A DNA stretch of 64,000 nucleotides from Sinomonas humi (GTDB lineage: Bacteria > Actinomycetota > Actinomycetes > Actinomycetales > Micrococcaceae), in the NCBI RefSeq assembly GCF_000802235.1, contig NZ_JTDL01000082.1:145683-209682 (forward strand), given 5' to 3'. A program made the position numbers and the translations under genes. Below are positions 1-64,000 of the stretch, one piece after another. The first letter of the stretch is position 1; the number at the start of each line of letters is the position of its first letter. The notes beneath the pieces were generated by a model. The model ran no database searches, had not been told where the DNA came from, and saw only the letters and a list, made by a program, of their open reading frames with translations.

Positions 1-1234
1 AAAGCGAGCGCACGAAGCGCTCGGTGTCCGTCGTCACCGGCTCGGTCATGTCCCCGCCAGGGGGCGAGACGGCGCCCACGACAGTGACGGAGCCGACCCT
101 GCCTCCGAGAGTCACCACTCGGCCGGCGCGCTCGTAGAAGGCGGCCAGATTCGAAGCGAGGCTCGCGGGATAGCCTTCCTCGGCTGGAAGTTCGCCGTTG
201 CGATTTGCGAACTCGCGGAGCGCCTCCGCCCAGCGAGAGGTCGAATCGGCGATGACAAGCGCGTCGTAGCCCATGTCCCTGAAGTACTCGGCGACCGTCA
301 GCCCGGTGTACACGCTTGCTTCGCGCGCCATCATCGGCATGTTCGAGGTGTTCGCAATGATGACGGTCCGATCGATCAGTCGGCCTCCGGTTCGGATGTC
401 CTCGAGTTCCGAGAGCCCGGCGAGGACGTCCGCCATTTCGTTCCCGCGCTCGCCGCAGCCCACATAGACGATCACATCGGCCGAACTCCATTTGGCGATC
501 TGCTGGAGCAGCAGGGTCTTGCCCGTGCCGAAGCCTCCCGGGACGGCCGCAGCAGCGCCGAGGGGCAGAGGGAACATCAGGTCGAGCACCCGCTGCCCGG
601 TGTGGAGGGGCGCGACGTCGGCCGTCCTCTCACGGAACGGACGCGCACGGCGGATCGGCCATCTCTCGCCGAGGGCCACCTCCCGCTCGCCCACGCGCGC
701 CACGGGGTCTGACAGTCTGAGGGGAGCCGGTCCTGAGACCCAGGTGATCTCGCCGGCTGTCGTCGAGGGCACAAGCACTCGGTGTTCGAGGGAGCCCGAA
801 CCTGTGATCACCCCAAGGAGGTCTCCGGGCGAGACCTCGTTTCCCAGGGCGGCAGTGGGAGAGAAGTTCCATGTCTTCGCAACGCCCCCCGAGAGCACGC
901 CTTCGTCCCGCTCGGCAGTGAGCCACAGCGACTCGGAGGAGAGAGGGCGAAGGAGACCGTCGAAGACACCGCCTAGGAGTCCGGGTCCCAAGAGACCCGC
1001 CAGTGGGCTGCCTGTGCCGTCAACCCGGTCCCCGCAGGCGAGCCCGCCGGTGTACTCGTAGGCCTGGACAATCGCCCGCGTCCCGGTCACCGAGATCGTC
1101 TCACCGCTGATGCCGTGGGGGCCGAGCCGCACGAGTTCGAGGATGGCCAGACCCTCAAGTCCCTCGACCTCGACGAGAGGGCCGTTCACACGCACGATCC
1201 GACCGGCCCTCCTACCGCCGGCCGCATCGGTCAC
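1..1234 (-). CDS. ntpA: V-type ATP synthase/ATPase subunit A (catalytic), 3' end outside window
   Basis: Catalytic nucleotide-binding subunit of the V1 sector, which couples ATP hydrolysis or synthesis to ion flow through V0. About 411 residues are visible; the C-terminus lies beyond the left edge. The Walker A motif GGFGTGKT is at about residues 232-239, followed by CGERGNEM, the NTSNMPMMAREAS stretch and DSTSRWAEALRE, all typical of the A subunit rather than F1 alpha or beta. The region between the N-terminal barrel and the P-loop fits the A-subunit-specific non-homologous insert. The start is a GTG at 1234-1232 overlapping the TGA of the upstream E gene, so translation is probably coupled. 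It is the last visible gene of the operon; B and D are expected further left. Confidence 0.95.
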   Translation of the reverse strand, partial: MTDAAGGRRAGRIVRVNGPLVEVEGLEGLAILELVRLGPHGISGETISVTGTRAIVQAYEYTGGLACGDRVDGTGSPLAGLLGPGLLGGVFDGLLRPLSSESLWLTAERDEGVLSGGVAKTWNFSPTAALGNEVSPGDLLGVITGSGSLEHRVLVPSTTAGEITWVSGPAPLRLSDPVARVGEREVALGERWPIRRARPFRERTADVAPLHTGQRVLDLMFPLPLGAAAAVPGGFGTGKTLLLQQIAKWSSADVIVYVGCGERGNEMADVLAGLSELEDIRTGGRLIDRTVIIANTSNMPMMAREASVYTGLTVAEYFRDMGYDALVIADSTSRWAEALREFANRNGELPAEEGYPASLASNLAAFYERAGRVVTLGGRVGSVTVVGAVSPPGGDMTEPVTTDTERFVRSL

Positions 1235-1755
1235 TCCAGCCACAGCTGCGAGACCTCCTCAGGTGTGCGCTCGGCCTCCCGGAGGGCCAGAGCGGGCAGA
1301 GAGAGGTCGAGCCGGCGTGTTCCCGCGACGGCAGCGATGCCTCCCTCCGGACTCTCCGTGAGCACCGCATCGGCGCCGAGCGATTCGCGGGCCTTCGCCG
1401 CCAGCTTGGCCAGAAGGAGGCCGTAGCGAGGATCGTGGCGAGCCGCGGCAGCACCGTCGCGCAACTGACGCAGCAGTTCGAGCCTCAGCGCCTCCTGTGC
1501 CGCGAGCACGCGCTCCCGTGCTGCCCGGCGCGTTCGGGAAGAGCGGGAGCGCGCATCCGCTCTCGCGTCTGCCTCGCCCTGGGCCGCCGCGCCATCCGTG
1601 ATGCGGCGCGCTTCGGCCTCCGCTTCGGCCCTCAAGGAAGCCGCCCGCCGTCGTGCGTCAGCAACCATCTGGTCTGCCATGCCCTCAGCGGACCGCCGAA
1701 GCGCTTCCCTCAGCGGACCGAGTGCGGCCTCCGCAGCGCTGTTCAGGGTGCTCAC
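1231..1755 (-). CDS. ntpE: V-type ATPase subunit E (peripheral stalk)
   Basis: A 174-residue protein with an Ala/Arg/Glu-rich N-terminal helix, predicted to be a long coiled coil over residues 1-90, followed by a compact C-terminal domain. This is the layout of the peripheral-stalk E subunit that ties V1 to V0. Assignment rests on size, coiled coil and position between F and A; sequence signatures are weak in this family. Its ATG overlaps the stop of the upstream F gene (ATGA), and its own stop overlaps the GTG of A, consistent with one tightly coupled operon. Confidence 0.8.
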   Translation of the reverse strand: MSTLNSAAEAALGPLREALRRSAEGMADQMVADARRRAASLRAEAEAEARRITDGAAAQGEADARADARSRSSRTRRAARERVLAAQEALRLELLRQLRDGAAAARHDPRYGLLLAKLAAKARESLGADAVLTESPEGGIAAVAGTRRLDLSLPALALREAERTPEEVSQLWLE

Positions 1756-1976
1756 GGCGGCAGCACCGCCACGAGAGGGGCATTGGCGGGATCGGACAGG
1801 TCGGCTACCGCCTCGGCCGCGCGGTTCGTCAGGATTACGAGGCCGGTCTCCGGGGGCAGGTCCGCCCAGCGGCGCCGAACCTCCGCCGAATCCTCTGCGG
1901 CCAGGACCCGCACTCCCGCCATGGCGAAGCCGGCGAGTGCGGAGGACTCGCCGAGGGCGACGACGGCCGGCGGCAT
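1752..1976 (-). CDS. V-type ATPase subunit F (central stalk)
   Basis: A short 74-residue protein starting MPPAVVALGESS. It shows the alternating strand/helix pattern of subunit F (VVALGES, VRVLAAED, GLVILTN, PLVAVLPP), in which a small Rossmann-like domain binds the central rotor stalk. I chose the internal ATG at 1976: it lies 4 nt after the stop of K, and the encoded protein begins right at the first beta strand, whereas a longer reading would overlap K and add a basic, low-complexity leader. It is shorter than many F subunits (about 100 residues) and lacks an obvious extended C-terminal helix. Confidence 0.75.
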   Translation of the reverse strand: MPPAVVALGESSALAGFAMAGVRVLAAEDSAEVRRRWADLPPETGLVILTNRAAEAVADLSDPANAPLVAVLPP

Positions 1977-1980
1977 GCGT

Positions 1981-3705
<1,725 letters not shown>

Positions 3706-3719
<14 letters not shown>

Positions 3720-4626
3720 CGAGCACCTCGTCCGGCCGGCCGCCATGGGCCGCAGAAGCGAGCGCCGCGCGCAGGCGCCACGCATCCGAAGCCAGGACGG
3801 CGATGCCGCCGAGAACGTTGAGCGGGCCGAGCCGAGGCGCGCGGACCCAGGAAAGCGCGTCGTCCTCGATCCGTCGGCGTAGCTGCGCCTCGACGCGCCA
3901 TCCGAGTTCGACGCTGTCGATCCGGCCGAGGATGGTGCGGGCCGACGGTGGGAGGGCCGCGCGGAGTTCTTCGAGCGTCCCGGCTGTCTCCCATGAGCTC
4001 CCGATCGTGCGGGCCGCCGCTTCCCGCAGCGCGGCAGGTGGGGTGGCGCGGCGGAGGAGAAGTCGGTCCTGCAGGACCAGGAGGACGACCGCATTGACCT
4101 GCCACTCGCGGGTCGCGGGAGCGACTGACACAAGTCGACGCAGCCATGCCAAAGTAAGCCGGTCCCGAAGTGGGAGGCCCTCTGCAGGCGACGCCCAAGG
4201 AGTGCGAGTGAGAGCGGACCCGAGCGCGGCGAGCGAGGCGGCGTTGTCAAGCCTGGGCCATGCCGTGGCGAGAGTCCCGAGGTCAAAGGGCGGCGGCGCA
4301 GGCTGCCCCGCCAGACGCCGCGCGAGGCCAACGATGTTCTCACGCTCGAATCCGGCGGCAAGGGCCCTCGCGAGCCGGGCTCCCGAAGGCGGAAGCCACC
4401 CAGCGAGCACCCGCAACTCCCAGAGGACGGCGGCCCGCGTCCCGTGGGCGGCTTCCTCAAGCGAGTGCGCCTCGCGGACGAACCGGCCGTAGGCCGAGGG
4501 GGCGAGAAGCGCGAGTGCATCCTCCAGCCCGGTCTGAACCGCGATGGCCTGGCACCCCCCAGCCCCGAGCCGCTGGCGGGCGAGGGCGCCGGCCCGCACC
4601 GCTGCCGCCGTCCACCCCGCGCTCAC
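3706..4626 (-). CDS. ntpC: V-type ATPase subunit C (AC39-like rotor cap)
   Basis: A 306-residue, largely helical, Ala/Leu/Arg-rich protein fitting the V0 subunit C/AC39 family, which seats the central stalk on the K ring. It has repeated helical blocks, including WPRLDNAASLAALGSALTRTPW and GRIDSVELGWRVEAQLRRRI, and ends with an Arg-rich segment. No short diagnostic motif exists, so the call depends on length, helicity and location between the stalk gene and subunit I. Its ATG overlaps the upstream stop by 4 nt, and its end overlaps I by 14 nt. Confidence 0.72.
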
Positions 4627-5051
4627 GTTGTGGCCGCCGAGCGGAAGATCCGTTCAATCAGGCGCTGGACAGTGGCGGGAATGCGGTCCTGCCCCGAACG
4701 CTCCAGCTCGGCGGCTTCGGCGCTCGCCTGTTCCTCGAGCCGGGAATCTTCCTGAGCAGCCGCCGCAAGCACGGCTTCGTAGCTCCGGCGGCGGGCAGCG
4801 GGGCTCTCAAGCCGGGCGTGGGACAGCACGTCATCCGCAGCGGTCCGCGCCACGGCGAGCACCTGTTCGGACTCCCTCTGCGCATCGTTGACGAGTGCCT
4901 CGGCTTGCTCGAGTTCCGGGGCCAGTGCCCCGAACACGACTCCGAGTTCCGCGTCCGGGCCGACCGCGTCCATGGCCGGCACCCCGCTGCGGGCAGCGGG
5001 TCCAGGCGACCCGACAGGGCGGAATCGGTCCAGGAAGTTCGATCGGGCCAC
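4623..5051 (-). CDS. V-type ATPase G/H-like peripheral-stalk protein, first gene of the operon
   Basis: A 142-residue Glu/Ala/Arg-rich protein with a predicted coiled coil over residues 40-125 (ELEQAEALVNDAQRESEQVL, then AAAAQEDSRLEEQASAEAAE). The G/H peripheral-stalk subunit that pairs with E would look like this. The GTG start is preceded by GGAGGGG with a very short gap and is the only sensible start after an upstream in-frame stop; an internal ATG at 4973 would also keep the coiled coil. It heads the operon, as the G/H subunit does in other V-ATPase operons. Nothing else gene-like lies between it and 5185. Confidence 0.65.
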   Translation of the reverse strand: MARSNFLDRFRPVGSPGPAARSGVPAMDAVGPDAELGVVFGALAPELEQAEALVNDAQRESEQVLAVARTAADDVLSHARLESPAARRRSYEAVLAAAAQEDSRLEEQASAEAAELERSGQDRIPATVQRLIERIFRSAATT

Positions 5052-5184
5052 CGCCCCTCCAACGACGAGCTCAAGAGCGGCCTACTCCGCCCCTGCTCCT
5101 CAGTGTCGAGCGCGGCCGTCATGCCTCCTAGGGCCGAAGGTCCTCTGGGCCGCTGCCCAAGCCGAACGCGAGCGCGCTGACGCC

Positions 5185-5937
5185 TCAGTGAGCCGCAGCC
5201 AAGGCCCCTTGCTCGGCGTACATCGCCAAGAGGGACTGTTCGACGGCGTCAACCGTGAGGCCGGGGACGAGGTCGTCCGCCGCCCCCGCGGTGCTCGGGT
5301 CGAACGGGAGCTCGAGTGCGCGATATACATCAGTGAGCACCGCGCGGACCGGCAGCGCATCGCTCACCACGAACACCGACGAGAAGAGCCAGGCACCGGA
5401 GACTACGCGTTGCGCCGTACCGACAAGCTTGATCGGACGTTCAAGCCCGCCCCCCGCCGTCGTCCCCTCCCGCGGCACCCCGTGCACGCTGTATTCGCCC
5501 GGGCAGTATTCGCCGGGGATTTCCCCGACCCGCGCATCGACCCCGACGCTTCGGAGAACCTCCGCGTAAAGCTCCCCGAAGACCTCGAAGCGATGCCGGT
5601 GGCCCACCATCGCCTCGGCCGCCGGCTCGATGTGGTCCACGATGAGCGTGCCCTCGTGATAGGCGGCGGCGCGGCCGCCGGCCTTCCGCACTACCGGCTC
5701 GAAGCCCCGGGAAAGGGAAGCGGCGCGCGCAGCCTCGAAGCCCGGCAGGCGGGTGTCGCGCTGGCCGAACGCCATCGTCGGAAGCGGCCGGTAGAGCCGC
5801 AGCGTCGCCCCCCGCAGACCGCGCTTGACCTCGTCCAAGAGCTCGGCCGCTCGGGCGAGCTGCGCGGCAGCGTCGCTCGTGTCTCGGTCCTCGATGACTG
5901 CGAGCGGTGCCATAGCACCGTCATTCCAGGCACCCAT
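5185..5937 (-). CDS. Lipoate--protein ligase A family protein
   Basis: A 250-residue member of the biotin/lipoate ligase (BPL/LPL) catalytic superfamily. Visible signatures are LRLYRPLPTMAFGQRD at the N-terminus, GRAAAYHEGTLIVDHI (matching the RRxxGGGAVYHD-type strand), FGELYAEVLRSVGVDA, CPGEYSVHG, KLVGTAQRVVSGAWLFSSVF (the conserved K-x-x-G-x-A-Q-R block with the catalytic Lys) and the C-terminal helical region. Members either attach lipoate to E2/GcvH proteins or act as octanoyltransferases; the sequence does not tell which. I chose ATG 5937, just past the stop of the upstream thioesterase-like gene; 5913 is an alternative. Confidence 0.85.
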   Translation of the reverse strand: MGAWNDGAMAPLAVIEDRDTSDAAAQLARAAELLDEVKRGLRGATLRLYRPLPTMAFGQRDTRLPGFEAARAASLSRGFEPVVRKAGGRAAAYHEGTLIVDHIEPAAEAMVGHRHRFEVFGELYAEVLRSVGVDARVGEIPGEYCPGEYSVHGVPREGTTAGGGLERPIKLVGTAQRVVSGAWLFSSVFVVSDALPVRAVLTDVYRALELPFDPSTAGAADDLVPGLTVDAVEQSLLAMYAEQGALAAAH

Positions 5938-5939
5938 GC

Positions 5940-6758
5940 TCAGGTCCGGCGAATCGTCAGGATCTGCTCCGCTCGGCCGAATGGGCCGTCGTCGTCGTGC
6001 AGAACCGAGGACGTGAGGCCGATGCCGTCGGTACCGAAAGAAACGGCGTTGTCGATCCCAAGCCACTCTCCCGACGGTTGCCGGTAGAGGTGGACCTGCA
6101 GGTCGACGTTCGGGAACGCCCAGCTGCCCGGGCCGGGCGGGACGCGGGTCGCAATCCCGTTCGCGGTGTCCACGAGGCCCATGAGCCGCACCCAATCCGG
6201 GCTCGGGACACCGTCGATCAAGGGGTACGGTGTGCGGATCCACACCGTCCCGTTGCCCGAGCGGTGATGCGGAGCCTGATACATCTCGAGCGAGCGGATG
6301 TACCCGCCGGGCCATGCTGTCGTTCCATCCCAGCGCTGGCATTCCTCGCGCGAGGGAATCCTCGGATCTTCAACTGCCGCGACAGATGACGTGTCGCTCT
6401 GGGCGAGCCGCCAAGCCGTGGCACGGATGACGACGCGCCCCTTCGTCGCGAGTTCGGCCTGGATGAGCTCGATCGTGCGGCCCGGCCGCAGAGTCTTCGT
6501 GGTGACCGTGCACTCCCCTGCATGGATCAGCCCGAGGATCTCGTAGCTGATCCGGGCGATCCTCAGGCCCTCGCGGGGCTCGTGGAGTTCGAGTGCGTGA
6601 GCGAGCAGTCCTGATGGGGGCGCCATGTGCTGCTCATGCGCGTTCCACGCACCTTGGGCATGAATGGTCGAGCGGTAACGTCCGCTGCCGAGGTCCTCAT
6701 AGTAGAAGTCGCCCGTCGCGAGCTCGATCTGCTCGCTCGCCTGCTGCGTCTCCGTCAC
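5940..6758 (-). CDS. Acyl-CoA thioesterase-like double-hotdog protein
   Basis: A 272-residue protein with the layout of a TesB-like double hotdog fold: an N-terminal half with a substrate-loading segment (MAPPSGLLAHALE, then RIARISYEILGLIHAGECTV) and a C-terminal half with the second hotdog, GSWAFPNVDLQVHLYRQPSG followed by WLGIDNAVSFGTDGIGLTSS. Such enzymes hydrolyse acyl-CoAs; the chain-length preference cannot be read from sequence. It lies 2 nt from the lipoate-ligase-like gene downstream and overlaps the membrane-protein gene upstream by 4 nt, suggesting a three-gene unit. Confidence 0.8.
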   Translation of the reverse strand: MTETQQASEQIELATGDFYYEDLGSGRYRSTIHAQGAWNAHEQHMAPPSGLLAHALELHEPREGLRIARISYEILGLIHAGECTVTTKTLRPGRTIELIQAELATKGRVVIRATAWRLAQSDTSSVAAVEDPRIPSREECQRWDGTTAWPGGYIRSLEMYQAPHHRSGNGTVWIRTPYPLIDGVPSPDWVRLMGLVDTANGIATRVPPGPGSWAFPNVDLQVHLYRQPSGEWLGIDNAVSFGTDGIGLTSSVLHDDDGPFGRAEQILTIRRT

Positions 6759-7297
6759 GCGGTGTTCCCTTCCTCCGGGGCGGCGCCGTCGCGCGCCTCG
6801 TCCACCCTAACGGCATTCGCGTGGGCGGGCTTCCCGCGGCGGCGCACCCCAAGCGTGAAGCGGACGACGACGATACTCACCCCAGTGCCCGCCACCGCCC
6901 ACGCCCACGGCGATGCCGCGGCGTGCTCCAGGACAAGCTCGACGGCGGCCAAGCCGACCGTGGCGTAGATCAAAGCCCATGCCGCAGACCCGACGACGGT
7001 CGCGGGAACGTAGTAGCGGAGGGGCATACGTGCCATCCCGGCAGCCAGGTTGACGGTTGTCTGGAGACCGACCGTCAGGAACGTCAGTACGACGGCGAGG
7101 GGGCCCCAACGGTCGATGAGCCGGCGAGCTCGCGCGAGCCTTCCGGGCCGCGACCGCTTCGCCCATCTGGTCCTTCCGTACCCAGCGGCGAGGCCCCGAC
7201 CGAGCCAGTAGGTGCCATTGGTCCGGAACAGGACGACGACGAAGAGGGCGGCGACAGCAGCTTCGAAGGGCAGCTCGAGCAGTTGATCGAGCGACAA
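6755..7297 (-). CDS. DedA/VTT-domain-like small membrane protein
   Basis: About 180 residues with a DedA-like (VTT) pattern: an N-terminal hydrophobic helix, then FRTNGTYWLGRGLAAGYGRT, an amphipathic Arg-rich segment (RLARARRLIDRWGP), the LTFLTVGLQTTVNLAAGMARMPLRYY stretch typical of the family (normally F-x-G-x-x-R-x-x-x-x-x-x-A-G), and two C-terminal helices. I favour the TTG at 7297 because AGGAGG sits 9 nt before it; the GTG at 7315 overlaps that Shine-Dalgarno and has none of its own. Members affect membrane homeostasis or lipid scrambling; the exact role here is unknown. Confidence 0.7.
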   Translation of the reverse strand: MSLDQLLELPFEAAVAALFVVVLFRTNGTYWLGRGLAAGYGRTRWAKRSRPGRLARARRLIDRWGPLAVVLTFLTVGLQTTVNLAAGMARMPLRYYVPATVVGSAAWALIYATVGLAAVELVLEHAAASPWAWAVAGTGVSIVVVRFTLGVRRRGKPAHANAVRVDEARDGAAPEEGNTA

Positions 7298-7427
7298 CCC
7301 TCTCCCCCTCCTCACGACAGCACTGAATGGCCAGTCTATTCGAGGGCCAGCCCGGACTTCGGTTGCTTGCCCCCTCTGGCACTGGGCAGGAGAAGGGGAG
7401 GATCACGGATTCCGAAGGAGCACGCAC

Positions 7428-8462
7428 ATGCGCATCGCCATCGTGGGAGCCACAGGAAACGTCGGGACTGCTCTGCTGCGCCGCCTCGGTGCGGAAGGGG
7501 GCCATGACGTCATCGGCATCGAGCGCCGCACCCCGGACGCCGGCGCGGAGCCCTATCGCCATGCGAAGTGGCGGCCCGTGGACATCAGCACGGCCGCCGC
7601 CCCAGCCCAGCTCGCAGAGGCGTTCGCAGGCTGCGACGCCGTCGTCCACCTCGCTTGGCTCATCCAGCCGAATCACCGAGAGTCCGAGCTTTACGCAACC
7701 AACGTCACGGGCAGCTCGAACGTCTTCAATGCCGCCATAGCTGCGGGGGTCCGCCAGATCGTCTACGCGTCCTCGGTCGGCGCCTATAGCCCAGCCCCGA
7801 AGGACCGCCGGGTTGACGAGAGGTGGCCAACCGGCGGCATCCACACGTCCCACTACAGCCGGCACAAGGCCGCCGTCGAACGGTTGCTCGACGACATCGA
7901 GGAAGCGCACCCCGAGGTGGCTATCGCGCGGCTGAGGCCCGGCCTCATCTTCCAGTCAGGTCAAGCCTCGGAGGTCGGGCGGTTCTTCCTCGGGCCGTTC
8001 ATCCCCGTGCAGGTCGCCAGGCTGCGCCCGCCGATCCTGCCGATGCCCTCGGGCATGGTCTTCCAGGCCGTCCATGCGGACGACGTCGCGGAGGCGTACC
8101 GCCTCGCGCTCGTCTCGGGCGCGCGCGGGGCATTCAACATCGCCGCGGAGCCGGTCCTCGACCGCACGACCCTGCCGCCCGTCGTCGGCGCGCGAAGCTC
8201 GGTCCCGATTCCCAAGGGAGCGCTCCGAAGCCTGGTCTGGGCTTCCTGGGAGCTTCGGCTCCAGCGTTCGGACCCTGGCTGGATCGACATGGCGCTCCAA
8301 GTGCCCGTGATGGACACGCGCCGTGCGCGCGAGGAGCTCGGGTGGGAAGCGCAGCGTAGTTCTCAGGAAGCAATCACCGCAGTCCTTGGGGGGATGCAGG
8401 AAGCTTCCGGGATCGAGGCTTCGCCATCGCTGCGGCCCGGCCAGCAGTCGGCTACCAAGTGA
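7428..8462 (+). CDS. NAD-dependent epimerase/dehydratase family protein (extended SDR)
   Basis: A 344-residue extended short-chain dehydrogenase. The N-terminal dinucleotide motif is GATGNVG; the DAVVHLAW strand follows, then the catalytic YSRHKAA (Y-x3-K) with the preceding ASSVGAYS. The C-terminal half carries the substrate domain with VHADDVAEAYRLAL, typical of nucleotide-sugar epimerase-like proteins. The substrate cannot be assigned. A good GAAGGAG Shine-Dalgarno precedes the ATG. It is transcribed alone and ends at a strong hairpin terminator. Confidence 0.88.
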   Translation: MRIAIVGATGNVGTALLRRLGAEGGHDVIGIERRTPDAGAEPYRHAKWRPVDISTAAAPAQLAEAFAGCDAVVHLAWLIQPNHRESELYATNVTGSSNVFNAAIAAGVRQIVYASSVGAYSPAPKDRRVDERWPTGGIHTSHYSRHKAAVERLLDDIEEAHPEVAIARLRPGLIFQSGQASEVGRFFLGPFIPVQVARLRPPILPMPSGMVFQAVHADDVAEAYRLALVSGARGAFNIAAEPVLDRTTLPPVVGARSSVPIPKGALRSLVWASWELRLQRSDPGWIDMALQVPVMDTRRAREELGWEAQRSSQEAITAVLGGMQEASGIEASPSLRPGQQSATK

Positions 8463-8499
8463 GCGCGGCAACTGGAGCCTGAACCGAACCCAAGCAGCC

Positions 8500-8534
8500 G
8501 AAAGCCGGGGCGGCAGAATGCCGCCCCGGCTTTC
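8500..8534. terminator. Hairpin terminator between convergent genes
   Basis: A perfect 16-bp inverted repeat (left arm 8500-8515, GAAAGCCGGGGCGGCA) with a 3-nt loop, between the epimerase gene and a small gene on the other strand. Probably a bidirectional terminator. Confidence 0.85.
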
Positions 8535-8553
8535 GCTTGGTTCAGCTCCGGGT

Positions 8554-8727
8554 TCAGTCTTCCGAGAGATGGACGGTGAAGGTGTCCGGCCCGCTCCGGA
8601 CGACCTTGACCCGGTCGCGCGGAGCGCTGGCCTTGGTCGAGACGTGGGTGATGGCTGCATCCAACGTGTGGTCGAGGGTCGAGGGGTCCCAGATCTTGAG
8701 GGTTACCGAGTGGCTATCAAAGCTCAT
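8554..8727 (-). CDS. Small conserved-looking protein, 57 residues
   Basis: Short open frame reading MSFDSHSVTLKIWDPSTL, continuing through TLDAAITHVSTKASAPRDRV and ending SGPDTFTVHLSED. The mixed hydrophobic/charged composition, strand-like periodicity (VTLKIWD, FTVHLSED) and GC-rich third positions look like real coding sequence rather than a shadow, and AAGGC-type sequence precedes the ATG. No function is recognised. It ends just before the strong terminator at 8500-8534 and is separated from the coiled-coil gene by about 190 bp. Confidence 0.6.
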   Translation of the reverse strand: MSFDSHSVTLKIWDPSTLDHTLDAAITHVSTKASAPRDRVKVVRSGPDTFTVHLSED

Positions 8728-8916
8728 GCGCCTTTGCCTTCTTTGATGGTCGTTGCCGGTGCGCGGCCGCCCGTCTTAGAGCGATTCCGCACCTGGCACC
8801 GGCTCCTCTTTGAGCGCGGCACTATCGACTTTGCCATGCACCTGCCTCGCGACGGGCCCTTTGTGATGGATGGCACAGGTCTTGTGACGTTCTGCTACCG
8901 CACCGGGCGCGGCGGT

Positions 8917-9921
8917 TCAGGAGAGGCGGTCTAGCCGCTCGCGCGCCCGGTCCACTGCGCGGCGCTCCTGTTCCGCAAGCCGTGCGGCAAGCCTCCTCGC
9001 GCGCTCCGCGAAGCCCGCTTCGCGTTCGACGGCCTCGAGCTGATCCTCGAGCTCGGCAATCCGCTCGCGCAGCTCGCCGAGCTCCTTCGAGATCCCCTCG
9101 CGCCGCGCGGCCGTCTCGGACACACTCCGCTCAGCCTCCGTCAGTTCCTCCGAAGCCTGCTTTGCTCCGCGCTCGGCCTCGTCGAGCTCGGCCTGCGCCT
9201 CCTCGCGCTCGCGTTCCCTGGCTTCCTCGGCACGCCGCCTCTCGGCTTCCTCGGCACGCCGTTGAGCCTCTCGGTCGCTCTCGCGCGTCTCCTTGGCCGG
9301 CGCTTTGACTGGCGCCCTGGCCGATTCCTTGGCTTCACCCTCGGGCGCGCTCGCAGACCGCTTCCCCGTTCGCTTCCCGGAAGTCTCGGAGCGCGTGGTG
9401 TCCCGTTCGGGGAGCGCTCCCGGGACGGCGACGGCCCCGGCGAGGTCCACGGGCTCGATGCCGTTGCTCGAGAGAGTGCGGACAAGCTGGCCACTCCGGA
9501 CGGCGGCGGCCGCATCGGGATCCGCCACGGCGGCCCGGAGCGTCTGTTCCATCTCAGAAGCGGCGGCATCGCTTATGCCCACTCCCAGTTCCTCGGCCAC
9601 CGAGCGTCCCTCACGGACGACGGCGCTCAGGAGGCGGTGCCGCTGCTGGCCAAGCTCGCGCATGCTCGCGGGATCCAGCTCCTCCTGGGCGCGCCGCAGC
9701 TCCTCGCCGAGGTCGAGCACGTTGGCGATCTCATCGGCGCGACGCCGCGCCAGCATGTTGACCGCCCAGGCCGCGGTGGAGGGTTTGGGAAGGCGCCCGA
9801 TCTGCTTGGCGAGCAGAGGGTTCCCATCGGCCCGTGCCGCCTTGGCCCGCTCGTTCCGGGTGGCTGTGAACTCGCCCGGCAGCAAGGCATAGAGCTCCGA
9901 GGCTGCGGCGGACAGATCCAT
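8917..9921 (-). CDS. Coiled-coil protein of unknown function
   Basis: 334 residues. The N-terminal about 140 residues form a helical domain (LYALLPGEFTATRNERAKAA, KQIGRLPKPSTAAWAVNML), a pattern I associate with actinobacterial hypothetical proteins. The C-terminal half (about residues 175-330) is a long, highly charged coiled coil rich in Arg/Glu/Ala. I chose ATG 9921 (MDLSAAASELYALLPGEF). A TATGCT -10-like box ends 6 nt upstream, so the mRNA may start at or near this codon. No enzymatic motif is visible. Confidence 0.7.
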   Translation of the reverse strand: MDLSAAASELYALLPGEFTATRNERAKAARADGNPLLAKQIGRLPKPSTAAWAVNMLARRRADEIANVLDLGEELRRAQEELDPASMRELGQQRHRLLSAVVREGRSVAEELGVGISDAAASEMEQTLRAAVADPDAAAAVRSGQLVRTLSSNGIEPVDLAGAVAVPGALPERDTTRSETSGKRTGKRSASAPEGEAKESARAPVKAPAKETRESDREAQRRAEEAERRRAEEAREREREEAQAELDEAERGAKQASEELTEAERSVSETAARREGISKELGELRERIAELEDQLEAVEREAGFAERARRLAARLAEQERRAVDRARERLDRLS

Positions 9922-9927
9922 GGGGTC

Positions 9928-9933
9928 AGCATA
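9928..9933 (-). promoter_or_regulatory. Candidate -10 box for leaderless coiled-coil gene
   Basis: TATGCT on the minus strand, followed by 6 nt and the ATG at 9921. Spacing puts the transcription start at or near the start codon, a common arrangement in actinobacteria. Confidence 0.4.
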
Positions 9934-9993
9934 GGCCGGGGCGGTACGCCGGCCCGGTACAACGGCGGTTTGGCCGCGCAAGCGTGCTGGCGA

Positions 9994-10731
9994 CTATCGC
10001 TGCCCGACGGGAGTGATCACGAGTTCGTCGACGCGCACGTGCCGCGGGCTCTCGAGCACGAACTGGACCGAACGGGCGACGTCCTCGGGGCTCAGCATCG
10101 CAGCACGCTGCTCGCCATTGGGGACGTTCGGCCGAAGGGCCAGGAAGTCGCTGTCGACGTCGCCCGGGCACAGGTGGCACGCCTTGATGCCGCCGGCGCC
10201 CTCCTCGTCATTCAGGGACGCGACGAGCATGCCGAGTGCCGCCTTGCTCGACATGTAGGCCGCGCCCGCGCCGGGCGAGAAGCGCCACGCCGAGCGGGAC
10301 GAGATGACGACGATGCTTCCTCCACCGGCCGCTCTCATACCTGGCAGCACAAGGTCGACGGCTCGCGCGACCCCTGTGAGGTTCGTCTCGACGATGTCGG
10401 AGAACTCGTCCATCGACTGGTCCGACCATGAACGTCGGGGAGCATTCAGACCGGCCGAGACCACGAGTCCTGTCACGGGGCCCCATGCCTGGGTGATCCG
10501 TTCGTGCGCTTCCCGCAGTGCGGCGCCATCCCGCACGTCGACGGGAACCTCGAGCGCCTCCGCGCCCTGCTGCCGAACGTCGTCGGCGGCGGCAGCGACG
10601 GCGTCGTCACGCCGACCGCTGATGGCGACCTTCCAACCCGAAGCCGCCGCGGCCACGGCGGCGGCGCGGCCCATTCCGCTGCCCCCGCCGGTGACCCACA
10701 GCACGCGCGCGTTCGCGGGAGCTCCTACCAC
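9994..10731 (-). CDS. SDR-family oxidoreductase in the dgo cluster
   Basis: 245 residues, classical short-chain dehydrogenase. TGGGSGMG is the cofactor motif, SAGLNAPRR replaces the usual NAG strand, and catalytic Ser (VISSRSAW) and Y-x3-K (YMSSKAA) are present. The start GTG at 10731 overlaps the stop of dgoD by 7 nt, so it is the last gene of the dgoK-dgoA-dgoD operon. A sensible but unproven role is sugar oxidation feeding galactonate formation, or reduction of a pathway side product. Confidence 0.85.
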
Positions 10732-11873
10732 TCGGCCACCGAGCCGTCCTTGTGCCGCCACACGGGGTTCCGCCAGCGATGCCCTTCGGCCGCGCGCTCG
10801 ACGACGTACTCCTCGTTCACTTCGATGCCGAGGCCAGGTCCGTCGGGGATCTTCACCATGCCGTCCTGGTAGTCGAATACCGAGGGGTCGGTGACGTAGT
10901 CGAGAAGGTCATTGGAAGTGTTGTAGTGAATCCCGAGGCTCTGCTCCTGAATGAACGCGTTGTAGCAGCCCGCGTCGATCTGCAGGCAGGTCGCGAGAGC
11001 GATCGGCCCGAGCGGGCAGTGCAGCGCCAGCGCGACGTCGTACGCCTCCGCCATGTTCGCGATCTTCCGGGCTTCGGTGATGCCCCCGCAGTGGGACGGG
11101 TCAGGCTGGATGATGTCCACCGCGCCGGTGGCGAGGATCTCCTTGAAATCCCAGCGGGAGTAGAGCCGCTCCCCCAGCGCAATCGGGGTCGGCGTGTTCC
11201 GCATGACGTCGAGGAGCGAACTCGCGTGCTCTGACAGCACCGGCTCCTCGATGAACATGAGCTTGAACGGCTCGAGCTCCTTGATGAGCACCTTGGCCAT
11301 GGGCTTGTGCACACGGCCATGGAAGTCGACGCCGATTCCGACGTTGGGACCCACAGCCTCCCGGATCGCCTGCACGTTCTCGAGGCAGCGTTCGACCTTG
11401 TCCCAGGTGTCGATGTACTGCAGCTCCTCCGTGCCGTTCATCTTCACGGCGGTGAAACCGCGGTCGACGGCGGCACGGGCGGCGGCCGCGGTATCGGCCG
11501 GACGGTCCCCGCCGATCCACGAGTAGGTCCGGATGGACTCCCGGACCCTGCCGCCGAGCAGTTCATGGACCGGAACGCCGAGCGCCTTGCCCTTGATGTC
11601 CCACAGGGCCTGGTCGATGCCGGCGATAGCGCTCATCATGATCGGGCCGCCGCGGTAGAAGCCAGCGCGGTACATGACGGTCCAGAGGTCCTCGATGTTG
11701 CGTGGATCCTGCCCCACGACGTAGTCCGCGAGCTCCTCGACGGCGGCAGCGACCGTCGCCGCGCGTCCTTCGACGACCGGCTCGCCCCACCCGGTCACCC
11801 CCTCGTCAGTCTCGATCTTGAGGAAGAGCCAACGCGGGGGGACGGTGTACGTCGTCAACGACGTGACTTTCAT
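10725..11873 (-). CDS. dgoD: D-galactonate dehydratase
   Basis: 382 residues, the length of E. coli DgoD. Enolase-superfamily enzyme removing water from D-galactonate to give 2-keto-3-deoxy-galactonate. Visible are the N-terminal capping domain ([20 protein letters not shown]), the metal ligand region [10 protein letters not shown] with the paired His, the second ligand in MFIEEPVL, the third in [12 protein letters not shown], and the catalytic His in LHCPLGP. Start ATG 11873 gives [13 protein letters not shown], matching the family N-terminus. It sits between dgoA and the SDR. Confidence 0.93.
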
Positions 11874-11898
11874 GATTCTCCTAGCGAGGTTGGTTGGC

Positions 11899-12504
11899 TC
11901 AGCGGGCGGCGTTGCGCCAGGCGGCCATGAGCTCGGCGGCCCGGTGGGCGACGTCGTCGGCGCTGCGGCCGGGCTTGTACAGGGTCGAGCCGATGCCAGC
12001 CCCGCCAGCACCCGCGGCGACCCATTCTCCGAGGTTTGACGCCGAGATCCCGCCTACGGGCAGCAGTTCCGTTCCCGGGGGCAGGACGGGGCGCCAAGCC
12101 TGCATTCCGCCGATCCCCACGGAGTCCGCGGGAAACAGCTTGAGCGCGGTCGCGCCCGCGGCGAGAGCCGCGAACGCCTCGCTCGGCGTTGCAACTCCGG
12201 GGTAGCTGCGCATCCCGGCCCCGACGGTCGCGCGGATCACGTCCTGATCCATGTTCGGCGAGACGATGATGTCGGAGCCTGCCTCCTTGGCCAGCTCCAC
12301 CTGCCCCACCGTGAGAACCGTCCCGGCACCCACCGCACAGTCGTCGGGGAGCGCAGCCCGAATGAGCTTGATCGATTCGAGGGGATCCGGCGAATTGAGC
12401 GGAACCTCGACGTAGCGGAAACCGGCTGCGTACAGCGCGTGACCGATCGTTTCGGCCTCAGGCGGTGTAATGCCGCGCAGGATGGCGACGAGTCCGGTGG
12501 TCAT
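11899..12504 (-). CDS. dgoA: 2-dehydro-3-deoxy-6-phosphogalactonate aldolase
   Basis: 201 residues, class I KDPG/KDPGal aldolase. It cleaves 2-keto-3-deoxy-6-phosphogalactonate into pyruvate and glyceraldehyde 3-phosphate. Seen in sequence: [20 protein letters not shown] at the N-terminus, catalytic-base Glu in [22 protein letters not shown], and the Schiff-base Lys in ATALKLFPA. Start ATG 12504 overlaps the dgoK stop (ATGA) and has GAGGA upstream. The PLNSP motif after the Glu favours KDPGal over KDPG. Confidence 0.92.
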
Positions 12505-13547
12505 GAATCCTCCTTGTCGATGAGCCCGAGGGCGAGGGCGGTCCGCCATAGTCCTGCGACCACAGCGTCCTCGGGGGCGAGGTCCGAGGCGATGCCAGCT
12601 CGCTCGAGGGCTCGTGCGTAGCGCCCGCCTAGCTGGGCGTTGGCACAGATGGTGATCCGACCGCCCGCTATGTCCTGTTCCCCGATCCAGAGATGTGCGA
12701 ACCGCTCGACCTCTGCCCCGATCATGAGACCGGAGACGTAGTCCTTGACGGCGGTCGGCTCGAGTTCTCCCGCCATGACGAGCGTTCGTGCCGAGAAGAG
12801 CGAGGTCGCTACGTCGGTCGGGGCGGCGGGAACGGGCTCGGTCGCGGCGAACGCGACGTCCAGGCCTCGGTCGAAGGCGTCCAGGTCAGGGGCCTGCGGT
12901 TCCTCGGCGAGTCGCGCGACGATGCTGTGCTGCATGACCAGGCCGAAGAGCTCTCCGGTCATCGTGGTCACGAAGTCGGAGACGCGCGTTCCTTCGAGGC
13001 GAAGCCATTTCGTGTGGGTCCCGGGAAGGACGACGACGGCGGGCGAGCCTGCGCCGTCGTCGGCTGCATCCCCCGTGCCAGCGGCTGTATCCCCCGTGCC
13101 AGAAGGGAGTGTCCCAAGGACTTGGGTTTCCTCGCCGCGGATGACATCCGGATGATCGCTCGGGCTCCCAGCCGTGCCGTCCTTGAACAGGCCGGGAATG
13201 ATGAAGAGCGGGCCGAGCGGTGTCGGCACCTCGGTGAGGGACTCGGGTCGTTCAGTGAGGTCCACGGGGAGGTGACGGTACTCAGCCTCTGCCCAGCCCT
13301 GATTGCTGCCCACCATGCCGCAGGCCACGAGAGGGAGCCCAGGCGCGGACCGCAGCCACTCGCCGCAGAGGTCGTCGAGCTCCTGCTCGAAAGCGGCCGT
13401 GCGATTCTCTCCTGAGCGGGAGAGCGCGAGAACCCCGCGCCCGTCGAGTCGTCGGTCCAGCACGGTCCCGTCCTCGCCGAGGAGATACGCCCTGCAGGAG
13501 GTGGTGCCCCAGTCCAAGCCGACCATGCGTGCAGGGATATCGATCAT
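12501..13547 (-). CDS. dgoK: 2-dehydro-3-deoxygalactonokinase
   Basis: 348 residues, FGGY-unrelated DgoK kinase that phosphorylates 2-keto-3-deoxy-galactonate. Seen: VGLDWGTTSCRAYL (phosphate-1 motif), ACGMVGSNQGW, LPGTHTKW and MTGELFGL, all characteristic. The chain is about 55 residues longer than E. coli DgoK. Part of the excess is a Gly/Thr/Asp/Ala-rich insertion at about residues 149-167 built from a short direct repeat (GTGDTAAGTGDAADDGAG), also visible as a DNA repeat. Start ATG 13547; the next ATG, at 13526, would drop MIDIPAR. First gene of the operon, divergent from the IclR gene. Confidence 0.9.
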   Translation of the reverse strand: MIDIPARMVGLDWGTTSCRAYLLGEDGTVLDRRLDGRGVLALSRSGENRTAAFEQELDDLCGEWLRSAPGLPLVACGMVGSNQGWAEAEYRHLPVDLTERPESLTEVPTPLGPLFIIPGLFKDGTAGSPSDHPDVIRGEETQVLGTLPSGTGDTAAGTGDAADDGAGSPAVVVLPGTHTKWLRLEGTRVSDFVTTMTGELFGLVMQHSIVARLAEEPQAPDLDAFDRGLDVAFAATEPVPAAPTDVATSLFSARTLVMAGELEPTAVKDYVSGLMIGAEVERFAHLWIGEQDIAGGRITICANAQLGGRYARALERAGIASDLAPEDAVVAGLWRTALALGLIDKEDS

Positions 13548-13588
13548 GACCTGCAGTCTTCCTCCATGCGTCCCAACATGTCGAACTT

Positions 13589-13607
13589 CATCCCAGATAT
13601 AGGGATG
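13589..13607. promoter_or_regulatory. Candidate operator between dgoK and the IclR gene
   Basis: Perfect dyad CATCCC-N7-GGGATG in the short divergent intergenic region, immediately upstream of the -10-like box of the IclR gene. Position suggests autoregulation plus control of the dgo operon; the site is inferred, not matched to a known motif. Confidence 0.45.
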
Positions 13608-13613
13608 TAGGCT
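13608..13613 (+). promoter_or_regulatory. Candidate -10 box for leaderless IclR gene
   Basis: TAGGCT followed by 7 nt and the GTG start at 13621. The same hexamer at 7-8 nt precedes the starts at 37228 and 59154. Confidence 0.45.
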
Positions 13614-13620
13614 GGGTCTT

Positions 13621-14421
13621 GTGCCCCATGAGACCGCATTGCCACCCCAGGAGAACCGCCTGAACGCGCGAGACGCCGAACCTTCGCTTCCATCCGGAAC
13701 CCAGACGCTCGCGCGCGGCCTCGACATCATCCGCGCCGTGGCCGAGGGCGCACGCGATCTGAGGAGTGTCGCTGAGGCCACGGGGATCGGACGCAGTACC
13801 GCCCACCGGCTCGTACAGCTGCTCGATCGGTACGGCTACCTCCGAGTTGCAGGCGGGCGTGACTACGCTCTCGGCCCGGCGCTCATCGAATTCGGGTTCC
13901 AGGCACTCCACCAGAACCCATTGCCCGTCGTCGCCCGGCCCGTCCTCGAAGAGCTGGCCGAGAAGGTCCAGGACACCGTTCATCTGGCCATCGTCGACGG
14001 GGGCGAGGTTCTGTACCTCGACAAGATCGAGGGCACGCGTGGGGCTGAGATGCGCTCGCGGATCGGGCATCGCATGCCGCTCACGCGCACCGGCATCGGC
14101 AAGGCCCTCATCCTTGACCGGGACAGCGACTGGCAGCGGCTCTACGAGGCCGAACGCTCTGGGGACCCAGGCCGCGTCGAAGAGTTCCTCCGCCGAATGC
14201 ACGAGTACTCCCGGCATGGCGCCGCGATGGATCTCGAAGAGAATGAGCCCGGAATCCGCTGCGTTGCCGCCCCTATCCGAGACGCAGGGGCCAGCATCGT
14301 GGCTGCAGTCAGCGTTTCCGCGACCAAGCCGTTCATGCCCGCCCAACGGATGCGCGGACTCGTCCCGGTCGTCCAGAAGGCCGCCCGGTCAATCTCGAGA
14401 TCGCTCGGCTTCGCGGGCTGA
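13621..14421 (+). CDS. IclR-family transcriptional regulator, probable dgo regulator
   Basis: 266 residues with an N-terminal winged helix-turn-helix at about residues 25-85 (LARGLDIIRAVAEGARDLRS, then IGRSTAHRLVQLLDRYGYLR) and a C-terminal IclR ligand domain (VHLAIVDGGEVLYLDKIEG, RMPLTRTGIGKALIL, CVAAPIRD). Divergent from dgoK with a 73-bp gap holding a CATCCC/GGGATG dyad, so it likely senses galactonate or a breakdown product and controls the operon. Note that E. coli DgoR is GntR-type, so this is a different regulator class. The GTG start follows a -10-like box at leaderless spacing. Confidence 0.88.
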   Translation: MPHETALPPQENRLNARDAEPSLPSGTQTLARGLDIIRAVAEGARDLRSVAEATGIGRSTAHRLVQLLDRYGYLRVAGGRDYALGPALIEFGFQALHQNPLPVVARPVLEELAEKVQDTVHLAIVDGGEVLYLDKIEGTRGAEMRSRIGHRMPLTRTGIGKALILDRDSDWQRLYEAERSGDPGRVEEFLRRMHEYSRHGAAMDLEENEPGIRCVAAPIRDAGASIVAAVSVSATKPFMPAQRMRGLVPVVQKAARSISRSLGFAG

Positions 14422-14434
14422 AACCCCGTCTGAT

Positions 14435-14512
14435 GGTCACCTCCCGCGGGTCCACGTTTCCATGACCGACGGTAGGTGACTACTGAACGGGCGATGACCC
14501 GCGGGACGTGAC
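14435..14512. repeat. Copy of dispersed intergenic repeat (GTGACCACTGAACGG family)
   Basis: Contains GGTCACCTCCCGCGGGT, then GGTAGGTGACTACTGAACGG and GACCCGCGGGACGTGAC. The same blocks recur at 43601-43705. Here the element overlaps the 3' end of the minus-strand dehydrogenase gene and supplies its last codons (VTSRGSSPVQ, stop). Confidence 0.7.
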
Positions 14513-15562
14513 GGTTGGATGGCCGAATCGCAGCAGCACCTTGCCCGACGTCGAAGCATCCCTGGCGATGGCAAATGCCTCGAGCGCCTCGTCGACATCG
14601 AACACATGCGTGACCACGGCGGATGGATCGATCTCTCCCGCAGCGAGGGCCGCGATGACCTCGTCGATCTCATCGTTGAACCGGAAGGAGCCCACAAGCT
14701 CAAGCTCCCTTGCAATCGCGATCGAGACCGGCACTGGCTGGTCTCCTGGCGGCAGGAGGCCGAGCATGACGACCCGACCTCCTCGCGTGGCCGCCCTGAT
14801 GGCCGTCCGCAGCCCAGGGGCACTCCCCGAGGATTCGATCACGACGTCGGCGTCGAGGCCTTCGAGTTCGCTCGCCTCCGATGCGAGCACTGTCCGGCTC
14901 GCGCCGAGTTCCTTGGCACGCGCCAGGGGTGCCTCAAAGAGATCCGTCACGAAGATCTCGCCCGCGCCGTGGTGTGAGAGGACGGCGACGACGAGTGCGC
15001 CGATCGGACCGGCACCGACTACGAGAACGCGTCTGCCAGCGACGTCGCCAGCCTGCTTGACGGCATGCCACGCGACGCTGAGGGGCTCGATGAGGGCCGC
15101 TGTGCGCGCATCCAAGTCCCCCGGGATGGGCCGCAGCATGCGGGAGGGAAGGGCAACGACGTCGGCGAACGCGCCATTGCGGTGCGGGTGGGTCGCTGCG
15201 CTGCCGAGATAGGTCCCACCTGGCGAGAGGTTCGGGCGACTGGACGGGAACCTGGGGCCGTCGCCCGGCCCGGGAGTCGCGGGATGAACGGCGACGCGCA
15301 CACCCTCTGCGGGCCCGCTCCCATCTTCTGCAGAGCGCACAACGCGCCCGATGATTTCGTGGCCCAGCACGAGCGGATCCTTCAGGATCGACTCGCCGGC
15401 GGCCCCGTGCAGCCAGTAGTGGAGGTCAGAACCGCAAATTCCGCCGAGCTCGATGGCCACGAGGGATTCATCCGGTCCGGGGATCGGTGCCTCAAGAACG
15501 TCCACCCGGAGATCATCGCGTCCGTGCGCGACGACGGCGCGAACGCCCGCTTCTGTCTTCAT
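14480..15562 (-). CDS. Zinc-dependent alcohol dehydrogenase, L-idonate 5-dehydrogenase-like, without structural-zinc cysteines
   Basis: 360 residues, medium-chain dehydrogenase. Catalytic zinc ligands are visible: Cys in GGICGSDLHYW, His-Glu in LVLGHEIIG, and the later Glu in LIEPLSVAWHA; GAGPIGA is the NAD(P)-binding turn. The GICGSDLHYWLHG stretch is typical of L-idonate 5-dehydrogenases and their relatives. The lobe that normally holds four structural-zinc cysteines is present (HPATPGPGDGPRFPSSRPNL) but contains none. The last ten residues are encoded by a dispersed repeat element. It is convergent with the IclR gene, and its own promoter faces the aminotransferase gene. Confidence 0.85.
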   Translation of the reverse strand: MKTEAGVRAVVAHGRDDLRVDVLEAPIPGPDESLVAIELGGICGSDLHYWLHGAAGESILKDPLVLGHEIIGRVVRSAEDGSGPAEGVRVAVHPATPGPGDGPRFPSSRPNLSPGGTYLGSAATHPHRNGAFADVVALPSRMLRPIPGDLDARTAALIEPLSVAWHAVKQAGDVAGRRVLVVGAGPIGALVVAVLSHHGAGEIFVTDLFEAPLARAKELGASRTVLASEASELEGLDADVVIESSGSAPGLRTAIRAATRGGRVVMLGLLPPGDQPVPVSIAIARELELVGSFRFNDEIDEVIAALAAGEIDPSAVVTHVFDVDEALEAFAIARDASTSGKVLLRFGHPTVTSRGSSPVQ

Positions 15563-15685
15563 TCTTCCTTTTCCTTTAGTCGAATTTCCCGCTATGGAAA
15601 TTGCTCAACCCATCCGACCGGTCCGCTCGGGTGAACAATTTTGCGCGTTTCGACAATGGTACGGCCGAGAGGCCGATTCACCGTC

Positions 15686-15700
15686 ATAAGTCGTGCTTAT
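15686..15700. promoter_or_regulatory. LysR-type (Nac-like) site 1, ATA-N9-TAT
   Basis: ATAAG-TCGTG-CTTAT, a perfect 5-bp dyad fitting ATA-N9-TAT and preceded by GTC. It lies about 40 nt upstream of a TATATA -10-like box at 15741-15746 and 95 nt before the aminotransferase start. Shares the GTCATAA half with the sites at 19220 and 23531. Confidence 0.6.
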
Positions 15701-15794
15701 CCGTCCACTCAATCTACGTCTTATCCAAAAGAGCCGTGCGTATATAAGGTCGAAAGAAGTCCACGACTTCCCCGCCCACTCTCTTGGAGGAGAC

Positions 15795-17003
15795 ATGTCC
15801 GAGTACCAGCCGGCCTCGCGGGTCACCCGCATCCGGGAGTCCGCGAGCGTCCTTGCGGCGGCGCGGGTCCGCGAGCTCAAGGCAGAGGGCCGGTCAATCA
15901 TCGACCTCACAGTCGGTGAGCCGGACTTCGACACCCCGGACCACGTGAAGCAAGCCGCGATCGCCGCAATCGAGGCCGGTGAGACGAAGTACACGGCCGT
16001 CACGGGAACGCCCCAGCTTCGCTCGGCGATTTTGAACCACGTCGAGCGCCGCACCGGCATCCTCTACAGCGCCGCCGAGATCACCATCGCGGGTGGAGCG
16101 AAGCAGGTCATCTTCACAGCCTTCATGGCTTCGCTCAACGAGGGCGACGAGGTAATCGTCCCCGCCCCCTACTGGGTCTCCTACCCCGACATGGTCCTGG
16201 CCAACGACGGCACCCCCGTGATCGTCCCCTGCGGGGACGAGGTGGGCTTCAAGCTGACCCCAGAGGCTCTCGCCGCCGCCATCACGCCGGCTACGAAGTG
16301 GGTCATCCTCAACGCGCCCTCGAACCCGACCGGCGTCGTGTACACCCGGGCCGAGCTCGAGGCCCTCGCCGCCGTTCTGGAAGAGAATCCGGACGTCTAC
16401 GTCCTGACCGACGAGATCTATGACGAGATCTACTACGGCGAAGGGCAGATCACCAGCCTCGTCGGCGCCGCTCCGCAGCTCAGGGACCGCGTCCTCGTGG
16501 TCAACGGCGTCTCGAAGGCCTACGCGATGACCGGCTGGCGGCTGGGCTACGCCGTCGGGCCGGCTCCACTCGTCGCCTCGATCAACAAGCTCCAGTCCCA
16601 GATCTCCTCGTGCCCATCCTCCATCAGCCAGGCAGCCGCGACCGCCGCGCTCACAGGCGACCAGTCCTTCGTGGCCGAGTGCGTCGAGGCGTACCGCGAG
16701 CGGCGAGATGTCGCAGTAGCCGGCCTCAAGGCCGTCGAAGGCCTTGCCTGCGAAACACCACAGGGTGCGTTCTACGCCTACGTGAAGTGTGCGGGTGCCG
16801 TCGGTAAGACGACGCCCGATGGAGCCAGGATCGAAAATGACCAGGACTTCGTCCTCTACCTGCTCGACTCGGCATCGGTAGCGGTCATTCCGGGTTCGTC
16901 ATATGGCCTCGGACCATATTTCCGAATTTCTTTTGCCACCTCACTGGAGACCATTAAGGCCGGCGTAGAGGCTATCGATAAGGCCGTCCGTGCCCTCAAC
17001 TAA
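15795..17003 (+). CDS. Aspartate aminotransferase-family (class I) PLP enzyme
   Basis: 402 residues, fold-type I aminotransferase of the subgroup Ib style. Seen: DLTVGEPDFDTPDHVKQAA, YTAVTGTPQLR, PAPYWVSYPDM, NAPSNPTG, LTDEIYDEIYY, and the PLP lysine in VVNGVSKAYAMTGWRLGY, plus the substrate-carboxylate Arg in YFRISFATS. Start ATG 15795 has GGAGGAG upstream; the preceding about 230 bp is markedly AT-richer and carries promoter-like sequence. It is followed after 24 nt by the aldolase gene. In this context it may deaminate a glutamate derivative released by the oxoprolinase, using a 2-oxoacid acceptor; the substrate is inferred. Confidence 0.9.
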   Translation: MSEYQPASRVTRIRESASVLAAARVRELKAEGRSIIDLTVGEPDFDTPDHVKQAAIAAIEAGETKYTAVTGTPQLRSAILNHVERRTGILYSAAEITIAGGAKQVIFTAFMASLNEGDEVIVPAPYWVSYPDMVLANDGTPVIVPCGDEVGFKLTPEALAAAITPATKWVILNAPSNPTGVVYTRAELEALAAVLEENPDVYVLTDEIYDEIYYGEGQITSLVGAAPQLRDRVLVVNGVSKAYAMTGWRLGYAVGPAPLVASINKLQSQISSCPSSISQAAATAALTGDQSFVAECVEAYRERRDVAVAGLKAVEGLACETPQGAFYAYVKCAGAVGKTTPDGARIENDQDFVLYLLDSASVAVIPGSSYGLGPYFRISFATSLETIKAGVEAIDKAVRALN

Positions 17004-17027
17004 TCCCTCCAACTGAAAAAGAGAACC

Positions 17028-17711
17028 ATGGAACAGATGATCCACGTCAAGACCAAGTTCGAGCGCCCGGACGCCGATGTCGTCAAGCGCCTCTCTGCGT
17101 TTTCGTCGGCGACGATTCACGAGGCCCAGGGCCGCAAAGGCGCCCTCAGCTCGCGCATCAAGCCGATTGACCGCTCGATGTCCTTCTGTGGCCCTGCCGT
17201 CACCGTGCGCTGCGCCCCCCGAGACAACCTCATGCTCCAGGTGGCCATCCACTATGCGCAGGAGGGCGACGTCGTCCTCGTGGGCGCGGGCGAATTCACC
17301 GAGGCTGGGACGTTCGGCGACGTCCTCGGCAACGCCATGAAGGCCAAGGGAATCGCCGCGATGGTCACCGACTCGGGCGTCCGTGACACCGCAGACCTCA
17401 TCGAGCTCGGCCTCCCAGTGTTCTCGGGGAGCATTTCCATCAAGGGCACCGTCAAGGAGACGCTCGGGCCGATCAACCACCCGATCGTCATCGGCGACGA
17501 GGTCATCTACCCGGGTGACATCCTCAAGGGCGACGCCGACGGCGTCGTCGTCGTGCGGCGCGAGGAGGCCGAAGAGGTCATCGCGCTGTCTCAGGCCCGG
17601 GTCGACAAGGAGAACGAGCTCATCAAGGCCTACCACGCCGGTGGGACGACGATCGAGCTCTGCAACCTCACAGACGTCCTGAAGGACAAGGGCCTCTTGG
17701 TCGAGGACTGA
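17028..17711 (+). CDS. 4-carboxy-4-hydroxy-2-oxoadipate / 4-hydroxy-4-methyl-2-oxoglutarate aldolase-like (RraA fold)
   Basis: 227 residues, the length of class II pyruvate aldolases such as LigK/ProA. The catalytic D-X20-R-D signature is exact: Asp98 in GTFGDVLGN and Arg119-Asp120 in DSGVRDTAD. The family splits 4-hydroxy-4-substituted 2-oxoglutarates into pyruvate and a second oxoacid, and also decarboxylates oxaloacetate. True RraA RNase E inhibitors are shorter, so an enzyme is favoured. It follows the aminotransferase by 24 nt, so the pair could deaminate and then cleave a 4-hydroxy-4-substituted glutamate. No aromatic protocatechuate pathway genes are nearby. Confidence 0.87.
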   Translation: MEQMIHVKTKFERPDADVVKRLSAFSSATIHEAQGRKGALSSRIKPIDRSMSFCGPAVTVRCAPRDNLMLQVAIHYAQEGDVVLVGAGEFTEAGTFGDVLGNAMKAKGIAAMVTDSGVRDTADLIELGLPVFSGSISIKGTVKETLGPINHPIVIGDEVIYPGDILKGDADGVVVVRREEAEEVIALSQARVDKENELIKAYHAGGTTIELCNLTDVLKDKGLLVED

Positions 17712-17740
17712 TCCCCGCCTCATCAACAAGACTCGCTCAG

Positions 17741-17769
17741 CGCCCCCGTTCTCCGGAACGGGGGCGTTT
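17741..17769 (+). terminator. Rho-independent-type terminator after the aldolase gene
   Basis: 10-bp perfect stem CGCCCCCGTT / AACGGGGGCG with a 6-nt loop, followed by TTTCG. Confidence 0.8.
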
Positions 17770-17771
17770 CG

Positions 17772-17807
17772 CAGTTACCGAGAAACGTCAAGCAGTTACG
17801 GAGAAAC
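17772..17807. repeat. Tandem CAGTTAC(C/G)GAGAAAC repeat
   Basis: Two 15-nt copies at 17772-17786 and 17793-17807, period 21, differing at one base, placed between two terminator hairpins. Confidence 0.6.
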
Positions 17808-17842
17808 AAGAAGAGGGCCCTCCCGGGGGCCCTCTTCTTTCC
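17808..17842. terminator. Second hairpin terminator
   Basis: Perfect 13-bp stem AAGAAGAGGGCCC / GGGCCCTCTTCTT, followed by a short T run. It lies between the aldolase gene and the small minus-strand gene, so it may serve both directions. Confidence 0.8.
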
Positions 17843-17867
17843 TGCTGAATTTTTATCGAATCGCGCT

Positions 17868-18092
17868 CTACCAGATCGCTCCTTCTGCAACCCGCCGCTT
17901 CGCCTCGACAAGCATCCACTCAGCGCTTCCGCCGTCATGGGTGGGCATGATGCTTCCTTCGAAGACGAACAATGGCTCGCTCGGCGAATCGACGGGCTGC
18001 CAAAGTCCGTTGGTGGGGCAGTGCGTTCCTGTCCGAACGATCATGCTCTGGGACTTCCTCAGGTTCCAACTGGTGTGGCTGATCTTTTTCAT
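17868..18092 (-). CDS. Small YjzC-like protein, 74 residues or fewer
   Basis: Open frame containing MIVRTGTHCPTNGLWQPV and then LFVFEGSIMPTHDGGSAEW. The spacing CP-x-x-G-x-W ... G-x-x-MP ... W resembles small single-domain proteins of the YjzC type (P-x-x-G-x-Y ... G-x-x-x-PP ... W), known in Gram-positives and as Cys-bearing versions in proteobacteria. Function unknown. The start is uncertain: 18092 (MKKISHTSWNL) or 18044 (MIVRTG). It is the only gene-like sequence between the aldolase terminators and the LysR gene; base composition is less GC-rich than its neighbours. Confidence 0.5.
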   Translation of the reverse strand: MKKISHTSWNLRKSQSMIVRTGTHCPTNGLWQPVDSPSEPLFVFEGSIMPTHDGGSAEWMLVEAKRRVAEGAIW

Positions 18093-18263
18093 TTCAGGCT
18101 TCCTCGCGCTGCGTCAGCTGGTTTTCGCTGACTTAAGAATTGATCCGATAGCTCAATGGTAGGCAGCAGAATAGGGCGCTGAATAAGATCAAAGTCGAGT
18201 GCCTAGATAAGGCTCCGCTATGGATGGCCTCTGCGCCGGACAGGCACGGGGCGAGTTGGAGTC

Positions 18264-19193
18264 CTAGGCAGCGTCGCTCCCGTAGCGGGCGAGCAGCCGG
18301 TTCTTGATCATGTCCCGGAGCAGGATCAGCACGGCTGAGGCCGCCTCTGACATCGGCTCGTGGTCCGCCGTGCACAACCCGAACTTGACGTGCAGAGCCG
18401 GCTCGACGAGATGTCGCATTCTGAATCCGGCCTCGGGAAAGAGCGCGTCGGCCGCAGATCTGGGAAGAACCGTCGCCCCGAGATTGGCGTGGAGAAGCCG
18501 GCTCAGGGCGGGGACGGATTCCACTTCTCCAGCTATCCGGAGGGGAAGGCCCTGATCGGCGAACGCCTTGTCGAGGAGCCGCCGGACGGTGTGGTTGTCC
18601 TCAGGGAGGAAGAGAGGCAGCTGAGAGGCTTCCCGCAACGTGATCGACCGCTCGTCGGGCGAACCCTGGTCCACCTCCGGGCTTGCCACCACGTACAGGT
18701 CGTCCAGAATCATGCTCGTGAAGCGGACGCCCCGGGCTTCCCGTGGCTCGTAGATGAGAGCCATGTCCAGCCTGCCGTTCTTGATGGCATCGCTGAGGAC
18801 TCCCCCGAAGATCTCCGTCAGGTGCAAGGTGATGTCGGGATAGCGGCGCCCGACTTCCTGCACGATGGCAGGCGCCAGGCTTGAGGCCATGCAGTAGGGC
18901 GCCATCGCGATGGCAACGCGTCCCGAGGGCGCTGCACCGGACCGCTCGACGTCCTGGCGGGCCTGTTCCACGAGCCGAAGGATCGATTGGGCATGCCGGT
19001 ACAGGGCGTTGCCCGCGGCAGTCGGCTCGACACCCTGCTTGCTCCGGATCAGCAGCCGCTGCTTGAGTTCCTTCTCAAGGGCGGATACCTGTTGGCTGAG
19101 GGCCGGCTGCGCGACATGCAGCGCCGCCGCGGCCTTCGTGATGCTGCCCGAGTCTACGATCCTGACAAAGTATTCGAGCTTCCGGGTGTCCAC
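18264..19193 (-). CDS. LysR-family regulator, Nac-like
   Basis: 309 residues. The N-terminal winged HTH (MDTRKLEYFVRIVDSGSIT, KAAAALHVAQPALSQQVSAL) is closest in style to the Nac/Cbl-type LysR branch; the rest is the usual two-lobed effector domain (VAIAMAPYCMASSLAPAIV, MALIYEPREARG, LFLPEDNHTVRRLLD). GTG start at 19193 with AAAGGTG upstream. An ATA-N9-TAT site lies 27 nt before the start codon, and two more sites with the same left half precede the aminotransferase and pxpA genes. It probably controls itself and these operons in response to a pathway compound. Confidence 0.9.
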   Translation of the reverse strand: MDTRKLEYFVRIVDSGSITKAAAALHVAQPALSQQVSALEKELKQRLLIRSKQGVEPTAAGNALYRHAQSILRLVEQARQDVERSGAAPSGRVAIAMAPYCMASSLAPAIVQEVGRRYPDITLHLTEIFGGVLSDAIKNGRLDMALIYEPREARGVRFTSMILDDLYVVASPEVDQGSPDERSITLREASQLPLFLPEDNHTVRRLLDKAFADQGLPLRIAGEVESVPALSRLLHANLGATVLPRSAADALFPEAGFRMRHLVEPALHVKFGLCTADHEPMSEAASAVLILLRDMIKNRLLARYGSDAA

Positions 19194-19219
19194 TGTCTTT
19201 CACCTTTCGAGGTCCCGTC

Positions 19220-19234
19220 ATAACAGATCAGTAT
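19220..19234. promoter_or_regulatory. LysR-type (Nac-like) site 2, ATA-N9-TAT
   Basis: ATA-ACAGATCAG-TAT, preceded by GTC, in the divergent region between the LysR gene and the solute-binding-protein gene. Well placed for autoregulation and control of the importer. Confidence 0.6.
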
Positions 19235-19426
19235 GTCGGGACACAGAAGCTGTCTTTGTGTGACCCAGACCTCAAACGCTAGTTTGAAGCTAATGGCCAG
19301 ACCGCAATGCCGCTGTCTTGGTCAGCCCGATTTCTAGTCTTTCCGGAAAATCACTCATCGAGCCATCCAACTCGATCATTCCGCAACGTATCAATTCAAG
19401 CTGCTTGCCCCGAGAAAGAGCGTATT

Positions 19427-20509
19427 ATGGGATTTTACACGAAGTACCGCACGGCGGCCACGGCTCTCGCCGCCGCCTCAGTTCTCGCCCTTTCTGCTTG
19501 TGGAGGCGGCAGTACTCCCCAAGCTGGCTCATCGACTTCGGGCGAAGTTAACATCATCGCCTACGCCTCCGTCTGGCAGGACCAGTACACCGCAGCCGTT
19601 ATCAAGCCGTTCGAGGCGAAGTTCCCGAATATCAAGGTCAACTACGTTGCGAAGCGATCGTCCGCGGACATGCTCAGCGCATTGCAGGGGCAGAAGAGCA
19701 AGCCGAATACCGACGTCGCGATCATGGACCAGTCGGTCTCCCAGAGCGGCAACCAGCAGGGCCTCTTCGCCAAGATCGACCAGAGCACCGTCCCTAACCT
19801 CGCTAACGTGCCGGACAAGTTCAAGGACAAGAATGGCTACGGACCAGTCGACATGCTGGACGCCATCGGGCTCGTGTACGACACGAAGACGTTCCCCACT
19901 CCCCCGAGCAGCTGGAACGCCCTGTGGGACAAATCGAACTGCGGCAAGGTCAACGTGGTCGCTCCGCCGTCCCTCCTTGGCCTCTCCCTGACCGCGATCA
20001 CCTCCAATATGCAGGGCGAGGACTACACGAAGAGCATCGACAAGGGAGTGGCGAAGCTCAAGCAACTCGCCCCCTGCATCCAGACGTTCTCGCCCCAGCC
20101 TGACGAGTACCAGAACGTCATCACCGGCCAAACCGTCCTCGGACTTGGGCAGAACGCCCGCGGGCAGTTCTATGCCGACCAGACTGGCAAGAAGATCGGT
20201 GTGGCCTTCCCGAAGGAGGGCACGGCCTACCAGATCAACACGATCAACCTGATCAAGAATGCCCCGCACTCAGCAGCAGCGAACACGTTCATCAACTACG
20301 CCCTCTCGGCAGAGGCTCAGGAAGCATTCGCGAAGGATCTCTTCTACGCTCCGTCCGTGAGCAACGCGGTCCTTCCGGCCGATGTGAAGTCCCGAGTGGT
20401 ACCGACCGACGGATCGCTCAAGATCCTTCCGCTTGACGTCGACTTCATGGCTTCGATCCGCGACAAGTGGACGCAGACCTGGAAGCAAGAAATCATCCCG
20501 GCCAAGTGA
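19427..20509 (+). CDS. Extracellular solute-binding lipoprotein of a PotD-like ABC importer
   Basis: 360 residues. Signal peptide with lipobox LALSAC (Cys about residue 26), then a Gly/Ser linker and a type II periplasmic-binding-protein fold (VNIIAYASVWQDQYTAAVIK, PFEAKFPNIKVNYV, FVNYALS-like INYALSAEAQEAF near the end). PotD/AfuA-like binding proteins carry small charged organics; the ligand here is unknown. ATG 19427 has GAAAGAG upstream and gives a clean signal peptide. The next gene starts at or just after its stop, so the four importer genes form one unit. Confidence 0.9.
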   Translation: MGFYTKYRTAATALAAASVLALSACGGGSTPQAGSSTSGEVNIIAYASVWQDQYTAAVIKPFEAKFPNIKVNYVAKRSSADMLSALQGQKSKPNTDVAIMDQSVSQSGNQQGLFAKIDQSTVPNLANVPDKFKDKNGYGPVDMLDAIGLVYDTKTFPTPPSSWNALWDKSNCGKVNVVAPPSLLGLSLTAITSNMQGEDYTKSIDKGVAKLKQLAPCIQTFSPQPDEYQNVITGQTVLGLGQNARGQFYADQTGKKIGVAFPKEGTAYQINTINLIKNAPHSAAANTFINYALSAEAQEAFAKDLFYAPSVSNAVLPADVKSRVVPTDGSLKILPLDVDFMASIRDKWTQTWKQEIIPAK

Positions 20510-20553
20510 TGACCGTGCTTCCTCAGCTCGCCCCTCTCAGGAAAGTCAATCCC

Positions 20554-21687
20554 GTGAATTCAGCCAACACCGTGGGTTCGTCGAAGCTGTCCATTGTCGA
20601 CCTCACGAAGCGATACGCCCCTGGGCTGGAGCCAGCCGTGGACCGTCTGTGCATGGATGTCGAGGAGGGCCACCTCGTGGCCCTCCTCGGCCCCTCAGGC
20701 TGCGGCAAGACGACCACGCTGCGCATGGTCGCAGGGCTCATGGACCCCACCGCCGGCTCTATTGTGGTCGACGGCAAGGACATCACCCAGACACCTGTGA
20801 ACAAGCGCGGAATGGGGATGGTCTTCCAGTCCTATGCCCTCTTCCCACATATGGATGTGGCGCAGAACGTCGCTTTCGGCCTTCAGATGCGCAAGGTGCC
20901 TTCCGGGGAACAGGCCAAGCGCGTGAATGCTGCTCTCGAAATGGTCAAGCTCGCGCACCTCTCGAAGAGGAAGGTACGTGAGCTCTCAGGTGGGCAGCAG
21001 CAGCGTATTGCGCTCGCCCGTGCCCTGGTGGTGGAACCGACCCTCCTGCTCCTGGACGAGCCGCTGTCGAATCTGGACGCCAAGCTGCGCGAGACCATGC
21101 GCAGTGAGATCCGGTCGATTCAACAGCGCACGAAGGCGACCACGTTGTTCGTCACCCATGACCAGGACGAGGCGCTTGACATGGCCGACCGGATCGCTGT
21201 CATGAACGGCGGGCTGATCGAGCAGTACGACACGCCGGCGATGGTCTATGAACGTCCCACGACCCGATTCGTGGCCGACTTCATCGGCCAAGCCAACTTC
21301 CTCACCGCGCAGGTCCTCTCTGAGAACGGACAAGCCGCGGACGGCGAGCGGTACTACAAGGTCGAGGTCGGCGGACTTGGCCGCTACAGTGCCGTTGGCG
21401 CTCCCGGACTCGCGGGAAGCAGCCGGGAGATCGTGATCCGTCCGCACAGGCTCCGTGCCTCGCTCCACCCCCGCCCCGGAGACGATGCGATCGCTGGAAC
21501 GATCGAACGTGTGAGCTATACCGGCGACACGATCGCCTTCGCCGTCCGCGTCGGGGACCGGAGACTGCTGGCACAGTCAATGACCTCGAGCGCGGATATG
21601 CCTCGCACAGGCGATGCAGCATACCTTTCTTGGGAAGCCGCTGACGCATTCCTCCTCCCCGGGCACATCAGAGGGTCAGGCACATGA
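20554..21687 (+). CDS. ABC transporter ATP-binding protein, PotA/FbpC-type
   Basis: 377 residues. Walker A GPSGCGKTT, Q-loop VFQSYALFPHM, signature LSGGQQQRIALARAL, Walker B LLLLDEPLSNLD, H-loop VTHDQDEAL, then a C-terminal TOBE domain (about residues 240-377; EIVIRPHRLRA, RVSYTGDTIAF). I prefer GTG 20554, which has AGGAAAG 8 nt upstream; the ATG at 20509 overlapping the previous stop is the alternative and adds 15 residues. Energises the importer encoded by the flanking genes. Confidence 0.92.
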   Translation: MNSANTVGSSKLSIVDLTKRYAPGLEPAVDRLCMDVEEGHLVALLGPSGCGKTTTLRMVAGLMDPTAGSIVVDGKDITQTPVNKRGMGMVFQSYALFPHMDVAQNVAFGLQMRKVPSGEQAKRVNAALEMVKLAHLSKRKVRELSGGQQQRIALARALVVEPTLLLLDEPLSNLDAKLRETMRSEIRSIQQRTKATTLFVTHDQDEALDMADRIAVMNGGLIEQYDTPAMVYERPTTRFVADFIGQANFLTAQVLSENGQAADGERYYKVEVGGLGRYSAVGAPGLAGSSREIVIRPHRLRASLHPRPGDDAIAGTIERVSYTGDTIAFAVRVGDRRLLAQSMTSSADMPRTGDAAYLSWEAADAFLLPGHIRGSGT

Positions 21688-22607
21688 CCGCCCCAACCGA
21701 GACCCAGCAACTCATGTCGGTGCGCGCCGGCGTTCTGCCGGGCGCACTCGAGAAGGCCAAAGCAGCACGGGACCGCCGAACGTACCTCCTGCTCCTGCTC
21801 CCCGCGATCTTGGGGCTCTTCGCAACCTTCCTTCTGCCGCTCGGCTATATGGTCAAGATGTCCTTCGACAGGGGCGCACCGGACGGCGTCATCGAAAGCG
21901 CCTTCACCCTTGATTCCTACGTTCGAGCGCTCTCCGACCCCTACTACTGGCAGGTCATCTGGAATACCTTCCAGATGGGCATCATCGTCGGGGTCCTCTG
22001 TGTCCTGGTGTCCTATCCGATCGCACTGTTCCTCGTTCGGACTAGGAGCAGATTCAGGGGACTCCTCATGGCCGTGGCCGTCGCCCCCCTGCTTACCTCG
22101 GCCATCGTCCGCACCTACGGCTGGATGGTGATCCTCGGCTCGAACGGGCTCGTCAACTCCTCGCTCCACAGCATGGGCCTGATAGACGCACCGCTCAAGC
22201 TCACCAACAACATGACGGGCGTCGAGATCGGTCTGGTCGAGATCTTCATGCCCTACGCCATCCTCACCATGGTCTCGGGCTTCGGCCGCCTCAGCTCCCA
22301 ACTCGAGGAGGCCGCCGGTTCCCTCGGAGCGAACGGCTTCCAGGTCTTCGCGCGCATCACGCTCCCGCTTAGCCTTCCGGGCGTGCTCGCATCGTTCCTG
22401 ATGGTGTTCGTCCTCACCATCAGTACCTTCGTAACCCCGACGCTCCTTGGCGGCGGAACCGTGCAGGTGCTCGCAACAGAGATCTACGACCAGACCACCG
22501 GAGTCCTGAACTGGCCGTTCGCAGCAGCACTCTCGGTCATCCTTCTGGCACTCTTCGGCGCCATCATCGCCGTCTACCAGCGGCTCACCAGGAAGATCGG
22601 AGGCTAG
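21684..22607 (+). CDS. ABC transporter permease, PotB-type
   Basis: 307 residues with six predicted membrane helices. The EAA loop for docking to the ATPase is LEEAAGSLGANGFQVFARIT. The N-terminal cytoplasmic leader (about 35 residues) precedes the first helix LLLLLPAILGLFATFLLPLG. The ATG overlaps the stop of the ATPase gene (ATGA), so translation is coupled. Confidence 0.92.
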   Translation: MTAPTETQQLMSVRAGVLPGALEKAKAARDRRTYLLLLLPAILGLFATFLLPLGYMVKMSFDRGAPDGVIESAFTLDSYVRALSDPYYWQVIWNTFQMGIIVGVLCVLVSYPIALFLVRTRSRFRGLLMAVAVAPLLTSAIVRTYGWMVILGSNGLVNSSLHSMGLIDAPLKLTNNMTGVEIGLVEIFMPYAILTMVSGFGRLSSQLEEAAGSLGANGFQVFARITLPLSLPGVLASFLMVFVLTISTFVTPTLLGGGTVQVLATEIYDQTTGVLNWPFAAALSVILLALFGAIIAVYQRLTRKIGG

Positions 22608-22609
22608 CG

Positions 22610-23440
22610 GTGCAGCAAACATTGGCCGTTGACGAAGCTCCACCCTTCAAGCCGCGGCGCAGAATCGGCAGACCAGCCTTCGGGACCCTCCTGTTCCTCC
22701 TCTATATTTTCCTGCTTGCACCGCTGCTGATCGTTTTCGTCATCGCATTCGAATCGAATCAATATCTCTCGTTTCCGCCGCAGGGGTTCACGCTCAAATG
22801 GTTCGAGATGCTGCCGAGTGAGAGCATCTTCGTCGACGGGATGAAGGTCACGCTCGTCGTCGCGGCGAGCGTCACCGTGATCGTGCTCGCAATCGGGGTG
22901 CCTGCCGCCCTCGCGCTCGACAGGTACGAATTCAAAGGGAAGGGCGCGCTCCATGCGTTCTTCCTCTCGCCCCTCCTCGTGCCGAGCATCGTCCTGGCCC
23001 TCGGGCTCGTGCTCATCCTCACCCCGCTCGGGCTCACCAACACTTACGAGGGAATCATCATCGGGCACGTTGCCATCACGTTTCCCTTCGTGGTGAGAAC
23101 CACCCTCATGAGCCTGACCACCGCCGACACATCCTGCGAGGCGGCCGCACGCATCCTCGGCGCAGGGGCTTGGACCGTGTTCCGGCGCATCACGCTCCCG
23201 CTCATCCGCTCAGGTGTCATTGCAGGCGGAATCATCGCCTTCATCGTCTCGTTCGATGAAGCCGTGATCTCCCTCTTCGTTGCCGGATCCGGGCTCCCGA
23301 CGCTTCCCGTCCAAATATTCCAGTACGTTTCGAACTCGGCGGACGCAGCCGTCGCAGCCCTCTCAGTCGTCCTGATCCTCATCTCGCTCGGCGTGGTAGT
23401 CGTGGTCGAGCGGGTGATGGGCCTGAGGAAGGCGCTCTAG
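22610..23440 (+). CDS. ABC transporter permease, PotC-type
   Basis: 276 residues, six predicted helices, EAA loop CEAAARILGAGAWTVFRRIT. GTG start 2 nt after the previous stop. With the partner permease, ATPase and binding lipoprotein it completes a spermidine/putrescine-, iron- or phosphonate-type importer. A strong hairpin follows, separating it from the pxp genes. Confidence 0.92.
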   Translation: MQQTLAVDEAPPFKPRRRIGRPAFGTLLFLLYIFLLAPLLIVFVIAFESNQYLSFPPQGFTLKWFEMLPSESIFVDGMKVTLVVAASVTVIVLAIGVPAALALDRYEFKGKGALHAFFLSPLLVPSIVLALGLVLILTPLGLTNTYEGIIIGHVAITFPFVVRTTLMSLTTADTSCEAAARILGAGAWTVFRRITLPLIRSGVIAGGIIAFIVSFDEAVISLFVAGSGLPTLPVQIFQYVSNSADAAVAALSVVLILISLGVVVVVERVMGLRKAL

Positions 23441-23468
23441 AACTCTTCTCCACCGGGCAACTCCCTCC

Positions 23469-23504
23469 AGACCCGCCGTCGGCCATCCGGCCGGCGGCGG
23501 GTCT
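23469..23504 (+). terminator. Hairpin terminator after the importer operon
   Basis: 16-bp stem with one mismatch (left arm AGACCCGCCGTCGGCC) and a 4-nt loop. It splits importer and pxp genes into separate or only partly linked transcripts. Confidence 0.75.
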
Positions 23505-23530
23505 ACCTGTCCGTCCACGTGTCCTAGGTC

Positions 23531-23545
23531 ATAACGCTGGCCTAT
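23531..23545. promoter_or_regulatory. LysR-type (Nac-like) site 3, ATA-N9-TAT, overlapping a 14-bp palindrome
   Basis: ATA-ACGCTGGCC-TAT preceded by GTC, about 136 nt before pxpA. Its right half overlaps the perfect palindrome CTATCCCGGGATAG at 23542-23555. Third member of the GTCATAA-N8-TAT set. Confidence 0.6.
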
Positions 23546-23680
23546 CCCGGGATAGACGATCAGTCTTTGTTCAGGGGGCTCCGGCGATGAGACGATCAAG
23601 TAGGACAAAATGCGGGACGCCGCAGGCGAAATATCCCGACATTCGAAAGACCATTCTCAAGACCGCGAAAAGAGCAACTC

Positions 23681-24469
23681 GTGAACCCCATGATCGACCT
23701 CGTGGCAGATCTCGGCGAAGGATTTGGCGCATATCGGATCGGGAATGACCCCGAGCTTCTCGAAATCGTCTCAAGCGCCAATATCGCGTGCGGGTTCCAT
23801 GCGGGAGATCCGGACATCATGAACTTCACGGTGGCAGAATGCGTCCGCCGCGGCGTGGGCATTGGAGCCCATCCGAGCTTCCCGGACCTCCGTGGATTTG
23901 GCCGCCGCACGATGGACCTGAGTGAAGACGAGGTCCGCAACGACGTCCTCTACCAGCTCGGAGCCCTTTCGGCGTTCGCCGCCATGCACAGCGGTCGCGT
24001 TGCTCACGTTGCGCCTCACGGGCGCCTTGGGAACCTCGTCGCCGTGCGCCCCGATTACGCTGCCGCCGTCGTCGACGCGGCTGCCGGTGTCGACGAGGAT
24101 CTCATCGTCGTCGCCCAGGAGGGAGAACTCGCCAAAGCGGCCCGCGCCCGCGGGCTGCGCGTCGGCGTCGTCGGGATCGTTGACCGTGCGTATCAGGAGG
24201 ACGGCACCCTCGTCCCGCGCAGCCTTCCCGGCGCGGTGCTCCACGACCCTCACGCGATCGTTGATCGGACCGTCCGCATGGTGTGCGAGCGGAAGCTGCA
24301 AACCACCTCGGGCGTCGACATCGACATCGAGGCCGACACGGTCCTGCTGCACGGCGACAACGAAGGAGCGGTGAAGTTGGCCCGGCTCATCCGCTCCGAG
24401 CTCACTTCCGCGGGTGTCCACATCGCACCTCTGGCCGAGGTGCTGGCTGCGAAGCATCCGGTGGCCTGA
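23681..24469 (+). CDS. pxpA: 5-oxoprolinase subunit A-like (LamB/YcsF family), divergent
   Basis: 262 residues, LamB/YcsF-type deacetylase-like fold. PxpA with PxpBC hydrolyses 5-oxo-L-proline to glutamate using ATP. Conserved parts seen: DLVADLGEGFGAYRIG, SSANIACGFHAGDPDIM, GIGAHPSFPDLRGFGRR, LYQLGALSAF, RAYQEDGTLVPRS and LLHGDN. Changed parts: the family's HVKPHGALYN reads HVAPHGRLGN (Lys lost) and EVFADR reads GIVDR. These are in the presumed active site, so activity or substrate may differ. GTG 23681 or ATG 23690 starts it. It is 2 nt from pxpB. Confidence 0.85.
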   Translation: MNPMIDLVADLGEGFGAYRIGNDPELLEIVSSANIACGFHAGDPDIMNFTVAECVRRGVGIGAHPSFPDLRGFGRRTMDLSEDEVRNDVLYQLGALSAFAAMHSGRVAHVAPHGRLGNLVAVRPDYAAAVVDAAAGVDEDLIVVAQEGELAKAARARGLRVGVVGIVDRAYQEDGTLVPRSLPGAVLHDPHAIVDRTVRMVCERKLQTTSGVDIDIEADTVLLHGDNEGAVKLARLIRSELTSAGVHIAPLAEVLAAKHPVA

Positions 24470-24470
24470 G

Positions 24471-25193
24471 ATGCCTACGTTCGCACCTTCCCCCGTAGAT
24501 GTCTTCGAGTCCGGAGATGCCGCATTGCGCGTCGTCGCGAAGTCCGGCGATTCCGAGCGGGACTGGAACACCGTCCACCGGCTCGCCGAATGGCTCGAGA
24601 TGTGCGGCGCGGAGGGCCTGCGCGGGGCGGTCGCCACGTATGACTCGGTGCTGGTGGAGTTCGATGTCCTCGCCGTCTCGGCACGCCAGATGCGTGCCTT
24701 CGTCGGCTTGGGTATGCGGCAGCTTGCGCTTTCCGCGGACGACGACGGCTCCCCCCGAGCCTTCGACGTCCCCGTTGTGTACGGGGGCGACTTCGGGCCG
24801 GATCTTTCCGACGTGGCCGAGCAGCAAGGTCTTTCAGTCGACGACGTCGTCCGCCTCCATTCGTCCAAGACCTACATCATCCGCTGCCTTGGAGCACCCG
24901 CCGGATCGCCCATGATGGACGGCCCTGACTTTCCGCTTCCGGTGCCGCGTCTCAAGGACCCGCGCCTGAGCGTTCCGGCCGGAGCTGTTTCGGTAGCGGG
25001 GCGCCAGGCGGTCATCGCTCCTGCGGTCGCACCTGGTGGTTGGCGCGTGATCGGCCAGACCCCTCTTGCCCTCCTCGACATTTCTCGCGAGCCCCTCGTG
25101 CCCTACCGGCCGGGTGATGTGCTCCGCTTCCGGCCGATCCCGGAAGAGGAGTTCGCGGCGTACGCAGGCAGGATGATGGAGGCCCACGCATGA
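24471..25193 (+). CDS. pxpB: 5-oxoprolinase subunit B-like (KipI family), divergent
   Basis: 240 residues, KipI/allophanate-hydrolase subunit 1 fold. The N-terminal domain (FESGDAALRVVAKSGDSERD) and the cyclophilin-like C-terminal domain (VPVVYGGDFGPDLSDVAEQQ, PRLSVPAGAVSVAG, APGGWRVIGQTPLALLD) are clear. The usual loop GF-x-PGFP-x-LGGL is replaced by GAPAGSPMMDGPDFP, and QTGIYP by QAVIAP. Starts 1 nt after the pxpA stop; stop overlaps the pxpC ATG. Confidence 0.87.
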   Translation: MPTFAPSPVDVFESGDAALRVVAKSGDSERDWNTVHRLAEWLEMCGAEGLRGAVATYDSVLVEFDVLAVSARQMRAFVGLGMRQLALSADDDGSPRAFDVPVVYGGDFGPDLSDVAEQQGLSVDDVVRLHSSKTYIIRCLGAPAGSPMMDGPDFPLPVPRLKDPRLSVPAGAVSVAGRQAVIAPAVAPGGWRVIGQTPLALLDISREPLVPYRPGDVLRFRPIPEEEFAAYAGRMMEAHA

Positions 25194-26194
25194 AGGGCCA
25201 GCTCATCGTTCGTCAGGCCGGCAACTCGGTCGTGACGGATCTAGGGAGGTTCCGCGGCCCGCGCTATGGGCTCCCGGTGAACGGCGCACTGGACCAGTAT
25301 TCGGCTAGGGCCGCCAATATCCTCGTCGGGAACGACGAAAATGCACCGCTCGTGGAACTTACTGCTCTCGACTTCAGGATGACTGTCACCACTGACGTTC
25401 TGATCTCTGTCACGGGTGCGCCGCTTACACTGACGGTCTCAAACCGGGAATGTCCCCTCTGGCAGCCGGTTTCCGTGGCGGCAGGAGAGACAGTCGCGAT
25501 TCGAGGGATCCACGGTGGCCTGCGCGCCTACTTGGCTGTCCATGGGTCCGTCGACGCGCCCACCCTGCTCGGCAGCTGCACACCCGACACCGTTGTCGGG
25601 TTTGGGCTCCAGCTTCGGGAGGGAATGGTGCTCGAGACCCGTTGCAGCCTCGGCCCTCTCCGTCAGCCCTATTTCGACATGCCGCTCTTCCGCTTCGGAG
25701 CGGAGCGACCCCCCGTGGGACATGAGCTGGTTGTCTCGGTCACCGACGGGCCGGACTTCGCCGAGTTCGGCGATTCGGCCAACCTTCTCTTCACGTCGGA
25801 ATACCGAGTCAGCCCCCGGAGCAACCACATTGGACTGCGCCTTGGCGGCAGGCTCCCGGAGAGGACGACCACGGGAGAGGTGCTTTCGCGCGGAGTCCCT
25901 GTCGGCGCCATCGAAGTCCCATCACGTGAGGAACTCCTCGTCCTGCATCGGGGTCGCGGTGTCACTGCGGGCTACCCAGTCCTCGCCGTGGCCACGAGCC
26001 TCGGGCTCGATGTCCTGGCCCAAGCGCGGCCCGGTGACACCGTTCACTTTGTGAGGACGACAGTCTCCGAGGCAACCATCGCCTACCGGCGTTCGATGCT
26101 CGAACTCGAAACCCTTCGGAAATCCGTTGGCACCGCCTTCGGCCTCCTCGGCATCCCGAGCCCAGGGGGCGGCCAGGATCTTCCGGCCGCCTGA
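25190..26194 (+). CDS. pxpC: 5-oxoprolinase subunit C-like (KipA/biotin-dependent carboxyltransferase fold), divergent
   Basis: 334 residues, partner of PxpB. Seen: TDLGRFRGPRYGLPVNGALD, ANILVGNDENAPLVELT, GLRAYLAVHGSVDAPTLLGS and SEYRVSPRSNHIGLRLGG. Family motifs that differ: TIQDLGR reads VVTDLGR, the TGAD turn reads TGAP, SRST after the LGS reads CTPD, and the DRQTTGGYP region reads GRGVTAGYP. Overlap ATGA with pxpB. Divergence in all three subunits together suggests a shared shift of substrate rather than decay, since every frame is intact. Confidence 0.88.
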   Translation: MKGQLIVRQAGNSVVTDLGRFRGPRYGLPVNGALDQYSARAANILVGNDENAPLVELTALDFRMTVTTDVLISVTGAPLTLTVSNRECPLWQPVSVAAGETVAIRGIHGGLRAYLAVHGSVDAPTLLGSCTPDTVVGFGLQLREGMVLETRCSLGPLRQPYFDMPLFRFGAERPPVGHELVVSVTDGPDFAEFGDSANLLFTSEYRVSPRSNHIGLRLGGRLPERTTTGEVLSRGVPVGAIEVPSREELLVLHRGRGVTAGYPVLAVATSLGLDVLAQARPGDTVHFVRTTVSEATIAYRRSMLELETLRKSVGTAFGLLGIPSPGGGQDLPAA

Positions 26195-26284
26195 GCCGTA
26201 CCGTTCCAAAATCCAACCTACCTGCCACCAACAAGCCACCTCGGTCGTGCTATCAACGGCACCGCCCAGTCCTTTGGAGAATCG

Positions 26285-27034
26285 ATGACATTCGCCGACT
26301 ACAAGACCGCACTCGTCACAGGCGCTTCGACCGGCATGGGAGCGGCCATCGCGGCGCTCCTGGCCAAGCGGGGCCTGACGGTCCATGCCGCTGCCCGCGG
26401 CGAGGAACGCCTCAGGGAACTCGCCGAGCGAACGGGCTCCATTTCCCACGCTCTCGATCTCACCGATACGGCGGCAGTGGCCGCCGAGCTCGGCGGACTC
26501 GAGATCGACATTCTCGTCAACTGCGCCGGCGTCTCCCGGCCGGGCAACATCCTCAGCTCCTCTGAGGAGGATCTCGACGAGATCATCGACGTCAACCTCC
26601 GGGGTCTGCTCCAGCTGACCCGTCTGATCCTGCCGGGGATGGTGGAGCGGGATCTTGGCCACATCGTCAACATCAGCTCGATCGCCGGCGTCTACAACTT
26701 CTACGGGCACACGGCCTACCACGCCACCAAGGCAGCCGTGCACCAGATCTCCCGCCAGCTGCGCAATGACACCGTGGGCAAGCGCATCCGTGTCACCGAG
26801 GTCTGCCCCGGCCGAGTTGAGACGGAGATCTTCGGACGCAATCTGGGCGGTTCGCCCGAGGCGATGGAAGAAGCCTGGAATACGTACTACGAGGGCTACG
26901 AGTCGTTGACCACCGACGACATTGTCAACGCCGTCGACTACGCCATAGAGGCTCCCCGGCACGTCAACATCGGCATGCTCGAGATCATGCCGACCTTCCA
27001 GGTCCCGGGCGGCCTCACCTTCGACCGGCGCTGA
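26285..27034 (+). CDS. SDR-family 3-hydroxyacid dehydrogenase-like, YdfG-type
   Basis: 249 residues, classical SDR. TGASTGMG cofactor motif, NCAGVSRPG, catalytic NISSIAG and YHATKAA, then the YdfG-like end in which the family uses VCPGRVETEIF and APRHVNIGMLEIMPT. YdfG oxidises serine, 3-hydroxyisobutyrate and similar 3-hydroxy acids with NADP. ATG 26285 with GGAGA upstream. It lies 90 bp after pxpC on the same strand and is the last gene of the putative pathway block; it could act on a hydroxyacid or carbonyl product of the aldolase. Confidence 0.85.
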   Translation: MTFADYKTALVTGASTGMGAAIAALLAKRGLTVHAAARGEERLRELAERTGSISHALDLTDTAAVAAELGGLEIDILVNCAGVSRPGNILSSSEEDLDEIIDVNLRGLLQLTRLILPGMVERDLGHIVNISSIAGVYNFYGHTAYHATKAAVHQISRQLRNDTVGKRIRVTEVCPGRVETEIFGRNLGGSPEAMEEAWNTYYEGYESLTTDDIVNAVDYAIEAPRHVNIGMLEIMPTFQVPGGLTFDRR

Positions 27035-27118
27035 CGTCCATGGACGGCCGAGGCTGATGTTCGTCTACGTCGGTTTCGGCCATCGCGTCTCGGCAAGCTC
27101 AGCAACGGGAGGCATGGC

Positions 27119-27658
27119 ATGACCGGCAGGATCGAATTGCGAAGGCCGCTTAGTCAGGAACGCGGCGGGAAGTACCGGTATCGGCAAGGAGCCGCCCAGC
27201 CAAGCTCCCCAGGCGACCGTGGGGCAGAGGAACGAATTGCGCAGGCCCTCTCAGGGCACAGGCAGCTCCTGAACCAATTCCGCTCTCGGATCCGAACGCT
27301 CACTGCCAAGAGAAACGAAGCACTCGTTCGGGCCCTTGAGGACGAACTGGCCATTTCGGCCGTAGCGAACGTCATCGGTGAGACGGTGCCGACCGTCCGG
27401 CGCATCGCCCTCGCCTTCGAAGAGAAGCCCGCAAGCGGCCTGTCACGAGACGAACATATAGATTCCCTCCGGAAGATCCGGACCGAACTTGAGGCAGCTG
27501 CTGCGGCGAAGGAGGCTCTCGAAGGGGAAGTCGGAATCTTGATTGCCCGCGCCTACCAGGCCGGATTCACGGATGAAACGCATCTGGCAGGGATGGCAGG
27601 CATTTCGACCGAGAGCGTTCACAACAGGCTGCGCCAGCACCTCGGCAGGCCGCGCTGA
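27119..27658 (+). CDS. Hypothetical protein with two HTH-like segments
   Basis: 179 residues, not recognised. After a basic, disordered N-terminus (1-35) there is a helical stretch LLNQFRSRIRTLTAKRNEAL, a helix-turn-helix-like segment at about 76-102 (ISAVANVIGETVPTVRRIA), a coiled segment, and a second one at about 150-176 (TDETHLAGMAGISTESVHNR). It may be a DNA-binding accessory protein. GGGAGG lies upstream of the ATG. It sits between the SDR and gluconokinase genes on the same strand. Confidence 0.6.
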   Translation: MTGRIELRRPLSQERGGKYRYRQGAAQPSSPGDRGAEERIAQALSGHRQLLNQFRSRIRTLTAKRNEALVRALEDELAISAVANVIGETVPTVRRIALAFEEKPASGLSRDEHIDSLRKIRTELEAAAAAKEALEGEVGILIARAYQAGFTDETHLAGMAGISTESVHNRLRQHLGRPR

Positions 27659-27693
27659 AAATTTTTCATCAACGTCTTCAACTCAGGAGCAGT

Positions 27694-28209
27694 ATGGACA
27701 ACTCGACGCTGCACATCGTCGTGATGGGCGTCTCGGGATGCGGAAAGAGCACGGTCGGCACGCTCCTCGCCCGGGAGGTGGGCGGCGTCTTCCTCGACGG
27801 CGATGAGCTTCACCCTCAGGCCAACGTCACCAAGATGGCGGCCGGCATCCCCTTGGACGACGCCGACAGGGAACCCTGGCTCCGTGAGGTCGGGCGGCGC
27901 CTGAAGGACTCCGAGGCGCCGCTCGTCATCGCCTGCAGCGCGCTGAAGCGGTCCTACCGGGACCTTGTCCGCGCGAGCGCCCCGCAGGCCCTCTTCGTCC
28001 ACCTTCACGGCACGCGAGAGCTGCTTACCACCCGCATGGCCGCGCGCCCCGGGCATTTCATGCCCCTCTCCCTCCTTGATTCTCAGCTCTCGACCCTTGA
28101 ACCGCTCGGCTCAGACGAGTCAGGAATCCAGCTCGACATCGCCCAGACGCCGGAGTCCATCGTGGAACGGGCGGCAGCGTGGGCTCGGAAGCCTCTCCTG
28201 CACGCCTAG
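27694..28209 (+). CDS. Gluconokinase
   Basis: 171 residues, GntK/IdnK type. P-loop GVSGCGKST at about 12-20, then FLDGDELHPQANVTKMAAG and LDDADREPWLREV, VIACSALKRSYRD, and RPGHFMPLSLLDSQLSTLEP, all diagnostic. Phosphorylates D-gluconate to 6-phosphogluconate. It is 35 nt after the unknown protein. The L-idonate-dehydrogenase-like gene at 14480 could feed it in principle, but the two are far apart. Confidence 0.93.
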   Translation: MDNSTLHIVVMGVSGCGKSTVGTLLAREVGGVFLDGDELHPQANVTKMAAGIPLDDADREPWLREVGRRLKDSEAPLVIACSALKRSYRDLVRASAPQALFVHLHGTRELLTTRMAARPGHFMPLSLLDSQLSTLEPLGSDESGIQLDIAQTPESIVERAAAWARKPLLHA

Positions 28210-28233
28210 CCCGGAGGCCGCCTCGGCTCTCAG

Positions 28234-28569
28234 CTAGCCGGCTCGGGGCGCGAACATGATGACCGCGACCCCGGCGAGGCAGATGGCAGCTCCGGCGAGG
28301 TCCCACCTGTCGGGTGTGAATCGGTCGATCAGAACACCCCAGGCAAGTGATCCTGCGACGAAGACGCCGCCGTAAGCGGCGAGGATTCGGCCGAAGTGGG
28401 CGTCCGGCTGGAGAGTCGCGACAAAGCCGTATGCTCCGAGAGCGGCAATCCCGAGCCCGGCCCACCACCACGGCTTCCCTTCGCGCACGGCTTGCCAGAC
28501 CAGCCACGCGCCACCGATCTCCGCGACAGCCGCGAGCACGAAGAGCACCGACGATCTGAGGATGTTCAC
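28234..28569 (-). CDS. YnfA-family (UPF0060) inner membrane protein
   Basis: 111 residues, four predicted helices. Family signature [74 protein letters not shown]. Resembles small multidrug-resistance transporters, but its substrate is not established. Convergent with gluconokinase, leaving 24 nt. Confidence 0.93.
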
Positions 28570-28610
28570 CGCCCGATCATCCCAGCTCCCGTCGAGAAAA
28601 CGTGGGCCCG

Positions 28611-29528
28611 TCAGTGGTGGATGTGTTCACGGTCTCGGTATGCCGCCGTCTCGAGCTGGAAGGTGGAGTGTTCGATGGCAAGGTCGAAGTGCTCCGCCAC
28701 GCACTTCTGGAGGTCAGCGAGGATGGCTTGAGCATGGCCGTCAGTCAGGCATCTGTCCTCAAGCGTCACATGCCCTGTGATGACCGGGGTGCCGGAGCCG
28801 ACGAGGCTTGCGTGGAGGTCATGGACGTCCAGCACGTGCGGGAGCGCGAGGATGTGCTCGCGGACGGCTCTCAGATCCAGGCCCTTGGGGGTGGACTCGA
28901 GGAGCACGTCCGCCGTGTCCTTCAGCAGGCGCAGCGTCCGCGGGATGATGAGCACGCCGATGAGGAGCGACACCACCGCGTCGGCCCGTGTCCAACCGGT
29001 GAGACCGATGACGGAGGCCGCAACGATCACGGCAACGGATCCGAGCGCGTCGTTGAGGACTTCGAGGAACGCCGCCCTGAGATTGAAGCTCCGATGCCGG
29101 CTTGAGGCGAGGACAGCCATCGAGAGGGCGTTGCCCGCGAGCCCGAGGACGCCGAACCACAGCATGGCGGAGGACCCCACCTCAGGCGGTTCGATGAGCC
29201 GACGGATCGACTCGACGAGCACGAAGGCGCCGACCACGAGGAGGAGGCCGGCCTGCAGCGCAGCGGCCAGGATCTCCGCGCGCCGGTAGCCCCACGTCCG
29301 CTCCGGGGTGCGGGGCTTGAGCGCGAGCGAGGCGGCGATGAGCGCAATCAACAGGCCGGAAGCGTCGGTGAACATGTGGCCTGCATCGGCCAGCAGGGCG
29401 AGCGACCCGGAGAGCACGGTACCGATGGCCTGGGCAACCATGATCACGACCGTTACAGCGAACACCGTCAGCAACCGTTTGCGGTCCCTCACCGGGTCGA
29501 CGTCGTGCGCGTGCGAGTGGTCGTTCAC
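28611..29528 (-). CDS. Cation diffusion facilitator (CzcD/ZitB-like) metal exporter
   Basis: 305 residues, six helices. His-rich ends (MNDHSHAHD at the start, REHIHH at the end) bind metal. First transport motif HMFTD (H-x3-D) in [16 protein letters not shown]; the second, usually H-x3-D, reads EVLNDALGS (E-x3-D). A C-terminal cytoplasmic ferredoxin-like domain follows ([20 protein letters not shown]). Exports Zn or related divalent metal by proton antiport. Divergent from the APC permease. Confidence 0.92.
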
Positions 29529-29639
29529 GCCGCGTACACCTCGAGGACGTTCATGTCTTCGAAGGTACCCGAGGGGAAGTGTTCCTTGCGACGCCTGCTA
29601 GAAAGTAGAGCAACAGCCCGAAGACCTTAAGGAGCACCG

Positions 29640-30923
29640 GTGACAAGCCAACAGGGGGCACTCGCGCGGCGCCTAGGCACTTTCGACGCCGTCGCCATCG
29701 GCCTCGGTTCCATGATGGGAGCAGGGATCTTCGCGGCGTTCGCGCCGGCTGCGGTCTCGGCTGGCGCCGGGCTGCTCATCGGCCTGGCCATTGCTGGAGT
29801 GGTCGCCTACTGCAACGCGACCGCGTCCGCCCAGCTCGCCGCCCAGTACCCGACCTCAGGCGGTACGTACATCTACGGACGGGAGCGCCTTGGCGAGTGG
29901 CCGGGCTTCTTCGCCGGGTGGAGCTTCGTGATCGGCAAGACCGCAAGCGCAGCCGCGATGGCCATAACGTTCGCGGCCTACGCCGCACCGGTGGGCTGGG
30001 AGAAGCCTGTCGCTGTGCTCGCCGTCCTCGCGGTCGGCGCCGTCAACTATGTGGGTGTCACCCGGACGGCGAACGCGACGAAGGTGCTCGCCGCCGTCGT
30101 CCTCGCGGTGCTCGCGTTCGTCGTCGTGCTCGGGCTCTCACAGGGGCACCCGCAGCCCTCGTTCCTCACCACGGGTCTGCTCGACCACGGCTGGTACGGC
30201 ATCCTGCAGGCGGCCGCGCTCCTGTTCTTCGCATTCGCCGGCTACGCCCGCATCGCGACGATGGGCGAAGAGGTCAAGGAACCGCAACACACGATTCCGC
30301 GGGCCATCATCGTGGCGCTCGCGATCGTTCTCGTGGTTTACGCTGCGGTGGCGCTCACGGCACTGCTCACGATCGGGCCGGGCAGGCTCGCGGCCTCCGC
30401 CGCCCCGCTCTCCGACGTCGTCACCGCGGGCGGCTCCGTGTGGGCCTCGCCCCTCGTGCGGATCGGCGCCGCGGCCGCCACGCTCGGTTCGCTCCTCTCG
30501 ATCACCGCCGGGATCGGCCGCACCACGCTGGCAATGGCGCGCCACGAGGATCTGCCCGTCTGGCTCGCCGCCGTCCATGACCGATACCACGTGCCGCACC
30601 GCGCCGAGGTCGTCCTCGCCGTCGTCGTCTGCATCCTCGTGGTCGCCACGGATCTTCGGGGCGCGCTCGGCTTCTCCTCGTTCGGAGTTCTGCTCTACTA
30701 CTTCGTCGCGAATGCCTCTGCCTTCACTCAGGATGACGGGCACCGGCGGTACCCCAAGGTCCTCCAGATCCTCGGGGCCGTCGGCTGCATTGTCCTGGCC
30801 GCCTGCCTCCCGCTGCCCTCGATTGTTGCGGGCCTCGTTGTCCTCGCCGTCGGCATCGGCTACCGGATGATCGGCCGACGCATGCGCCGCGAAACCTCGG
30901 GCAGCACCCGAAACCCCCGGTAG
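29640..30923 (+). CDS. APC-superfamily amino acid permease
   Basis: 427 residues, about 12 predicted helices. LGTFDAVAIGLGSMMGAGIF is the first-helix G-S/G-x-x-G-A/G-x-x-F substrate motif of APC permeases, and FAFAGYARIATMGEEVKEPQ the conserved helix-6/loop. Substrate unknown. GTG start with AAGGAG upstream. The stop codon lies in the loop of its own terminator hairpin. Confidence 0.9.
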   Translation: MTSQQGALARRLGTFDAVAIGLGSMMGAGIFAAFAPAAVSAGAGLLIGLAIAGVVAYCNATASAQLAAQYPTSGGTYIYGRERLGEWPGFFAGWSFVIGKTASAAAMAITFAAYAAPVGWEKPVAVLAVLAVGAVNYVGVTRTANATKVLAAVVLAVLAFVVVLGLSQGHPQPSFLTTGLLDHGWYGILQAAALLFFAFAGYARIATMGEEVKEPQHTIPRAIIVALAIVLVVYAAVALTALLTIGPGRLAASAAPLSDVVTAGGSVWASPLVRIGAAAATLGSLLSITAGIGRTTLAMARHEDLPVWLAAVHDRYHVPHRAEVVLAVVVCILVVATDLRGALGFSSFGVLLYYFVANASAFTQDDGHRRYPKVLQILGAVGCIVLAACLPLPSIVAGLVVLAVGIGYRMIGRRMRRETSGSTRNPR

Positions 30924-30939
30924 AAACCGGGGGTTTCGG
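30908..30939 (+). terminator. Terminator overlapping the permease stop codon
   Basis: Perfect 13-bp stem CCGAAACCCCCGG / CCGGGGGTTTCGG with loop TAGAAA; the first three loop bases are the permease stop codon. Confidence 0.8.
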
Positions 30940-30965
30940 CGGTCCGCACGGGTTTCGCGAAGGTG

Positions 30966-31541
30966 CTAGCTCTCGCGCACGTTCTGCTGCGCTTCCTGGG
31001 CTCGGTCCTGCACCGAGGCGCCCTGATCCTGCGCCTCCTGCTTGACGTTCTGCGCGCTCTCCGTGGCCGTCTCCTTGACCGACTGGACCGCATCTTGGGC
31101 CGGGGCCTTGAGGTTGGAGGCCGCCTCGGACGCGGCGTCCGAAAGCTGCTGGGTCACGGGCTGGGCCTTTTCCTTGACGGTCTGGGCGAGTTCCTGCTCC
31201 TTCTCGCTCGGCGGGATGAGCGACGAGACCAAAAGGCCCGCACCGAACGCGATGAGGCCCGCAGCGAGTGGATTGCCCTGGGCCTTGCGGACCACGCTGC
31301 GCTTCGCCTGATCGACCGAGTCGCCCGCGTCGGAGAGGGTTCCGCGCGTGCTCTGGGCCGCGTCCTCGGCGCTGCCCATGATGCGGTCCTTCACACCGGA
31401 AACAGCCCCCTTGACACGCTCGGTCTGACGGTGGGCGATGTGGGATGGGGTGACTTTGTCAGCTACCGCATCAACGTCGTAGCCCAACCTCTGTCGGGTC
31501 TGTTCGATATCTGCTCGGATTGCGTCGGGATTCTCACTCAT
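30966..31541 (-). CDS. DUF3618-family membrane-anchored protein
   Basis: 191 residues. The N-terminus IRADIEQTRQRLGYDVDAVADKV is the DUF3618 signature. One membrane helix (NPLAAGLIAFGAGLLVSSLI) lies at about 92-111, followed by a long Ala/Gln/Glu-rich helical tail with LEA-like repetition (DAASEAASNLKAPAQDAV). Function unknown; such proteins are usually beside holin-like genes in actinobacteria. Its ATG overlaps the upstream stop by 4 nt: third gene of a three-gene operon. Confidence 0.88.
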   Translation of the reverse strand: MSENPDAIRADIEQTRQRLGYDVDAVADKVTPSHIAHRQTERVKGAVSGVKDRIMGSAEDAAQSTRGTLSDAGDSVDQAKRSVVRKAQGNPLAAGLIAFGAGLLVSSLIPPSEKEQELAQTVKEKAQPVTQQLSDAASEAASNLKAPAQDAVQSVKETATESAQNVKQEAQDQGASVQDRAQEAQQNVRES

Positions 31542-32026
31542 CGTGGCTCCTCACTCGGCTTGAGGGATTCGGGAATCTTCTTCATGGAGTCGGCGGTGCG
31601 GGGCAGTCCCTTCACCGACTCGAGGTCCTTCTTCGCGCGGGCGGCCAGGATGCCCCCTATGATCGCCCAGATAATCGCGACGATGACGGCGGACCATCCC
31701 AGCCCTATCGCCGTAGACCCGAGGGCCCACATGAGCGCGATGGAAAGGAACAGGAGGGTGAAGTGGCCAGCAACCCCGGCTCCCCCATACAGTCCCGCCC
31801 CGCGCCCGGCCCGCTTCGCGGACTGGGTCGCCTCTGCCTTCGCGAGGGCAAGCTCTTGACGCATGAGCGTCGAGAGGTCCTGGGTCACGTCGCTCAGGAG
31901 GTCACCGATCGAGGTGTTCGCCGCCTTGGCTTCAGCGGGCGGAGTTGGCGGGGAACCCGAGGCAGCGGACGACGACGGCGGGTAGCCGGGCGTGCCGCCC
32001 ATCGGAGCTTCGTATGGGTGGCTCAT
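31538..32026 (-). CDS. Phage-holin-like (superfamily III, DUF1469-type) membrane protein
   Basis: 162 residues. Pro-rich N-terminus (SHPYEAPMGGTPGYPP), amphipathic helix IGDLLSDVTQDLSTLMRQEL, then two long hydrophobic helices (FTLLFLSIALMWALGSTAIG; WSAVIVAIIWAIIGGILAA). This is the actinobacterial YqjE/holin-like family found with DUF3618 proteins; no phage genes are nearby, so a cell-envelope role is more likely. Overlaps both neighbours by ATGA. Confidence 0.82.
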   Translation of the reverse strand: MSHPYEAPMGGTPGYPPSSSAASGSPPTPPAEAKAANTSIGDLLSDVTQDLSTLMRQELALAKAEATQSAKRAGRGAGLYGGAGVAGHFTLLFLSIALMWALGSTAIGLGWSAVIVAIIWAIIGGILAARAKKDLESVKGLPRTADSMKKIPESLKPSEEPR

Positions 32027-33036
32027 CGCAGGCCACCCCGGTCCTCGCGCGGAACCGGCGGGATCTCGTCGGTCACCGGCTCGGCATCCTCACCCAGATA
32101 GCGGCCTTCCTCGCTCTCCGCGAGGTCGGCACCGGGAGCGGTCGCATGCCGCGCGCCCGGAGGAGTTCCATACGCGGAGCTGCTCGTGATCGCGCCGTCC
32201 TGGACCGCGCCCTCGTCCCACGCCGAGTGCTCGACGGTGGAGGACTGCCCGTATCCATCAGGTCGGGGCTCGTAGCCGGGAACCCCTGGCTCGATGCCCC
32301 CTGGCACTGGAGCCACGGGAGGCTCGGCATCCGGCGCCACGGGAACCCCGCTGGCCGGAACACCCGCACCGCCCGGATAGGCCCCCGGTGCCCCGGCATA
32401 GCCGCCGGCGGTGCCGGGGTAGCCGCCCGTAGCGTAGCCGTGCCCCGCCGGGTAGGCCTCCGGCGAGGTCCCCCCTGCTGCCTGCTGGCTCCCGCCGTCG
32501 TTAGATGCACCGGCGGCGAGCGAGCGGGTCAGACGCCCTGCAAGGAGGCCCGCCCCTGCCGCGATGGCAAGGAACGTGCCTGGCTTCCGCCGTGCATACG
32601 ACTTGACCTCGTTGAGGAGTGAACCCGGGTCACGCTGGCCGAGGTAGTCGGCAAACGCCCCGGCCCTCTGCGCCGCCTGGCGGACCAGATCGGTCCCCAC
32701 GCCGGGGTTTTCGCTCTTGGACGCGAGCGAGCTGAGCTCCTCGTGCAGAGACTTGAGCCCTTGGGCGGCCCGCTCCTGCTGAGCTGTGGCCTGCTGCATG
32801 AGCTCCTGACGGCTCTGGTGGACGAGGTCCTTGGCCTGATACTGGGCCTCACGGGCGACATTCGTCGCCTCGTCCTTCGCGGTCTGCCCGACCGCGCTCG
32901 CCGAAGCACCCGCTTCTTGGGCTACTCCGCGGGCCTCGTTCTTCGCCGTCTCGGTGGTGGAGCTCTGCGAGTTGGGCGAGCTGCTTCCCGGGGCTCCCAT
33001 TGGTGCTCCGGGACCATTCGATGGGAAATCGACCAT
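32023..33036 (-). CDS. Large Ala/Gly/Pro-rich envelope protein with one membrane helix
   Basis: 337 residues, not assigned to a functional family. N-terminal about 150 residues form an amphipathic, Gln/Ala/Glu-rich helical part (LEA-like, VAREAQYQAKDLVHQSRQEL), then RRKPGTFLAIAAGAGLLAGRL as a single membrane-proximal helix at about 150-170, and a Gly/Tyr/Pro/Ala-rich C-terminus with PG-x-GGY repeats. ATG 33036 is preceded by GAGAGGAAC. First gene of the operon with the holin-like and DUF3618 genes; divergent from a YihY gene. Confidence 0.75.
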   Translation of the reverse strand: MVDFPSNGPGAPMGAPGSSSPNSQSSTTETAKNEARGVAQEAGASASAVGQTAKDEATNVAREAQYQAKDLVHQSRQELMQQATAQQERAAQGLKSLHEELSSLASKSENPGVGTDLVRQAAQRAGAFADYLGQRDPGSLLNEVKSYARRKPGTFLAIAAGAGLLAGRLTRSLAAGASNDGGSQQAAGGTSPEAYPAGHGYATGGYPGTAGGYAGAPGAYPGGAGVPASGVPVAPDAEPPVAPVPGGIEPGVPGYEPRPDGYGQSSTVEHSAWDEGAVQDGAITSSSAYGTPPGARHATAPGADLAESEEGRYLGEDAEPVTDEIPPVPREDRGGLR

Positions 33037-33184
33037 CGTGGGTTCCTCTCGACTCGGTGTGCTTGTGGTGCCGGGCTGATACCCCGGGCGGAAAGGCACA
33101 CACATTTCATTGGACTTTCGTTCGACGACGTCTTTTGGGGTTTGATCGACCCCTTTGTGGGCAGCAGAGCGTCAGCATCCTTTC

Positions 33185-33218
33185 GGGGTACTGCCCGATC
33201 TTGGGGTACAGCCCGATC
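33185..33218. repeat. Short tandem repeat before the YihY gene
   Basis: Two 16-nt copies, GGGGTACTGCCCGATC and GGGGTACAGCCCGATC, period 18, about 25 nt before the TTG start. Confidence 0.5.
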
Positions 33219-33241
33219 GCATCCGGGGAAGGAAGTTCATT

Positions 33242-34327
33242 TTGAGTCGGCATGACACGCGGGAAAGCGCGAATCGCGAAAACACTTGGGAAAAGGCCGA
33301 AAAGGCGCCGCCGCCTGACGACGCACGCAAGCCACGGCGACCGCAGGACGTGACCAAGCCTTCATGGCGGTACATCGCACGGAAGACCCTGCGCGAGTTC
33401 ACGAACGACCAGTGCATGGATCTAGCCGCCGGTCTCACCTACTACGGAATCCTCGCGCTGTTCCCGGCGCTTCTCGCGATCGTCTCGCTTCTGGGGCTCT
33501 TCGGACAGGCGGAGAACACGGTCAGCGGCATGATGAACATCGTCCAGAGCGTGGCGCCTGGAGCGACCACCGACACGATCCGCCAGCCCATCGAGGACCT
33601 CGTGCACAATCCCGCCGCCGGACTGACCCTCATCGGCGGCCTCTTGGGCGCCATCTGGTCGGCGTCCGGCTATGTCCGCGCCTTCGGCCGGGCCATGAAC
33701 CGGGTCTACGAGATCGACGAGGGCCGCCCTTTCATCCGCCTCCGAGGCACTACGCTCGCGATCACCGTCGTGGCCGTCATCGTGGTGGCGATCATCTCCG
33801 CGGTGCTCGTTCTCAGCGGCCCCATCGCCGAATCCGTCGGGAACGCAGTCGGCCTCGGTGGAGCTGCGGTACTCGTCTGGAACATTGTCAAGTGGCCGAT
33901 CGCCGTAGTGCTCGTCATCGGCCTCATCGCCGTCCTTTACTACTTCACGCCGAACGTCCGCCAGCCCAAGTTCCGGTGGATGAGCATGGGGTCACTCATC
34001 GCGCTCGTCATCTTTGCCCTGGCCACAGTTGGGTTCGGCTTCTACGTGGGCAACTTCGGCCACTACAACAAGACCTATGGAGCCCTGGGCGGCGTCATCA
34101 TCCTGCTCCTGTGGGTGTGGCTCCTGAACATGTCGCTCCTGTTCGGAGCGGAATTCGATGCGGAAGTCGAGCGGGGCCGAGAGCTGCAGGCCGGAATTCA
34201 CGCGGAGGAGTCGATCCAGCTCCCGCCCAAGTCGACTGACAAGATCGAAAAGCGTGAGGAACAGGCCGAAAAAGACATCCATTACGCGCGTGAACTGCGC
34301 CATCACCATGGAGAGCAAGCTCCATAG
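33242..34327 (+). CDS. YihY/virulence factor BrkB family membrane protein
   Basis: 361 residues. After a charged cytoplasmic N-terminus, the YihY core begins FTNDQCMDLAAGLTYYGILALFPALLAIVSLLG, with about six helices, the WSASGYVRAFGRAMNRVYEI motif, YYFTPNVRQPKFRW, and a C-terminal acidic/Lys tail. Formerly called RNase BN, which is not supported. I chose TTG 33242 (SRHDTRES) because GGAAGGAAG precedes it; the upstream in-frame ATG has none. A second YihY gene lies at 38724. Confidence 0.88.
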   Translation: MSRHDTRESANRENTWEKAEKAPPPDDARKPRRPQDVTKPSWRYIARKTLREFTNDQCMDLAAGLTYYGILALFPALLAIVSLLGLFGQAENTVSGMMNIVQSVAPGATTDTIRQPIEDLVHNPAAGLTLIGGLLGAIWSASGYVRAFGRAMNRVYEIDEGRPFIRLRGTTLAITVVAVIVVAIISAVLVLSGPIAESVGNAVGLGGAAVLVWNIVKWPIAVVLVIGLIAVLYYFTPNVRQPKFRWMSMGSLIALVIFALATVGFGFYVGNFGHYNKTYGALGGVIILLLWVWLLNMSLLFGAEFDAEVERGRELQAGIHAEESIQLPPKSTDKIEKREEQAEKDIHYARELRHHHGEQAP

Positions 34328-34533
34328 GCGACAGAACAAGCAGAACAGCCATACAATTAATTGCGCGTCCGGTGCGGAGCTGTCCCCCACAGCGACCCCC
34401 GGGCGCGTACTTTCGCTCTTGACTATCCCCGGCCTCCCCAGCCCCGGCCTGGCCAGCCCGGCCAGCCCCGGCTTGTCCCCCCAGGGATTCTTGACAGACT
34501 GACCGTCCTCCCCCACGATTGATCCATCGCTCT

Positions 34534-34547
34534 TTTGATCAATCAAA
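34534..34547. promoter_or_regulatory. Candidate operator upstream of the LacI gene
   Basis: Perfect dyad TTTGAT-CA-ATCAAA in an unusually AT-rich patch 60 nt before the LacI-type gene; the form fits a LacI-family operator with a central CpA rather than CpG. Confidence 0.5.
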
Positions 34548-34607
34548 TCCGCGAAGCCTGTGCGGGTCGAATGATCAGAGGAATCCAATGAGGGACGGGA
34601 GCAGACC

Positions 34608-35687
34608 GTGAACGGAGAAGACCCTTCGCCGGTCGTTTCCCGGCCCACCGTTTCGAGCGTTGCCCTCCTCGCCGGAGTCTCGCGCCAAACCGTCTCCAAC
34701 GCGCTCAACAACCCCCAACGGCTCCAGCCGGACACCCTGAAGAAGGTCCTCGCCACCATCGAGGAGACGGGATACGTCCGCAGCGCGGCTGCCCGCCAAA
34801 TGCGCACGGCTCGTTCCGGCGTCCTCGCCTACAGGCTCGATCCCGTCCGGGACGGGATCGGGGGCGCTGTCCTGGACACGTTCCTGCACGCCCTGTCTGC
34901 CGAAGCGGAACGCCGCGACTACCGAGTCATGCTCTACACAGCGGATTCAGACGACGCCGAGCTGAGGCAGTTCTCACGGCTCGCCCAGGCCCAAGCAGTC
35001 GATGCCTTCATCCTCATCGAAACGCACCGCGACGATGTGCGCTATGAGTGGCTTGTGGAGCACGGCATCCCCTTCTCGGTCTTCGGCCGCCCGTGGTCCA
35101 GCGACAGCTCCGGCCATGCACACGGGTCAAGCCCCCAGCCAGCGCACGCCTGGGTCGACGTCGACGGTGCTTCCGGGACGGCGCAGGCCACGAGCCACCT
35201 CCTCGAACTGGGCCATCGCGAGATCGCCTTCCTCGGATGGCCAAAAGGGTCCGAGACGGGCGACGAAAGACGGCGCGGATGGGCGGAGACCCTCGCCCAA
35301 GCCGGTGTGGGCGAGGACAGGCGCGATTCCCTCGATTCAGGGCAGCGCGATGGGATCCTGGAAGGAGCCGATGCGGCGCGGCGGCTCCTCGCCGCCGGGG
35401 CCACGGCCTTCGTCTGCGCATCCGACTCGCTCGGGATCGGCGCCTTCAGCGCGATCCAGGCGGAAGGCGGGAAGGCCGCTGTCGTCGGTTTCGATGACAC
35501 GCCTACCGCCGCCGCTCTCGGCCTCAGCTCGATACGCCAGCCAATCGAGAAGGCGGTGAGCTGCGCGCTGGGCAGCGTCTTCGCCCAGCTCGACGGGGCT
35601 TCCGGCGCCTCGAGCGAGCCGAGCCTCCTCCTCCCCCAGCTCATCGTGCGGGCGAGTTCCAGGCCCGCCACGGGAAGCCCGGCGTAG
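34608..35687 (+). CDS. LacI-family transcriptional regulator
   Basis: 359 residues. HTH at about 15-40 (VSSVALLAGVSRQTVSNALN, then NPQRLQPDTLKKVLATIEET with the hinge-helix AARQMRT), then a periplasmic-binding-like effector domain (DAFILIETHRDD, ATSHLLELGHREIAFLGWP, ATAFVCASDSLGIGAFSAI, VVGFDDTPTAAAL). GTG start with GAGGGACGGGAG upstream. No sugar gene is adjacent: the next gene is the unknown protein at 35746, the most likely co-transcribed partner. Confidence 0.92.
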   Translation: MNGEDPSPVVSRPTVSSVALLAGVSRQTVSNALNNPQRLQPDTLKKVLATIEETGYVRSAAARQMRTARSGVLAYRLDPVRDGIGGAVLDTFLHALSAEAERRDYRVMLYTADSDDAELRQFSRLAQAQAVDAFILIETHRDDVRYEWLVEHGIPFSVFGRPWSSDSSGHAHGSSPQPAHAWVDVDGASGTAQATSHLLELGHREIAFLGWPKGSETGDERRRGWAETLAQAGVGEDRRDSLDSGQRDGILEGADAARRLLAAGATAFVCASDSLGIGAFSAIQAEGGKAAVVGFDDTPTAAALGLSSIRQPIEKAVSCALGSVFAQLDGASGASSEPSLLLPQLIVRASSRPATGSPA

Positions 35688-35745
35688 AGCCGCCACTCCG
35701 CTGCGGCCAGCCACAATTCCCATGCCATCCCCCAGAAGGACCATC

Positions 35746-36453
35746 ATGGCTTCCGCCCTCGCCCTTACCCCCACTCAAACACTCGGCCCGGTCCGCATCA
35801 GGCGGGCCGTCCCTCAGGACGCGGAACGGTATCCCGAGCTTCTCGGCCCGCTGCCGCCACAACTCGCATGGGCTCTCGGCAAGGGAGGCCTTTCCACATC
35901 CCTCGAGGCGGCGGCCAGGGGACGGCAGAGGTTCCACGAAACGCTCGCTGCCGCTCATACGAGGGGCTACAACGCGGCATTGTCTTCCGTCTCCACGGCG
36001 ATCATAGCTCTGGCGCACGACGACGAGCCCCTCGGCAGCCTCGTTGCCACGCCGGCCGTAAGGGCTTTCCGGCAGCCGCACACATTCCGCGGCCACACGC
36101 AGCTCGAACGGCTCAGCCTGATCTTCGCAGCCGAGGTCCTCGCGATGACTGTGCCCGAATCCTCCCGAACCGGTGCGGCCCTCCTGCACTCAGCAGCCGA
36201 CCTGTACAGCCGAGCCGGATACGGAGTCCTCTTCGGGGCCGTCAGCTCAGACGTCGAAGCACCGTTGCCAGCACCCTTCTCGACCATCGCGGCCGGCAAG
36301 GCGCTGTGCCTCGACCCGGCCTTCCTCGGCCACTCTGTCGGTCTCGCCCTCGTCCGCCCCGAGCCAGACACCCGCATCTACTACACGAGCCTTCAGGAAG
36401 AGCCCCAGACAGGCTGGGAATACGAAGTCCCAGCTCACCCCGCCGGCCCCTAG
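35746..36453 (+). CDS. Hypothetical protein downstream of the LacI regulator
   Basis: 235 residues, not recognised. It starts with a strand-helix pattern (TLGPVRIRRAVPQDAERYPE) that faintly resembles a GNAT opening but lacks the Q/R-x-x-G-x-G/A acetyl-CoA loop. Later segments read as an alpha/beta domain (IIALAHDDEPLGSLVATPAV, FRGHTQLERLSLIFAAEVL, GAVSSDVEAPLPAPFSTIAA). No membrane segment. AGAAGGA precedes ATG 35746; 58 nt separate it from the LacI gene. Confidence 0.7.
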   Translation: MASALALTPTQTLGPVRIRRAVPQDAERYPELLGPLPPQLAWALGKGGLSTSLEAAARGRQRFHETLAAAHTRGYNAALSSVSTAIIALAHDDEPLGSLVATPAVRAFRQPHTFRGHTQLERLSLIFAAEVLAMTVPESSRTGAALLHSAADLYSRAGYGVLFGAVSSDVEAPLPAPFSTIAAGKALCLDPAFLGHSVGLALVRPEPDTRIYYTSLQEEPQTGWEYEVPAHPAGP

Positions 36454-36494
36454 GACCTCGATCGCCCACCCGCCGCTCCGGCCACCTCAGGCCG

Positions 36495-36545
36495 CGCCGC
36501 TTACGGGGCCACGCCGCTTACGAGGCCACCCCGCTTGCTAGGCCT
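36495..36545. repeat. Triplicated 17-nt repeat at a gene end
   Basis: Copies CGCCGCTTACGGGGCCA (36495), CGCCGCTTACGAGGCCA (36512) and a third decayed copy (36529) that includes the stop codon of the TetR gene. Confidence 0.55.
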
Positions 36546-37140
36546 CACGCTCAAGCGGACGGCGGTCCGCGACGAGAAGCGCTGCCATGTGGCGTGCGCG
36601 CGCGGCGGCGTCCAGATCGCCTTCGGCGGCAGCGACAATGGCACCCTTGAGGAGAATGTGACACGACCATGCGAACCCGTCCGGGTCGCTGAGGTTGGCG
36701 TGGCGGGCAATGCTGGCGAGCTGGTCGCGAGTCCGCGCAAGGTATTCCAGGCTCGCTCTGCCCAAAGGGTGGCTCGGCCCCATCTCCATCAGGACGTGCA
36801 GAAACGAACTCACCTCCGACGAGCCCTGGCGGAACCACTCGTCGAAGACGTCGAAGACGGCCAGGAGAGCAGGCGTTTCACTGCCCTCGTGCCGCTTGAC
36901 GGCTTCGTCGATCGCCCTGCTGCGTTCCTCATACCAGCGCTGGAGGTAGGCCAGAGCGAGATCGTCTTTTGTACGGAAATACTTGTAGAACGTGGCTTTA
37001 GCCACGCCAGAGCGCTCGATGAGTTCGTCAACGCCGACATCCCGAATGCCGCGGTCCGCAAAAAGTGAGAAGGAGACATCGAGGATCCGTTGCCGAGCAC
37101 CCCGCTTCGGAGACGCCTGAGTGCGGTTCGTCCCTCCCAT
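36538..37140 (-). CDS. TetR-family transcriptional regulator
   Basis: 200 residues. N-terminal TetR HTH (RQRILDVSFSLFADRGIRDV, VDELIERSGVAKATFYKYFR, TKDDLALAYL) and an all-helical ligand domain. Start uncertain between ATG 37140 and GTG 37149. Divergent from the dipeptidase gene across an 87-bp gap, so that gene is a possible target; the C-terminal codons run into a triplicated repeat. Confidence 0.9.
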   Translation of the reverse strand: MGGTNRTQASPKRGARQRILDVSFSLFADRGIRDVGVDELIERSGVAKATFYKYFRTKDDLALAYLQRWYEERSRAIDEAVKRHEGSETPALLAVFDVFDEWFRQGSSEVSSFLHVLMEMGPSHPLGRASLEYLARTRDQLASIARHANLSDPDGFAWSCHILLKGAIVAAAEGDLDAAARARHMAALLVADRRPLEREA

Positions 37141-37214
37141 AGTCGGCACTTACCCAAGAAACCAAAGGTGAATCAATGAGCGGCCAATATCGCGGGAGGA
37201 AGCAGCGCCGCGGC

Positions 37215-37220
37215 TAGGCT
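37215..37220 (+). promoter_or_regulatory. Candidate -10 box for leaderless dipeptidase gene
   Basis: TAGGCT followed by 7 nt and ATG 37228; no Shine-Dalgarno is visible. Confidence 0.45.
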
Positions 37221-37227
37221 GAAGCGC

Positions 37228-38610
37228 ATGGCCCCTCAACGCGTGCCCGTGAAGTTGCTCCGTGAGAGCGTGGACGCTGACTACTCCCGCATGGTCGACG
37301 AGCTGAAGGCCCTGGTAGCCGTACCCGGCATCGCTTGGCCGGAATTCGATCCCGCGCACCTTGCTCGCAGCGCCGGCCTCGTCGCCGCGCTCGCCGAATC
37401 CTCCGGCTTCCCCCATGTCGAAATCCTCTCAGCGAAAGCGCCAGACGGCACGCCCGGTGCCCCCGCCGTCGTCGCCCGCCACCTCCCCAAGCCGGGGTGG
37501 CCCACGGTCCTGCTCTACGCTCACCACGACGTCCAGCCTCCCGGGGACCCGGCACTGTGGACTTCGGGGCCCTTCACCCCTGAGGAACGAGGCGGACGGC
37601 TGTGGGGCCGCGGGGCCGCGGACGACAAATCGGGCGTAGTCACACACCTCGCGGCCTTTCGCTGCCTCCGGGAGGTGCTCGGCGACGGTCTCGGGCTGGG
37701 AATCGCTCTCTTCATAGAAGGCGAAGAGGAATCAGGGTCCGCGACCCTCGAAGCGTTCTTGGCGGAGCATGCGGCGGTTCTGAAGAGCGACGTCATCGTC
37801 GTGGCGGATTCTGGGGTCTGGAAGATCGGCGTGCCCGCCCTCACGACCAGCCTGCGCGGCCTCGTCGACGGAACCATCGAGCTCCGGTCCCTGAGCCACG
37901 CGCTTCACTCGGGGACCTACGGAGGTCCTGTCTTGGACGCCGTCACGCTCCTGGCGAAGCTTCTGGCAACGTTCCATGACGCGACGGGTGCCGTTGCGGT
38001 CGAGGGCCTCGTGACCGGCGACGGCACCGACCGGGACATCGATGAGGAAACGTTCCGAGCCGATGCGGCTGTCCCGCCGGGGGTCCGGCTCGCGGGGAAC
38101 GGCACCATCACGTCGAGGCTCTGGACGAAGCCGGCCCTCGCGATCATCGGCCTCGACGCGCCCGCGGTCGCCACCGCGTCCAACACCCTCGTGCCTAATG
38201 CCAGAGCGAAGTTCAGCCTCCGGATCGCCCCCGGAGACAGCCCGGAGAACGCCATGGACGCAATCCGCCGGCACGTGCGCAGCCACACGCCCGCCGGCGC
38301 CGAAGTGATCGTCACGTCGGGGAGAGCGAGCATGCCCTACGCCGCAGATCCCTCGTCGCCGGCAGTCAGCGATGCGCTGTGGGCCATGCAGGAGTCGTGG
38401 GGTGCTGCCCCCGTTCGAGCTGGGGTGGGCGGCTCAATCCCGCTCGTCTCAGCCTTGCGCCAGCACTTTCCGAAGGCTCAGATCCTGATCACGGGCGCGG
38501 AGGACCCCGATTCGAGGGCCCACGGCGAAGACGAATCAGTCCATCTGGACGAGCTGCGCCGCTCGATCCTCGCGGAGGCCCTTCTGCTGGCGAAGCTCAA
38601 CGGCCGTTAG
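37228..38610 (+). CDS. M20-family metallodipeptidase
   Basis: 460 residues, ArgE/DapE/ACY1/CPG2-type peptidase. Metal and catalytic residues: His-Asp in LLYAHHDVQPPGD, Asp in GRGAADDKSGV, Glu-Glu in IEGEEESGS, Asp in VVADSG, and a late His in RAHGEDESVHL. The lid/dimer domain sits in the middle (LRSLSHALHSGTYGG). It cleaves dipeptides or acyl amino acids in the cytoplasm; the substrate is unknown. Apparently leaderless. The TetR gene is divergent. Confidence 0.92.
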   Translation: MAPQRVPVKLLRESVDADYSRMVDELKALVAVPGIAWPEFDPAHLARSAGLVAALAESSGFPHVEILSAKAPDGTPGAPAVVARHLPKPGWPTVLLYAHHDVQPPGDPALWTSGPFTPEERGGRLWGRGAADDKSGVVTHLAAFRCLREVLGDGLGLGIALFIEGEEESGSATLEAFLAEHAAVLKSDVIVVADSGVWKIGVPALTTSLRGLVDGTIELRSLSHALHSGTYGGPVLDAVTLLAKLLATFHDATGAVAVEGLVTGDGTDRDIDEETFRADAAVPPGVRLAGNGTITSRLWTKPALAIIGLDAPAVATASNTLVPNARAKFSLRIAPGDSPENAMDAIRRHVRSHTPAGAEVIVTSGRASMPYAADPSSPAVSDALWAMQESWGAAPVRAGVGGSIPLVSALRQHFPKAQILITGAEDPDSRAHGEDESVHLDELRRSILAEALLLAKLNGR

Positions 38611-38723
38611 CGGCTCAACCCATGTCTCGCCGCTTCCTTGCGGAGGCAATGCGGCAGGATGGGCAGGAAGGTTCACCGCGGCCGACGACGGCCGGACCGG
38701 GAGCGGGGGGAGGGAGGCTGGCG

Positions 38724-39749
38724 ATGGGATCCGTTGGGCGATTCGACGCGCTCCAGCAGAGGCATCCGTGGGTCGGATACCCGTTGGCCGTGCTGTACAA
38801 GTACATCGACGATCAGGGGCCGTTCCTCGCGGCCTTGATCACGTACTACGCGTTCGTCTCGCTGTTCCCGCTGCTCCTGCTTCTCTCGACGCTGCTCAGC
38901 TTCGTCCTCTCCGGCGACCCAGAACTCAGGACCGCGGTCATGACCTCAGCGCTGGCCGAATTCCCCGTCATCGGATCGCAGCTCTCCCAACCGAAGGGGC
39001 TCGGCGGCGGGACGGTCGGCGTCGTCATCGGCATCCTCGGCGCCCTGTACGGCGGAATCGGAGTGGCCCAGGCCATCCAGCACGCCATGAATACAGCCTG
39101 GTCGATCCCTCGCAACAGCCGGCCCGATCCGTTCAAGTCGCGCGGGCGCAGCCTCCTCCTGCTGGGCACCGTTGGCCTGGCACTTCTGGGCACGACCATC
39201 CTCTCTGCCCTCGGAGGCTTTGCGGATGCCCTTGGCGCCGCAGGCCGGGCAGTCTTCCTGGCCCTGTCTGTCGCCGTGAACGCGGGGGCATTCATCCTCG
39301 CCTTTCGCATCGGCACAGTCCGCCCCCTCACCGTGAGGCAGGTCCTCCCGGGGGCGGTCGGAGCCGCGATCGCGTGGCAACTCCTGCAGTCCGTCGGTCC
39401 CATCTATGTCGCGCAAGTCGTCAGGCGGGCCAGCGAAATGAACGGCGTGTTCGCCGTCGTCCTCGGCCTGCTCGCCTTCCTCTACCTCGCAGCGGTCGCA
39501 ATCGTCCTGTGCGTCGAGGCGAACGTCGTCCGGGTCGACAGGCTCCACCCTCGCGCCCTCCTCACTCCGTTCACCGATCAGGTGGACCTCACGGCGGGAG
39601 ACCGGAAGTCCTACACGCGGCAGGCCAAGGCACAGCGGTTCAAAGGCTTCGAGCGGATCGACGTCACCTTCGAGAAACCGTCCTCCAATGAGGATCCCGG
39701 TTCAGCCGATGTCAGCGAAGATGGGCCGCAGCCCCACAAGGAAAGCTGA
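38724..39749 (+). CDS. YihY/BrkB family membrane protein (second copy)
   Basis: 341 residues, six or so helices. Core begins GPFLAALITYYAFVSLFPLL, then LGALYGGIGVAQAIQHAMNT and EMNGVFAVVLGLLAFLYLAA, followed by a polar C-terminus of about 70 residues. I chose ATG 38724 because AGGGAGG lies 6 nt upstream; ATG 38622 would add a 34-residue Gly/Pro/Arg-rich leader with no Shine-Dalgarno. It follows the dipeptidase by about 110 nt. Low overall similarity to the copy at 33242, so they are not a recent duplication. Confidence 0.88.
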   Translation: MGSVGRFDALQQRHPWVGYPLAVLYKYIDDQGPFLAALITYYAFVSLFPLLLLLSTLLSFVLSGDPELRTAVMTSALAEFPVIGSQLSQPKGLGGGTVGVVIGILGALYGGIGVAQAIQHAMNTAWSIPRNSRPDPFKSRGRSLLLLGTVGLALLGTTILSALGGFADALGAAGRAVFLALSVAVNAGAFILAFRIGTVRPLTVRQVLPGAVGAAIAWQLLQSVGPIYVAQVVRRASEMNGVFAVVLGLLAFLYLAAVAIVLCVEANVVRVDRLHPRALLTPFTDQVDLTAGDRKSYTRQAKAQRFKGFERIDVTFEKPSSNEDPGSADVSEDGPQPHKES

Positions 39750-39780
39750 CTCCCCGGACTCGCTCCCGGCGCGACTCTGC

Positions 39781-40743
39781 CTAGTTCGGCAGCGTCACAA
39801 CCTGGCCGGCGAAGGTGAAGCCGCCTCCGAAACCGAAGAGGAATGCGCGGCCGCCGCGCGGAAGTTCGCCGCGGTGCCATGCCTTCGAGAGACCGAGCGG
39901 AACGCTCGCTGCCGAAGTGTTGCCCGATTCTTCGATGTCCCGGATCAGAACTTGCTTGTCAGTGACACCGAGCGCGCGGGCGAGCGGTTCAAGGAGCCGG
40001 AGGTTCGCCTGATGGAACGCGAAGACGTCAATGTCCGCGGGAGTGAGCCCGGCTCGGTCCAAGACGCGCTTCGCCTGGTCCGCAGCCTCGGTGAGCACCC
40101 AGCGCATGACGCTGCGGCCGTCCTGCGAAAAGAGCTGGGTCTCCTTGTCGATCACCACGGCTTCGAGCATCTCGGGGACCGATCCCCACACCACCGGAGA
40201 GATGGTGGGCTCAGGCGAGGGGCCGAGGACGACGGCGCCGGCGCCATCGGCCGTGAGCACGCATGTACGTCGGTCGGTCCAATCGGTCACCCCCGAGAGC
40301 TTCTCGGCACCGATCACGAGCGCGTGCTCGGCCGTGCCCATACTGATGGCCTGATCGGCAAGCGCGAGCGCGTACTCGAATCCCGAGCATGCCGTGTTGA
40401 TATCGAGCACCGCCGGACCGGAAAGGCCGAGCTCTGCGCTGACCCGAGCAGCCGAGTTCGGGCTCCGGTCCATCAAGGTCGTGCTGGCGACTACGACGAG
40501 CGAAACGTCATCGATCCGCGCGTCCTCCAGCGCCATCCGAGCGGCTGCCGACGCCATGTCGACCACGGTCTCGGACTCAGAGGCGATGCGTCGCTCCCGG
40601 ATTCCGGTACGAGTGCGAATCCACTCGTCATTCGTTTCGACCCTCCGGGCCAGATCGTCGTTGGTGACTATGTTCGCGGGCTGGTAGTGCCCGAGTCCTT
40701 TGAGGGCCGAACCCCGCAGTGAACGCTGATCCATGTTGACCAT
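39781..40743 (-). CDS. 3-oxoacyl-ACP synthase III (FabH)-like ketosynthase
   Basis: 320 residues. Catalytic triad visible: Cys in DINTACSGFEYALALA, His in FAFHQANLRLLEPLA, Asn in ESGNTSAASVPLGLS; C-terminal FLFGFGGGFTFAGQVV. Condenses an acyl-CoA with malonyl-ACP to start fatty acids, or acts in a side pathway: no fab genes adjoin it, so it may be a paralogue. Start chosen at MVNMDQRS (40743), since the family N-terminus aligns from LRGSALKG; 40764 is an alternative. Confidence 0.87.
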   Translation of the reverse strand: MVNMDQRSLRGSALKGLGHYQPANIVTNDDLARRVETNDEWIRTRTGIRERRIASESETVVDMASAAARMALEDARIDDVSLVVVASTTLMDRSPNSAARVSAELGLSGPAVLDINTACSGFEYALALADQAISMGTAEHALVIGAEKLSGVTDWTDRRTCVLTADGAGAVVLGPSPEPTISPVVWGSVPEMLEAVVIDKETQLFSQDGRSVMRWVLTEAADQAKRVLDRAGLTPADIDVFAFHQANLRLLEPLARALGVTDKQVLIRDIEESGNTSAASVPLGLSKAWHRGELPRGGRAFLFGFGGGFTFAGQVVTLPN

Positions 40744-40806
40744 CGTATTGACCTGCACCGACATAGGCCGACACGGCCCCCCGTGGCGCACCCTCCCCCA
40801 CCGTTT

Positions 40807-40860
40807 CGGGTACAGCTACTCCCCTCCACCGCCCTTGCGGGTACAGCTACTCCCCTCCAC
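40807..40860. repeat. Direct repeat, period 31 nt
   Basis: Two identical 23-nt blocks starting CGGGTACAGCTACTCC at 40807-40829 and 40838-40860. Confidence 0.7.
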
Positions 40861-40869
40861 TGCCCTGTG

Positions 40870-40947
40870 ATGTCTCAGGTGATCGTGGACGGTTCATGTC
40901 TCGCGTGAGTGTGGACAGTTCATGTCTCACGTGAGTGTGGGCGCTTT
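40870..40947. repeat. Three stacked 26-nt IS-end-like repeats (left side)
   Basis: Copies start ATGTCTC at 40870, 40896 and 40922, sharing ATGTCTCNNGTGANNGTGG and a following (A/G)CNGTTC-type tail in the first two. The third overlaps the transposase stop codon. Confidence 0.65.
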
Positions 40948-41283
40948 GGGTGGGGCGGGGTGCTTGAGGCCGCTGCGGGAGACGAATCTGGTGCCCTCGG
41001 GCGGTCTGGGGTGGGCGAGGATCTCGGTGCCCTGCTCGTCGAAGAACGCCACGGTGCGTTCGTCGTAGACGACGCGCACGCGTTTGCCGGCCCAGGCGGC
41101 CCCGAGGAGGAAGTGCAGTTCAGGACGGTGATGACCCCTTTTGGGCCGGCTGCCGGTGCGGACGGCGATCCGGGGCTCGAGGAGGGCTGCGGCGGGCTCG
41201 GGCGGGGATGGGGGGCTCGGCCGCGGGGGTACGATTGCCGGCCAACGGCCAGCTTCAGACGGAACTTCGGATCGGGCTCATAG
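40927..41283 (-). pseudogene. IS481-like transposase, C-terminal remnant
   Basis: Frame ending HFLLGAAWAGKRVRVVYDE, RTVAFFDEQGTEILAHPRPP, EGTRFVSRSGLKHP then a stop at 40927. This is like the C-terminal barrel tail of IS481-family transposases in actinobacteria. The part before it is Pro/Arg-rich and does not read as the DDE domain, and an in-frame stop precedes it, so the catalytic domain is gone. It lies between inverted sets of terminal repeats. Family assignment is from memory of the tail motif only. Confidence 0.6.
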
Positions 41284-41307
41284 ACGCTCATGAGCCGACC
41301 AGAACCG

Positions 41308-41381
41308 CCAACTGTCCACGGACCCGTGAGACACACTGTCCACACTCACCTGCGACAGAAGTGTCCATTCAGTCCCGAGAC
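41308..41381. repeat. Three inverted IS-end-like repeats (right side)
   Basis: Degenerate copies of CTGTCCAC...GTGAGACA-type sequence at about 41308, 41335 and 41360, inverted relative to those at 40870-40947. Confidence 0.55.
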
Positions 41382-41399
41382 TTCACACCCCCCTCTCAA

Positions 41400-41524
41400 C
41401 GTTTCGGGTACGCCAACGTTTGGGGGCCGATGTCCCTGAAGACCGTTCGCGCACCCGAGATGCGCCCGGATGAGAGTTGGCGTACCCGAGATGCGCCCAG
41501 AGGAAAGTTGGCGTACCCGAAACG
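41400..41524. repeat. 18-bp inverted repeat with 31-nt direct repeats inside
   Basis: CGTTTCGGGTACGCCAAC at 41400-41417 is the exact reverse complement of 41507-41524. A further copy of the right half is at 41476-41490, and ACCCGAGATGCGCCC recurs at a 31-nt step (41453, 41484). Confidence 0.7.
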
Positions 41525-41588
41525 GTAGGTGGTTGGGGGTTTGGGCCGGAACGCTTCGTGGGCGTTGGGGCTAGAGGGACGTGGTGGG

Positions 41589-42530
41589 CTAGAGGGACGA
41601 GGCCAGGTCTTCCAAGGCTTCGCCCACGTCCGAGCGCCAACGCCAATGCGCGCGCCTGTCCCCCCGAGTCGGCCCCGCGTTGACGATGCCGACCGGCTTG
41701 CCGTCCCGGACGGCATCCAGCACGAAGCGAAAGCCGCTCATGACCGCGAGGGATGAGCCGAGCACGAGGAGGCTTCGCGCTTGGGCGAGCATCGCCGTCG
41801 CCCGCTCCTTCCGTTCGATCGGCACGCTCTCGCCGAAGTAGACCACGTCCGGTTTGAGCTCCACTGAGCCGCACACAAGACACCCCACCATGCGGAACCT
41901 GTCGACCCAGGCCTGCGGCAGCTCAACGTCGCCATCGGGGTTCACCGTCCTGGGATCGAGGCGCACGGCCTCGGCGTATCCCGGGTTGGCCTGAGCCAGC
42001 CGCTCGTCAAGGTTTGCCCGTCCCTCGACGTTGCCGCAGTTGAGGCACACGACTTTGTCGAGGTCGCCGTGAAGCGACACAAGGTTCCGCGATCCGGCAG
42101 CGGCGTGCAGCCCGTCAACGTTCTGGGTCACGACACCAAGCAGAACACCCCGAGTCTCGAGCTGAGCGAGAATCCTATGAGCCGAATTGGCGCGGGCCCT
42201 GTCTATGTGCCGCCAGCCTACGAAGCTGCGGGCCCAGTACCGGTGGCGCGCCGCCGGATCGTGGCGGAACTCCTGATACGTCATAGGCCGATGCTTGCGC
42301 CATGATCCCTGCGGTCCGCGATAATCCGGAATCCCGGACGCGGTCGATACGCCCGCTCCGGTCAAGGCCATGACTCCGCCGCCGCCCAGCATTGACAAGA
42401 GGCCAGAACGGGCCTCGGAAGGATCCTGTGGTTCGACCGTCTCGACGACTTCTCGGGCGATGGATCGCAGAGCCGCCGCATGGGCTCGCGCTACCGCCGG
42501 ATCACCCTCACGATCAGCGACCTCGCTCAT
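41589..42530 (-). CDS. Sir2-family NAD-dependent protein deacylase
   Basis: 313 residues. NAD site GAGVSTASGIPDYRGPQG, TQNVDGLH, catalytic His in LVSLHGDLDK, a zinc site from CLNCGN and CLVCGS, and the C-terminal GSSLAVMSG and GIVNAGPTRGD. The spacing between the two Cys pairs is long (about 55 residues), as in class II sirtuins. Removes acyl groups from lysines or acts as ADP-ribosyltransferase. An N-terminal extension of about 50 residues precedes the core. Confidence 0.92.
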   Translation of the reverse strand: MSEVADREGDPAVARAHAAALRSIAREVVETVEPQDPSEARSGLLSMLGGGGVMALTGAGVSTASGIPDYRGPQGSWRKHRPMTYQEFRHDPAARHRYWARSFVGWRHIDRARANSAHRILAQLETRGVLLGVVTQNVDGLHAAAGSRNLVSLHGDLDKVVCLNCGNVEGRANLDERLAQANPGYAEAVRLDPRTVNPDGDVELPQAWVDRFRMVGCLVCGSVELKPDVVYFGESVPIERKERATAMLAQARSLLVLGSSLAVMSGFRFVLDAVRDGKPVGIVNAGPTRGDRRAHWRWRSDVGEALEDLASSL

Positions 42531-42539
42531 GAGCAGGGG

Positions 42540-42761
42540 TCAGCCCGTCTGTCGAGATCCCTCGTCGTCGTCCTCAAATTGATCCGCATACTTGTCCTCG
42601 TAGTCGGAGTAGTCCGGCTCGAGGTCGTCTGCGTCATGATGCGAGTGGCTGCTCGAAGCGCCGAGTTCGCGCTGAAGTGCCGCATAGTCAGTGTTCGGGC
42701 TGTAGTACTTGATGTCCCGAGCCTGCTTGGTTGCCTTAGCCTTTTGACGGCCGCGCCCCAT
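42540..42761 (-). CDS. DUF3073 family protein
   Basis: 73 residues. MGRGRQKAKATKQARDIKYY followed by PNTDYAALQRELG is the DUF3073 signature, restricted to actinobacteria; the rest is acidic (Asp/Glu/Tyr-rich). Function unknown. It is 9 nt upstream of the sirtuin gene on the same strand. Confidence 0.93.
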   Translation of the reverse strand: MGRGRQKAKATKQARDIKYYSPNTDYAALQRELGASSSHSHHDADDLEPDYSDYEDKYADQFEDDDEGSRQTG

Positions 42762-42972
42762 GGCGTGACCCCCTCTTTTGCCTCGTCCCGGAGGTAGTCG
42801 CGAAGGCAGGCTCGCGAGGCCCCGGAGTCATTGATCAATTTGTCGTAGGTCTAGACTACATGTAATTGCGGCCGCCTGCGTATTCGCGAAGTGCGCGGCC
42901 CACGGCATGTGAGGGCCAGCACTGCACTGGGCCCTCGGTCCTCGAGAGAACGTCGGAAGGGCATCATTCGGC

Positions 42973-43560
42973 ATGGAGAGCGCGCAGGGTCAGTACGGCC
43001 ACCCGTTGAGGGAACCGAGCGAGCCCCTGACGCGGCGCCAAATCCGGATTCCCGAGCGTCCGCGTCGGGCTCCCCGGAGCCCCCGCCTCCCCTCCACACC
43101 ATGGGGCAAGGTCCTCGGTGCGGGCGGCGTCGTCGTCGTTCTCTTGATCATCTGGGCCCTTGCCTCTTCGCTAAGCGCGAAAAGTGAGACGTCTGTGGCC
43201 GCCCCCGCCGCCGAAGGGCTGACCCCTTCCGCCAGCTACAAGACTGGCGATTGCTTCGCCAATTTCGACGCCAACGCGGAGGCGAACCGACTCGTCCCGT
43301 GCACCGAGGCCCACTCGGCCCAGCTCGTCGCAACGGCCATGTACGGCCCCGGCGATTCCTACCCCGGCAAGGATGCGCTCGAACAGCGCGCTTCGGACCT
43401 CTGCCGCCAGACGCAGCTCACACTCCCCCAGGACACGAGCGCGCTCCGGCAACGCAACGCGTTTCCGAGCCAGGGCAGCTGGTCGGCTGGGGACCGCCGC
43501 GTCGACTGCTTCGTGGAGAGCACCAAGGGCAACACGCTCACGGCGACATTCCTGCCCTGA
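42973..43560 (+). CDS. Membrane-anchored septum-formation-type protein
   Basis: 195 residues. Basic cytoplasmic N-terminus, one membrane helix at about 49-66 (LGAGGVVVVLLIIWALASSL), and an extracytoplasmic domain (TGDCFANF, LVPCTEAHSAQLVATAMYGP, DRRVDCFVES) with four Cys, typical of the actinobacterial septum-formation domain family. The role is inferred from the domain only. Confidence 0.75.
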   Translation: MESAQGQYGHPLREPSEPLTRRQIRIPERPRRAPRSPRLPSTPWGKVLGAGGVVVVLLIIWALASSLSAKSETSVAAPAAEGLTPSASYKTGDCFANFDANAEANRLVPCTEAHSAQLVATAMYGPGDSYPGKDALEQRASDLCRQTQLTLPQDTSALRQRNAFPSQGSWSAGDRRVDCFVESTKGNTLTATFLP

Positions 43561-43600
43561 GGACGGCGGTCAGCGGACGACGACGGGCTCCCGCCGCCGT

Positions 43601-43705
43601 CGTTCGGTGGTCACCTCCGGCGGGAGGTGACCACTGAACGGGGCTCAACCCGCGGGAGTTGACCACTGAACCGAGGCAAACCCGCGGGAGGTGACCACTG
43701 AACGG
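43601..43705. repeat. Hairpin plus three 32-nt direct repeats, dispersed intergenic repeat family
   Basis: 18-bp stem with one G-T pair (43601-43618 and 43623-43640, loop GGCG), then copies of GGGAG(G/T)TGACCACTGAACNG at 43622, 43654 and 43686. Lies between convergent genes and ends just before the clpB stop codon; probably also a terminator. Related to 14435-14512. Confidence 0.75.
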
Positions 43706-43708
43706 AGA

Positions 43709-46348
43709 CTATGCCTCCTGGGACGCCGGAGCCTTCCGAGTGACGCTCAGGCCGCTCGTCGCGCCGGTGAGGTCCTGGAGGTCGACCGAGACGTCCGCGA
43801 CGTCGACAAGCACCGTGTCGCCGTCGGCGATCTCCCCAGAGAGGAGCTCCTTCGCGAGCCGATCGCCGATCTCGCGCTGAACGAGCCGACGAAGAGGACG
43901 GGCGCCGTAAGCGGCGTCGTACCCCGTCATCGCCAGCCACGCGCGAGCGCCATCGGTGACGTCGAGGGTGAGGCGGCGCTCGTGGAGTCGCTGCTGCAGC
44001 GAATCGACCTGGAGCTGCACGATCCGGGCGAGTTCGTCCACCGAGAGCGGATCGAACATGATGACGTCGTCGAGCCGGTTGAGGAACTCCGGCTTGAACG
44101 AGGAGTGCACCACACCCATGACCGCATCGCGCTTGGTGGCCTCGCTGAGGTCGGGGTCCACGAGGAACTGGCTGCCGAGGTTCGAGGTCAGGACAAGGAT
44201 CGTATTGCGGAAGTCCACCGTCCGCCCCTGGCCGTCAGTGAGCCGGCCGTCGTCGAGCACCTGGAGCAGGATGTCGAAGACCTCAGGGTGGGCCTTCTCG
44301 ACCTCGTCGAGCAAGATCACCGAGTACGGCCGGCGCCGCACGGCCTCGGTGAGCTGGCCGCCCTCCTCGTAGCCGACGTATCCCGGAGGTGCCCCGACGA
44401 GCCGCGCGACCGCGTGCTTCTCGGAGTATTCGCTCATATCGATCCGCACCATGGCGCGCTCGTCGTCGAACAGGAAGTCCGCGAGGGCCTTCGCGAGCTC
44501 GGTCTTGCCGACGCCAGTTGGGCCGAGGAACAGGAACGAGCCGGTCGGCCGGTTCGGGTCGCTGATGCCCGCACGGGCGCGGCGGACGGCGTCCGAGACG
44601 GCCTCGACCGCCTTCTTCTGCCCGATGAGCCGCTTGCCGAGCTCCTCCTCCATGTGGAGGAGCTTCTGGCTCTCGCCTTGGAGCATGCGCCCCGCCGGGA
44701 TGCCGGTCCAGGCCGAGATGACCTCGGCAATGTCGTCGGCGGTGACCTCCTCGGCCACCATCTTCGCCTTGCCGCTCACCTGCTCTTCAACCGCGGAGGC
44801 CTCCTTGAGCTCGCGATCGAGCGTCGGGATCTCGCCGTACAGGATGCGCGAGGCCTCCGCGAGATCGCCCTCGCGCTGCGCCTTGTCCGCAAGCGAGCGG
44901 AGTTCGTCGAGCTTCGCTTTGAGCTCACCGACCCGGTTGAGGCCGGCCTTCTCAGCCTCCCAACGGGAGTTGAGGGCCGCGAGCTCCTCCTTCTTGTTCG
45001 CCATGTCCTCGCGGATGGCGGCGAGGCGCTCGATCGACCCCTCGTCAGTCTCGCCATCGAGGGCGAGCTCCTCCATCGTGAGGCGGTCGACGGCGCGGCG
45101 CAGCTGGTCGATCTCCTCCGGTGCGGAGTCGATCTCCATGCGGAGCCGCGAGGCCGCTTCGTCGACGAGGTCGATGGCCTTGTCAGGAAGCTGCCGGCCC
45201 GAGATGTACCGGTTCGACAGCGAGGCGGCAGCCACGAGCGCCGAGTCGGCGATGGCAACCTTGTGGTGCGCCTCGTACCGCTCCTTGAGGCCCCGGAGGA
45301 TCGCGATCGTGTCCTCGACGCTGGGCTCGCCAACGAATACCTGCTGGAAGCGCCGCTCGAGGGCGGCGTCCTTCTCGATGTTCTCGCGGTACTCGTCAAG
45401 CGTGGTGGCACCGATGAGCCGCAGCTCGCCGCGGGCGAGCATGGGCTTGAGCATGTTGCCCGCGTCCATGGACGAATCCCCGGTTGCGCCCGCGCCGACG
45501 ACCGTGTGGATCTCGTCGATGAACGTGACGATCTGCCCCTCGGAGCTGCGGATCTCCTCGAGGACCGCCTTGAGCCGCTCCTCGAACTCGCCGCGGTACT
45601 TGGCGCCAGCCACCATGGAGCCGAGGTCGAGCGCGATGAGTGTCTTGCCGCGCAGGCTCTCCGGGACGTCGCCCGCCACGATCCGCTGGGCGAGACCCTC
45701 GACGACGGCGGTCTTGCCGACGCCTGGCTCGCCGATCAGCACCGGGTTGTTCTTGGTGCGACGCGAGAGGACCTGGACGACGCGGCGGATCTCGGAGTCG
45801 CGGCCGATGACCGGGTCCAGCTTGCCGGAACGGGCAATAGCGGTCAGGTCAGTGCCGTACTTCTCGAGGGCTTGGAAGGTGTTCTCCGGATCCGGGCTGT
45901 CGACCTTGCGGTCGCCTCGCACCCCCGGAAGCGCCGCCTTGAGCGACTCTAGCGTCGCCCCGGCGTCCCGGAGCGCTTTGCCGGCCGCCCCGCCGTCGGC
46001 CGCCAGCCCGAGCAGAAGGTGCTCGGTGGAGACGAAGCTGTCCCCCATCTGCTCAGATTCCTGCTGGGCAACGTGGATGACCTGCAGGCCCTGCCGGCTC
46101 AGCTGGGCCTGGGCAACGGTGCTGCCCGAAGTCGAGGGCATCGCTTTGATGGCGGTGCTCGCCGCGACGCTCACGGCATCGGGGTCCGCCCCGGTTGCCC
46201 GGAGAAGGGCGACGGCGACGCCATCCCGCTGGTCCATGAGGGCCTTGAGCAGGTGGGCGGGCTCGACCTGCGGATTACCGGCCGTCGAGGCGTTCATCGC
46301 TGCGGCCGAGAGCGCCTCCTGGCTCTTGGTGGTGAATTTGACGTCCAA
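43709..46348 (-). CDS. clpB: ATP-dependent disaggregase ClpB
   Basis: 879 residues, full ClpB. N-terminal Clp_N domain ([20 protein letters not shown]), first AAA+ with Walker A GEPGVGKT at about 206-213, the long M-domain coiled coil (about 410-535), second AAA+ with [10 protein letters not shown], and the C-terminal D2-small domain. Works with DnaK to resolve aggregates. I chose TTG 46348 ([12 protein letters not shown]) because AAGGAG lies 7 nt upstream and the family starts here. A HAIR-type operator lies about 85 nt upstream. Confidence 0.96.
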
Positions 46349-46412
46349 TGCGAGCTCCTTCCCCCTGCTACCGGACTTGAAAGCGCACTTCCTACTGAAG
46401 GGCATAGTTCTT

Positions 46413-46434
46413 ACTTAGGTCAACGCACCTAAGT
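46413..46434. promoter_or_regulatory. Second dyad in the clpB promoter
   Basis: Perfect 8-bp arms ACTTAGGT / ACCTAAGT with a 6-nt centre, abutting the HAIR element; not a motif I recognise. Confidence 0.5.
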
Positions 46435-46453
46435 TGAGTGTAGTCCGCTCAAG
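46433..46453. promoter_or_regulatory. HAIR element (HspR operator) upstream of clpB
   Basis: On the minus strand CTTGAGC-N7-ACTCAAC, matching the HspR consensus CTTGAGT-N7-ACTCAAG at 12 of 14 positions. Position fits heat-shock repression of clpB. Confidence 0.8.
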
Positions 46454-46492
46454 TCTCAACGGCAACTCGAAGGTTTCCTTCCCGGGGCCACA

Positions 46493-47404
46493 ATGGACCC
46501 CATGGCCATCCTCATCGACACCCCGATGTGGCCCGCACACGGGACCGTCTTCGCACACCTCGTCTCGGACACATCCCTCGCCGAGCTGCACACCTTCGCC
46601 GCAGCTGCGGAGATTCCTGAGCGGGCCTTCGACGAGGACCACTACGACGTGCCGGAGCGGCGGCATGCCGACTTGGTCCGGAGGGGGGCACTCCCTGTCG
46701 ACGGGAAGACCCTCACCCGCACACTCATTGCGTCCGGCCTCCGCGTGCCCGCACGCGAGCGGGCAAAGTCGCTCGCCACACCGCTTGCGCAGAGGTGGGA
46801 GAGGCTCCTTCCGGGCCGGAATGGGCTCGGCGACGAGCTGCTCGAGCGTTGGTCCGAGCCGCACCGCCGGTACCACACAGGGGCGCACCTCTTCGCCGTC
46901 CTAGCGGCCCTCGACGAGCTCACCGGCGAACGCCCAGCACCCCGCGCCGTCGAACTCGCCGCATGGTTCCACGACGCAGTGCATACCGGGAGCGCGGGGC
47001 GCGACGAGGAGGATTCCGCGCTGCTCGCGGAGTCGCGGTTGCGAGATGCGGGCCTCGCCCCCGCGGAGGTCGGTGAGGTGGCGCGGCTCGTCCGGCTCAC
47101 CGCTGATCACCGTCCCCAGGCGTACGACGACGGCGGGCAGCTCCTGTGCGATGCGGACCTTTCGGTGCTGGGCAGGGAGCCCAAGGGCTACCTCCGGTAC
47201 ACGGAACAAGTGCGGGCCGAGTATGCGCAGGTGCCCGACGAGCTGTTCCGGGCGGGACGCGCGTCGGTCCTCGATCAGCTACTCGGCTTGGACCCGCTTT
47301 TCCACACTCAGCGTGGACGCACGCTCTGGCTGGCCCAAGCACTCCTGAACCTGCGCGGAGAGCTCGCACATCTCCGCGATCCGCAGCAGGGCAGCCGAGC
47401 CTGA
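46493..47404 (+). CDS. DUF4031 domain fused to an HD-type phosphohydrolase-like domain
   Basis: 303 residues. The N-terminal about 85 residues are DUF4031-like (MAILIDTPMWPAHGTVFAHL, DEDHYDVPERRHADLVRRGA). The rest is an HD-like helical domain (RRYHTGAHLFAVLAALDELT, VELAAWFHDAVHT with the HD pair, VRLTADHRP). Both domains exist alone in related bacteria; the fusion suggests one pathway. ATG 46502 is an alternative start matching the family N-terminus. Confidence 0.8.
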   Translation: MDPMAILIDTPMWPAHGTVFAHLVSDTSLAELHTFAAAAEIPERAFDEDHYDVPERRHADLVRRGALPVDGKTLTRTLIASGLRVPARERAKSLATPLAQRWERLLPGRNGLGDELLERWSEPHRRYHTGAHLFAVLAALDELTGERPAPRAVELAAWFHDAVHTGSAGRDEEDSALLAESRLRDAGLAPAEVGEVARLVRLTADHRPQAYDDGGQLLCDADLSVLGREPKGYLRYTEQVRAEYAQVPDELFRAGRASVLDQLLGLDPLFHTQRGRTLWLAQALLNLRGELAHLRDPQQGSRA

Positions 47405-47408
47405 TCCG

Positions 47409-47960
47409 CTAGGTCCCGCGCACGCCTCGCTCGGCGCCCTCGCCCCACGCGGCGACCGAAACGCGAACCGAGGTGTCGCCGTCGGGCGCCATGTCCACGA
47501 GCGCAAAGTTGTCGAGGATCAGCCTGTCCCCAGAGTGAACGCGCCTCTCTCCTTGAACGCTGATGTGCGGCCGGAAACCCCGCCCTGTGTGCTGCGGGCT
47601 GTGAATCCTCCCAGCGCCCGCCTCGAGCACCGCCGAAACCTCCGCGACGATCCGGTCGTGCACCGCCTGGAGACGGGGCTCGGGTTCGACGAGTGACACT
47701 CGCACCCTCCCCCGATAGCCGAAGTCGGCGTCGGCTCCGACGACGACGGGAATCGGGCCGTCGTCGGCCGCGATGGCACGGCCCACGGCCTCGAGCGCGG
47801 GCACCCGAGGCGCGTCGAACCGCAGGAGCGTGACGTGGAGCGGCCAGTGCCGCTTGCTGAACGGGACGCCCACTCTGGTGGGTTCGACGAACGCAACCAC
47901 GACGAAGGCGCCCGCCGGTTCGGCCTGAGCCGGACCCACGGGCGCCTCGTTCGCGTCCAT
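47409..47960 (-). CDS. 2'-5' RNA ligase/2H phosphoesterase family protein
   Basis: 183 residues. Two H-x-T/S-x motifs: HVTL at about residue 42 and HISV at about residue 132, which form the 2H phosphoesterase active site. Members cleave 2',3'-cyclic phosphates or ligate RNA; the substrate here is unknown. The Pro/Ala-rich N-terminus is weakly conserved. Only 3 nt from the YceI gene upstream. Confidence 0.82.
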   Translation of the reverse strand: MDANEAPVGPAQAEPAGAFVVVAFVEPTRVGVPFSKRHWPLHVTLLRFDAPRVPALEAVGRAIAADDGPIPVVVGADADFGYRGRVRVSLVEPEPRLQAVHDRIVAEVSAVLEAGAGRIHSPQHTGRGFRPHISVQGERRVHSGDRLILDNFALVDMAPDGDTSVRVSVAAWGEGAERGVRGT

Positions 47961-47963
47961 CGA

Positions 47964-48527
47964 CTAGTTCTGGGACGCCTCGGTCTTGACCGCTGAGATC
48001 TCGAACTCGAGGAGGATGCGGTCGGAGACGAGCACTCCGCCAGAGTCGAGGGCTGCGTTCCAGTTCACGCCGAAGTCCTTCCGGTCGATGCGGCGGGAAC
48101 CCTCGAAGCCGGCGCGGAGATTGCCGAACGGATCCCGCTCGACCCCGATGAACTCGAGCGGGATGGCGATCTCCTTCGTAACGCCGCGGATCGTGAGATC
48201 GCCGCTCACGATGAAGCTGTTCTCCTCCACCTGATCGATCCGCTTGCTCACGAACGTGATCTCGGGATAATGCGGGGCATCGAAGAAGTCGTTGGTGCGA
48301 AGGTGCTCGTCGCGCTGGGCGTTGCGCGTGTCGATGCTGGCGACCTTGATGGTGATGCTGACCGTCGAGGCGGTCGGGTCCTCGGCATCGACATTGATGA
48401 CGCCCTCGACATCGTTGAAGGATCCACGGACCTTCGTGACCATGGCGTGGCGGGTCGAGAATCCAAGGCGCGTGTGGGCTGGGTCAAAGTGCCATTCCCC
48501 CGCGTACGAAGGATCGATTTCCGGCAT
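47964..48527 (-). CDS. YceI-family lipid-binding protein
   Basis: 187 residues, a lipocalin-like barrel. WHFDPAHTRLGFSTRHAMVT, then VRGSFNDVEGVINVDAEDPT and NDFFDAPHYPEITFVS are family signatures. No signal peptide is present, so it is cytoplasmic, as in many actinobacterial members. AAGGAGG precedes the ATG. Binds isoprenoid or polyketide-type lipids in other organisms. Confidence 0.93.
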   Translation of the reverse strand: MPEIDPSYAGEWHFDPAHTRLGFSTRHAMVTKVRGSFNDVEGVINVDAEDPTASTVSITIKVASIDTRNAQRDEHLRTNDFFDAPHYPEITFVSKRIDQVEENSFIVSGDLTIRGVTKEIAIPLEFIGVERDPFGNLRAGFEGSRRIDRKDFGVNWNAALDSGGVLVSDRILLEFEISAVKTEASQN

Positions 48528-48605
48528 GGGGCCTCCTTAGTCGTACCCAACTTATAGCCGGAGAGGCTCGCTGTCACAAAGTGCTCTGGAACACAGTTGT
48601 GTTAG

Positions 48606-48624
48606 TACCCGGGGGTTCCGGGTA
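48606..48624. terminator. Small hairpin between YccF and YceI genes
   Basis: 7-bp stem TACCCGG / CCGGGTA with a 5-nt loop; modest strength, no long T run. Confidence 0.45.
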
Positions 48625-48635
48625 TTGTCACGGGT

Positions 48636-49037
48636 TCAGTGGCTGTAGGTGGGCAGGAGGCTCTTCGACGGAACGATCCGCTTGCCGAGGGGGAACAGCG
48701 AGACGGGTATGAGCTTGATGTTCGCGACGGCCAGAGGGATCCCGACGATCGTGGCCGCCATGGCAATGGCGGTGGCAACGTGGCCGATCGCGATCCAGAT
48801 TCCCGCTACGAGGAGCCAGATGATATTGCCCAGCTCTGTCGCTACGCCCGGCCGCTCGTGCCGGTCAACGACCGTCCGGCCGAACGGCCAGAGCGCGTAG
48901 GTCCCAATGCGGAATGCCGCGATGCCCCACGGGATCGTGACGACGAGGAGGCAGCACACGATGCCAGCCAGGAAGTAGCCGAGGGCGAGCACAAAGCCGC
49001 CGAAGACGAACCAGATCACATTTAGCAGGGTCTTCAT
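48636..49037 (-). CDS. YccF domain-containing inner membrane protein
   Basis: 133 residues, two YccF repeats. LLNVIWFVFGGFVLALGYFL, TIPWGIAAFRIGTYALWPFG and LGNIIWLLVAGIWIAIGHVA are typical. ATG 49037 gives the family start. It lies 50 nt downstream of the ABC exporter operon on the same strand. Function unknown. Confidence 0.92.
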   Translation of the reverse strand: MKTLLNVIWFVFGGFVLALGYFLAGIVCCLLVVTIPWGIAAFRIGTYALWPFGRTVVDRHERPGVATELGNIIWLLVAGIWIAIGHVATAIAMAATIVGIPLAVANIKLIPVSLFPLGKRIVPSKSLLPTYSH

Positions 49038-49087
49038 GGGTCCAGTCTGCCCGCGCCCACTGACATTTGTCTCACCGCGTCTGATGA

Positions 49088-51049
49088 TCATCCCCGGATC
49101 AGCTGGGCGGGGTTGGCTCGGGATGCGACGACGGCGGGATGGACGGCAGACGCCACCCCGCTGCCCAGGCCCAAAGCGATCCCCCAGACTGCGGCGTACC
49201 AGGGAATGACAGGAGCCCACCCTTCGCTCTGGGCGTAAGCGAGAACGGCGATCATCCCCACCGCTCCCCCTGCTGCGCCACCCACGAGGCCGACGACAGC
49301 GCCTTCCACGAGGAACATGCCCGCGATCGCCGCCCTCCGCATGCCCAAGGCACGCCGGAGCGCTATCTCTCCTGTTCGCCCCAGGACCCCCAAGTACATC
49401 GTGGTCCCGGCACTCAGGCAGGCGATCGCGAGCAAGACGATCGAGACGATGGCGACGAGCCGGCCGAGGTCATCGTTGACACCGTGTTTGAGCTCGCGCA
49501 GGTCCGCGACGGTCTGCACCTTCACGTCACTCGGTTGGGCCGGGCTGAGCGCCTTGGGCAACGCGTCCGCAAGCGCGGCTGGCATCCCCGGAGCCGTTCG
49601 CAGGACAAGAGTTGCGGCGATCCGGTCCATGACGGGATATGAACCAACACCGACGACGACAGAACCGCTGAGGACGGGGTCCCGGCCGGGATCCTCGATG
49701 ACGCCCACCACCGGGACCGGCTCGCCGTAGAGCCATACGACGACGCCGGGACCGGGCTTCGCGACTCCGAGCCGCCGGGCCGCGTCGGCGCCGAGCAAGG
49801 CAATCGGGCTGCCAAAGGAGTGGTCGAGAAGGGCCACATCCCCGTGGGTGACCTTGGCCCCTTGGATGCGGAGATATTCAGAGTCCGCGATGCGCACAGC
49901 CCCGTTGAAGGCAGGCTGTCCAAGGAACGATTCCGGGCGAAACGTCGAGGGGTTGACCACCGAGGAAGAGAGGTCAGCGACGACGCCCGCTCCTCGAACG
50001 CCGACGAGGCTCTTAACACGGCTGACGTCGGCGGCAGCCTCGCCCCAGGAGCCGTACCCCGCTTCCCGGTTCGCGCGGACCTCATCACTGGCCGCGGCGT
50101 CGATCCTCGACGAGACCTTGACCGCTGCGCTCTCGCTGAGCCCGATCGCCGCGACAAGACCACCACTGCCCAAGAGGAAGGCGAGGACGAGAAGGAGCGC
50201 TTTTGCCGGCCGGACGGTGAGCGCGGAAAGAGAATCGGCAACGACGTCGACGAGTTCGTCCCGACGTCGGCGTACAAGTCGCTCTCCGCGCGCGTCCTTC
50301 CCCGCCGCATGCCCATTCTGCCGTTCCGCTAGCCGCGCAGTTCCGGTGTCGCTCACCACGGCCCCGTCTCGCATCGTCACCACGCGGTCGGCGGAGGCGG
50401 CTATTGCAGGATCGTGGGTCACCAAGATGACTGTCGTTCCGTTGCGATGAAGCTCGCGCAGATGGCGGAGGACGGTCTCGCCATTGGCGGTGTCCAGGCT
50501 CCCTGTCGGCTCGTCGGCGAGAACCACCTCGGGAGACCCGATAACAGCCCGCGCGATGGCGAGGCGCTGCCGTTCGCCTCCCGAGAGCAGGGATGCTGGG
50601 GTACCGGCGCGATGACCGAGTCCGAACCGTTCGAGAATAGGACGCACGAGACGCTTCTGGACGCCTAAGCTGACCCCTCGGGCGCGCAGGCCGAGCACGG
50701 CATTGCGGGCTGTCGAATCGCGCCCGACCACGTGGGAGTCCTGGAACACGAACCCAAAAGTCTGTGCGCGCTCCTCGGTGCGCTGCCGCTCACCGAACCG
50801 GGCAGCATCAGTGCCATGAACGCTGTAAGTGCCGTGGGTCGCCGTGTCCAGCAGTCCGAGGACGTTCAGGAGCGTCGACTTGCCTGAGCCCGAAGGTCCG
50901 ACAATCGCAACGAACTCTCCCTCGTGGATCTCAAGATCTACTCCTGTGAGGGCCTTCGCACCAGGGAACTCGCGCGAGACGCCACGCAGGCTCAGCACTG
51001 CCTGCGACGGAGGCGCTGCCTCGCCCGGTCTCAGTTGTTCGCTGCTCAT
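49088..51049 (-). CDS. MacB-type ABC exporter: ATPase fused to FtsX-like permease
   Basis: 653 residues. The N-terminal ATPase (about 1-240) has Walker [10 protein letters not shown], signature [15 protein letters not shown], Walker [13 protein letters not shown] and the H-loop VTHDPA. A linker leads to a membrane helix near residue 300, an extracytoplasmic MacB-like domain, and three C-terminal helices of FtsX/MacB type ([40 protein letters not shown]). ATG 51049 overlaps the adaptor stop (ATGA). A single-gene transporter half working as a dimer. Confidence 0.9.
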
Positions 51050-52164
51050 GGCAGTCTTACCCGATCGCCAAGGGAAAGCCCCTCCATGTCCGCCAAGGCT
51101 GCCCACCCGTCCGTCTGGGCTGTGACCTTAACTCCCACCCTTCGGGAACCTGTCCCAGACTCAACCTCGACATATGCCGTTCCTCCCTCCTGGCGGATGG
51201 CAATCAGCGGGACCGCTAGAGATTCAGAGGCACGAGGTCCCGCGGTGACGGTGACCGACTGATCCGGCGCGAAACCCGCGGTCCCGGGCGGCAAGGGCAG
51301 CATGAGGTCCTTCCCCGGCACCTCCTTCTGGTTCGGATCGCCGTCCTTGAAGCCACTCACTTGGGCCACCTTCGCCTCGAGGACGGCCGATCCTGCCCGT
51401 ACCGTCGCCGGCGTGCCCACAGGGAAGGACTCGGCCTGGAGGAGATCAGCGCGGGCCACGATTGCATCGTCTGCGATCGTGATACGGGCCACGGTCCCGT
51501 CTTCGAGGACCGTTCCGGCGTGCGAGATGGACGAGAGCTTTCCCCTGTCTCCGGGAAGCTGGACGAATTCTCTCCAGCGAAATGCCGCCTTCGAGGCTGA
51601 ATCAGCGGCTGGCGCCGTGCTCCCCGCTGCCGCGTAGAACTTGGAGAGGGCGCGTTGGGTCGCGGCGTCGAACGTTCCTGTGGCAGTGCATGGATGACCC
51701 AAGGCAGCAAGAGCTTCCTGCAGCTCGGTCACATCCGGACCCTTGTCACCGTCCGCGAGGTCTCGGTAGAGCGGGACGCGGCTTTGAAGGACCAAGACTG
51801 GGCGCCCGGAGACGACGGCGAGGAGGTCGCCGGGGGCAACATCGTCGCCGACCGCCTTCGCGACTGAAGTGACGACGAGGCGGTCGACGCCGGGCGGCGC
51901 ACTCGCGGTGACCGCGACCTGAGCGCCTGCGACTACTTTCCCGGCTACAGCCACCTGCTTCGCCACGGCTCGCCGCTCCACAGCAGCGGAGACCGGCACG
52001 GCAGAAGTAGTGGTTTGCTCCGGAGCCACGCCTTCCGCGGCGACCGCTCCAGCGAAATAGGCCCCAACGAGCCCAGCTACGACCACCAACGCCACGATCG
52101 GGACGAGCCACCACCGCGGAACTCGTCTCATCGCCGTCCCCAGCCCCGCGTCAGAGTTTGGCAT
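51046..52164 (-). CDS. Membrane-fusion-type adaptor with peptidoglycan-binding domain
   Basis: 372 residues. One N-terminal anchor (WWLVPIVALVVVAGLVGAYF), biotinyl-lipoyl-like strands (KQVAVAGKVVAGAQVAVTAS), and a PG_binding_1 domain at about 155-200 (DKGPDVTELQEALAALGHPC, TGTFDAATQRALSKFYAAAG). Then beta-barrel HlyD/MacA-like parts. Probably links the MacB-like pump to the cell wall, in place of the outer-membrane partners seen in Gram-negatives. Start 52164 overlaps the lipoprotein stop by 14 nt; 52134 is an alternative. Confidence 0.85.
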   Translation of the reverse strand: MPNSDAGLGTAMRRVPRWWLVPIVALVVVAGLVGAYFAGAVAAEGVAPEQTTTSAVPVSAAVERRAVAKQVAVAGKVVAGAQVAVTASAPPGVDRLVVTSVAKAVGDDVAPGDLLAVVSGRPVLVLQSRVPLYRDLADGDKGPDVTELQEALAALGHPCTATGTFDAATQRALSKFYAAAGSTAPAADSASKAAFRWREFVQLPGDRGKLSSISHAGTVLEDGTVARITIADDAIVARADLLQAESFPVGTPATVRAGSAVLEAKVAQVSGFKDGDPNQKEVPGKDLMLPLPPGTAGFAPDQSVTVTAGPRASESLAVPLIAIRQEGGTAYVEVESGTGSRRVGVKVTAQTDGWAALADMEGLSLGDRVRLP

Positions 52165-53092
52165 CCGAGAGTCCGTAGACTTTGGAGTTGGGAACCTCAT
52201 TGAGCTTCGCGTCGGCGATTCCATGCTCGCGAAGGACCTTTCGTGCCCGCTCCACGGCTGCGGCCTTCTGCTCGGCAAGCGCGTTGAGCTCACCCTGATG
52301 GTCCTTCATCTGGGCAGCTTGGTACTGAGCAACGATGTCATACGGCGTCCTCGCACCCCCGCTCGACTCCTTGCATTCGATGTCGAGGAGGGCCAGCCGG
52401 ATGTCGTCTTCCTTATTGGAGCCTGACGCTATGCCCCACGTATCGACCACCTTCAGCCCCTTGCCTGCAACACAGGTCTCCCAATCGGCGCGATATCGGA
52501 GATACTCAGGGTCGCGCTCCGTTAGAACCTGGGCAACCTGATGAATGCGTTGCTGGACGGAGAAGTCGCCGCCTAGTCCGGCAAGGAGCTCGGGAAAGCC
52601 TGCGCGGTCAACGCGCAGTGAGCACTCGGTCGTGGCCTGATCGTCGGCGGCGCTGACCTGGTACTCGCGACCTTCAGTCAGTCCCGGGACCACACGAATT
52701 ACCGGTTCGGTCCCGTTCTTGGCTGCCAGTACACGTGACCACTGCCCGTAGGTGGCGTCTTGGAACACCTTCCGGTAGCCGCGCGACGGACGAATCGTGT
52801 GCCCCGAGGCCTTAACGCAGTCCTCGATGAGATATCCCACAGCTTCGTTCACGAGCGTGTTTTCCCGGTCGGAGTACCAGTATTTGTCCATCGGGAGGAA
52901 GACCTCCCCCGTCGCCTCGTTCAAAGAGGCCCGAACATCGGCTGCGACGGCGCGATCCACAGCGGGTAGCGGTGATTCCTGCGGAGGAGGAGGGGTTCTG
53001 GTCGCCGGCGAACACGACGTGGCGGCGAGGGCAGCCGCCGCCAGCACGAACGCCGCCCGAAAGACGCGTAGGCCTCCGGCTGTGAGCGTCAT
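52151..53092 (-). CDS. Secreted lipoprotein in the ABC exporter operon
   Basis: 313 residues. Signal peptide with lipobox LAATSC (Cys at residue 27), a Pro-rich linker (PPPPQESPLPAVDRAV), then a helical domain with paired Cys (DCVKASGHTIRPSRGYRK, TTECSLRVD, WETCVAGKGLKVVD, LLDIECKE). No family recognised. Overlap with the adaptor gene implies co-function with the pump, perhaps as a ligand-holding or sensing component. Confidence 0.82.
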   Translation of the reverse strand: MTLTAGGLRVFRAAFVLAAAALAATSCSPATRTPPPPQESPLPAVDRAVAADVRASLNEATGEVFLPMDKYWYSDRENTLVNEAVGYLIEDCVKASGHTIRPSRGYRKVFQDATYGQWSRVLAAKNGTEPVIRVVPGLTEGREYQVSAADDQATTECSLRVDRAGFPELLAGLGGDFSVQQRIHQVAQVLTERDPEYLRYRADWETCVAGKGLKVVDTWGIASGSNKEDDIRLALLDIECKESSGGARTPYDIVAQYQAAQMKDHQGELNALAEQKAAAVERARKVLREHGIADAKLNEVPNSKVYGLSDAKL

Positions 53093-53095
53093 TCT

Positions 53096-53242
53096 TCAGC
53101 CCCAAACGCTGGAAATCTCGTCGTCCCAGTTCCAGCCCGGCACCATCTGGATTCCTCGCAGATCGTTGAAGGCGCGTCCGTCCCGGAATATGAGCGAGTG
53201 CCCGCGGAAATCGGCATCGCGTTCTCTCCCGTTCCCGACCAC
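53096..53242 (-). pseudogene. Beta/gamma-crystallin-like C-terminal fragment heading the exporter operon
   Basis: Up to 48 residues, including DADFRGHSLIFRDGRAFNDL and GWNWDDEISSVWG. The pattern F-x-G-x-S-L ... N-D-L ... W-N-D-x-I-S-S-V is that of the single crystallin-fold Greek key motif in secreted inhibitors (I36-like) of actinobacteria. No signal peptide is present, a stop lies 15 nt before the GTG, and the N-terminal half of the motif is missing. It ends 3 nt before the lipoprotein ATG. Either a broken secreted protein or the end of an unrecognised short gene. Confidence 0.5.
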
Positions 53243-53372
53243 CGCAGTAGTGGTCGCTCAAGGAGAGATTTGCACGAGTTGCAGATAGCTAAGTGTCAGG
53301 AAGGGCCGTCTCCGTGGCCCCACGCGTCAGGCTCGGTGCCGGCGCTGAGACCACGGAGAACGCAGCAGATCC

Positions 53373-54968
53373 TCAGCCCCGGCGAGTGTTCGAGGCCGGA
53401 GCCCCGGCGCGGCGCGGGCCGCGGCGAGCCGGGGTCGACGTCGGCGCGGCACCCTGACCGGCGGAGCGAGTAGGGGCCTGATGCGCCGTCGAGGCCTTCG
53501 ACGCAGGCGAGGCCTTCTTCGACGCCGACCCATGCCCGGCGGGCTTGCCCTGGGCAGCGCGCGTCGTCGTGCGCTGCGCCGAGCCCTGCTCAGCCGCCTT
53601 GCCCGGCGTCGTCGCTCGCCGCGCCGTCGTCCGCTGGGGCGACGCGCTGCGGCCTTCGGAAGTCCCCGCGCCCGAACCGCCGCGCCCACGCCGCGACCGC
53701 TTGCGCTGCGCATTCGCACCGGTCGACGTCCCACCGCCCTGGCGCGGCTGCTTCGCCGCGACGGCGGCCTCGCGCTCCGCTGGGTCGACGTACTCGGCGG
53801 GCTCTCCGACGAGTTCCGTCACGGCGGCAGACGACGACGTGACGGGCTGGAACTCAACCTTCACTCCCGCGTGACGCAGCAGTTGGCGAACCTCCTGCTG
53901 CTGCTCGGGCAGCGCAACGGTGACCACGGCACCCTCGGACCCCGCACGCGCCGTGCGACCCGAGCGGTGCAGGTACGACTTGTGCTCGGCCGGCGGATCG
54001 ACGTGAACCACGAGTTCGACATCGTCGACGTGCACGCCGCGGGCAGCGACGTCGGTCGCCACGAGGACGCGCACAGCTCCGGACGAGAAGTCCGCGAGGT
54101 TCCGGTCGCGCGCGTTCTGCGAGAGGTTGCCGTGGAGATCGACGGCGGGGATGCCAGCCTGTGTCAACTGCTTCGCGAGGCGCTTCGCGTGGTGCTTGGT
54201 CCGCATGAAGAGGACGCGGCGGCCCCGGCCTGAGGCCAGCGCATGCACGAGGTTCTTCTTCGCACCGGCGTCGGCGGCGACGAAAACGTGGTGCTCCATG
54301 GTCGTGACGGCGGCACGCGCCTCGTCCAGCGAGTGGGTGAGCGGGTTGTGGAGGTAGCGCTTCACAAGGGCGTCGACGCCGTTGTCCAGGGTCGCCGAGA
54401 AGAGGAGCCGCTGGGCGTCCTTGGGAGTCTTGTCGAGAAGGCGCTTGACGACCGGAAGGAATCCGAGATCCGCCATGTGGTCTGCCTCGTCGAGCACGGT
54501 GATCTTGACATGGCCGAGGTCGACGAGACCCTGGCGCACAAGGTCCTCAAGGCGGCCGGGGCACGCGATGACGATGTCGACGCCCGCGTTGAGCGCGCGC
54601 TCCTGGCGCATCTGGGAGACGCCGCCGTAGATGACCGTCGTCGTGAGCCCCGCGGCTCGGGCGAGAGGCTCGACTGTGGCGTTGATCTGGGTCGCGAGTT
54701 CGCGGGTGGGGGCGAGCACGAGTCCGAGCGGGCGGCGCGCGACACGGACGACGGCGGCCCCGGCCGCGTCGAGGCGGGTCACAAGCGGGATCGCAAACGC
54801 AAGCGTCTTCCCGGAGCCAGTGCGGCCACGACCGAGCACGTCACGCCCTGCAAGGGTGTCCGGCAGCGTAGCCGTCTGGATGGGGAACGGGGACTCGATG
54901 CCCTGGGCAGCGAGCGTGTGATCGAGGACGGCGGGCACGCCGAGCTCGGCAAAGGTGGGGGCAGGCAT
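53373..54968 (-). CDS. DEAD-box RNA helicase
   Basis: 531 residues. Motif Q region (FAELGVPAVLDHTLAAQGIE, PFPIQTATLP), Walker A GRTGSGKT, Ib APTRELA, DEAD in VLDEADHMADL, SAT in LLFSATLDN, VATDVAARGVHVDDV and HRSGRTARAG. The C-terminal about 145 residues are basic, with Ser/Thr/Ala-Arg-Gly repeats, typical of cold-shock-type helicases that contact RNA. Start 54968 (MPAPTFAELGV); 55001 would add 11 residues. A low-quality TTGACA / TAATGC promoter (spacing 15) is at 55062-55088. Confidence 0.93.
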   Translation of the reverse strand: MPAPTFAELGVPAVLDHTLAAQGIESPFPIQTATLPDTLAGRDVLGRGRTGSGKTLAFAIPLVTRLDAAGAAVVRVARRPLGLVLAPTRELATQINATVEPLARAAGLTTTVIYGGVSQMRQERALNAGVDIVIACPGRLEDLVRQGLVDLGHVKITVLDEADHMADLGFLPVVKRLLDKTPKDAQRLLFSATLDNGVDALVKRYLHNPLTHSLDEARAAVTTMEHHVFVAADAGAKKNLVHALASGRGRRVLFMRTKHHAKRLAKQLTQAGIPAVDLHGNLSQNARDRNLADFSSGAVRVLVATDVAARGVHVDDVELVVHVDPPAEHKSYLHRSGRTARAGSEGAVVTVALPEQQQEVRQLLRHAGVKVEFQPVTSSSAAVTELVGEPAEYVDPAEREAAVAAKQPRQGGGTSTGANAQRKRSRRGRGGSGAGTSEGRSASPQRTTARRATTPGKAAEQGSAQRTTTRAAQGKPAGHGSASKKASPASKASTAHQAPTRSAGQGAAPTSTPARRGPRRAGAPASNTRRG

Positions 54969-55159
54969 GGGTAAGGCAGCTCCAGCATCGGATCGTCCCA
55001 CGGGCCACGTCGGCGTCGCGGGGTTCGCCGAGGAAAGGAGCCGGACCTCTGTTCCGCAAGCGCATTAGCGAGCGGGAGGGCCTGTCAACGCGTTCATCGA
55101 CGCTTGTTGGGCTTGAATAAGACCGTCGAGAAGAGCCCGGTCGAAGTGCGCAACGTTCC

Positions 55160-56206
55160 CTAGTCTATCAGGGCCGGCGCGGCAACCAGCTCGCCGGTCG
55201 TCGTCCCGTCCGGTCGGAGCATGACGCCGACCCGCTTCACGGCGCGGAGCATCACGATGCTCTCGACAAGCTCAATCCCGGGAATGCGCTCCTGAAGTGC
55301 CAGCTCCGCCGTCATGACGTCGGCGACGGTGCGGAGCCACATCATGATCGTGAAGTTCGTCTGGCCGGTGGTCGAGGCGACGAGGCGCAGGTTCCGCAGG
55401 CCGCCAATCGCCGCTGCCGCGGCGGCATGCTGGCCGGGCGGGACCTTCGCGAGCCACTTGCACGCCACGGGATACCCAGCACGGGCCTGCGCGACCTCGC
55501 ACCGGAACGAGAGCATGCCGCTGCTGAGGACACGGGACAGCTGACGGTGCGCCGTAGCGGGGCTCCGGCCGAGCTCGCGCGAGATATCCGCCGCGCTGGC
55601 CCTGCCGTTCCTCGCGAGGATCGGGAGGAGGTCGTAGCACGCGGCCGGAACGCGGCCCGCGAACGGCTCGATCTGGGCGAGTTTCGAGAACGCGGCGATC
55701 TGAGCTCGGTCGAGGGCAGCGAGGCGCCACGAGTGCCCTCCCGAATGGAGGCGCGTGCAGAGATGGGTCTGCACGCGACGGACGCCGGGGGCTTCGGCGA
55801 TGAGCGGGATGACCGTTTCGCTGCACTCGACGAGCGACTCTGCGAAGACCGTGAGGGCGAGGTCCGGATGGCTCGCGCCGACGTCGATCGTCTGGACCTC
55901 CGGGATCGCCGCAAGCGACGCCGTCGCCGCGTCCCGCCCGCCGGGCGCACACTCGACGTCGACGAACGCGAGGACCATTTCAGCCGGGTCCCCCTTGAGG
56001 TGCGCCGTGATCCAGGCGAGACCAGCCGAGCGGAGTCGCTCCCAGCGGCGCGCGAGGGTCGCCGGGTGGGCGCCCAAGATCTCGGCCGCCTCGAGCCACG
56101 GCGCACGGGGAGCGATCTGCAGGCCGTGCAGGAGCGCGAGGTCCTCCTCCGAGAACTCGACCACGGGAGATCCCCATGAGGGAAAACGCTGGGTGCCGGA
56201 GTTCAT
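55160..56206 (-). CDS. Double-domain Lrp/AsnC-family regulator
   Basis: 348 residues, two Lrp/AsnC modules in tandem. The first (1-150): HTH in WLEAAEILGAHPATLARRWE, RAM-type VLAFVDVECAPGGRDAATAS and AEAPGVRRVQTHLCTR. The second (175-340): HTH in LARNGRASAADISRELGRSP with ATAHRQLSRVLSSGMLSFR, RAM part FTIMMWLRTVADVMTAELAL. The double form occurs in actinobacteria. Divergent from the M20 amidohydrolase gene across 142 bp, which likely holds its operator. Confidence 0.88.
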   Translation of the reverse strand: MNSGTQRFPSWGSPVVEFSEEDLALLHGLQIAPRAPWLEAAEILGAHPATLARRWERLRSAGLAWITAHLKGDPAEMVLAFVDVECAPGGRDAATASLAAIPEVQTIDVGASHPDLALTVFAESLVECSETVIPLIAEAPGVRRVQTHLCTRLHSGGHSWRLAALDRAQIAAFSKLAQIEPFAGRVPAACYDLLPILARNGRASAADISRELGRSPATAHRQLSRVLSSGMLSFRCEVAQARAGYPVACKWLAKVPPGQHAAAAAAIGGLRNLRLVASTTGQTNFTIMMWLRTVADVMTAELALQERIPGIELVESIVMLRAVKRVGVMLRPDGTTTGELVAAPALID

Positions 56207-56276
56207 ATGAGCGATTATTGCAGGCTGCCTTGAAATCACTAGACCCTCCCGCACACTTGCTGGCATTGGAGAGAAA

Positions 56277-56290
56277 GTGGCGCACGCCAC
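56277..56290. promoter_or_regulatory. Dyad in the AsnC/amidohydrolase divergent region
   Basis: GTGGCG-CA-CGCCAC, a perfect 6-bp dyad, 58 nt before the amidohydrolase start. Also followed by a short GGAACGACGGGA repeat. A candidate AsnC-type operator. Confidence 0.4.
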
Positions 56291-56348
56291 ATTCGTCCCG
56301 TCCGGAACGACGGGATCGACGGGAACGACGGGAAACCGAGGAGGCACA

Positions 56349-57623
56349 GTGGAGCTGACGGCCGAGGCACGAGGACTGCGCGGGGAGCTCAACCAGTGGA
56401 GGCATGCGCTCCACCAGGAACCCGAAATCGGCCTCGACCTGCCACGCACGCAGGAGAAGGTTCTTGCGGCGATCGACGCCCTCGGCTTCGAGGTGTCCAC
56501 CGGCACCGACACGACGTCCGTCACCGCGGTGCTGCGCGGCACCGCCGGCGAGACGTCCGACGACGGGGGCGCGCCGTCGTCGTCATCCGCGCCTTCCATC
56601 GGGGAACCCGCATCCTCGAGCGAGCGGCCCGTGGTCCTGCTCCGCGCGGACATGGACGCGCTGCCGGTCCAGGAACGCACAGGAGTCGACTTCACGTCGC
56701 GGATCGACGGCGCGATGCACGCGTGCGGGCACGACCTCCACACCTCGATGCTTCTGGGCGCCGCGACCCTCCTTGCCGACAACCGGCACAGGCTCGCCGG
56801 CGACGTCGTCTTCATGTTCCAGCCGGGCGAGGAAGGGTACGACGGCGCGAGCGTCATGGTCCGCGAAGGCGTGCTCGACGCCGCGGGGCGACGCGTTGAC
56901 GCGGCGTTCGGCATGCACGTGTTCTCGTCGATGGCCCCGCACGGGCAGTTCGTCACCCGCCCGGGTGTCATGATGAGCGCATCCGACGGGCTCTTCGTGA
57001 CAGTTCGCGGCGCCGGTGGGCACGGGTCCGCGCCCCACACGGCCAAGGACCCGGTGACCGTCGCAGCCGAGATGGTCCTCGCGCTCCAGACCATGGTGAC
57101 CCGCCAGTTCGACATGTTCGACCCGGTGGTGGTGACCGTCGGCCGCCTAGCGGCGGGCACGAAGCGCAACGTCATCCCGGAAACCGCCGAATTCGATGCG
57201 ACCATCCGCACGTTCTCAGACGCGCACCGCGAGCGGATGCAGACCGTGATCCCGCGCCTCCTCGAGGGCATCGCCCACGCGCACGGGCTCGAAGTCGAGG
57301 TCCGCTACGCGGCGGAGTACCCGCTCACCGTGACGGACCAGGCGGAGACGGAGTTCGCCGAGTCAGCCATCTCCGAACTGTTCGATGGCCGGCACGCTCG
57401 GCTCGTCCAGCCGCTCAGCGGTTCTGAGGACTTCTCACGCGTGCTCGCCGAGGTGCCCGGGAGCTTCATCGGGCTCAGCGCGGTACCCGCCGGCGTCGAT
57501 TTCGCCACGAGCGCGTTCAACCACTCGCCGTTCGCGACGTTCGACGACGCCGTCCTCGCCGACGGCGCCGCGCTCTACGCACAGCTCGCCCTCGCCAAGA
57601 CAGCCCAGCTCGCGGCGCGCTGA
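56349..57623 (+). CDS. M20D-family amidohydrolase
   Basis: 424 residues, amidohydrolase/hippuricase type. Metal ligands in RADMDALPVQERT, MHACGHDLHTSML and FQPGEEGYDGASV, then the lid domain DGLFVTVRGAGGHGSAPHTA and the late SGSEDFSRVLAE. GTG 56349 has GAGGAGG upstream; an earlier reading at 56277 would add a Gly/Thr-rich leader. Hydrolyses N-acyl amino acids, amino-acid conjugates or similar. It is 48 nt before the MHS transporter, so the pair likely imports and deconjugates one substrate under the AsnC-type regulator. Confidence 0.92.
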   Translation: MELTAEARGLRGELNQWRHALHQEPEIGLDLPRTQEKVLAAIDALGFEVSTGTDTTSVTAVLRGTAGETSDDGGAPSSSSAPSIGEPASSSERPVVLLRADMDALPVQERTGVDFTSRIDGAMHACGHDLHTSMLLGAATLLADNRHRLAGDVVFMFQPGEEGYDGASVMVREGVLDAAGRRVDAAFGMHVFSSMAPHGQFVTRPGVMMSASDGLFVTVRGAGGHGSAPHTAKDPVTVAAEMVLALQTMVTRQFDMFDPVVVTVGRLAAGTKRNVIPETAEFDATIRTFSDAHRERMQTVIPRLLEGIAHAHGLEVEVRYAAEYPLTVTDQAETEFAESAISELFDGRHARLVQPLSGSEDFSRVLAEVPGSFIGLSAVPAGVDFATSAFNHSPFATFDDAVLADGAALYAQLALAKTAQLAAR

Positions 57624-57671
57624 GCCGCCAGAGACTACACCGCCAGGGATACACCTACGAAAGACACACCC

Positions 57672-59009
57672 ATGACCCCCAACACCACACCAGCAACGGG
57701 AACTGCAGCTGCGAACGCACCCTCCATCGGGGCGAAACGCGGAAACAGCACGACCCATACCGTCCTGAGCACGGGAATCGGCAACGCCGCCGAATGGTAC
57801 GACTGGGGCATCTACGCCACCTTCGCCCCGTTCTTCTCGAAGCAGCTCTTCAACCCTGCCGACCCGACCTCGGCGATCCTTTCCACCCTGGCGGTCTTCG
57901 CCGTCGGCTTCCTCGCGCGCCCCTTCGGCGGCTTCCTGTTCGGATGGATCGGCGACCGGATCGGGCGCAAGACCTCCATGACCCTCTCGATCGGGCTCGC
58001 TGCCGTCGGCAGCCTGCTCATCGCCGTCGCGCCCACCTTCGGGGCTGTGGGCCCTCTCGCCTCCCTCGTGCTGCTCATCGCCCGTCTCATCCAGGGCCTC
58101 GCCCACGGCGGCGAGCTCCCCTCGTCCCAGACGTTCCTCGCGGAGTCCGCGCCGAAGGAGAAGCGCGGTCTCTGGTCCACCCTCATCTACTTCTCAGGCA
58201 CCATCGGAACGATTGCGGGTGTCCTCATGGGGGCGATCTTCACGATCGTGCTGACAAAGGAGCAGATGGGGGCCTTCGGCTGGCGCATCCCGTTCCTCGT
58301 CGGTGCCCTGCTCGGACTCTGGGGCCTCGTGATGCGCGCGCGGCTCAAGGAAACCGAAATCTTCGAGGAGGAGGAAGCCGAGGTCAAGGCCGCGCACGCG
58401 AAGCCGAAGCTCTGGCCCGAGATCGTCAAGCACCGCAAGCAGGCCCTGCAGGTCATCGGACTGACCGTCGGCCTGACAATCGTCTACTACGTCTGGGCCA
58501 TCGTCGCTCCGACGTACGCTGCGACGACGCTCAAGATCGACGCCGGGCAGGCGCTGTGGGCGGGCGTCGCCGCGAACGTCGTCTTCCTCATCGCCCTTCC
58601 GCTCTGGGGCAAGCTGAGCGACCGGATCGGGCGCAAGCCCGTTCTCCTCATCAGCGCAGTCGGCGCTGCCGTGCTCAACTTCCCCATGCAGGCCCTCCTG
58701 CGGGACTCGGCGTGGCAGCTGTTCATCTCGATGTCCGTCATGCTCGTGTTCATCGCTGCGTCCGCCTCGATCGTCCCGGCGGTATATGCCGAGCTCTTCC
58801 CGACGTCGATCCGGACCGTCGGCGTGGGGGTGCCGTACTCGATCTGCGTCGCGCTGTTCGGCGGAACCGCTCCCTACCTGCAGACGCTCTTCACCGACGT
58901 CGTGAAGCAGTCGTGGATGTTCAACGGGTACGCCGTGCTCATGGCCGTGATCTCGGCAGCCGTCGTCCTGTCCATCCCCGAGACGAAGGGCAAGGACCTC
59001 ACCGCCTGA
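57672..59009 (+). CDS. MHS-family metabolite:H+ symporter (MFS)
   Basis: 445 residues, 12 predicted helices. GNAAEWYDWGIYATFAPFFS at helix 1, FGWIGDRIGRKTSM (loop 2-3 motif), GLAHGGELPSSQTFLAESAP and GKLSDRIGRKPVL (loop 8-9). This matches the MHS branch importing dicarboxylates, proline/betaine or sugar acids. Likely the importer for the substrate of the adjacent amidohydrolase. Confidence 0.92.
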   Translation: MTPNTTPATGTAAANAPSIGAKRGNSTTHTVLSTGIGNAAEWYDWGIYATFAPFFSKQLFNPADPTSAILSTLAVFAVGFLARPFGGFLFGWIGDRIGRKTSMTLSIGLAAVGSLLIAVAPTFGAVGPLASLVLLIARLIQGLAHGGELPSSQTFLAESAPKEKRGLWSTLIYFSGTIGTIAGVLMGAIFTIVLTKEQMGAFGWRIPFLVGALLGLWGLVMRARLKETEIFEEEEAEVKAAHAKPKLWPEIVKHRKQALQVIGLTVGLTIVYYVWAIVAPTYAATTLKIDAGQALWAGVAANVVFLIALPLWGKLSDRIGRKPVLLISAVGAAVLNFPMQALLRDSAWQLFISMSVMLVFIAASASIVPAVYAELFPTSIRTVGVGVPYSICVALFGGTAPYLQTLFTDVVKQSWMFNGYAVLMAVISAAVVLSIPETKGKDLTA

Positions 59010-59044
59010 GCACGCGCCGTCGTCCGCGCTCTCCCAGCCTTCCA

Positions 59045-59093
59045 TCCAAGGGTCACGTCCCGACGGTCGCACCGTCGGGACGTGACCCTTGGA
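59045..59093. terminator. Perfect 23-bp hairpin with duplicated arm
   Basis: Stem 59045-59067 with 59071-59093 exact reverse complement, loop CGC. The block GGTGACCCTTGGACG from the right arm recurs at 59113-59127. Lies between the MHS gene and trmB. Confidence 0.8.
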
Positions 59094-59139
59094 CGTCTCG
59101 GCACCGTCGTTAGGTGACCCTTGGACGGGTGGGCGCCAC

Positions 59140-59145
59140 TAGGCT
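59140..59145 (+). promoter_or_regulatory. Candidate -10 box close to the trmB start
   Basis: TAGGCT followed by 8 nt and ATG 59154, same arrangement as at 13608 and 37215. Confidence 0.4.
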
Positions 59146-59153
59146 TGAGGGCG

Positions 59154-60029
59154 ATGAGCGAGCAGCATCCCGATTCCCCCGCAGACACCTCGGCCCCCTC
59201 CGGCAACCCGGTCACGCCTGGAAGCCAGGCCTCCTTCGGCACCTACCGTCGGCAGCCGGTGAGCTTCGTCCGCCGAGGCACCCGTCTACAGGGGCGCCGG
59301 CAGCAGGCGTGGGACGAGCACGCGCCGTCGTTCGTCGTCGACGTCCCCCGGCACGTCGCCGATACCTCCGTGCATCCGGACTACGTATTCGACGCAGCGG
59401 CCGAGTTCGGGCGCGAGGCGCCGCTCGTCGTCGAGATCGGGTCCGGCCTCGGCGAGGCGATTGTCGGCGCGGCGGAGGCCAGCCCCGAGCGGAACTTCCT
59501 CGCGGTCGAGGTCTACCGGCCGGGACTCGCGAACACGCTCCTGCGGATCGGCCAGCGCGGGCTCACGAACGTCCGGGTGGTGCAGGCCAACGCGCCCGAG
59601 GTGCTGGGCTGGATGCTGCCCGAGGGCTCAGTGAGCGAGCTCTGGGTTTTCTTCCCCGATCCTTGGCACAAGACGAAGCACCACAAGCGCAGGCTCGTGA
59701 AGGATTCGTTTGCGGAGCTGGCCGCCCGGGTGATTGCCCCGGGGGGCGTCTGGCGGCTCGCTACCGATTGGTCGGGCTACGCGCAGCAGATGCGCGAGGT
59801 CGTCGCTTCCTCCCCGGACTTCCGCAATGCGCACGACGGCGAGTCGGCCGGGGCGGCGAGCCCACTGACGGCGGCATGGGCCTCGGGAGTCGACTGCGAA
59901 CCGACCGGGGAGACGGACGACGACGGCGGCTGGGCTCCGCGGTTCGAGGGCCGAGTGCTCACGAGCTTCGAGAACAAGGCGCTCAGAGCCGGACGCATCA
60001 TCTTCGACCTGGAGGCGGTGCGGGTCTAG
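59154..60029 (+). CDS. trmB: tRNA (guanine-N7-)-methyltransferase
   Basis: 291 residues. SAM site EIGSGLGEAIVGAAEASPER, then NFLAVEVYRPGLANTLLRIG, and PDPWHKTKHHKRRLV, the TrmB signature, followed by FENKALRAGRIIFDLEA. It methylates G46 of tRNAs. A 60-residue polar N-terminus precedes the core, as in many actinobacterial TrmB. ATG 59154 (MSEQHPDSPAD) is close to a -10-like box. Ends at a convergent terminator. Confidence 0.94.
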   Translation: MSEQHPDSPADTSAPSGNPVTPGSQASFGTYRRQPVSFVRRGTRLQGRRQQAWDEHAPSFVVDVPRHVADTSVHPDYVFDAAAEFGREAPLVVEIGSGLGEAIVGAAEASPERNFLAVEVYRPGLANTLLRIGQRGLTNVRVVQANAPEVLGWMLPEGSVSELWVFFPDPWHKTKHHKRRLVKDSFAELAARVIAPGGVWRLATDWSGYAQQMREVVASSPDFRNAHDGESAGAASPLTAAWASGVDCEPTGETDDDGGWAPRFEGRVLTSFENKALRAGRIIFDLEAVRV

Positions 60030-60050
60030 CGGCACACTCGAGACCGCAGC

Positions 60051-60094
60051 TAACGGACGAGACCGCCGGTTGTCCCCTGCGGTCTCGTCCGTTA
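60051..60094. terminator. Convergent hairpin terminator
   Basis: 16-bp perfect stem TAACGGACGAGACCGC / reverse complement at 60079-60094, loop 12 nt, between trmB and the dehydrogenase gene. Confidence 0.8.
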
Positions 60095-60110
60095 CCTCGG
60101 GTTTCGCGGC

Positions 60111-62996
60111 CTAGCCGGGGTTCCGGGCTTCGCCCTTCCGCAGCGCCTCGGCCAGGACCTGCACGAGATGCCGGCTGCCCAGCCCTGCGAGGTCCCCGAC
60201 CTGTGTGCGGCACGAGAAGCCGTCGGCAAGGATCGCCCGCTCGGGCTCCGAGTCAGCCTTCGCGAGGATTCCGCCCCGCGCGATCTTCTCGGAGACCTCG
60301 TAATGCCCCTGCTCCATGCCGAAGTTCCCCGCGAGCCCACAGCACCCCGCCGAAACATCGACATCGCAGCCCATCCCGTCGAGGAGAGCACGGTCCGCGT
60401 CGTAGCCCATGACCGAATACTGGTGGCAGTGCGGCTGGACGAGCAGCTTCTCCGCTGACTTCGGCGGCTGCCACTCGATTCCCGTGAGGAACTCAGCGAC
60501 AGTCTTCACGGCCCCCGCGAGCTCCTTGGCCCGCGGATCGTCGGGCAGGAGTTCGAGGAGGTCCGAGCGAAAGACGGCGGTGCAGCTCGGCTCGAGTCCC
60601 ACGACCGTCCGTCCGGCCCTGACGTGCGGGATGAGAACGTCGAGGGTGTTTCGCAGCCGGGCCTTGGCGGCGGGGAGCTGCCCAGTTGAGATATAGGTGA
60701 GCCCGCAGCACGCCTCCCCCGCCGAGACTTCGATGTCGCAACCGGCCGCTTCGAGCACGGTGAGGGCGTCGCGCGGGATCTCGGGGTCGAGCCCGTCGGA
60801 GAAGGAGTCCACCCAGAGCAGCACCCGAGGCGCGCCCTCCGGCGCCGGATGACGACGGCGCGAGCGAACGTCCCAGCGGAACGGCGCCTTGGGGAGCTTG
60901 GGGAGCGAGCGACGGGAATCCGCGCCCATGAGCGTGAGGGCTGCCTTACGCAGCGGTGGGATGCGGCCCATGAGGTTGGCCAGCGGAGCGAAGGGTGCCG
61001 CGACACGAAGCCACTGCGGCAGCCGCCCCAGTGAGTAGTGGCTCCGCGGGCGGATCCGCCCCCGGAACGACTCGTACAGGGTCTGCGACTTGTACATCGC
61101 CATGTCGATCCCGGTGGGGCAGTCGGTCGAGCACGCCTTGCAGCTCAGGCACAGGTCCAGCGCCTCGTGCACCTCCGGCGAACGCCAGCCCAGCTGCACC
61201 ACGCTTCCGTTGAGCATCTCCTGGAGCACGCGGGCGCGGCCGCGCGTCGAGTCCTTCTCCTCACGCGTCGCGATGTACGAGGGGCACATGAACCCGCGCT
61301 TGTCGCGCGGATCCGCCCGACACTTGCCCACGCCGACGCAACGATGTACGGCCTTGGTGACGCTCCCGCCGTCGTGCGTGAACGCGAAGCCGCGATCGAC
61401 GTGGAGTTCGACGGCGCGGGGGCGCCGAAGGTCAGCGTCGACCGGCAGCGGGTGCACCACGATGCCAGGGTTCAGGTAGTCCTCTGGGTCGAAGATCGCC
61501 TTGAACTCGGCCATCGCGGCCAAGGCCTCAGCGCTGTACATCGCGGGGAGCAGCTCCGAACGTGCCCGACCGTCCCCGTGCTCGCCCGAAAGGGATCCGC
61601 CGTGCTGGGCGACGAGCACCGCGGCCCGCTCGAGGAAGCGCCGCATCAGGTTGCCGTCCTGCTCTAGCGGGAAGTCGATGCGCATGTGGACGCAGCCGTC
61701 GCCAAGGTGTCCATACGCCATGCCGGTGAGGCCTTCCTCGTCCAAGAGCGCGGCGAGGGCGCGAAGATAGTCGCCGAGCTGCTCGGGCGGAACGGCCGAA
61801 TCCTCCCAGCCGGGCCATGCCTGATCGCCCTTCTCGGTCCGCCCCGCGAGGCCTGCGGCGTCCTCGCGGATGCGCCACAGCCGAGCGCTCTGCTCCCCCG
61901 AGGGCAGGACCTGCGACTGGTCCGTCGCAGCGGTGTCGACGAGCTTGCGGGCGGCCTGCTCCGCCTCGTCGGGGGTGTCACCCGGCACTTCGGCGAGCAG
62001 GAGGCACCCACCCTTCGGGAGGTCCGGCACGCTGTCCGGACCCTTCGCCCGCCGGAGGGCGTCAATCAGACGCGTGTCGAGGCCTTCGAGCGCGAGGGGA
62101 TGGAAGGGCAGGAGGTTCGGGACGTCGTCGGCCGCTGTTGCGAGATCGCGGTAGCCGAGCACGGCGAGTGCCGGGCCCTTCGCGCGGGGGACGAGCCGGA
62201 GCGTGGCCTCGAGGAGGACGCCGCACGTGCCCTCTACCCCGACGAGGGCCGCCGCGAGATTGCGGCCCTTCTCGGGGAGGAGATGGTCGAGCGAGTATCC
62301 CGAAACCTGTCGGCTGAAGCGCCCGAATTCCTTCCTCAGGACCGATAGGTGCCGGTCGACGAGGTCGCCGAGTCCAGGGACGGCGTCGAACGTCTCCGGC
62401 CCCGAGGACACTGTCACGATCTCGCCGGTTCCGGTGAGCCACGTCAGCGAGAGCACGTTGTCCGCCGTGCGCCCATACGACATCGCGTGCGCCCCGCACG
62501 CGTTGTTGCCGATCATGCCGCCGACCGTGCAGCGGGTCCCGCTCGCGGGATCTGGTCCGAATCGCAGGCCGTGAGGCGCGCACGCGGACTCGAGGTCGGC
62601 GAGCACTACGCCGGGCTCGACGACGGCGGTCCGCGCCTCGGGATCGACCGACAGGATGCGGTTGAGGTAGCGGGAGAAGTCGATCACGAGGCCGGACCCG
62701 ATCGAATTTCCCGCCATCGACGTGCCTGCGCCGCGCACGGTGACCGGGACGTGGCGCTCGCGCGCAGCGGCCACCGCGACGAGCACATCGTTCCGCGAGC
62801 GCGGGAGGACGACGACGCTCGGCACCACCCGATAGTTCGTCGCGTCGGAGGTGTAGAGGGCTTTGGCCAGGGAGGAGTCGTCGACGTCGCCGTCGAGCCG
62901 TGTGCGGAGCTCATCGACGAGGGACTGCACCGTCTTCTGCCCGGGGCGCATCTGTGCTGAGCCCTTCTCTGCGGGGCGCATTGCGATCGACGTCAT
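60111..62996 (-). CDS. FAD- and Fe-S-dependent D-2-hydroxyacid dehydrogenase (GlcD-GlpC-type fusion)
   Basis: 961 residues. N-terminal FAD-binding PCMH domain (VTVRGAGTSMAGNSIGSGLV, TVGGMIGNNACGAHAMSYGR), FAD-oxidase C-terminal domain ending EHGDGRARSELLPAMY, two Cys motifs for 4Fe-4S (CVGVGKCRADP near residue 553; CLSCKACSTDCPTGID near 615) and two CCG cysteine-rich domains (EACCGLTYIS near 764; GCCGLAGNFGME near 885). Oxidises D-lactate or glycolate-like acids and passes electrons to the quinone pool. No neighbour identifies the substrate. Confidence 0.9.
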   Translation of the reverse strand: MTSIAMRPAEKGSAQMRPGQKTVQSLVDELRTRLDGDVDDSSLAKALYTSDATNYRVVPSVVVLPRSRNDVLVAVAAARERHVPVTVRGAGTSMAGNSIGSGLVIDFSRYLNRILSVDPEARTAVVEPGVVLADLESACAPHGLRFGPDPASGTRCTVGGMIGNNACGAHAMSYGRTADNVLSLTWLTGTGEIVTVSSGPETFDAVPGLGDLVDRHLSVLRKEFGRFSRQVSGYSLDHLLPEKGRNLAAALVGVEGTCGVLLEATLRLVPRAKGPALAVLGYRDLATAADDVPNLLPFHPLALEGLDTRLIDALRRAKGPDSVPDLPKGGCLLLAEVPGDTPDEAEQAARKLVDTAATDQSQVLPSGEQSARLWRIREDAAGLAGRTEKGDQAWPGWEDSAVPPEQLGDYLRALAALLDEEGLTGMAYGHLGDGCVHMRIDFPLEQDGNLMRRFLERAAVLVAQHGGSLSGEHGDGRARSELLPAMYSAEALAAMAEFKAIFDPEDYLNPGIVVHPLPVDADLRRPRAVELHVDRGFAFTHDGGSVTKAVHRCVGVGKCRADPRDKRGFMCPSYIATREEKDSTRGRARVLQEMLNGSVVQLGWRSPEVHEALDLCLSCKACSTDCPTGIDMAMYKSQTLYESFRGRIRPRSHYSLGRLPQWLRVAAPFAPLANLMGRIPPLRKAALTLMGADSRRSLPKLPKAPFRWDVRSRRRHPAPEGAPRVLLWVDSFSDGLDPEIPRDALTVLEAAGCDIEVSAGEACCGLTYISTGQLPAAKARLRNTLDVLIPHVRAGRTVVGLEPSCTAVFRSDLLELLPDDPRAKELAGAVKTVAEFLTGIEWQPPKSAEKLLVQPHCHQYSVMGYDADRALLDGMGCDVDVSAGCCGLAGNFGMEQGHYEVSEKIARGGILAKADSEPERAILADGFSCRTQVGDLAGLGSRHLVQVLAEALRKGEARNPG

Positions 62997-63096
62997 ATTC
63001 CAGTGCTACCCCAGATCCCGGGTCGAACTACAGAGTTCGCTGAATGGCCGAGGGTGCATTTCGCGATCAAGGCCCGATCTCGGGGAAAATCGAATC

Positions 63097-64000
63097 ATGC
63101 CCCGCCGCTTGTCCCTTTCGCTGCCCCGCCGGTGGCCCCTCGACCCGTTCATCACCGCCCTCCTGCTGACGGTCGTGGCAGCCTCGCTGTTCCCGGCGCG
63201 GGACGCTTTCGCCCACGGGGTCACAGGTCTCCAGACGGCCGCGGTCGCGCTGCTGTTCTTCCTGTACGGCGCCCGTCTCTCGCCGCGGGAGGCTCTCGAC
63301 GGACTGCGGCAGTGGCGGCTGCACGGACTCGTCTTCGCGGTGACCTTCGTCCTCTTCCCCCTGCTTGGACTCGCCGCGAGCCTGCTTGAACCGTCCATCC
63401 TCGGTCCGCAGCTCTACCAAGGCGTCCTTTTCCTCTGCCTGCTGCCCTCCACCGTGCAGTCCTCGATCGCGTTCACCTCGATCGCCCGGGGCAATGTGGC
63501 TGCCGCGGTGTGCAGCGCGACGTTCTCCAATCTGGCAGGCATCGTGGTCACACCCCTGCTCGCTGCTGTCCTGCTCAACGCGACGCACGGCGGAGGGGAC
63601 TTCGCACGTCAGATCCTCGACGTCGTCCTCCAGCTGCTCGTACCCTTTGTGGGCGGTCAGCTCGCCCGCCGCTGGATTGTCGGCTGGATGGGCCGGCACC
63701 GGAAGGTGCTGACCCTCGTGGACCGCGGCTCCATCCTGATCGTCGTCTACGGTGCGTTCAGCGAGGGCGTCGTCGGGGGAATCTGGGGACAGCTCGCGCC
63801 GTCCCGGCTGGCCGGGCTGCTGTTGGTGAACATGTTGCTGCTGGCCGCAGTGCTCGCCGCTACGAGCTACGCGAGCCGTCGGCTCGGCTTTAGCCGCGAA
63901 GAGCGCATCACGATCGTCTTCTGCGGTTCGAAGAAGAGCTTGGCGACGGGAGTGCCAATGGCTTCGGTGCTGTTCGCCGGTCCCGCGGTGGGCGTGATGG
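63097..64000 (+). CDS. Bile acid:sodium symporter family transporter, 3' end outside window
   Basis: 301 residues visible. About nine hydrophobic helices of the BASS type, with LFFLYGARLSPREALDG and FCLLPSTVQSSIAFTSIARG (the Na-binding crossover), GNVAAAVCSATFSNLAGIVV, and FCGSKKSLATGVPMASVLF near the visible end. Such proteins import organic anions. ATG 63097 starts MPRRLSLSLPRRWPLDPFI. The C-terminus runs off the right edge. Confidence 0.9.
   Translation, partial: MPRRLSLSLPRRWPLDPFITALLLTVVAASLFPARDAFAHGVTGLQTAAVALLFFLYGARLSPREALDGLRQWRLHGLVFAVTFVLFPLLGLAASLLEPSILGPQLYQGVLFLCLLPSTVQSSIAFTSIARGNVAAAVCSATFSNLAGIVVTPLLAAVLLNATHGGGDFARQILDVVLQLLVPFVGGQLARRWIVGWMGRHRKVLTLVDRGSILIVVYGAFSEGVVGGIWGQLAPSRLAGLLLVNMLLLAAVLAATSYASRRLGFSREERITIVFCGSKKSLATGVPMASVLFAGPAVGVM

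Follow-up and report, generated by a model that had tools for sequence, protein, structure and literature searches.

PxpABC beside a predicted pyruvate aldolase: a recurring gene set in Sinomonas humi and rhizobia

Homologues of PxpABC are usually read as enzymes of pyroglutamate recycling. In Sinomonas humi the three subunits are encoded side by side in a block that also holds an aminotransferase (AT), a class II pyruvate aldolase and an importer (Table 1), which raises the question of what this PxpABC opens and what becomes of the product. An earlier note on the 64-kb stretch of DNA analysed here (the window) had read the block as one pathway running from lactam import through ring opening and transamination to aldolase cleavage. 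Every gene that it named was found in its place with an open frame; absent from it were the 74-aa gene, four ATA-N9-TAT boxes, the gluconokinase and the idonate-dehydrogenase-like gene. The genes adjoin and co-occur, as the single block of that note would have it, but they form more than one operon, since a candidate terminator read from the sequence, a GC-rich hairpin plus T run at about 17741-17770, follows the AT-aldolase pair, and the LysR and 74-aa genes are reversed.

Table 1. Features of the locus, in window coordinates
Feature	Position	Strand	Remark
Idonate-dehydrogenase-like gene	14480..15562	-	Zn alcohol dehydrogenase, L-idonate 5-dehydrogenase-like; divergent from AT across first box
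Box ATA-N9-TAT, idnDH/AT intergenic	15686..15700	.	
Aspartate-type aminotransferase (AT)	15795..17003	+	
Class II pyruvate aldolase, HMG/CHA type (predicted)	17028..17711	+	
Hairpin + T run, terminator-like, 3' of aldolase	17741..17770	+	sequence reading
Small conserved gene, 74 aa	17868..18092	-	TG-x-HCP...FVFEGS-x-MP
Box ATA-N9-TAT upstream of 74-aa gene	18207..18221	.	
LysR-type regulator, NAC-like	18264..19193	-	
Box ATA-N9-TAT, LysR/importer intergenic	19220..19234	.	
ABC importer solute-binding protein	19427..20509	+	SBP_bac_8
ABC importer ATPase	20509..21687	+	ABC_tran + TOBE_2
ABC importer permease 1	21684..22607	+	BPD_transp_1
ABC importer permease 2	22610..23440	+	BPD_transp_1
Box ATA-N9-TAT upstream of pxpA	23531..23545	.	
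PxpA	23681..24469	+	LamB_YcsF 292.4 bits
PxpB	24471..25193	+	CT_C_D
PxpC	25190..26194	+	CT_A_B
Core SDR, YdfG-like	26285..27034	+	
ORF, no assigned family	27119..27658	+	no Pfam or NCBIfam match; conserved 3' of SDR in Sinomonas-type loci
Gluconokinase, GntK/IdnK type	27694..28209	+	

Gene assignments in the block

The word divergent, which the earlier note applied to this 5-oxoprolinase, suits PxpB (125.3 bits, TIGR00370 cut-off 145.55) and PxpC (149.1 bits, NF045499 cut-off 500), both under their equivalog cut-offs, and less so PxpA, which passed subfamily models only (NF003814, 319.1 bits against a cut-off of 226). The AT matched a family model named aspartate transaminase (NF004769, 686.6 bits against 617), and its nearest solved structure is 6f35, named aspartate aminotransferase B. 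The best family for the core SDR is YdfG at 163.7 bits, under the cut-off of 411.

The aldolase passed the family model NF006731 (226.8 bits against 179) and scored 199.6 against TIGR02798 (LigK/PcmE), under the cut-off of 304.5. It contains D-X20-R-D, which we take to be a mark of the HMG/CHA aldolase family, and its N67, D98, R119, D120 and K143 match the solved HMG/CHA aldolase 3noj, bearing out the earlier assignment as a class II pyruvate aldolase. The active site of such aldolases is reportedly large for their known substrates. In 3noj, a Pseudomonas putida F1 enzyme of the same sequence family, the equivalents include N71, R123, D124 and K147 (R123 and D124 numbered by alignment), and the roles of N71 and K147 are given in the available part of PMC5065237; that enzyme ends aromatic ring-cleavage pathways, whereas the window aldolase adjoins an aminotransferase and a lactam-opening enzyme.

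For the LysR protein the nearest family by far is NAC, at 304.3 bits just under the cut-off of 309; judged by its sequence the protein is NAC-like, not NAC, and its rhizobial counterparts carry the annotation nac. The 74-aa gene is present in all 26 loci compared below, window included. Its product gave Imm72 as best Pfam match at E 0.023, below the cut-off, and no Pfam domain was found among the 120 listed of its 142 homologues; a fold search with the predicted structure, itself of middling confidence (pLDDT 74.1), returned no match, the best E being 0.98.

Co-occurrence and shared promoter boxes

The earlier note had suggested looking for the same gene set in other genomes, where it does co-occur, recurs in a second phylum and shares the box. 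Twenty-five loci of Sinomonas, Arthrobacter and Pseudarthrobacter were collected by PxpC alone (26 with the window). LysR, PxpA, PxpB and PxpC are present in 25/25, the aldolase in 24/25, and the AT and SDR in 23/25 each, and the missing copies fall at contig or locus ends. Among 98 genomes, S. humi included, the 7 that hold a close relative of the AT are exactly those that hold one of the aldolase and one of PxpA, and the AT/aldolase and importer/pxp halves thus travel together. The AT was dropped as a marker for the set, PxpABC being absent from nine of ten AT-anchored plasmid loci. Culturable carriers of the set include A. globiformis and S. atrocyanea. The four-gene ABC importer stands in the window as claimed, but it is no fixed member, occurring in 10/25 related loci. 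Of 396 genomes drawn evenly across Actinomycetota, a search with the SDR at E 1e-70 returned only that of S. humi itself (up to six candidates scored per genome among the matches listed), so the set looks restricted within this phylum.

Eleven proteobacterial loci, reached via PxpC, SDR or aldolase, all carry an AT, a NAC-like LysR, an SDR and an RraA-family protein beside PxpABC, with an importer mostly of another kind than the window's. Where the related loci have the core SDR, its identity is 82-89%; in the 11 proteobacterial loci it is 52-60%. A distant RraA-family protein (about 31%, with G at the first D of the motif) replaces the aldolase in L059 and L061, and the aldolase of L064 has E at that position. 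Against the proteobacterial loci, PxpC identity is only 25-31% and PxpA identity 41-47%; the latter is hardly above the 42% between the window PxpA and the other PxpA of the same genome, so ring opening need not target the same bond across phyla. Horizontal transfer would be no more than a guess. The set also lies on plasmid pRL10 of the model strain R. johnstonii 3841, where the sugar-acid genes discussed below are absent at the locus, and the available portions of three R. leguminosarum papers (PMC3333776, PMC11103875, PMC6421345) yielded nothing on this cluster. The tag pRL100415, a guessed old locus tag, is mentioned once in the accessible text of PMC7105596. A peanut-exudate study was not used: pxpA is up-regulated in the part available (PMC10061817), but with neither an AT nor an RraA-type aldolase alongside.

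ATA-N9-TAT occurs four times in the window, always at the block. The box precedes PxpA in 25/26 loci (0.72 expected), the 74-aa gene in 23/26 (1.28 expected) and LysR in 21/26 (1.4 expected), being missing in one, three and five loci, and it precedes the AT in 20/20 loci with enough sequence (0.57 expected), the other six of the 26 being too short to score. Proteobacterial SDR genes have it 87-91 nt upstream in 9/11 loci. Outside the block, a further box in the window genome precedes a transporter gene with 88% identity to one near six other distinct clusters, and each of those copies has its own box. The motif is presumably linked to NAC regulators, and we regard the boxes as putative sites of the block's LysR protein, with most genes of the block likely under this one NAC-like regulator. 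ATA-N9-TAT is also a footprinted site of BhbR1, another LysR-type protein, according to the excerpt available of PMC12016517.

Proposed pathway and candidate substrates

From the observed gene content, neighbourhood, co-occurrence, boxes and aldolase motif we infer substrates and a step order, giving a pathway that is plausible though somewhat short of probable, with most of its genes likely under the NAC-like LysR protein. The lactam of a 4-hydroxy-4-substituted glutamate would be imported, PxpABC would open its ring at the expense of ATP, the AT would transaminate the ring-opened product, and the HMG/CHA-type aldolase would cleave the resulting compound to give pyruvate plus a second 2-oxo acid. 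The core SDR, to which no fixed step is given, probably works on the imported compound at an early stage, since it adjoins a transporter gene in 9/11 proteobacterial loci and an MFS gene in all 19 actinobacterial loci holding both. The overall reading of the earlier note is thus supported in part: its linked halves stand, joined by a shared box that it had not listed, and so does its aldolase, but the importer is no fixed member and the likely substrate has shifted.

The second 2-oxo acid is likely a keto-hexonate, which would feed an idonate/gluconate branch. A recurring sugar-acid module comprises a 2-hydroxyacid dehydrogenase, an idonate-dehydrogenase-like enzyme, a gluconate-5-dehydrogenase-like SDR (SDR2) and a gluconokinase. 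With idonate and 5-ketogluconate as intermediates, these enzymes would convert the second product to 6-phosphogluconate, which points to a side chain that is probably polyhydroxylated. Two members flank the block in the window, from which SDR2 and the 2-hydroxyacid dehydrogenase are absent; an SDR2 with 72% identity lies elsewhere in the genome. The idonate-dehydrogenase-like gene of the window, 63% identical to the IdnD-like gene downstream of the SDR in L015, scored 231.8 bits with its best NCBIfam model, L-idonate 5-DH, and that of L058 scored 376.5, both under the equivalog cut-off of 469. The gluconokinase passed TIGR01313 (186.8 bits against 113.75) and is 57% identical to that of L058; a gluconokinase was found in only 7/25 actinobacterial loci. 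The module is absent downstream in 2/19 actinobacterial loci with flank and was not recognised in 5/11 proteobacterial loci. Cross-phylum identity is low for IdnD (35-38%) and the 2-hydroxyacid dehydrogenase (28-31%), and the module's enzyme functions are therefore family guesses.

Together with the 74-aa gene, the module shifts likelihood away from the candidates of the earlier note, monatin and 4-hydroxy-4-methylglutamate, towards a polyhydroxylated side chain. Monatin-like substrates were set aside, as titles and abstract openings among the matches listed for monatin, hydroxyglutamate and hydroxypyroglutamate held no such bacterial pathway. In a more specific form, unlikely as it stands, the substrate would be a C9 sugar-amino acid, the lactam of 4-hydroxy-4-(tetrahydroxybutyl)glutamate, which the aldolase would split into pyruvate and a 2-keto-hexonate, for instance 2-keto-L-gulonate. 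The hexonate would then reach 6-phosphogluconate by way of the 2-hydroxyacid dehydrogenase, idonate dehydrogenase, gluconate-5-dehydrogenase and gluconokinase. Formally, the C9 compound combines the carbon skeleton of alanine with a 2-keto-hexonate.

The sugar-acid genes could instead be neighbours that have no part in the pathway and merely come from the same pool of plant-associated genes, and the substrate the lactam of 4-hydroxy-4-methylglutamate or 4-carboxy-4-hydroxy-2-aminoadipate, yielding two pyruvates or pyruvate and oxaloacetate. HMG and CHA are known substrates of this aldolase type (PMC5065237, in the part available), the window enzyme matches the solved one in motif and residues, and seven loci (L004, L025, L036, L057, L059, L063 and L064) either lack the module or have none that was recognised. 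However, the module recurs in two phyla, its weaker relatives adjoin a second cluster, paralogous to this one, and in Microvirga (L061) the first gene of the module has a box upstream; we hold this reading to be unlikely.

Plain pyroglutamate use, the simpler alternative of the earlier note, appears quite improbable. PxpABC would yield glutamate, the AT would pass the glutamate nitrogen on to a keto acid such as oxaloacetate, and the only role of the aldolase would be oxaloacetate decarboxylation, an activity known in its family (PMC5065237, same part); the name of the AT model fits, and Corynebacterium glutamicum grows on 5-oxoproline and requires pxpTABC to do so (PMC13274462). The available text of the latter paper, though, describes PxpABC with a transporter and a regulator and nowhere uses the word 'aldolase'. 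Elsewhere in the S. humi genome lies another pxp locus, which includes an accC-like gene; the 17 kb examined there contained neither an AT nor an aldolase nor a box, which makes such use of the block less likely, and the SDR and the recurring sugar-acid module would be left without a reason.

An N-linked sugar-5-oxoproline conjugate of Amadori or opine type (deoxyfructosyl-5-oxoproline and agropinic acid are examples), with PxpABC opening the lactam, the sugar entering the gluconate branch and the AT and aldolase handling only released glutamate, would account for lactam and sugar-acid genes at once, and two binding proteins (that of the window and a rhizobial one at L057:13080-13916) weakly match, among many others, the binding proteins 6hly (agropine, E 4.4e-7) and 5l9o (deoxyfructosyl-amino-acid, E 7.3e-12), but these structure matches are broad-family, no amadoriase or opine-cleaving enzyme gene is annotated inside the annotated clusters, and this reading has no need of the conserved AT and aldolase, which leaves it very improbable. 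FAD or sarcosine oxidase genes were seen further out in L062 and L063.

Known systems and significance

The proposed order of lactam opening, transamination and aldolase cleavage resembles in part the caprolactam pathway of Pseudomonas jessenii, where ATP-dependent lactam opening is said to be followed by an aminotransferase; the caprolactamase there is reportedly of HyuAB type, unlike PxpABC, and we know of no pyruvate aldolase in that pathway. The E. coli idn genes specify the same kind of L-idonate/5-ketogluconate route as the predicted branch. A 2-keto-L-gulonate/L-idonate/5-ketogluconate route with a 2-keto acid reductase and idonate steps, like those of the module, belongs to the fungal glucuronate pathway (PMC4870679, in the part available); among the matches listed, no literature pairing L-idonate with 5-oxoprolinase was found. 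C. glutamicum pxpTABC/PxpR likewise combines PxpABC with a dedicated importer and a regulator in an actinobacterium, but its regulator is a GntR-type repressor, its transporter belongs to the APC superfamily, and its end point, as described in the accessible text of PMC13274462, is glutamate.

In Micrococcaceae and rhizobia, PxpABC is here tied to a pyruvate aldolase by position, occurrence and promoter boxes, and a sugar-acid branch is joined to the set in most loci with enough sequence. The set predicts a soil or plant compound, for which the literature searched offered no name. If the pathway is true, it would be an overlooked recycling route in soil bacteria of two distant phyla; if the C9 compounds in particular prove right, only the core SDR in the set would be left without a step, and the rhizosphere would offer these compounds as a nutrient of plant or ascorbate origin that has been overlooked.

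A gene set shared by Sinomonas, Arthrobacter and Pseudarthrobacter

Pfam and NCBIfam place every gene of the block in the family named for it in the earlier note, with PxpB and PxpC scoring under curated cut-offs and PxpA clearing an NCBIfam subfamily model, and the block exists as described there. When a species-genome collection was scanned with PxpC alone, 39 loci emerged; 25 of these (L003-L027) are closely related, at 69-81%. Close versions of the set were found in Sinomonas, Arthrobacter and Pseudarthrobacter. The proposal that the two halves of the block travel together was borne out in these 25 loci, where LysR, PxpA, PxpB and PxpC are always present, the aldolase occurs in 24, and the aspartate-type aminotransferase (AT) and the SDR in 23 each. 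The absences fall in four truncated loci: L011 lies on a contig of only 6.9 kb, L012 starts within the block, and L014 and L019 stop short of the SDR. The four-gene ABC importer is not a constant part of the set, being present in 10 of the 25 loci; an MFS transporter gene lies 3' of PxpC in 20. Actinobacterial counts exclude the remaining 14 PxpC loci, of which 12 yielded no AT or aldolase within the stretch covered and two (L036, L038) carry a proteobacterial version of the set.

The reverse check agreed. PxpA, aldolase and AT were searched separately in 98 genomes, the window's own 4.4-Mb draft among them (for AT, no more than 19 candidates were scored per genome). With identity limits of 72% for PxpA, 82% for aldolase and 71% for AT, close versions of all three occurred in exactly the same seven genomes. 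Distant PxpA relatives are common (some match in 84 of the 98), and aldolase relatives of 36-45% occur in 11 further genomes. The block is a real gene set.

A small gene that the earlier note missed is matched by a relative in the corresponding position of each of the 25 loci. Its invariant columns across 21 aligned sequences include H24, C25, P26, FVFEGS (42-47), M49 and P50. It has 142 relatives among 5.8 billion proteins; the named ones, among the 120 matches listed, are from Micrococcaceae. A 179-aa ORF without family is conserved near the SDR in Sinomonas-type loci and has weak relatives 5' of AT in some Arthrobacter loci. Elsewhere in the window, a 711-aa ORF matches V-type ATP synthase subunit I below the cut-off, a protein that we would not expect in this group.

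Coordinates of features in the window and in compared loci
Feature	Sequence	Position	Strand
711-aa ORF	window	2385-4520	-
dgoD, dgoA, dgoK	window	10725-13781	-
Box upstream of AT	window	15686	
Small gene, 74 aa	window	17868-18092	-
Box upstream of small gene	window	18207	
Box between LysR and importer	window	19220	
Box upstream of pxpA	window	23531	
179-aa ORF	window	27119-27658	+
Gluconokinase	window	27694-28209	
Second core SDR copy behind MFS gene	L003	15486-18283	
Paralogous cluster	L076	2409-19997	
R. johnstonii cluster	L060	10001-17703	
S. meliloti cluster	L066	4011-14704	
Second pxp locus	L089	7285-11093	-

ATA-N9-TAT boxes

Four ATA-N9-TAT boxes occur in the window as compared to 0.31 expected, and none of 100 shuffles contained four or more. 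Across the window and 25 related loci, which because of that relatedness are not independent events, a box was found 5' of AT in 20/20 testable loci (0.57 expected), of the small gene in 23/26 (1.28), of PxpA in 25/26 (0.72) and of LysR in 21/26 (1.4), with box expectations taken from order-1 Markov sequences built from the same stretches. The gene set is likely co-regulated. A site of this form has been footprinted for another LysR-type protein, BhbR1 (PMC12016517), and the boxes are candidate sites that the LysR protein of the set may bind.

The window's genome holds 39 such sites versus 21 for a reversed control pattern, so most single sites are meaningless. The sole outside site whose surroundings were examined, ATAAGGGAAGCCTAT on contig C143, was picked by eye for its form and lies about 250 nt 5' of an MFS gene. 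An MFS gene with 88% identity to it lies close to six further distinct clusters (L003, which is the same record as L081; L017; L018; L021; L078; L080), and each copy has a box 197-334 nt upstream. L003 also holds a second core SDR copy (89%) behind an MFS gene bearing its own box.

The proteobacterial version and related clusters

L036 (Agrobacterium rubi) and L038 (Rhizobium sp. Leaf262) contain BCCP-like and accC-like genes, PxpB, PxpC, PxpA, AT, LysR, SDR and aldolase, with an ABC importer of the polar amino acid type. Plasmid searches with the rhizobial aldolase, the rhizobial SDR and the window SDR gave 222, 181 and 178 records, respectively; nine loci were examined, among them pRL10 of R. 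johnstonii 3841, making 11 proteobacterial loci. All nine contain PxpABC, AT, a NAC-like LysR, SDR and a nearby RraA-family protein, although the last is distant (about 31%) in L059 and L061, and in A. vitis L063 the aldolase is separate from the operon. A box lies 87-91 nt 5' of the SDR in nine of the 11 (two of them near-identical) and at 141 nt in L064; none was found near the SDR of L073.

Identity to the window is 52-60% for SDR, 45-63% for AT, 37-42% for LysR and, L059 and L061 excepted, 53-66% for aldolase, but only 41-47% for PxpA and 25-31% for PxpC. These cross-phylum comparisons suggest a stable core made up of AT, aldolase, SDR and the regulator, around which the ring-opening enzyme and importer vary.

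Two genomes (G009, G010) encode a second PxpA (59%) and a second aldolase (65-66%). Near the first cluster of these genomes lies a paralogous one (L076; L078-L079) with LysR, PxpABC, aldolase, MFS, a box and several dehydrogenases distantly related to those of the sugar-acid module described below. In the R. johnstonii cluster L060, AT (62%) is joined by an SDR, a NAC-like LysR, a HyuB-type oxoprolinase and a gene of the aldolase/citrate-lyase family. In S. meliloti L066, AT stands with kdgD, an aldehyde dehydrogenase gene and genes of the hydantoinase/oxoprolinase kind. Both clusters set the same kind of AT beside other aldolase or dehydratase types. They suggest that lactam opening, transamination and keto-acid breakage are a repeated theme with swapped parts, but the L060 SDR shares only 34% identity with that of the window. 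The second pxp locus of the window's genome (contig C22) has an accC-like gene; no AT, aldolase or box was found in the 17 kb examined.

Sugar-acid genes and a proposed route

Sequence extends 7.7 kb or more past the SDR in 19 actinobacterial loci, and 16 of these have a 2-hydroxyacid dehydrogenase, a gluconate-5-DH-like SDR2 and an idonate-DH-like gene beyond it. L003 has gluconokinase, SDR2 and 2-hydroxyacid dehydrogenase there, with the idonate-DH-like gene adjoining AT instead, and L004 and L025 have no module genes downstream of the SDR. Gluconokinase was found in seven of all 25 loci. At least three of the four module genes occur in six of 11 proteobacterial loci (L038, L058, L061, L062, L065, L073), with a box 5' of SDR2 in Microvirga L061; no module gene was recognised at the other five, except in L063, where an IdnD-like match of 31% carries the annotation 2,3-butanediol dehydrogenase. 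Cross-phylum identity is 52-54% for SDR2 and 54-57% for gluconokinase, but only 35-38% for IdnD and 28-31% for 2-hydroxyacid dehydrogenase. The window keeps gluconokinase and has the idonate-DH-like gene opposite AT across the box; an SDR2 of 72% is on contig C60, and a search of the genome for a close 2-hydroxyacid dehydrogenase gave nothing better than 36%. The D-galactonate genes dgoD (dehydratase), dgoA (KDPGal aldolase) and dgoK (kinase) adjoin the idonate-DH-like gene.

Within these enzyme families, PxpABC opens a 5-oxoproline ring at the expense of ATP, aspartate-type ATs act on glutamate-like acids, and HMG/CHA-type aldolases split a tertiary 4-hydroxy-2-oxo acid into pyruvate and R-CO-COOH. 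In the route we propose, PxpABC would open a lactam with ATP, AT would transaminate the glutamate-like product, and the aldolase would release pyruvate and R-CO-COOH from the resulting tertiary 4-hydroxy-2-oxo acid. Were R a tetrahydroxybutyl chain, the second product would be a 2-keto-hexonate, with which the module would begin. We lean toward a polyhydroxylated side chain on the substrate, because a 2-keto-hexonate product would give every enzyme except the core SDR a step. Known enzyme families are the building parts of this set.
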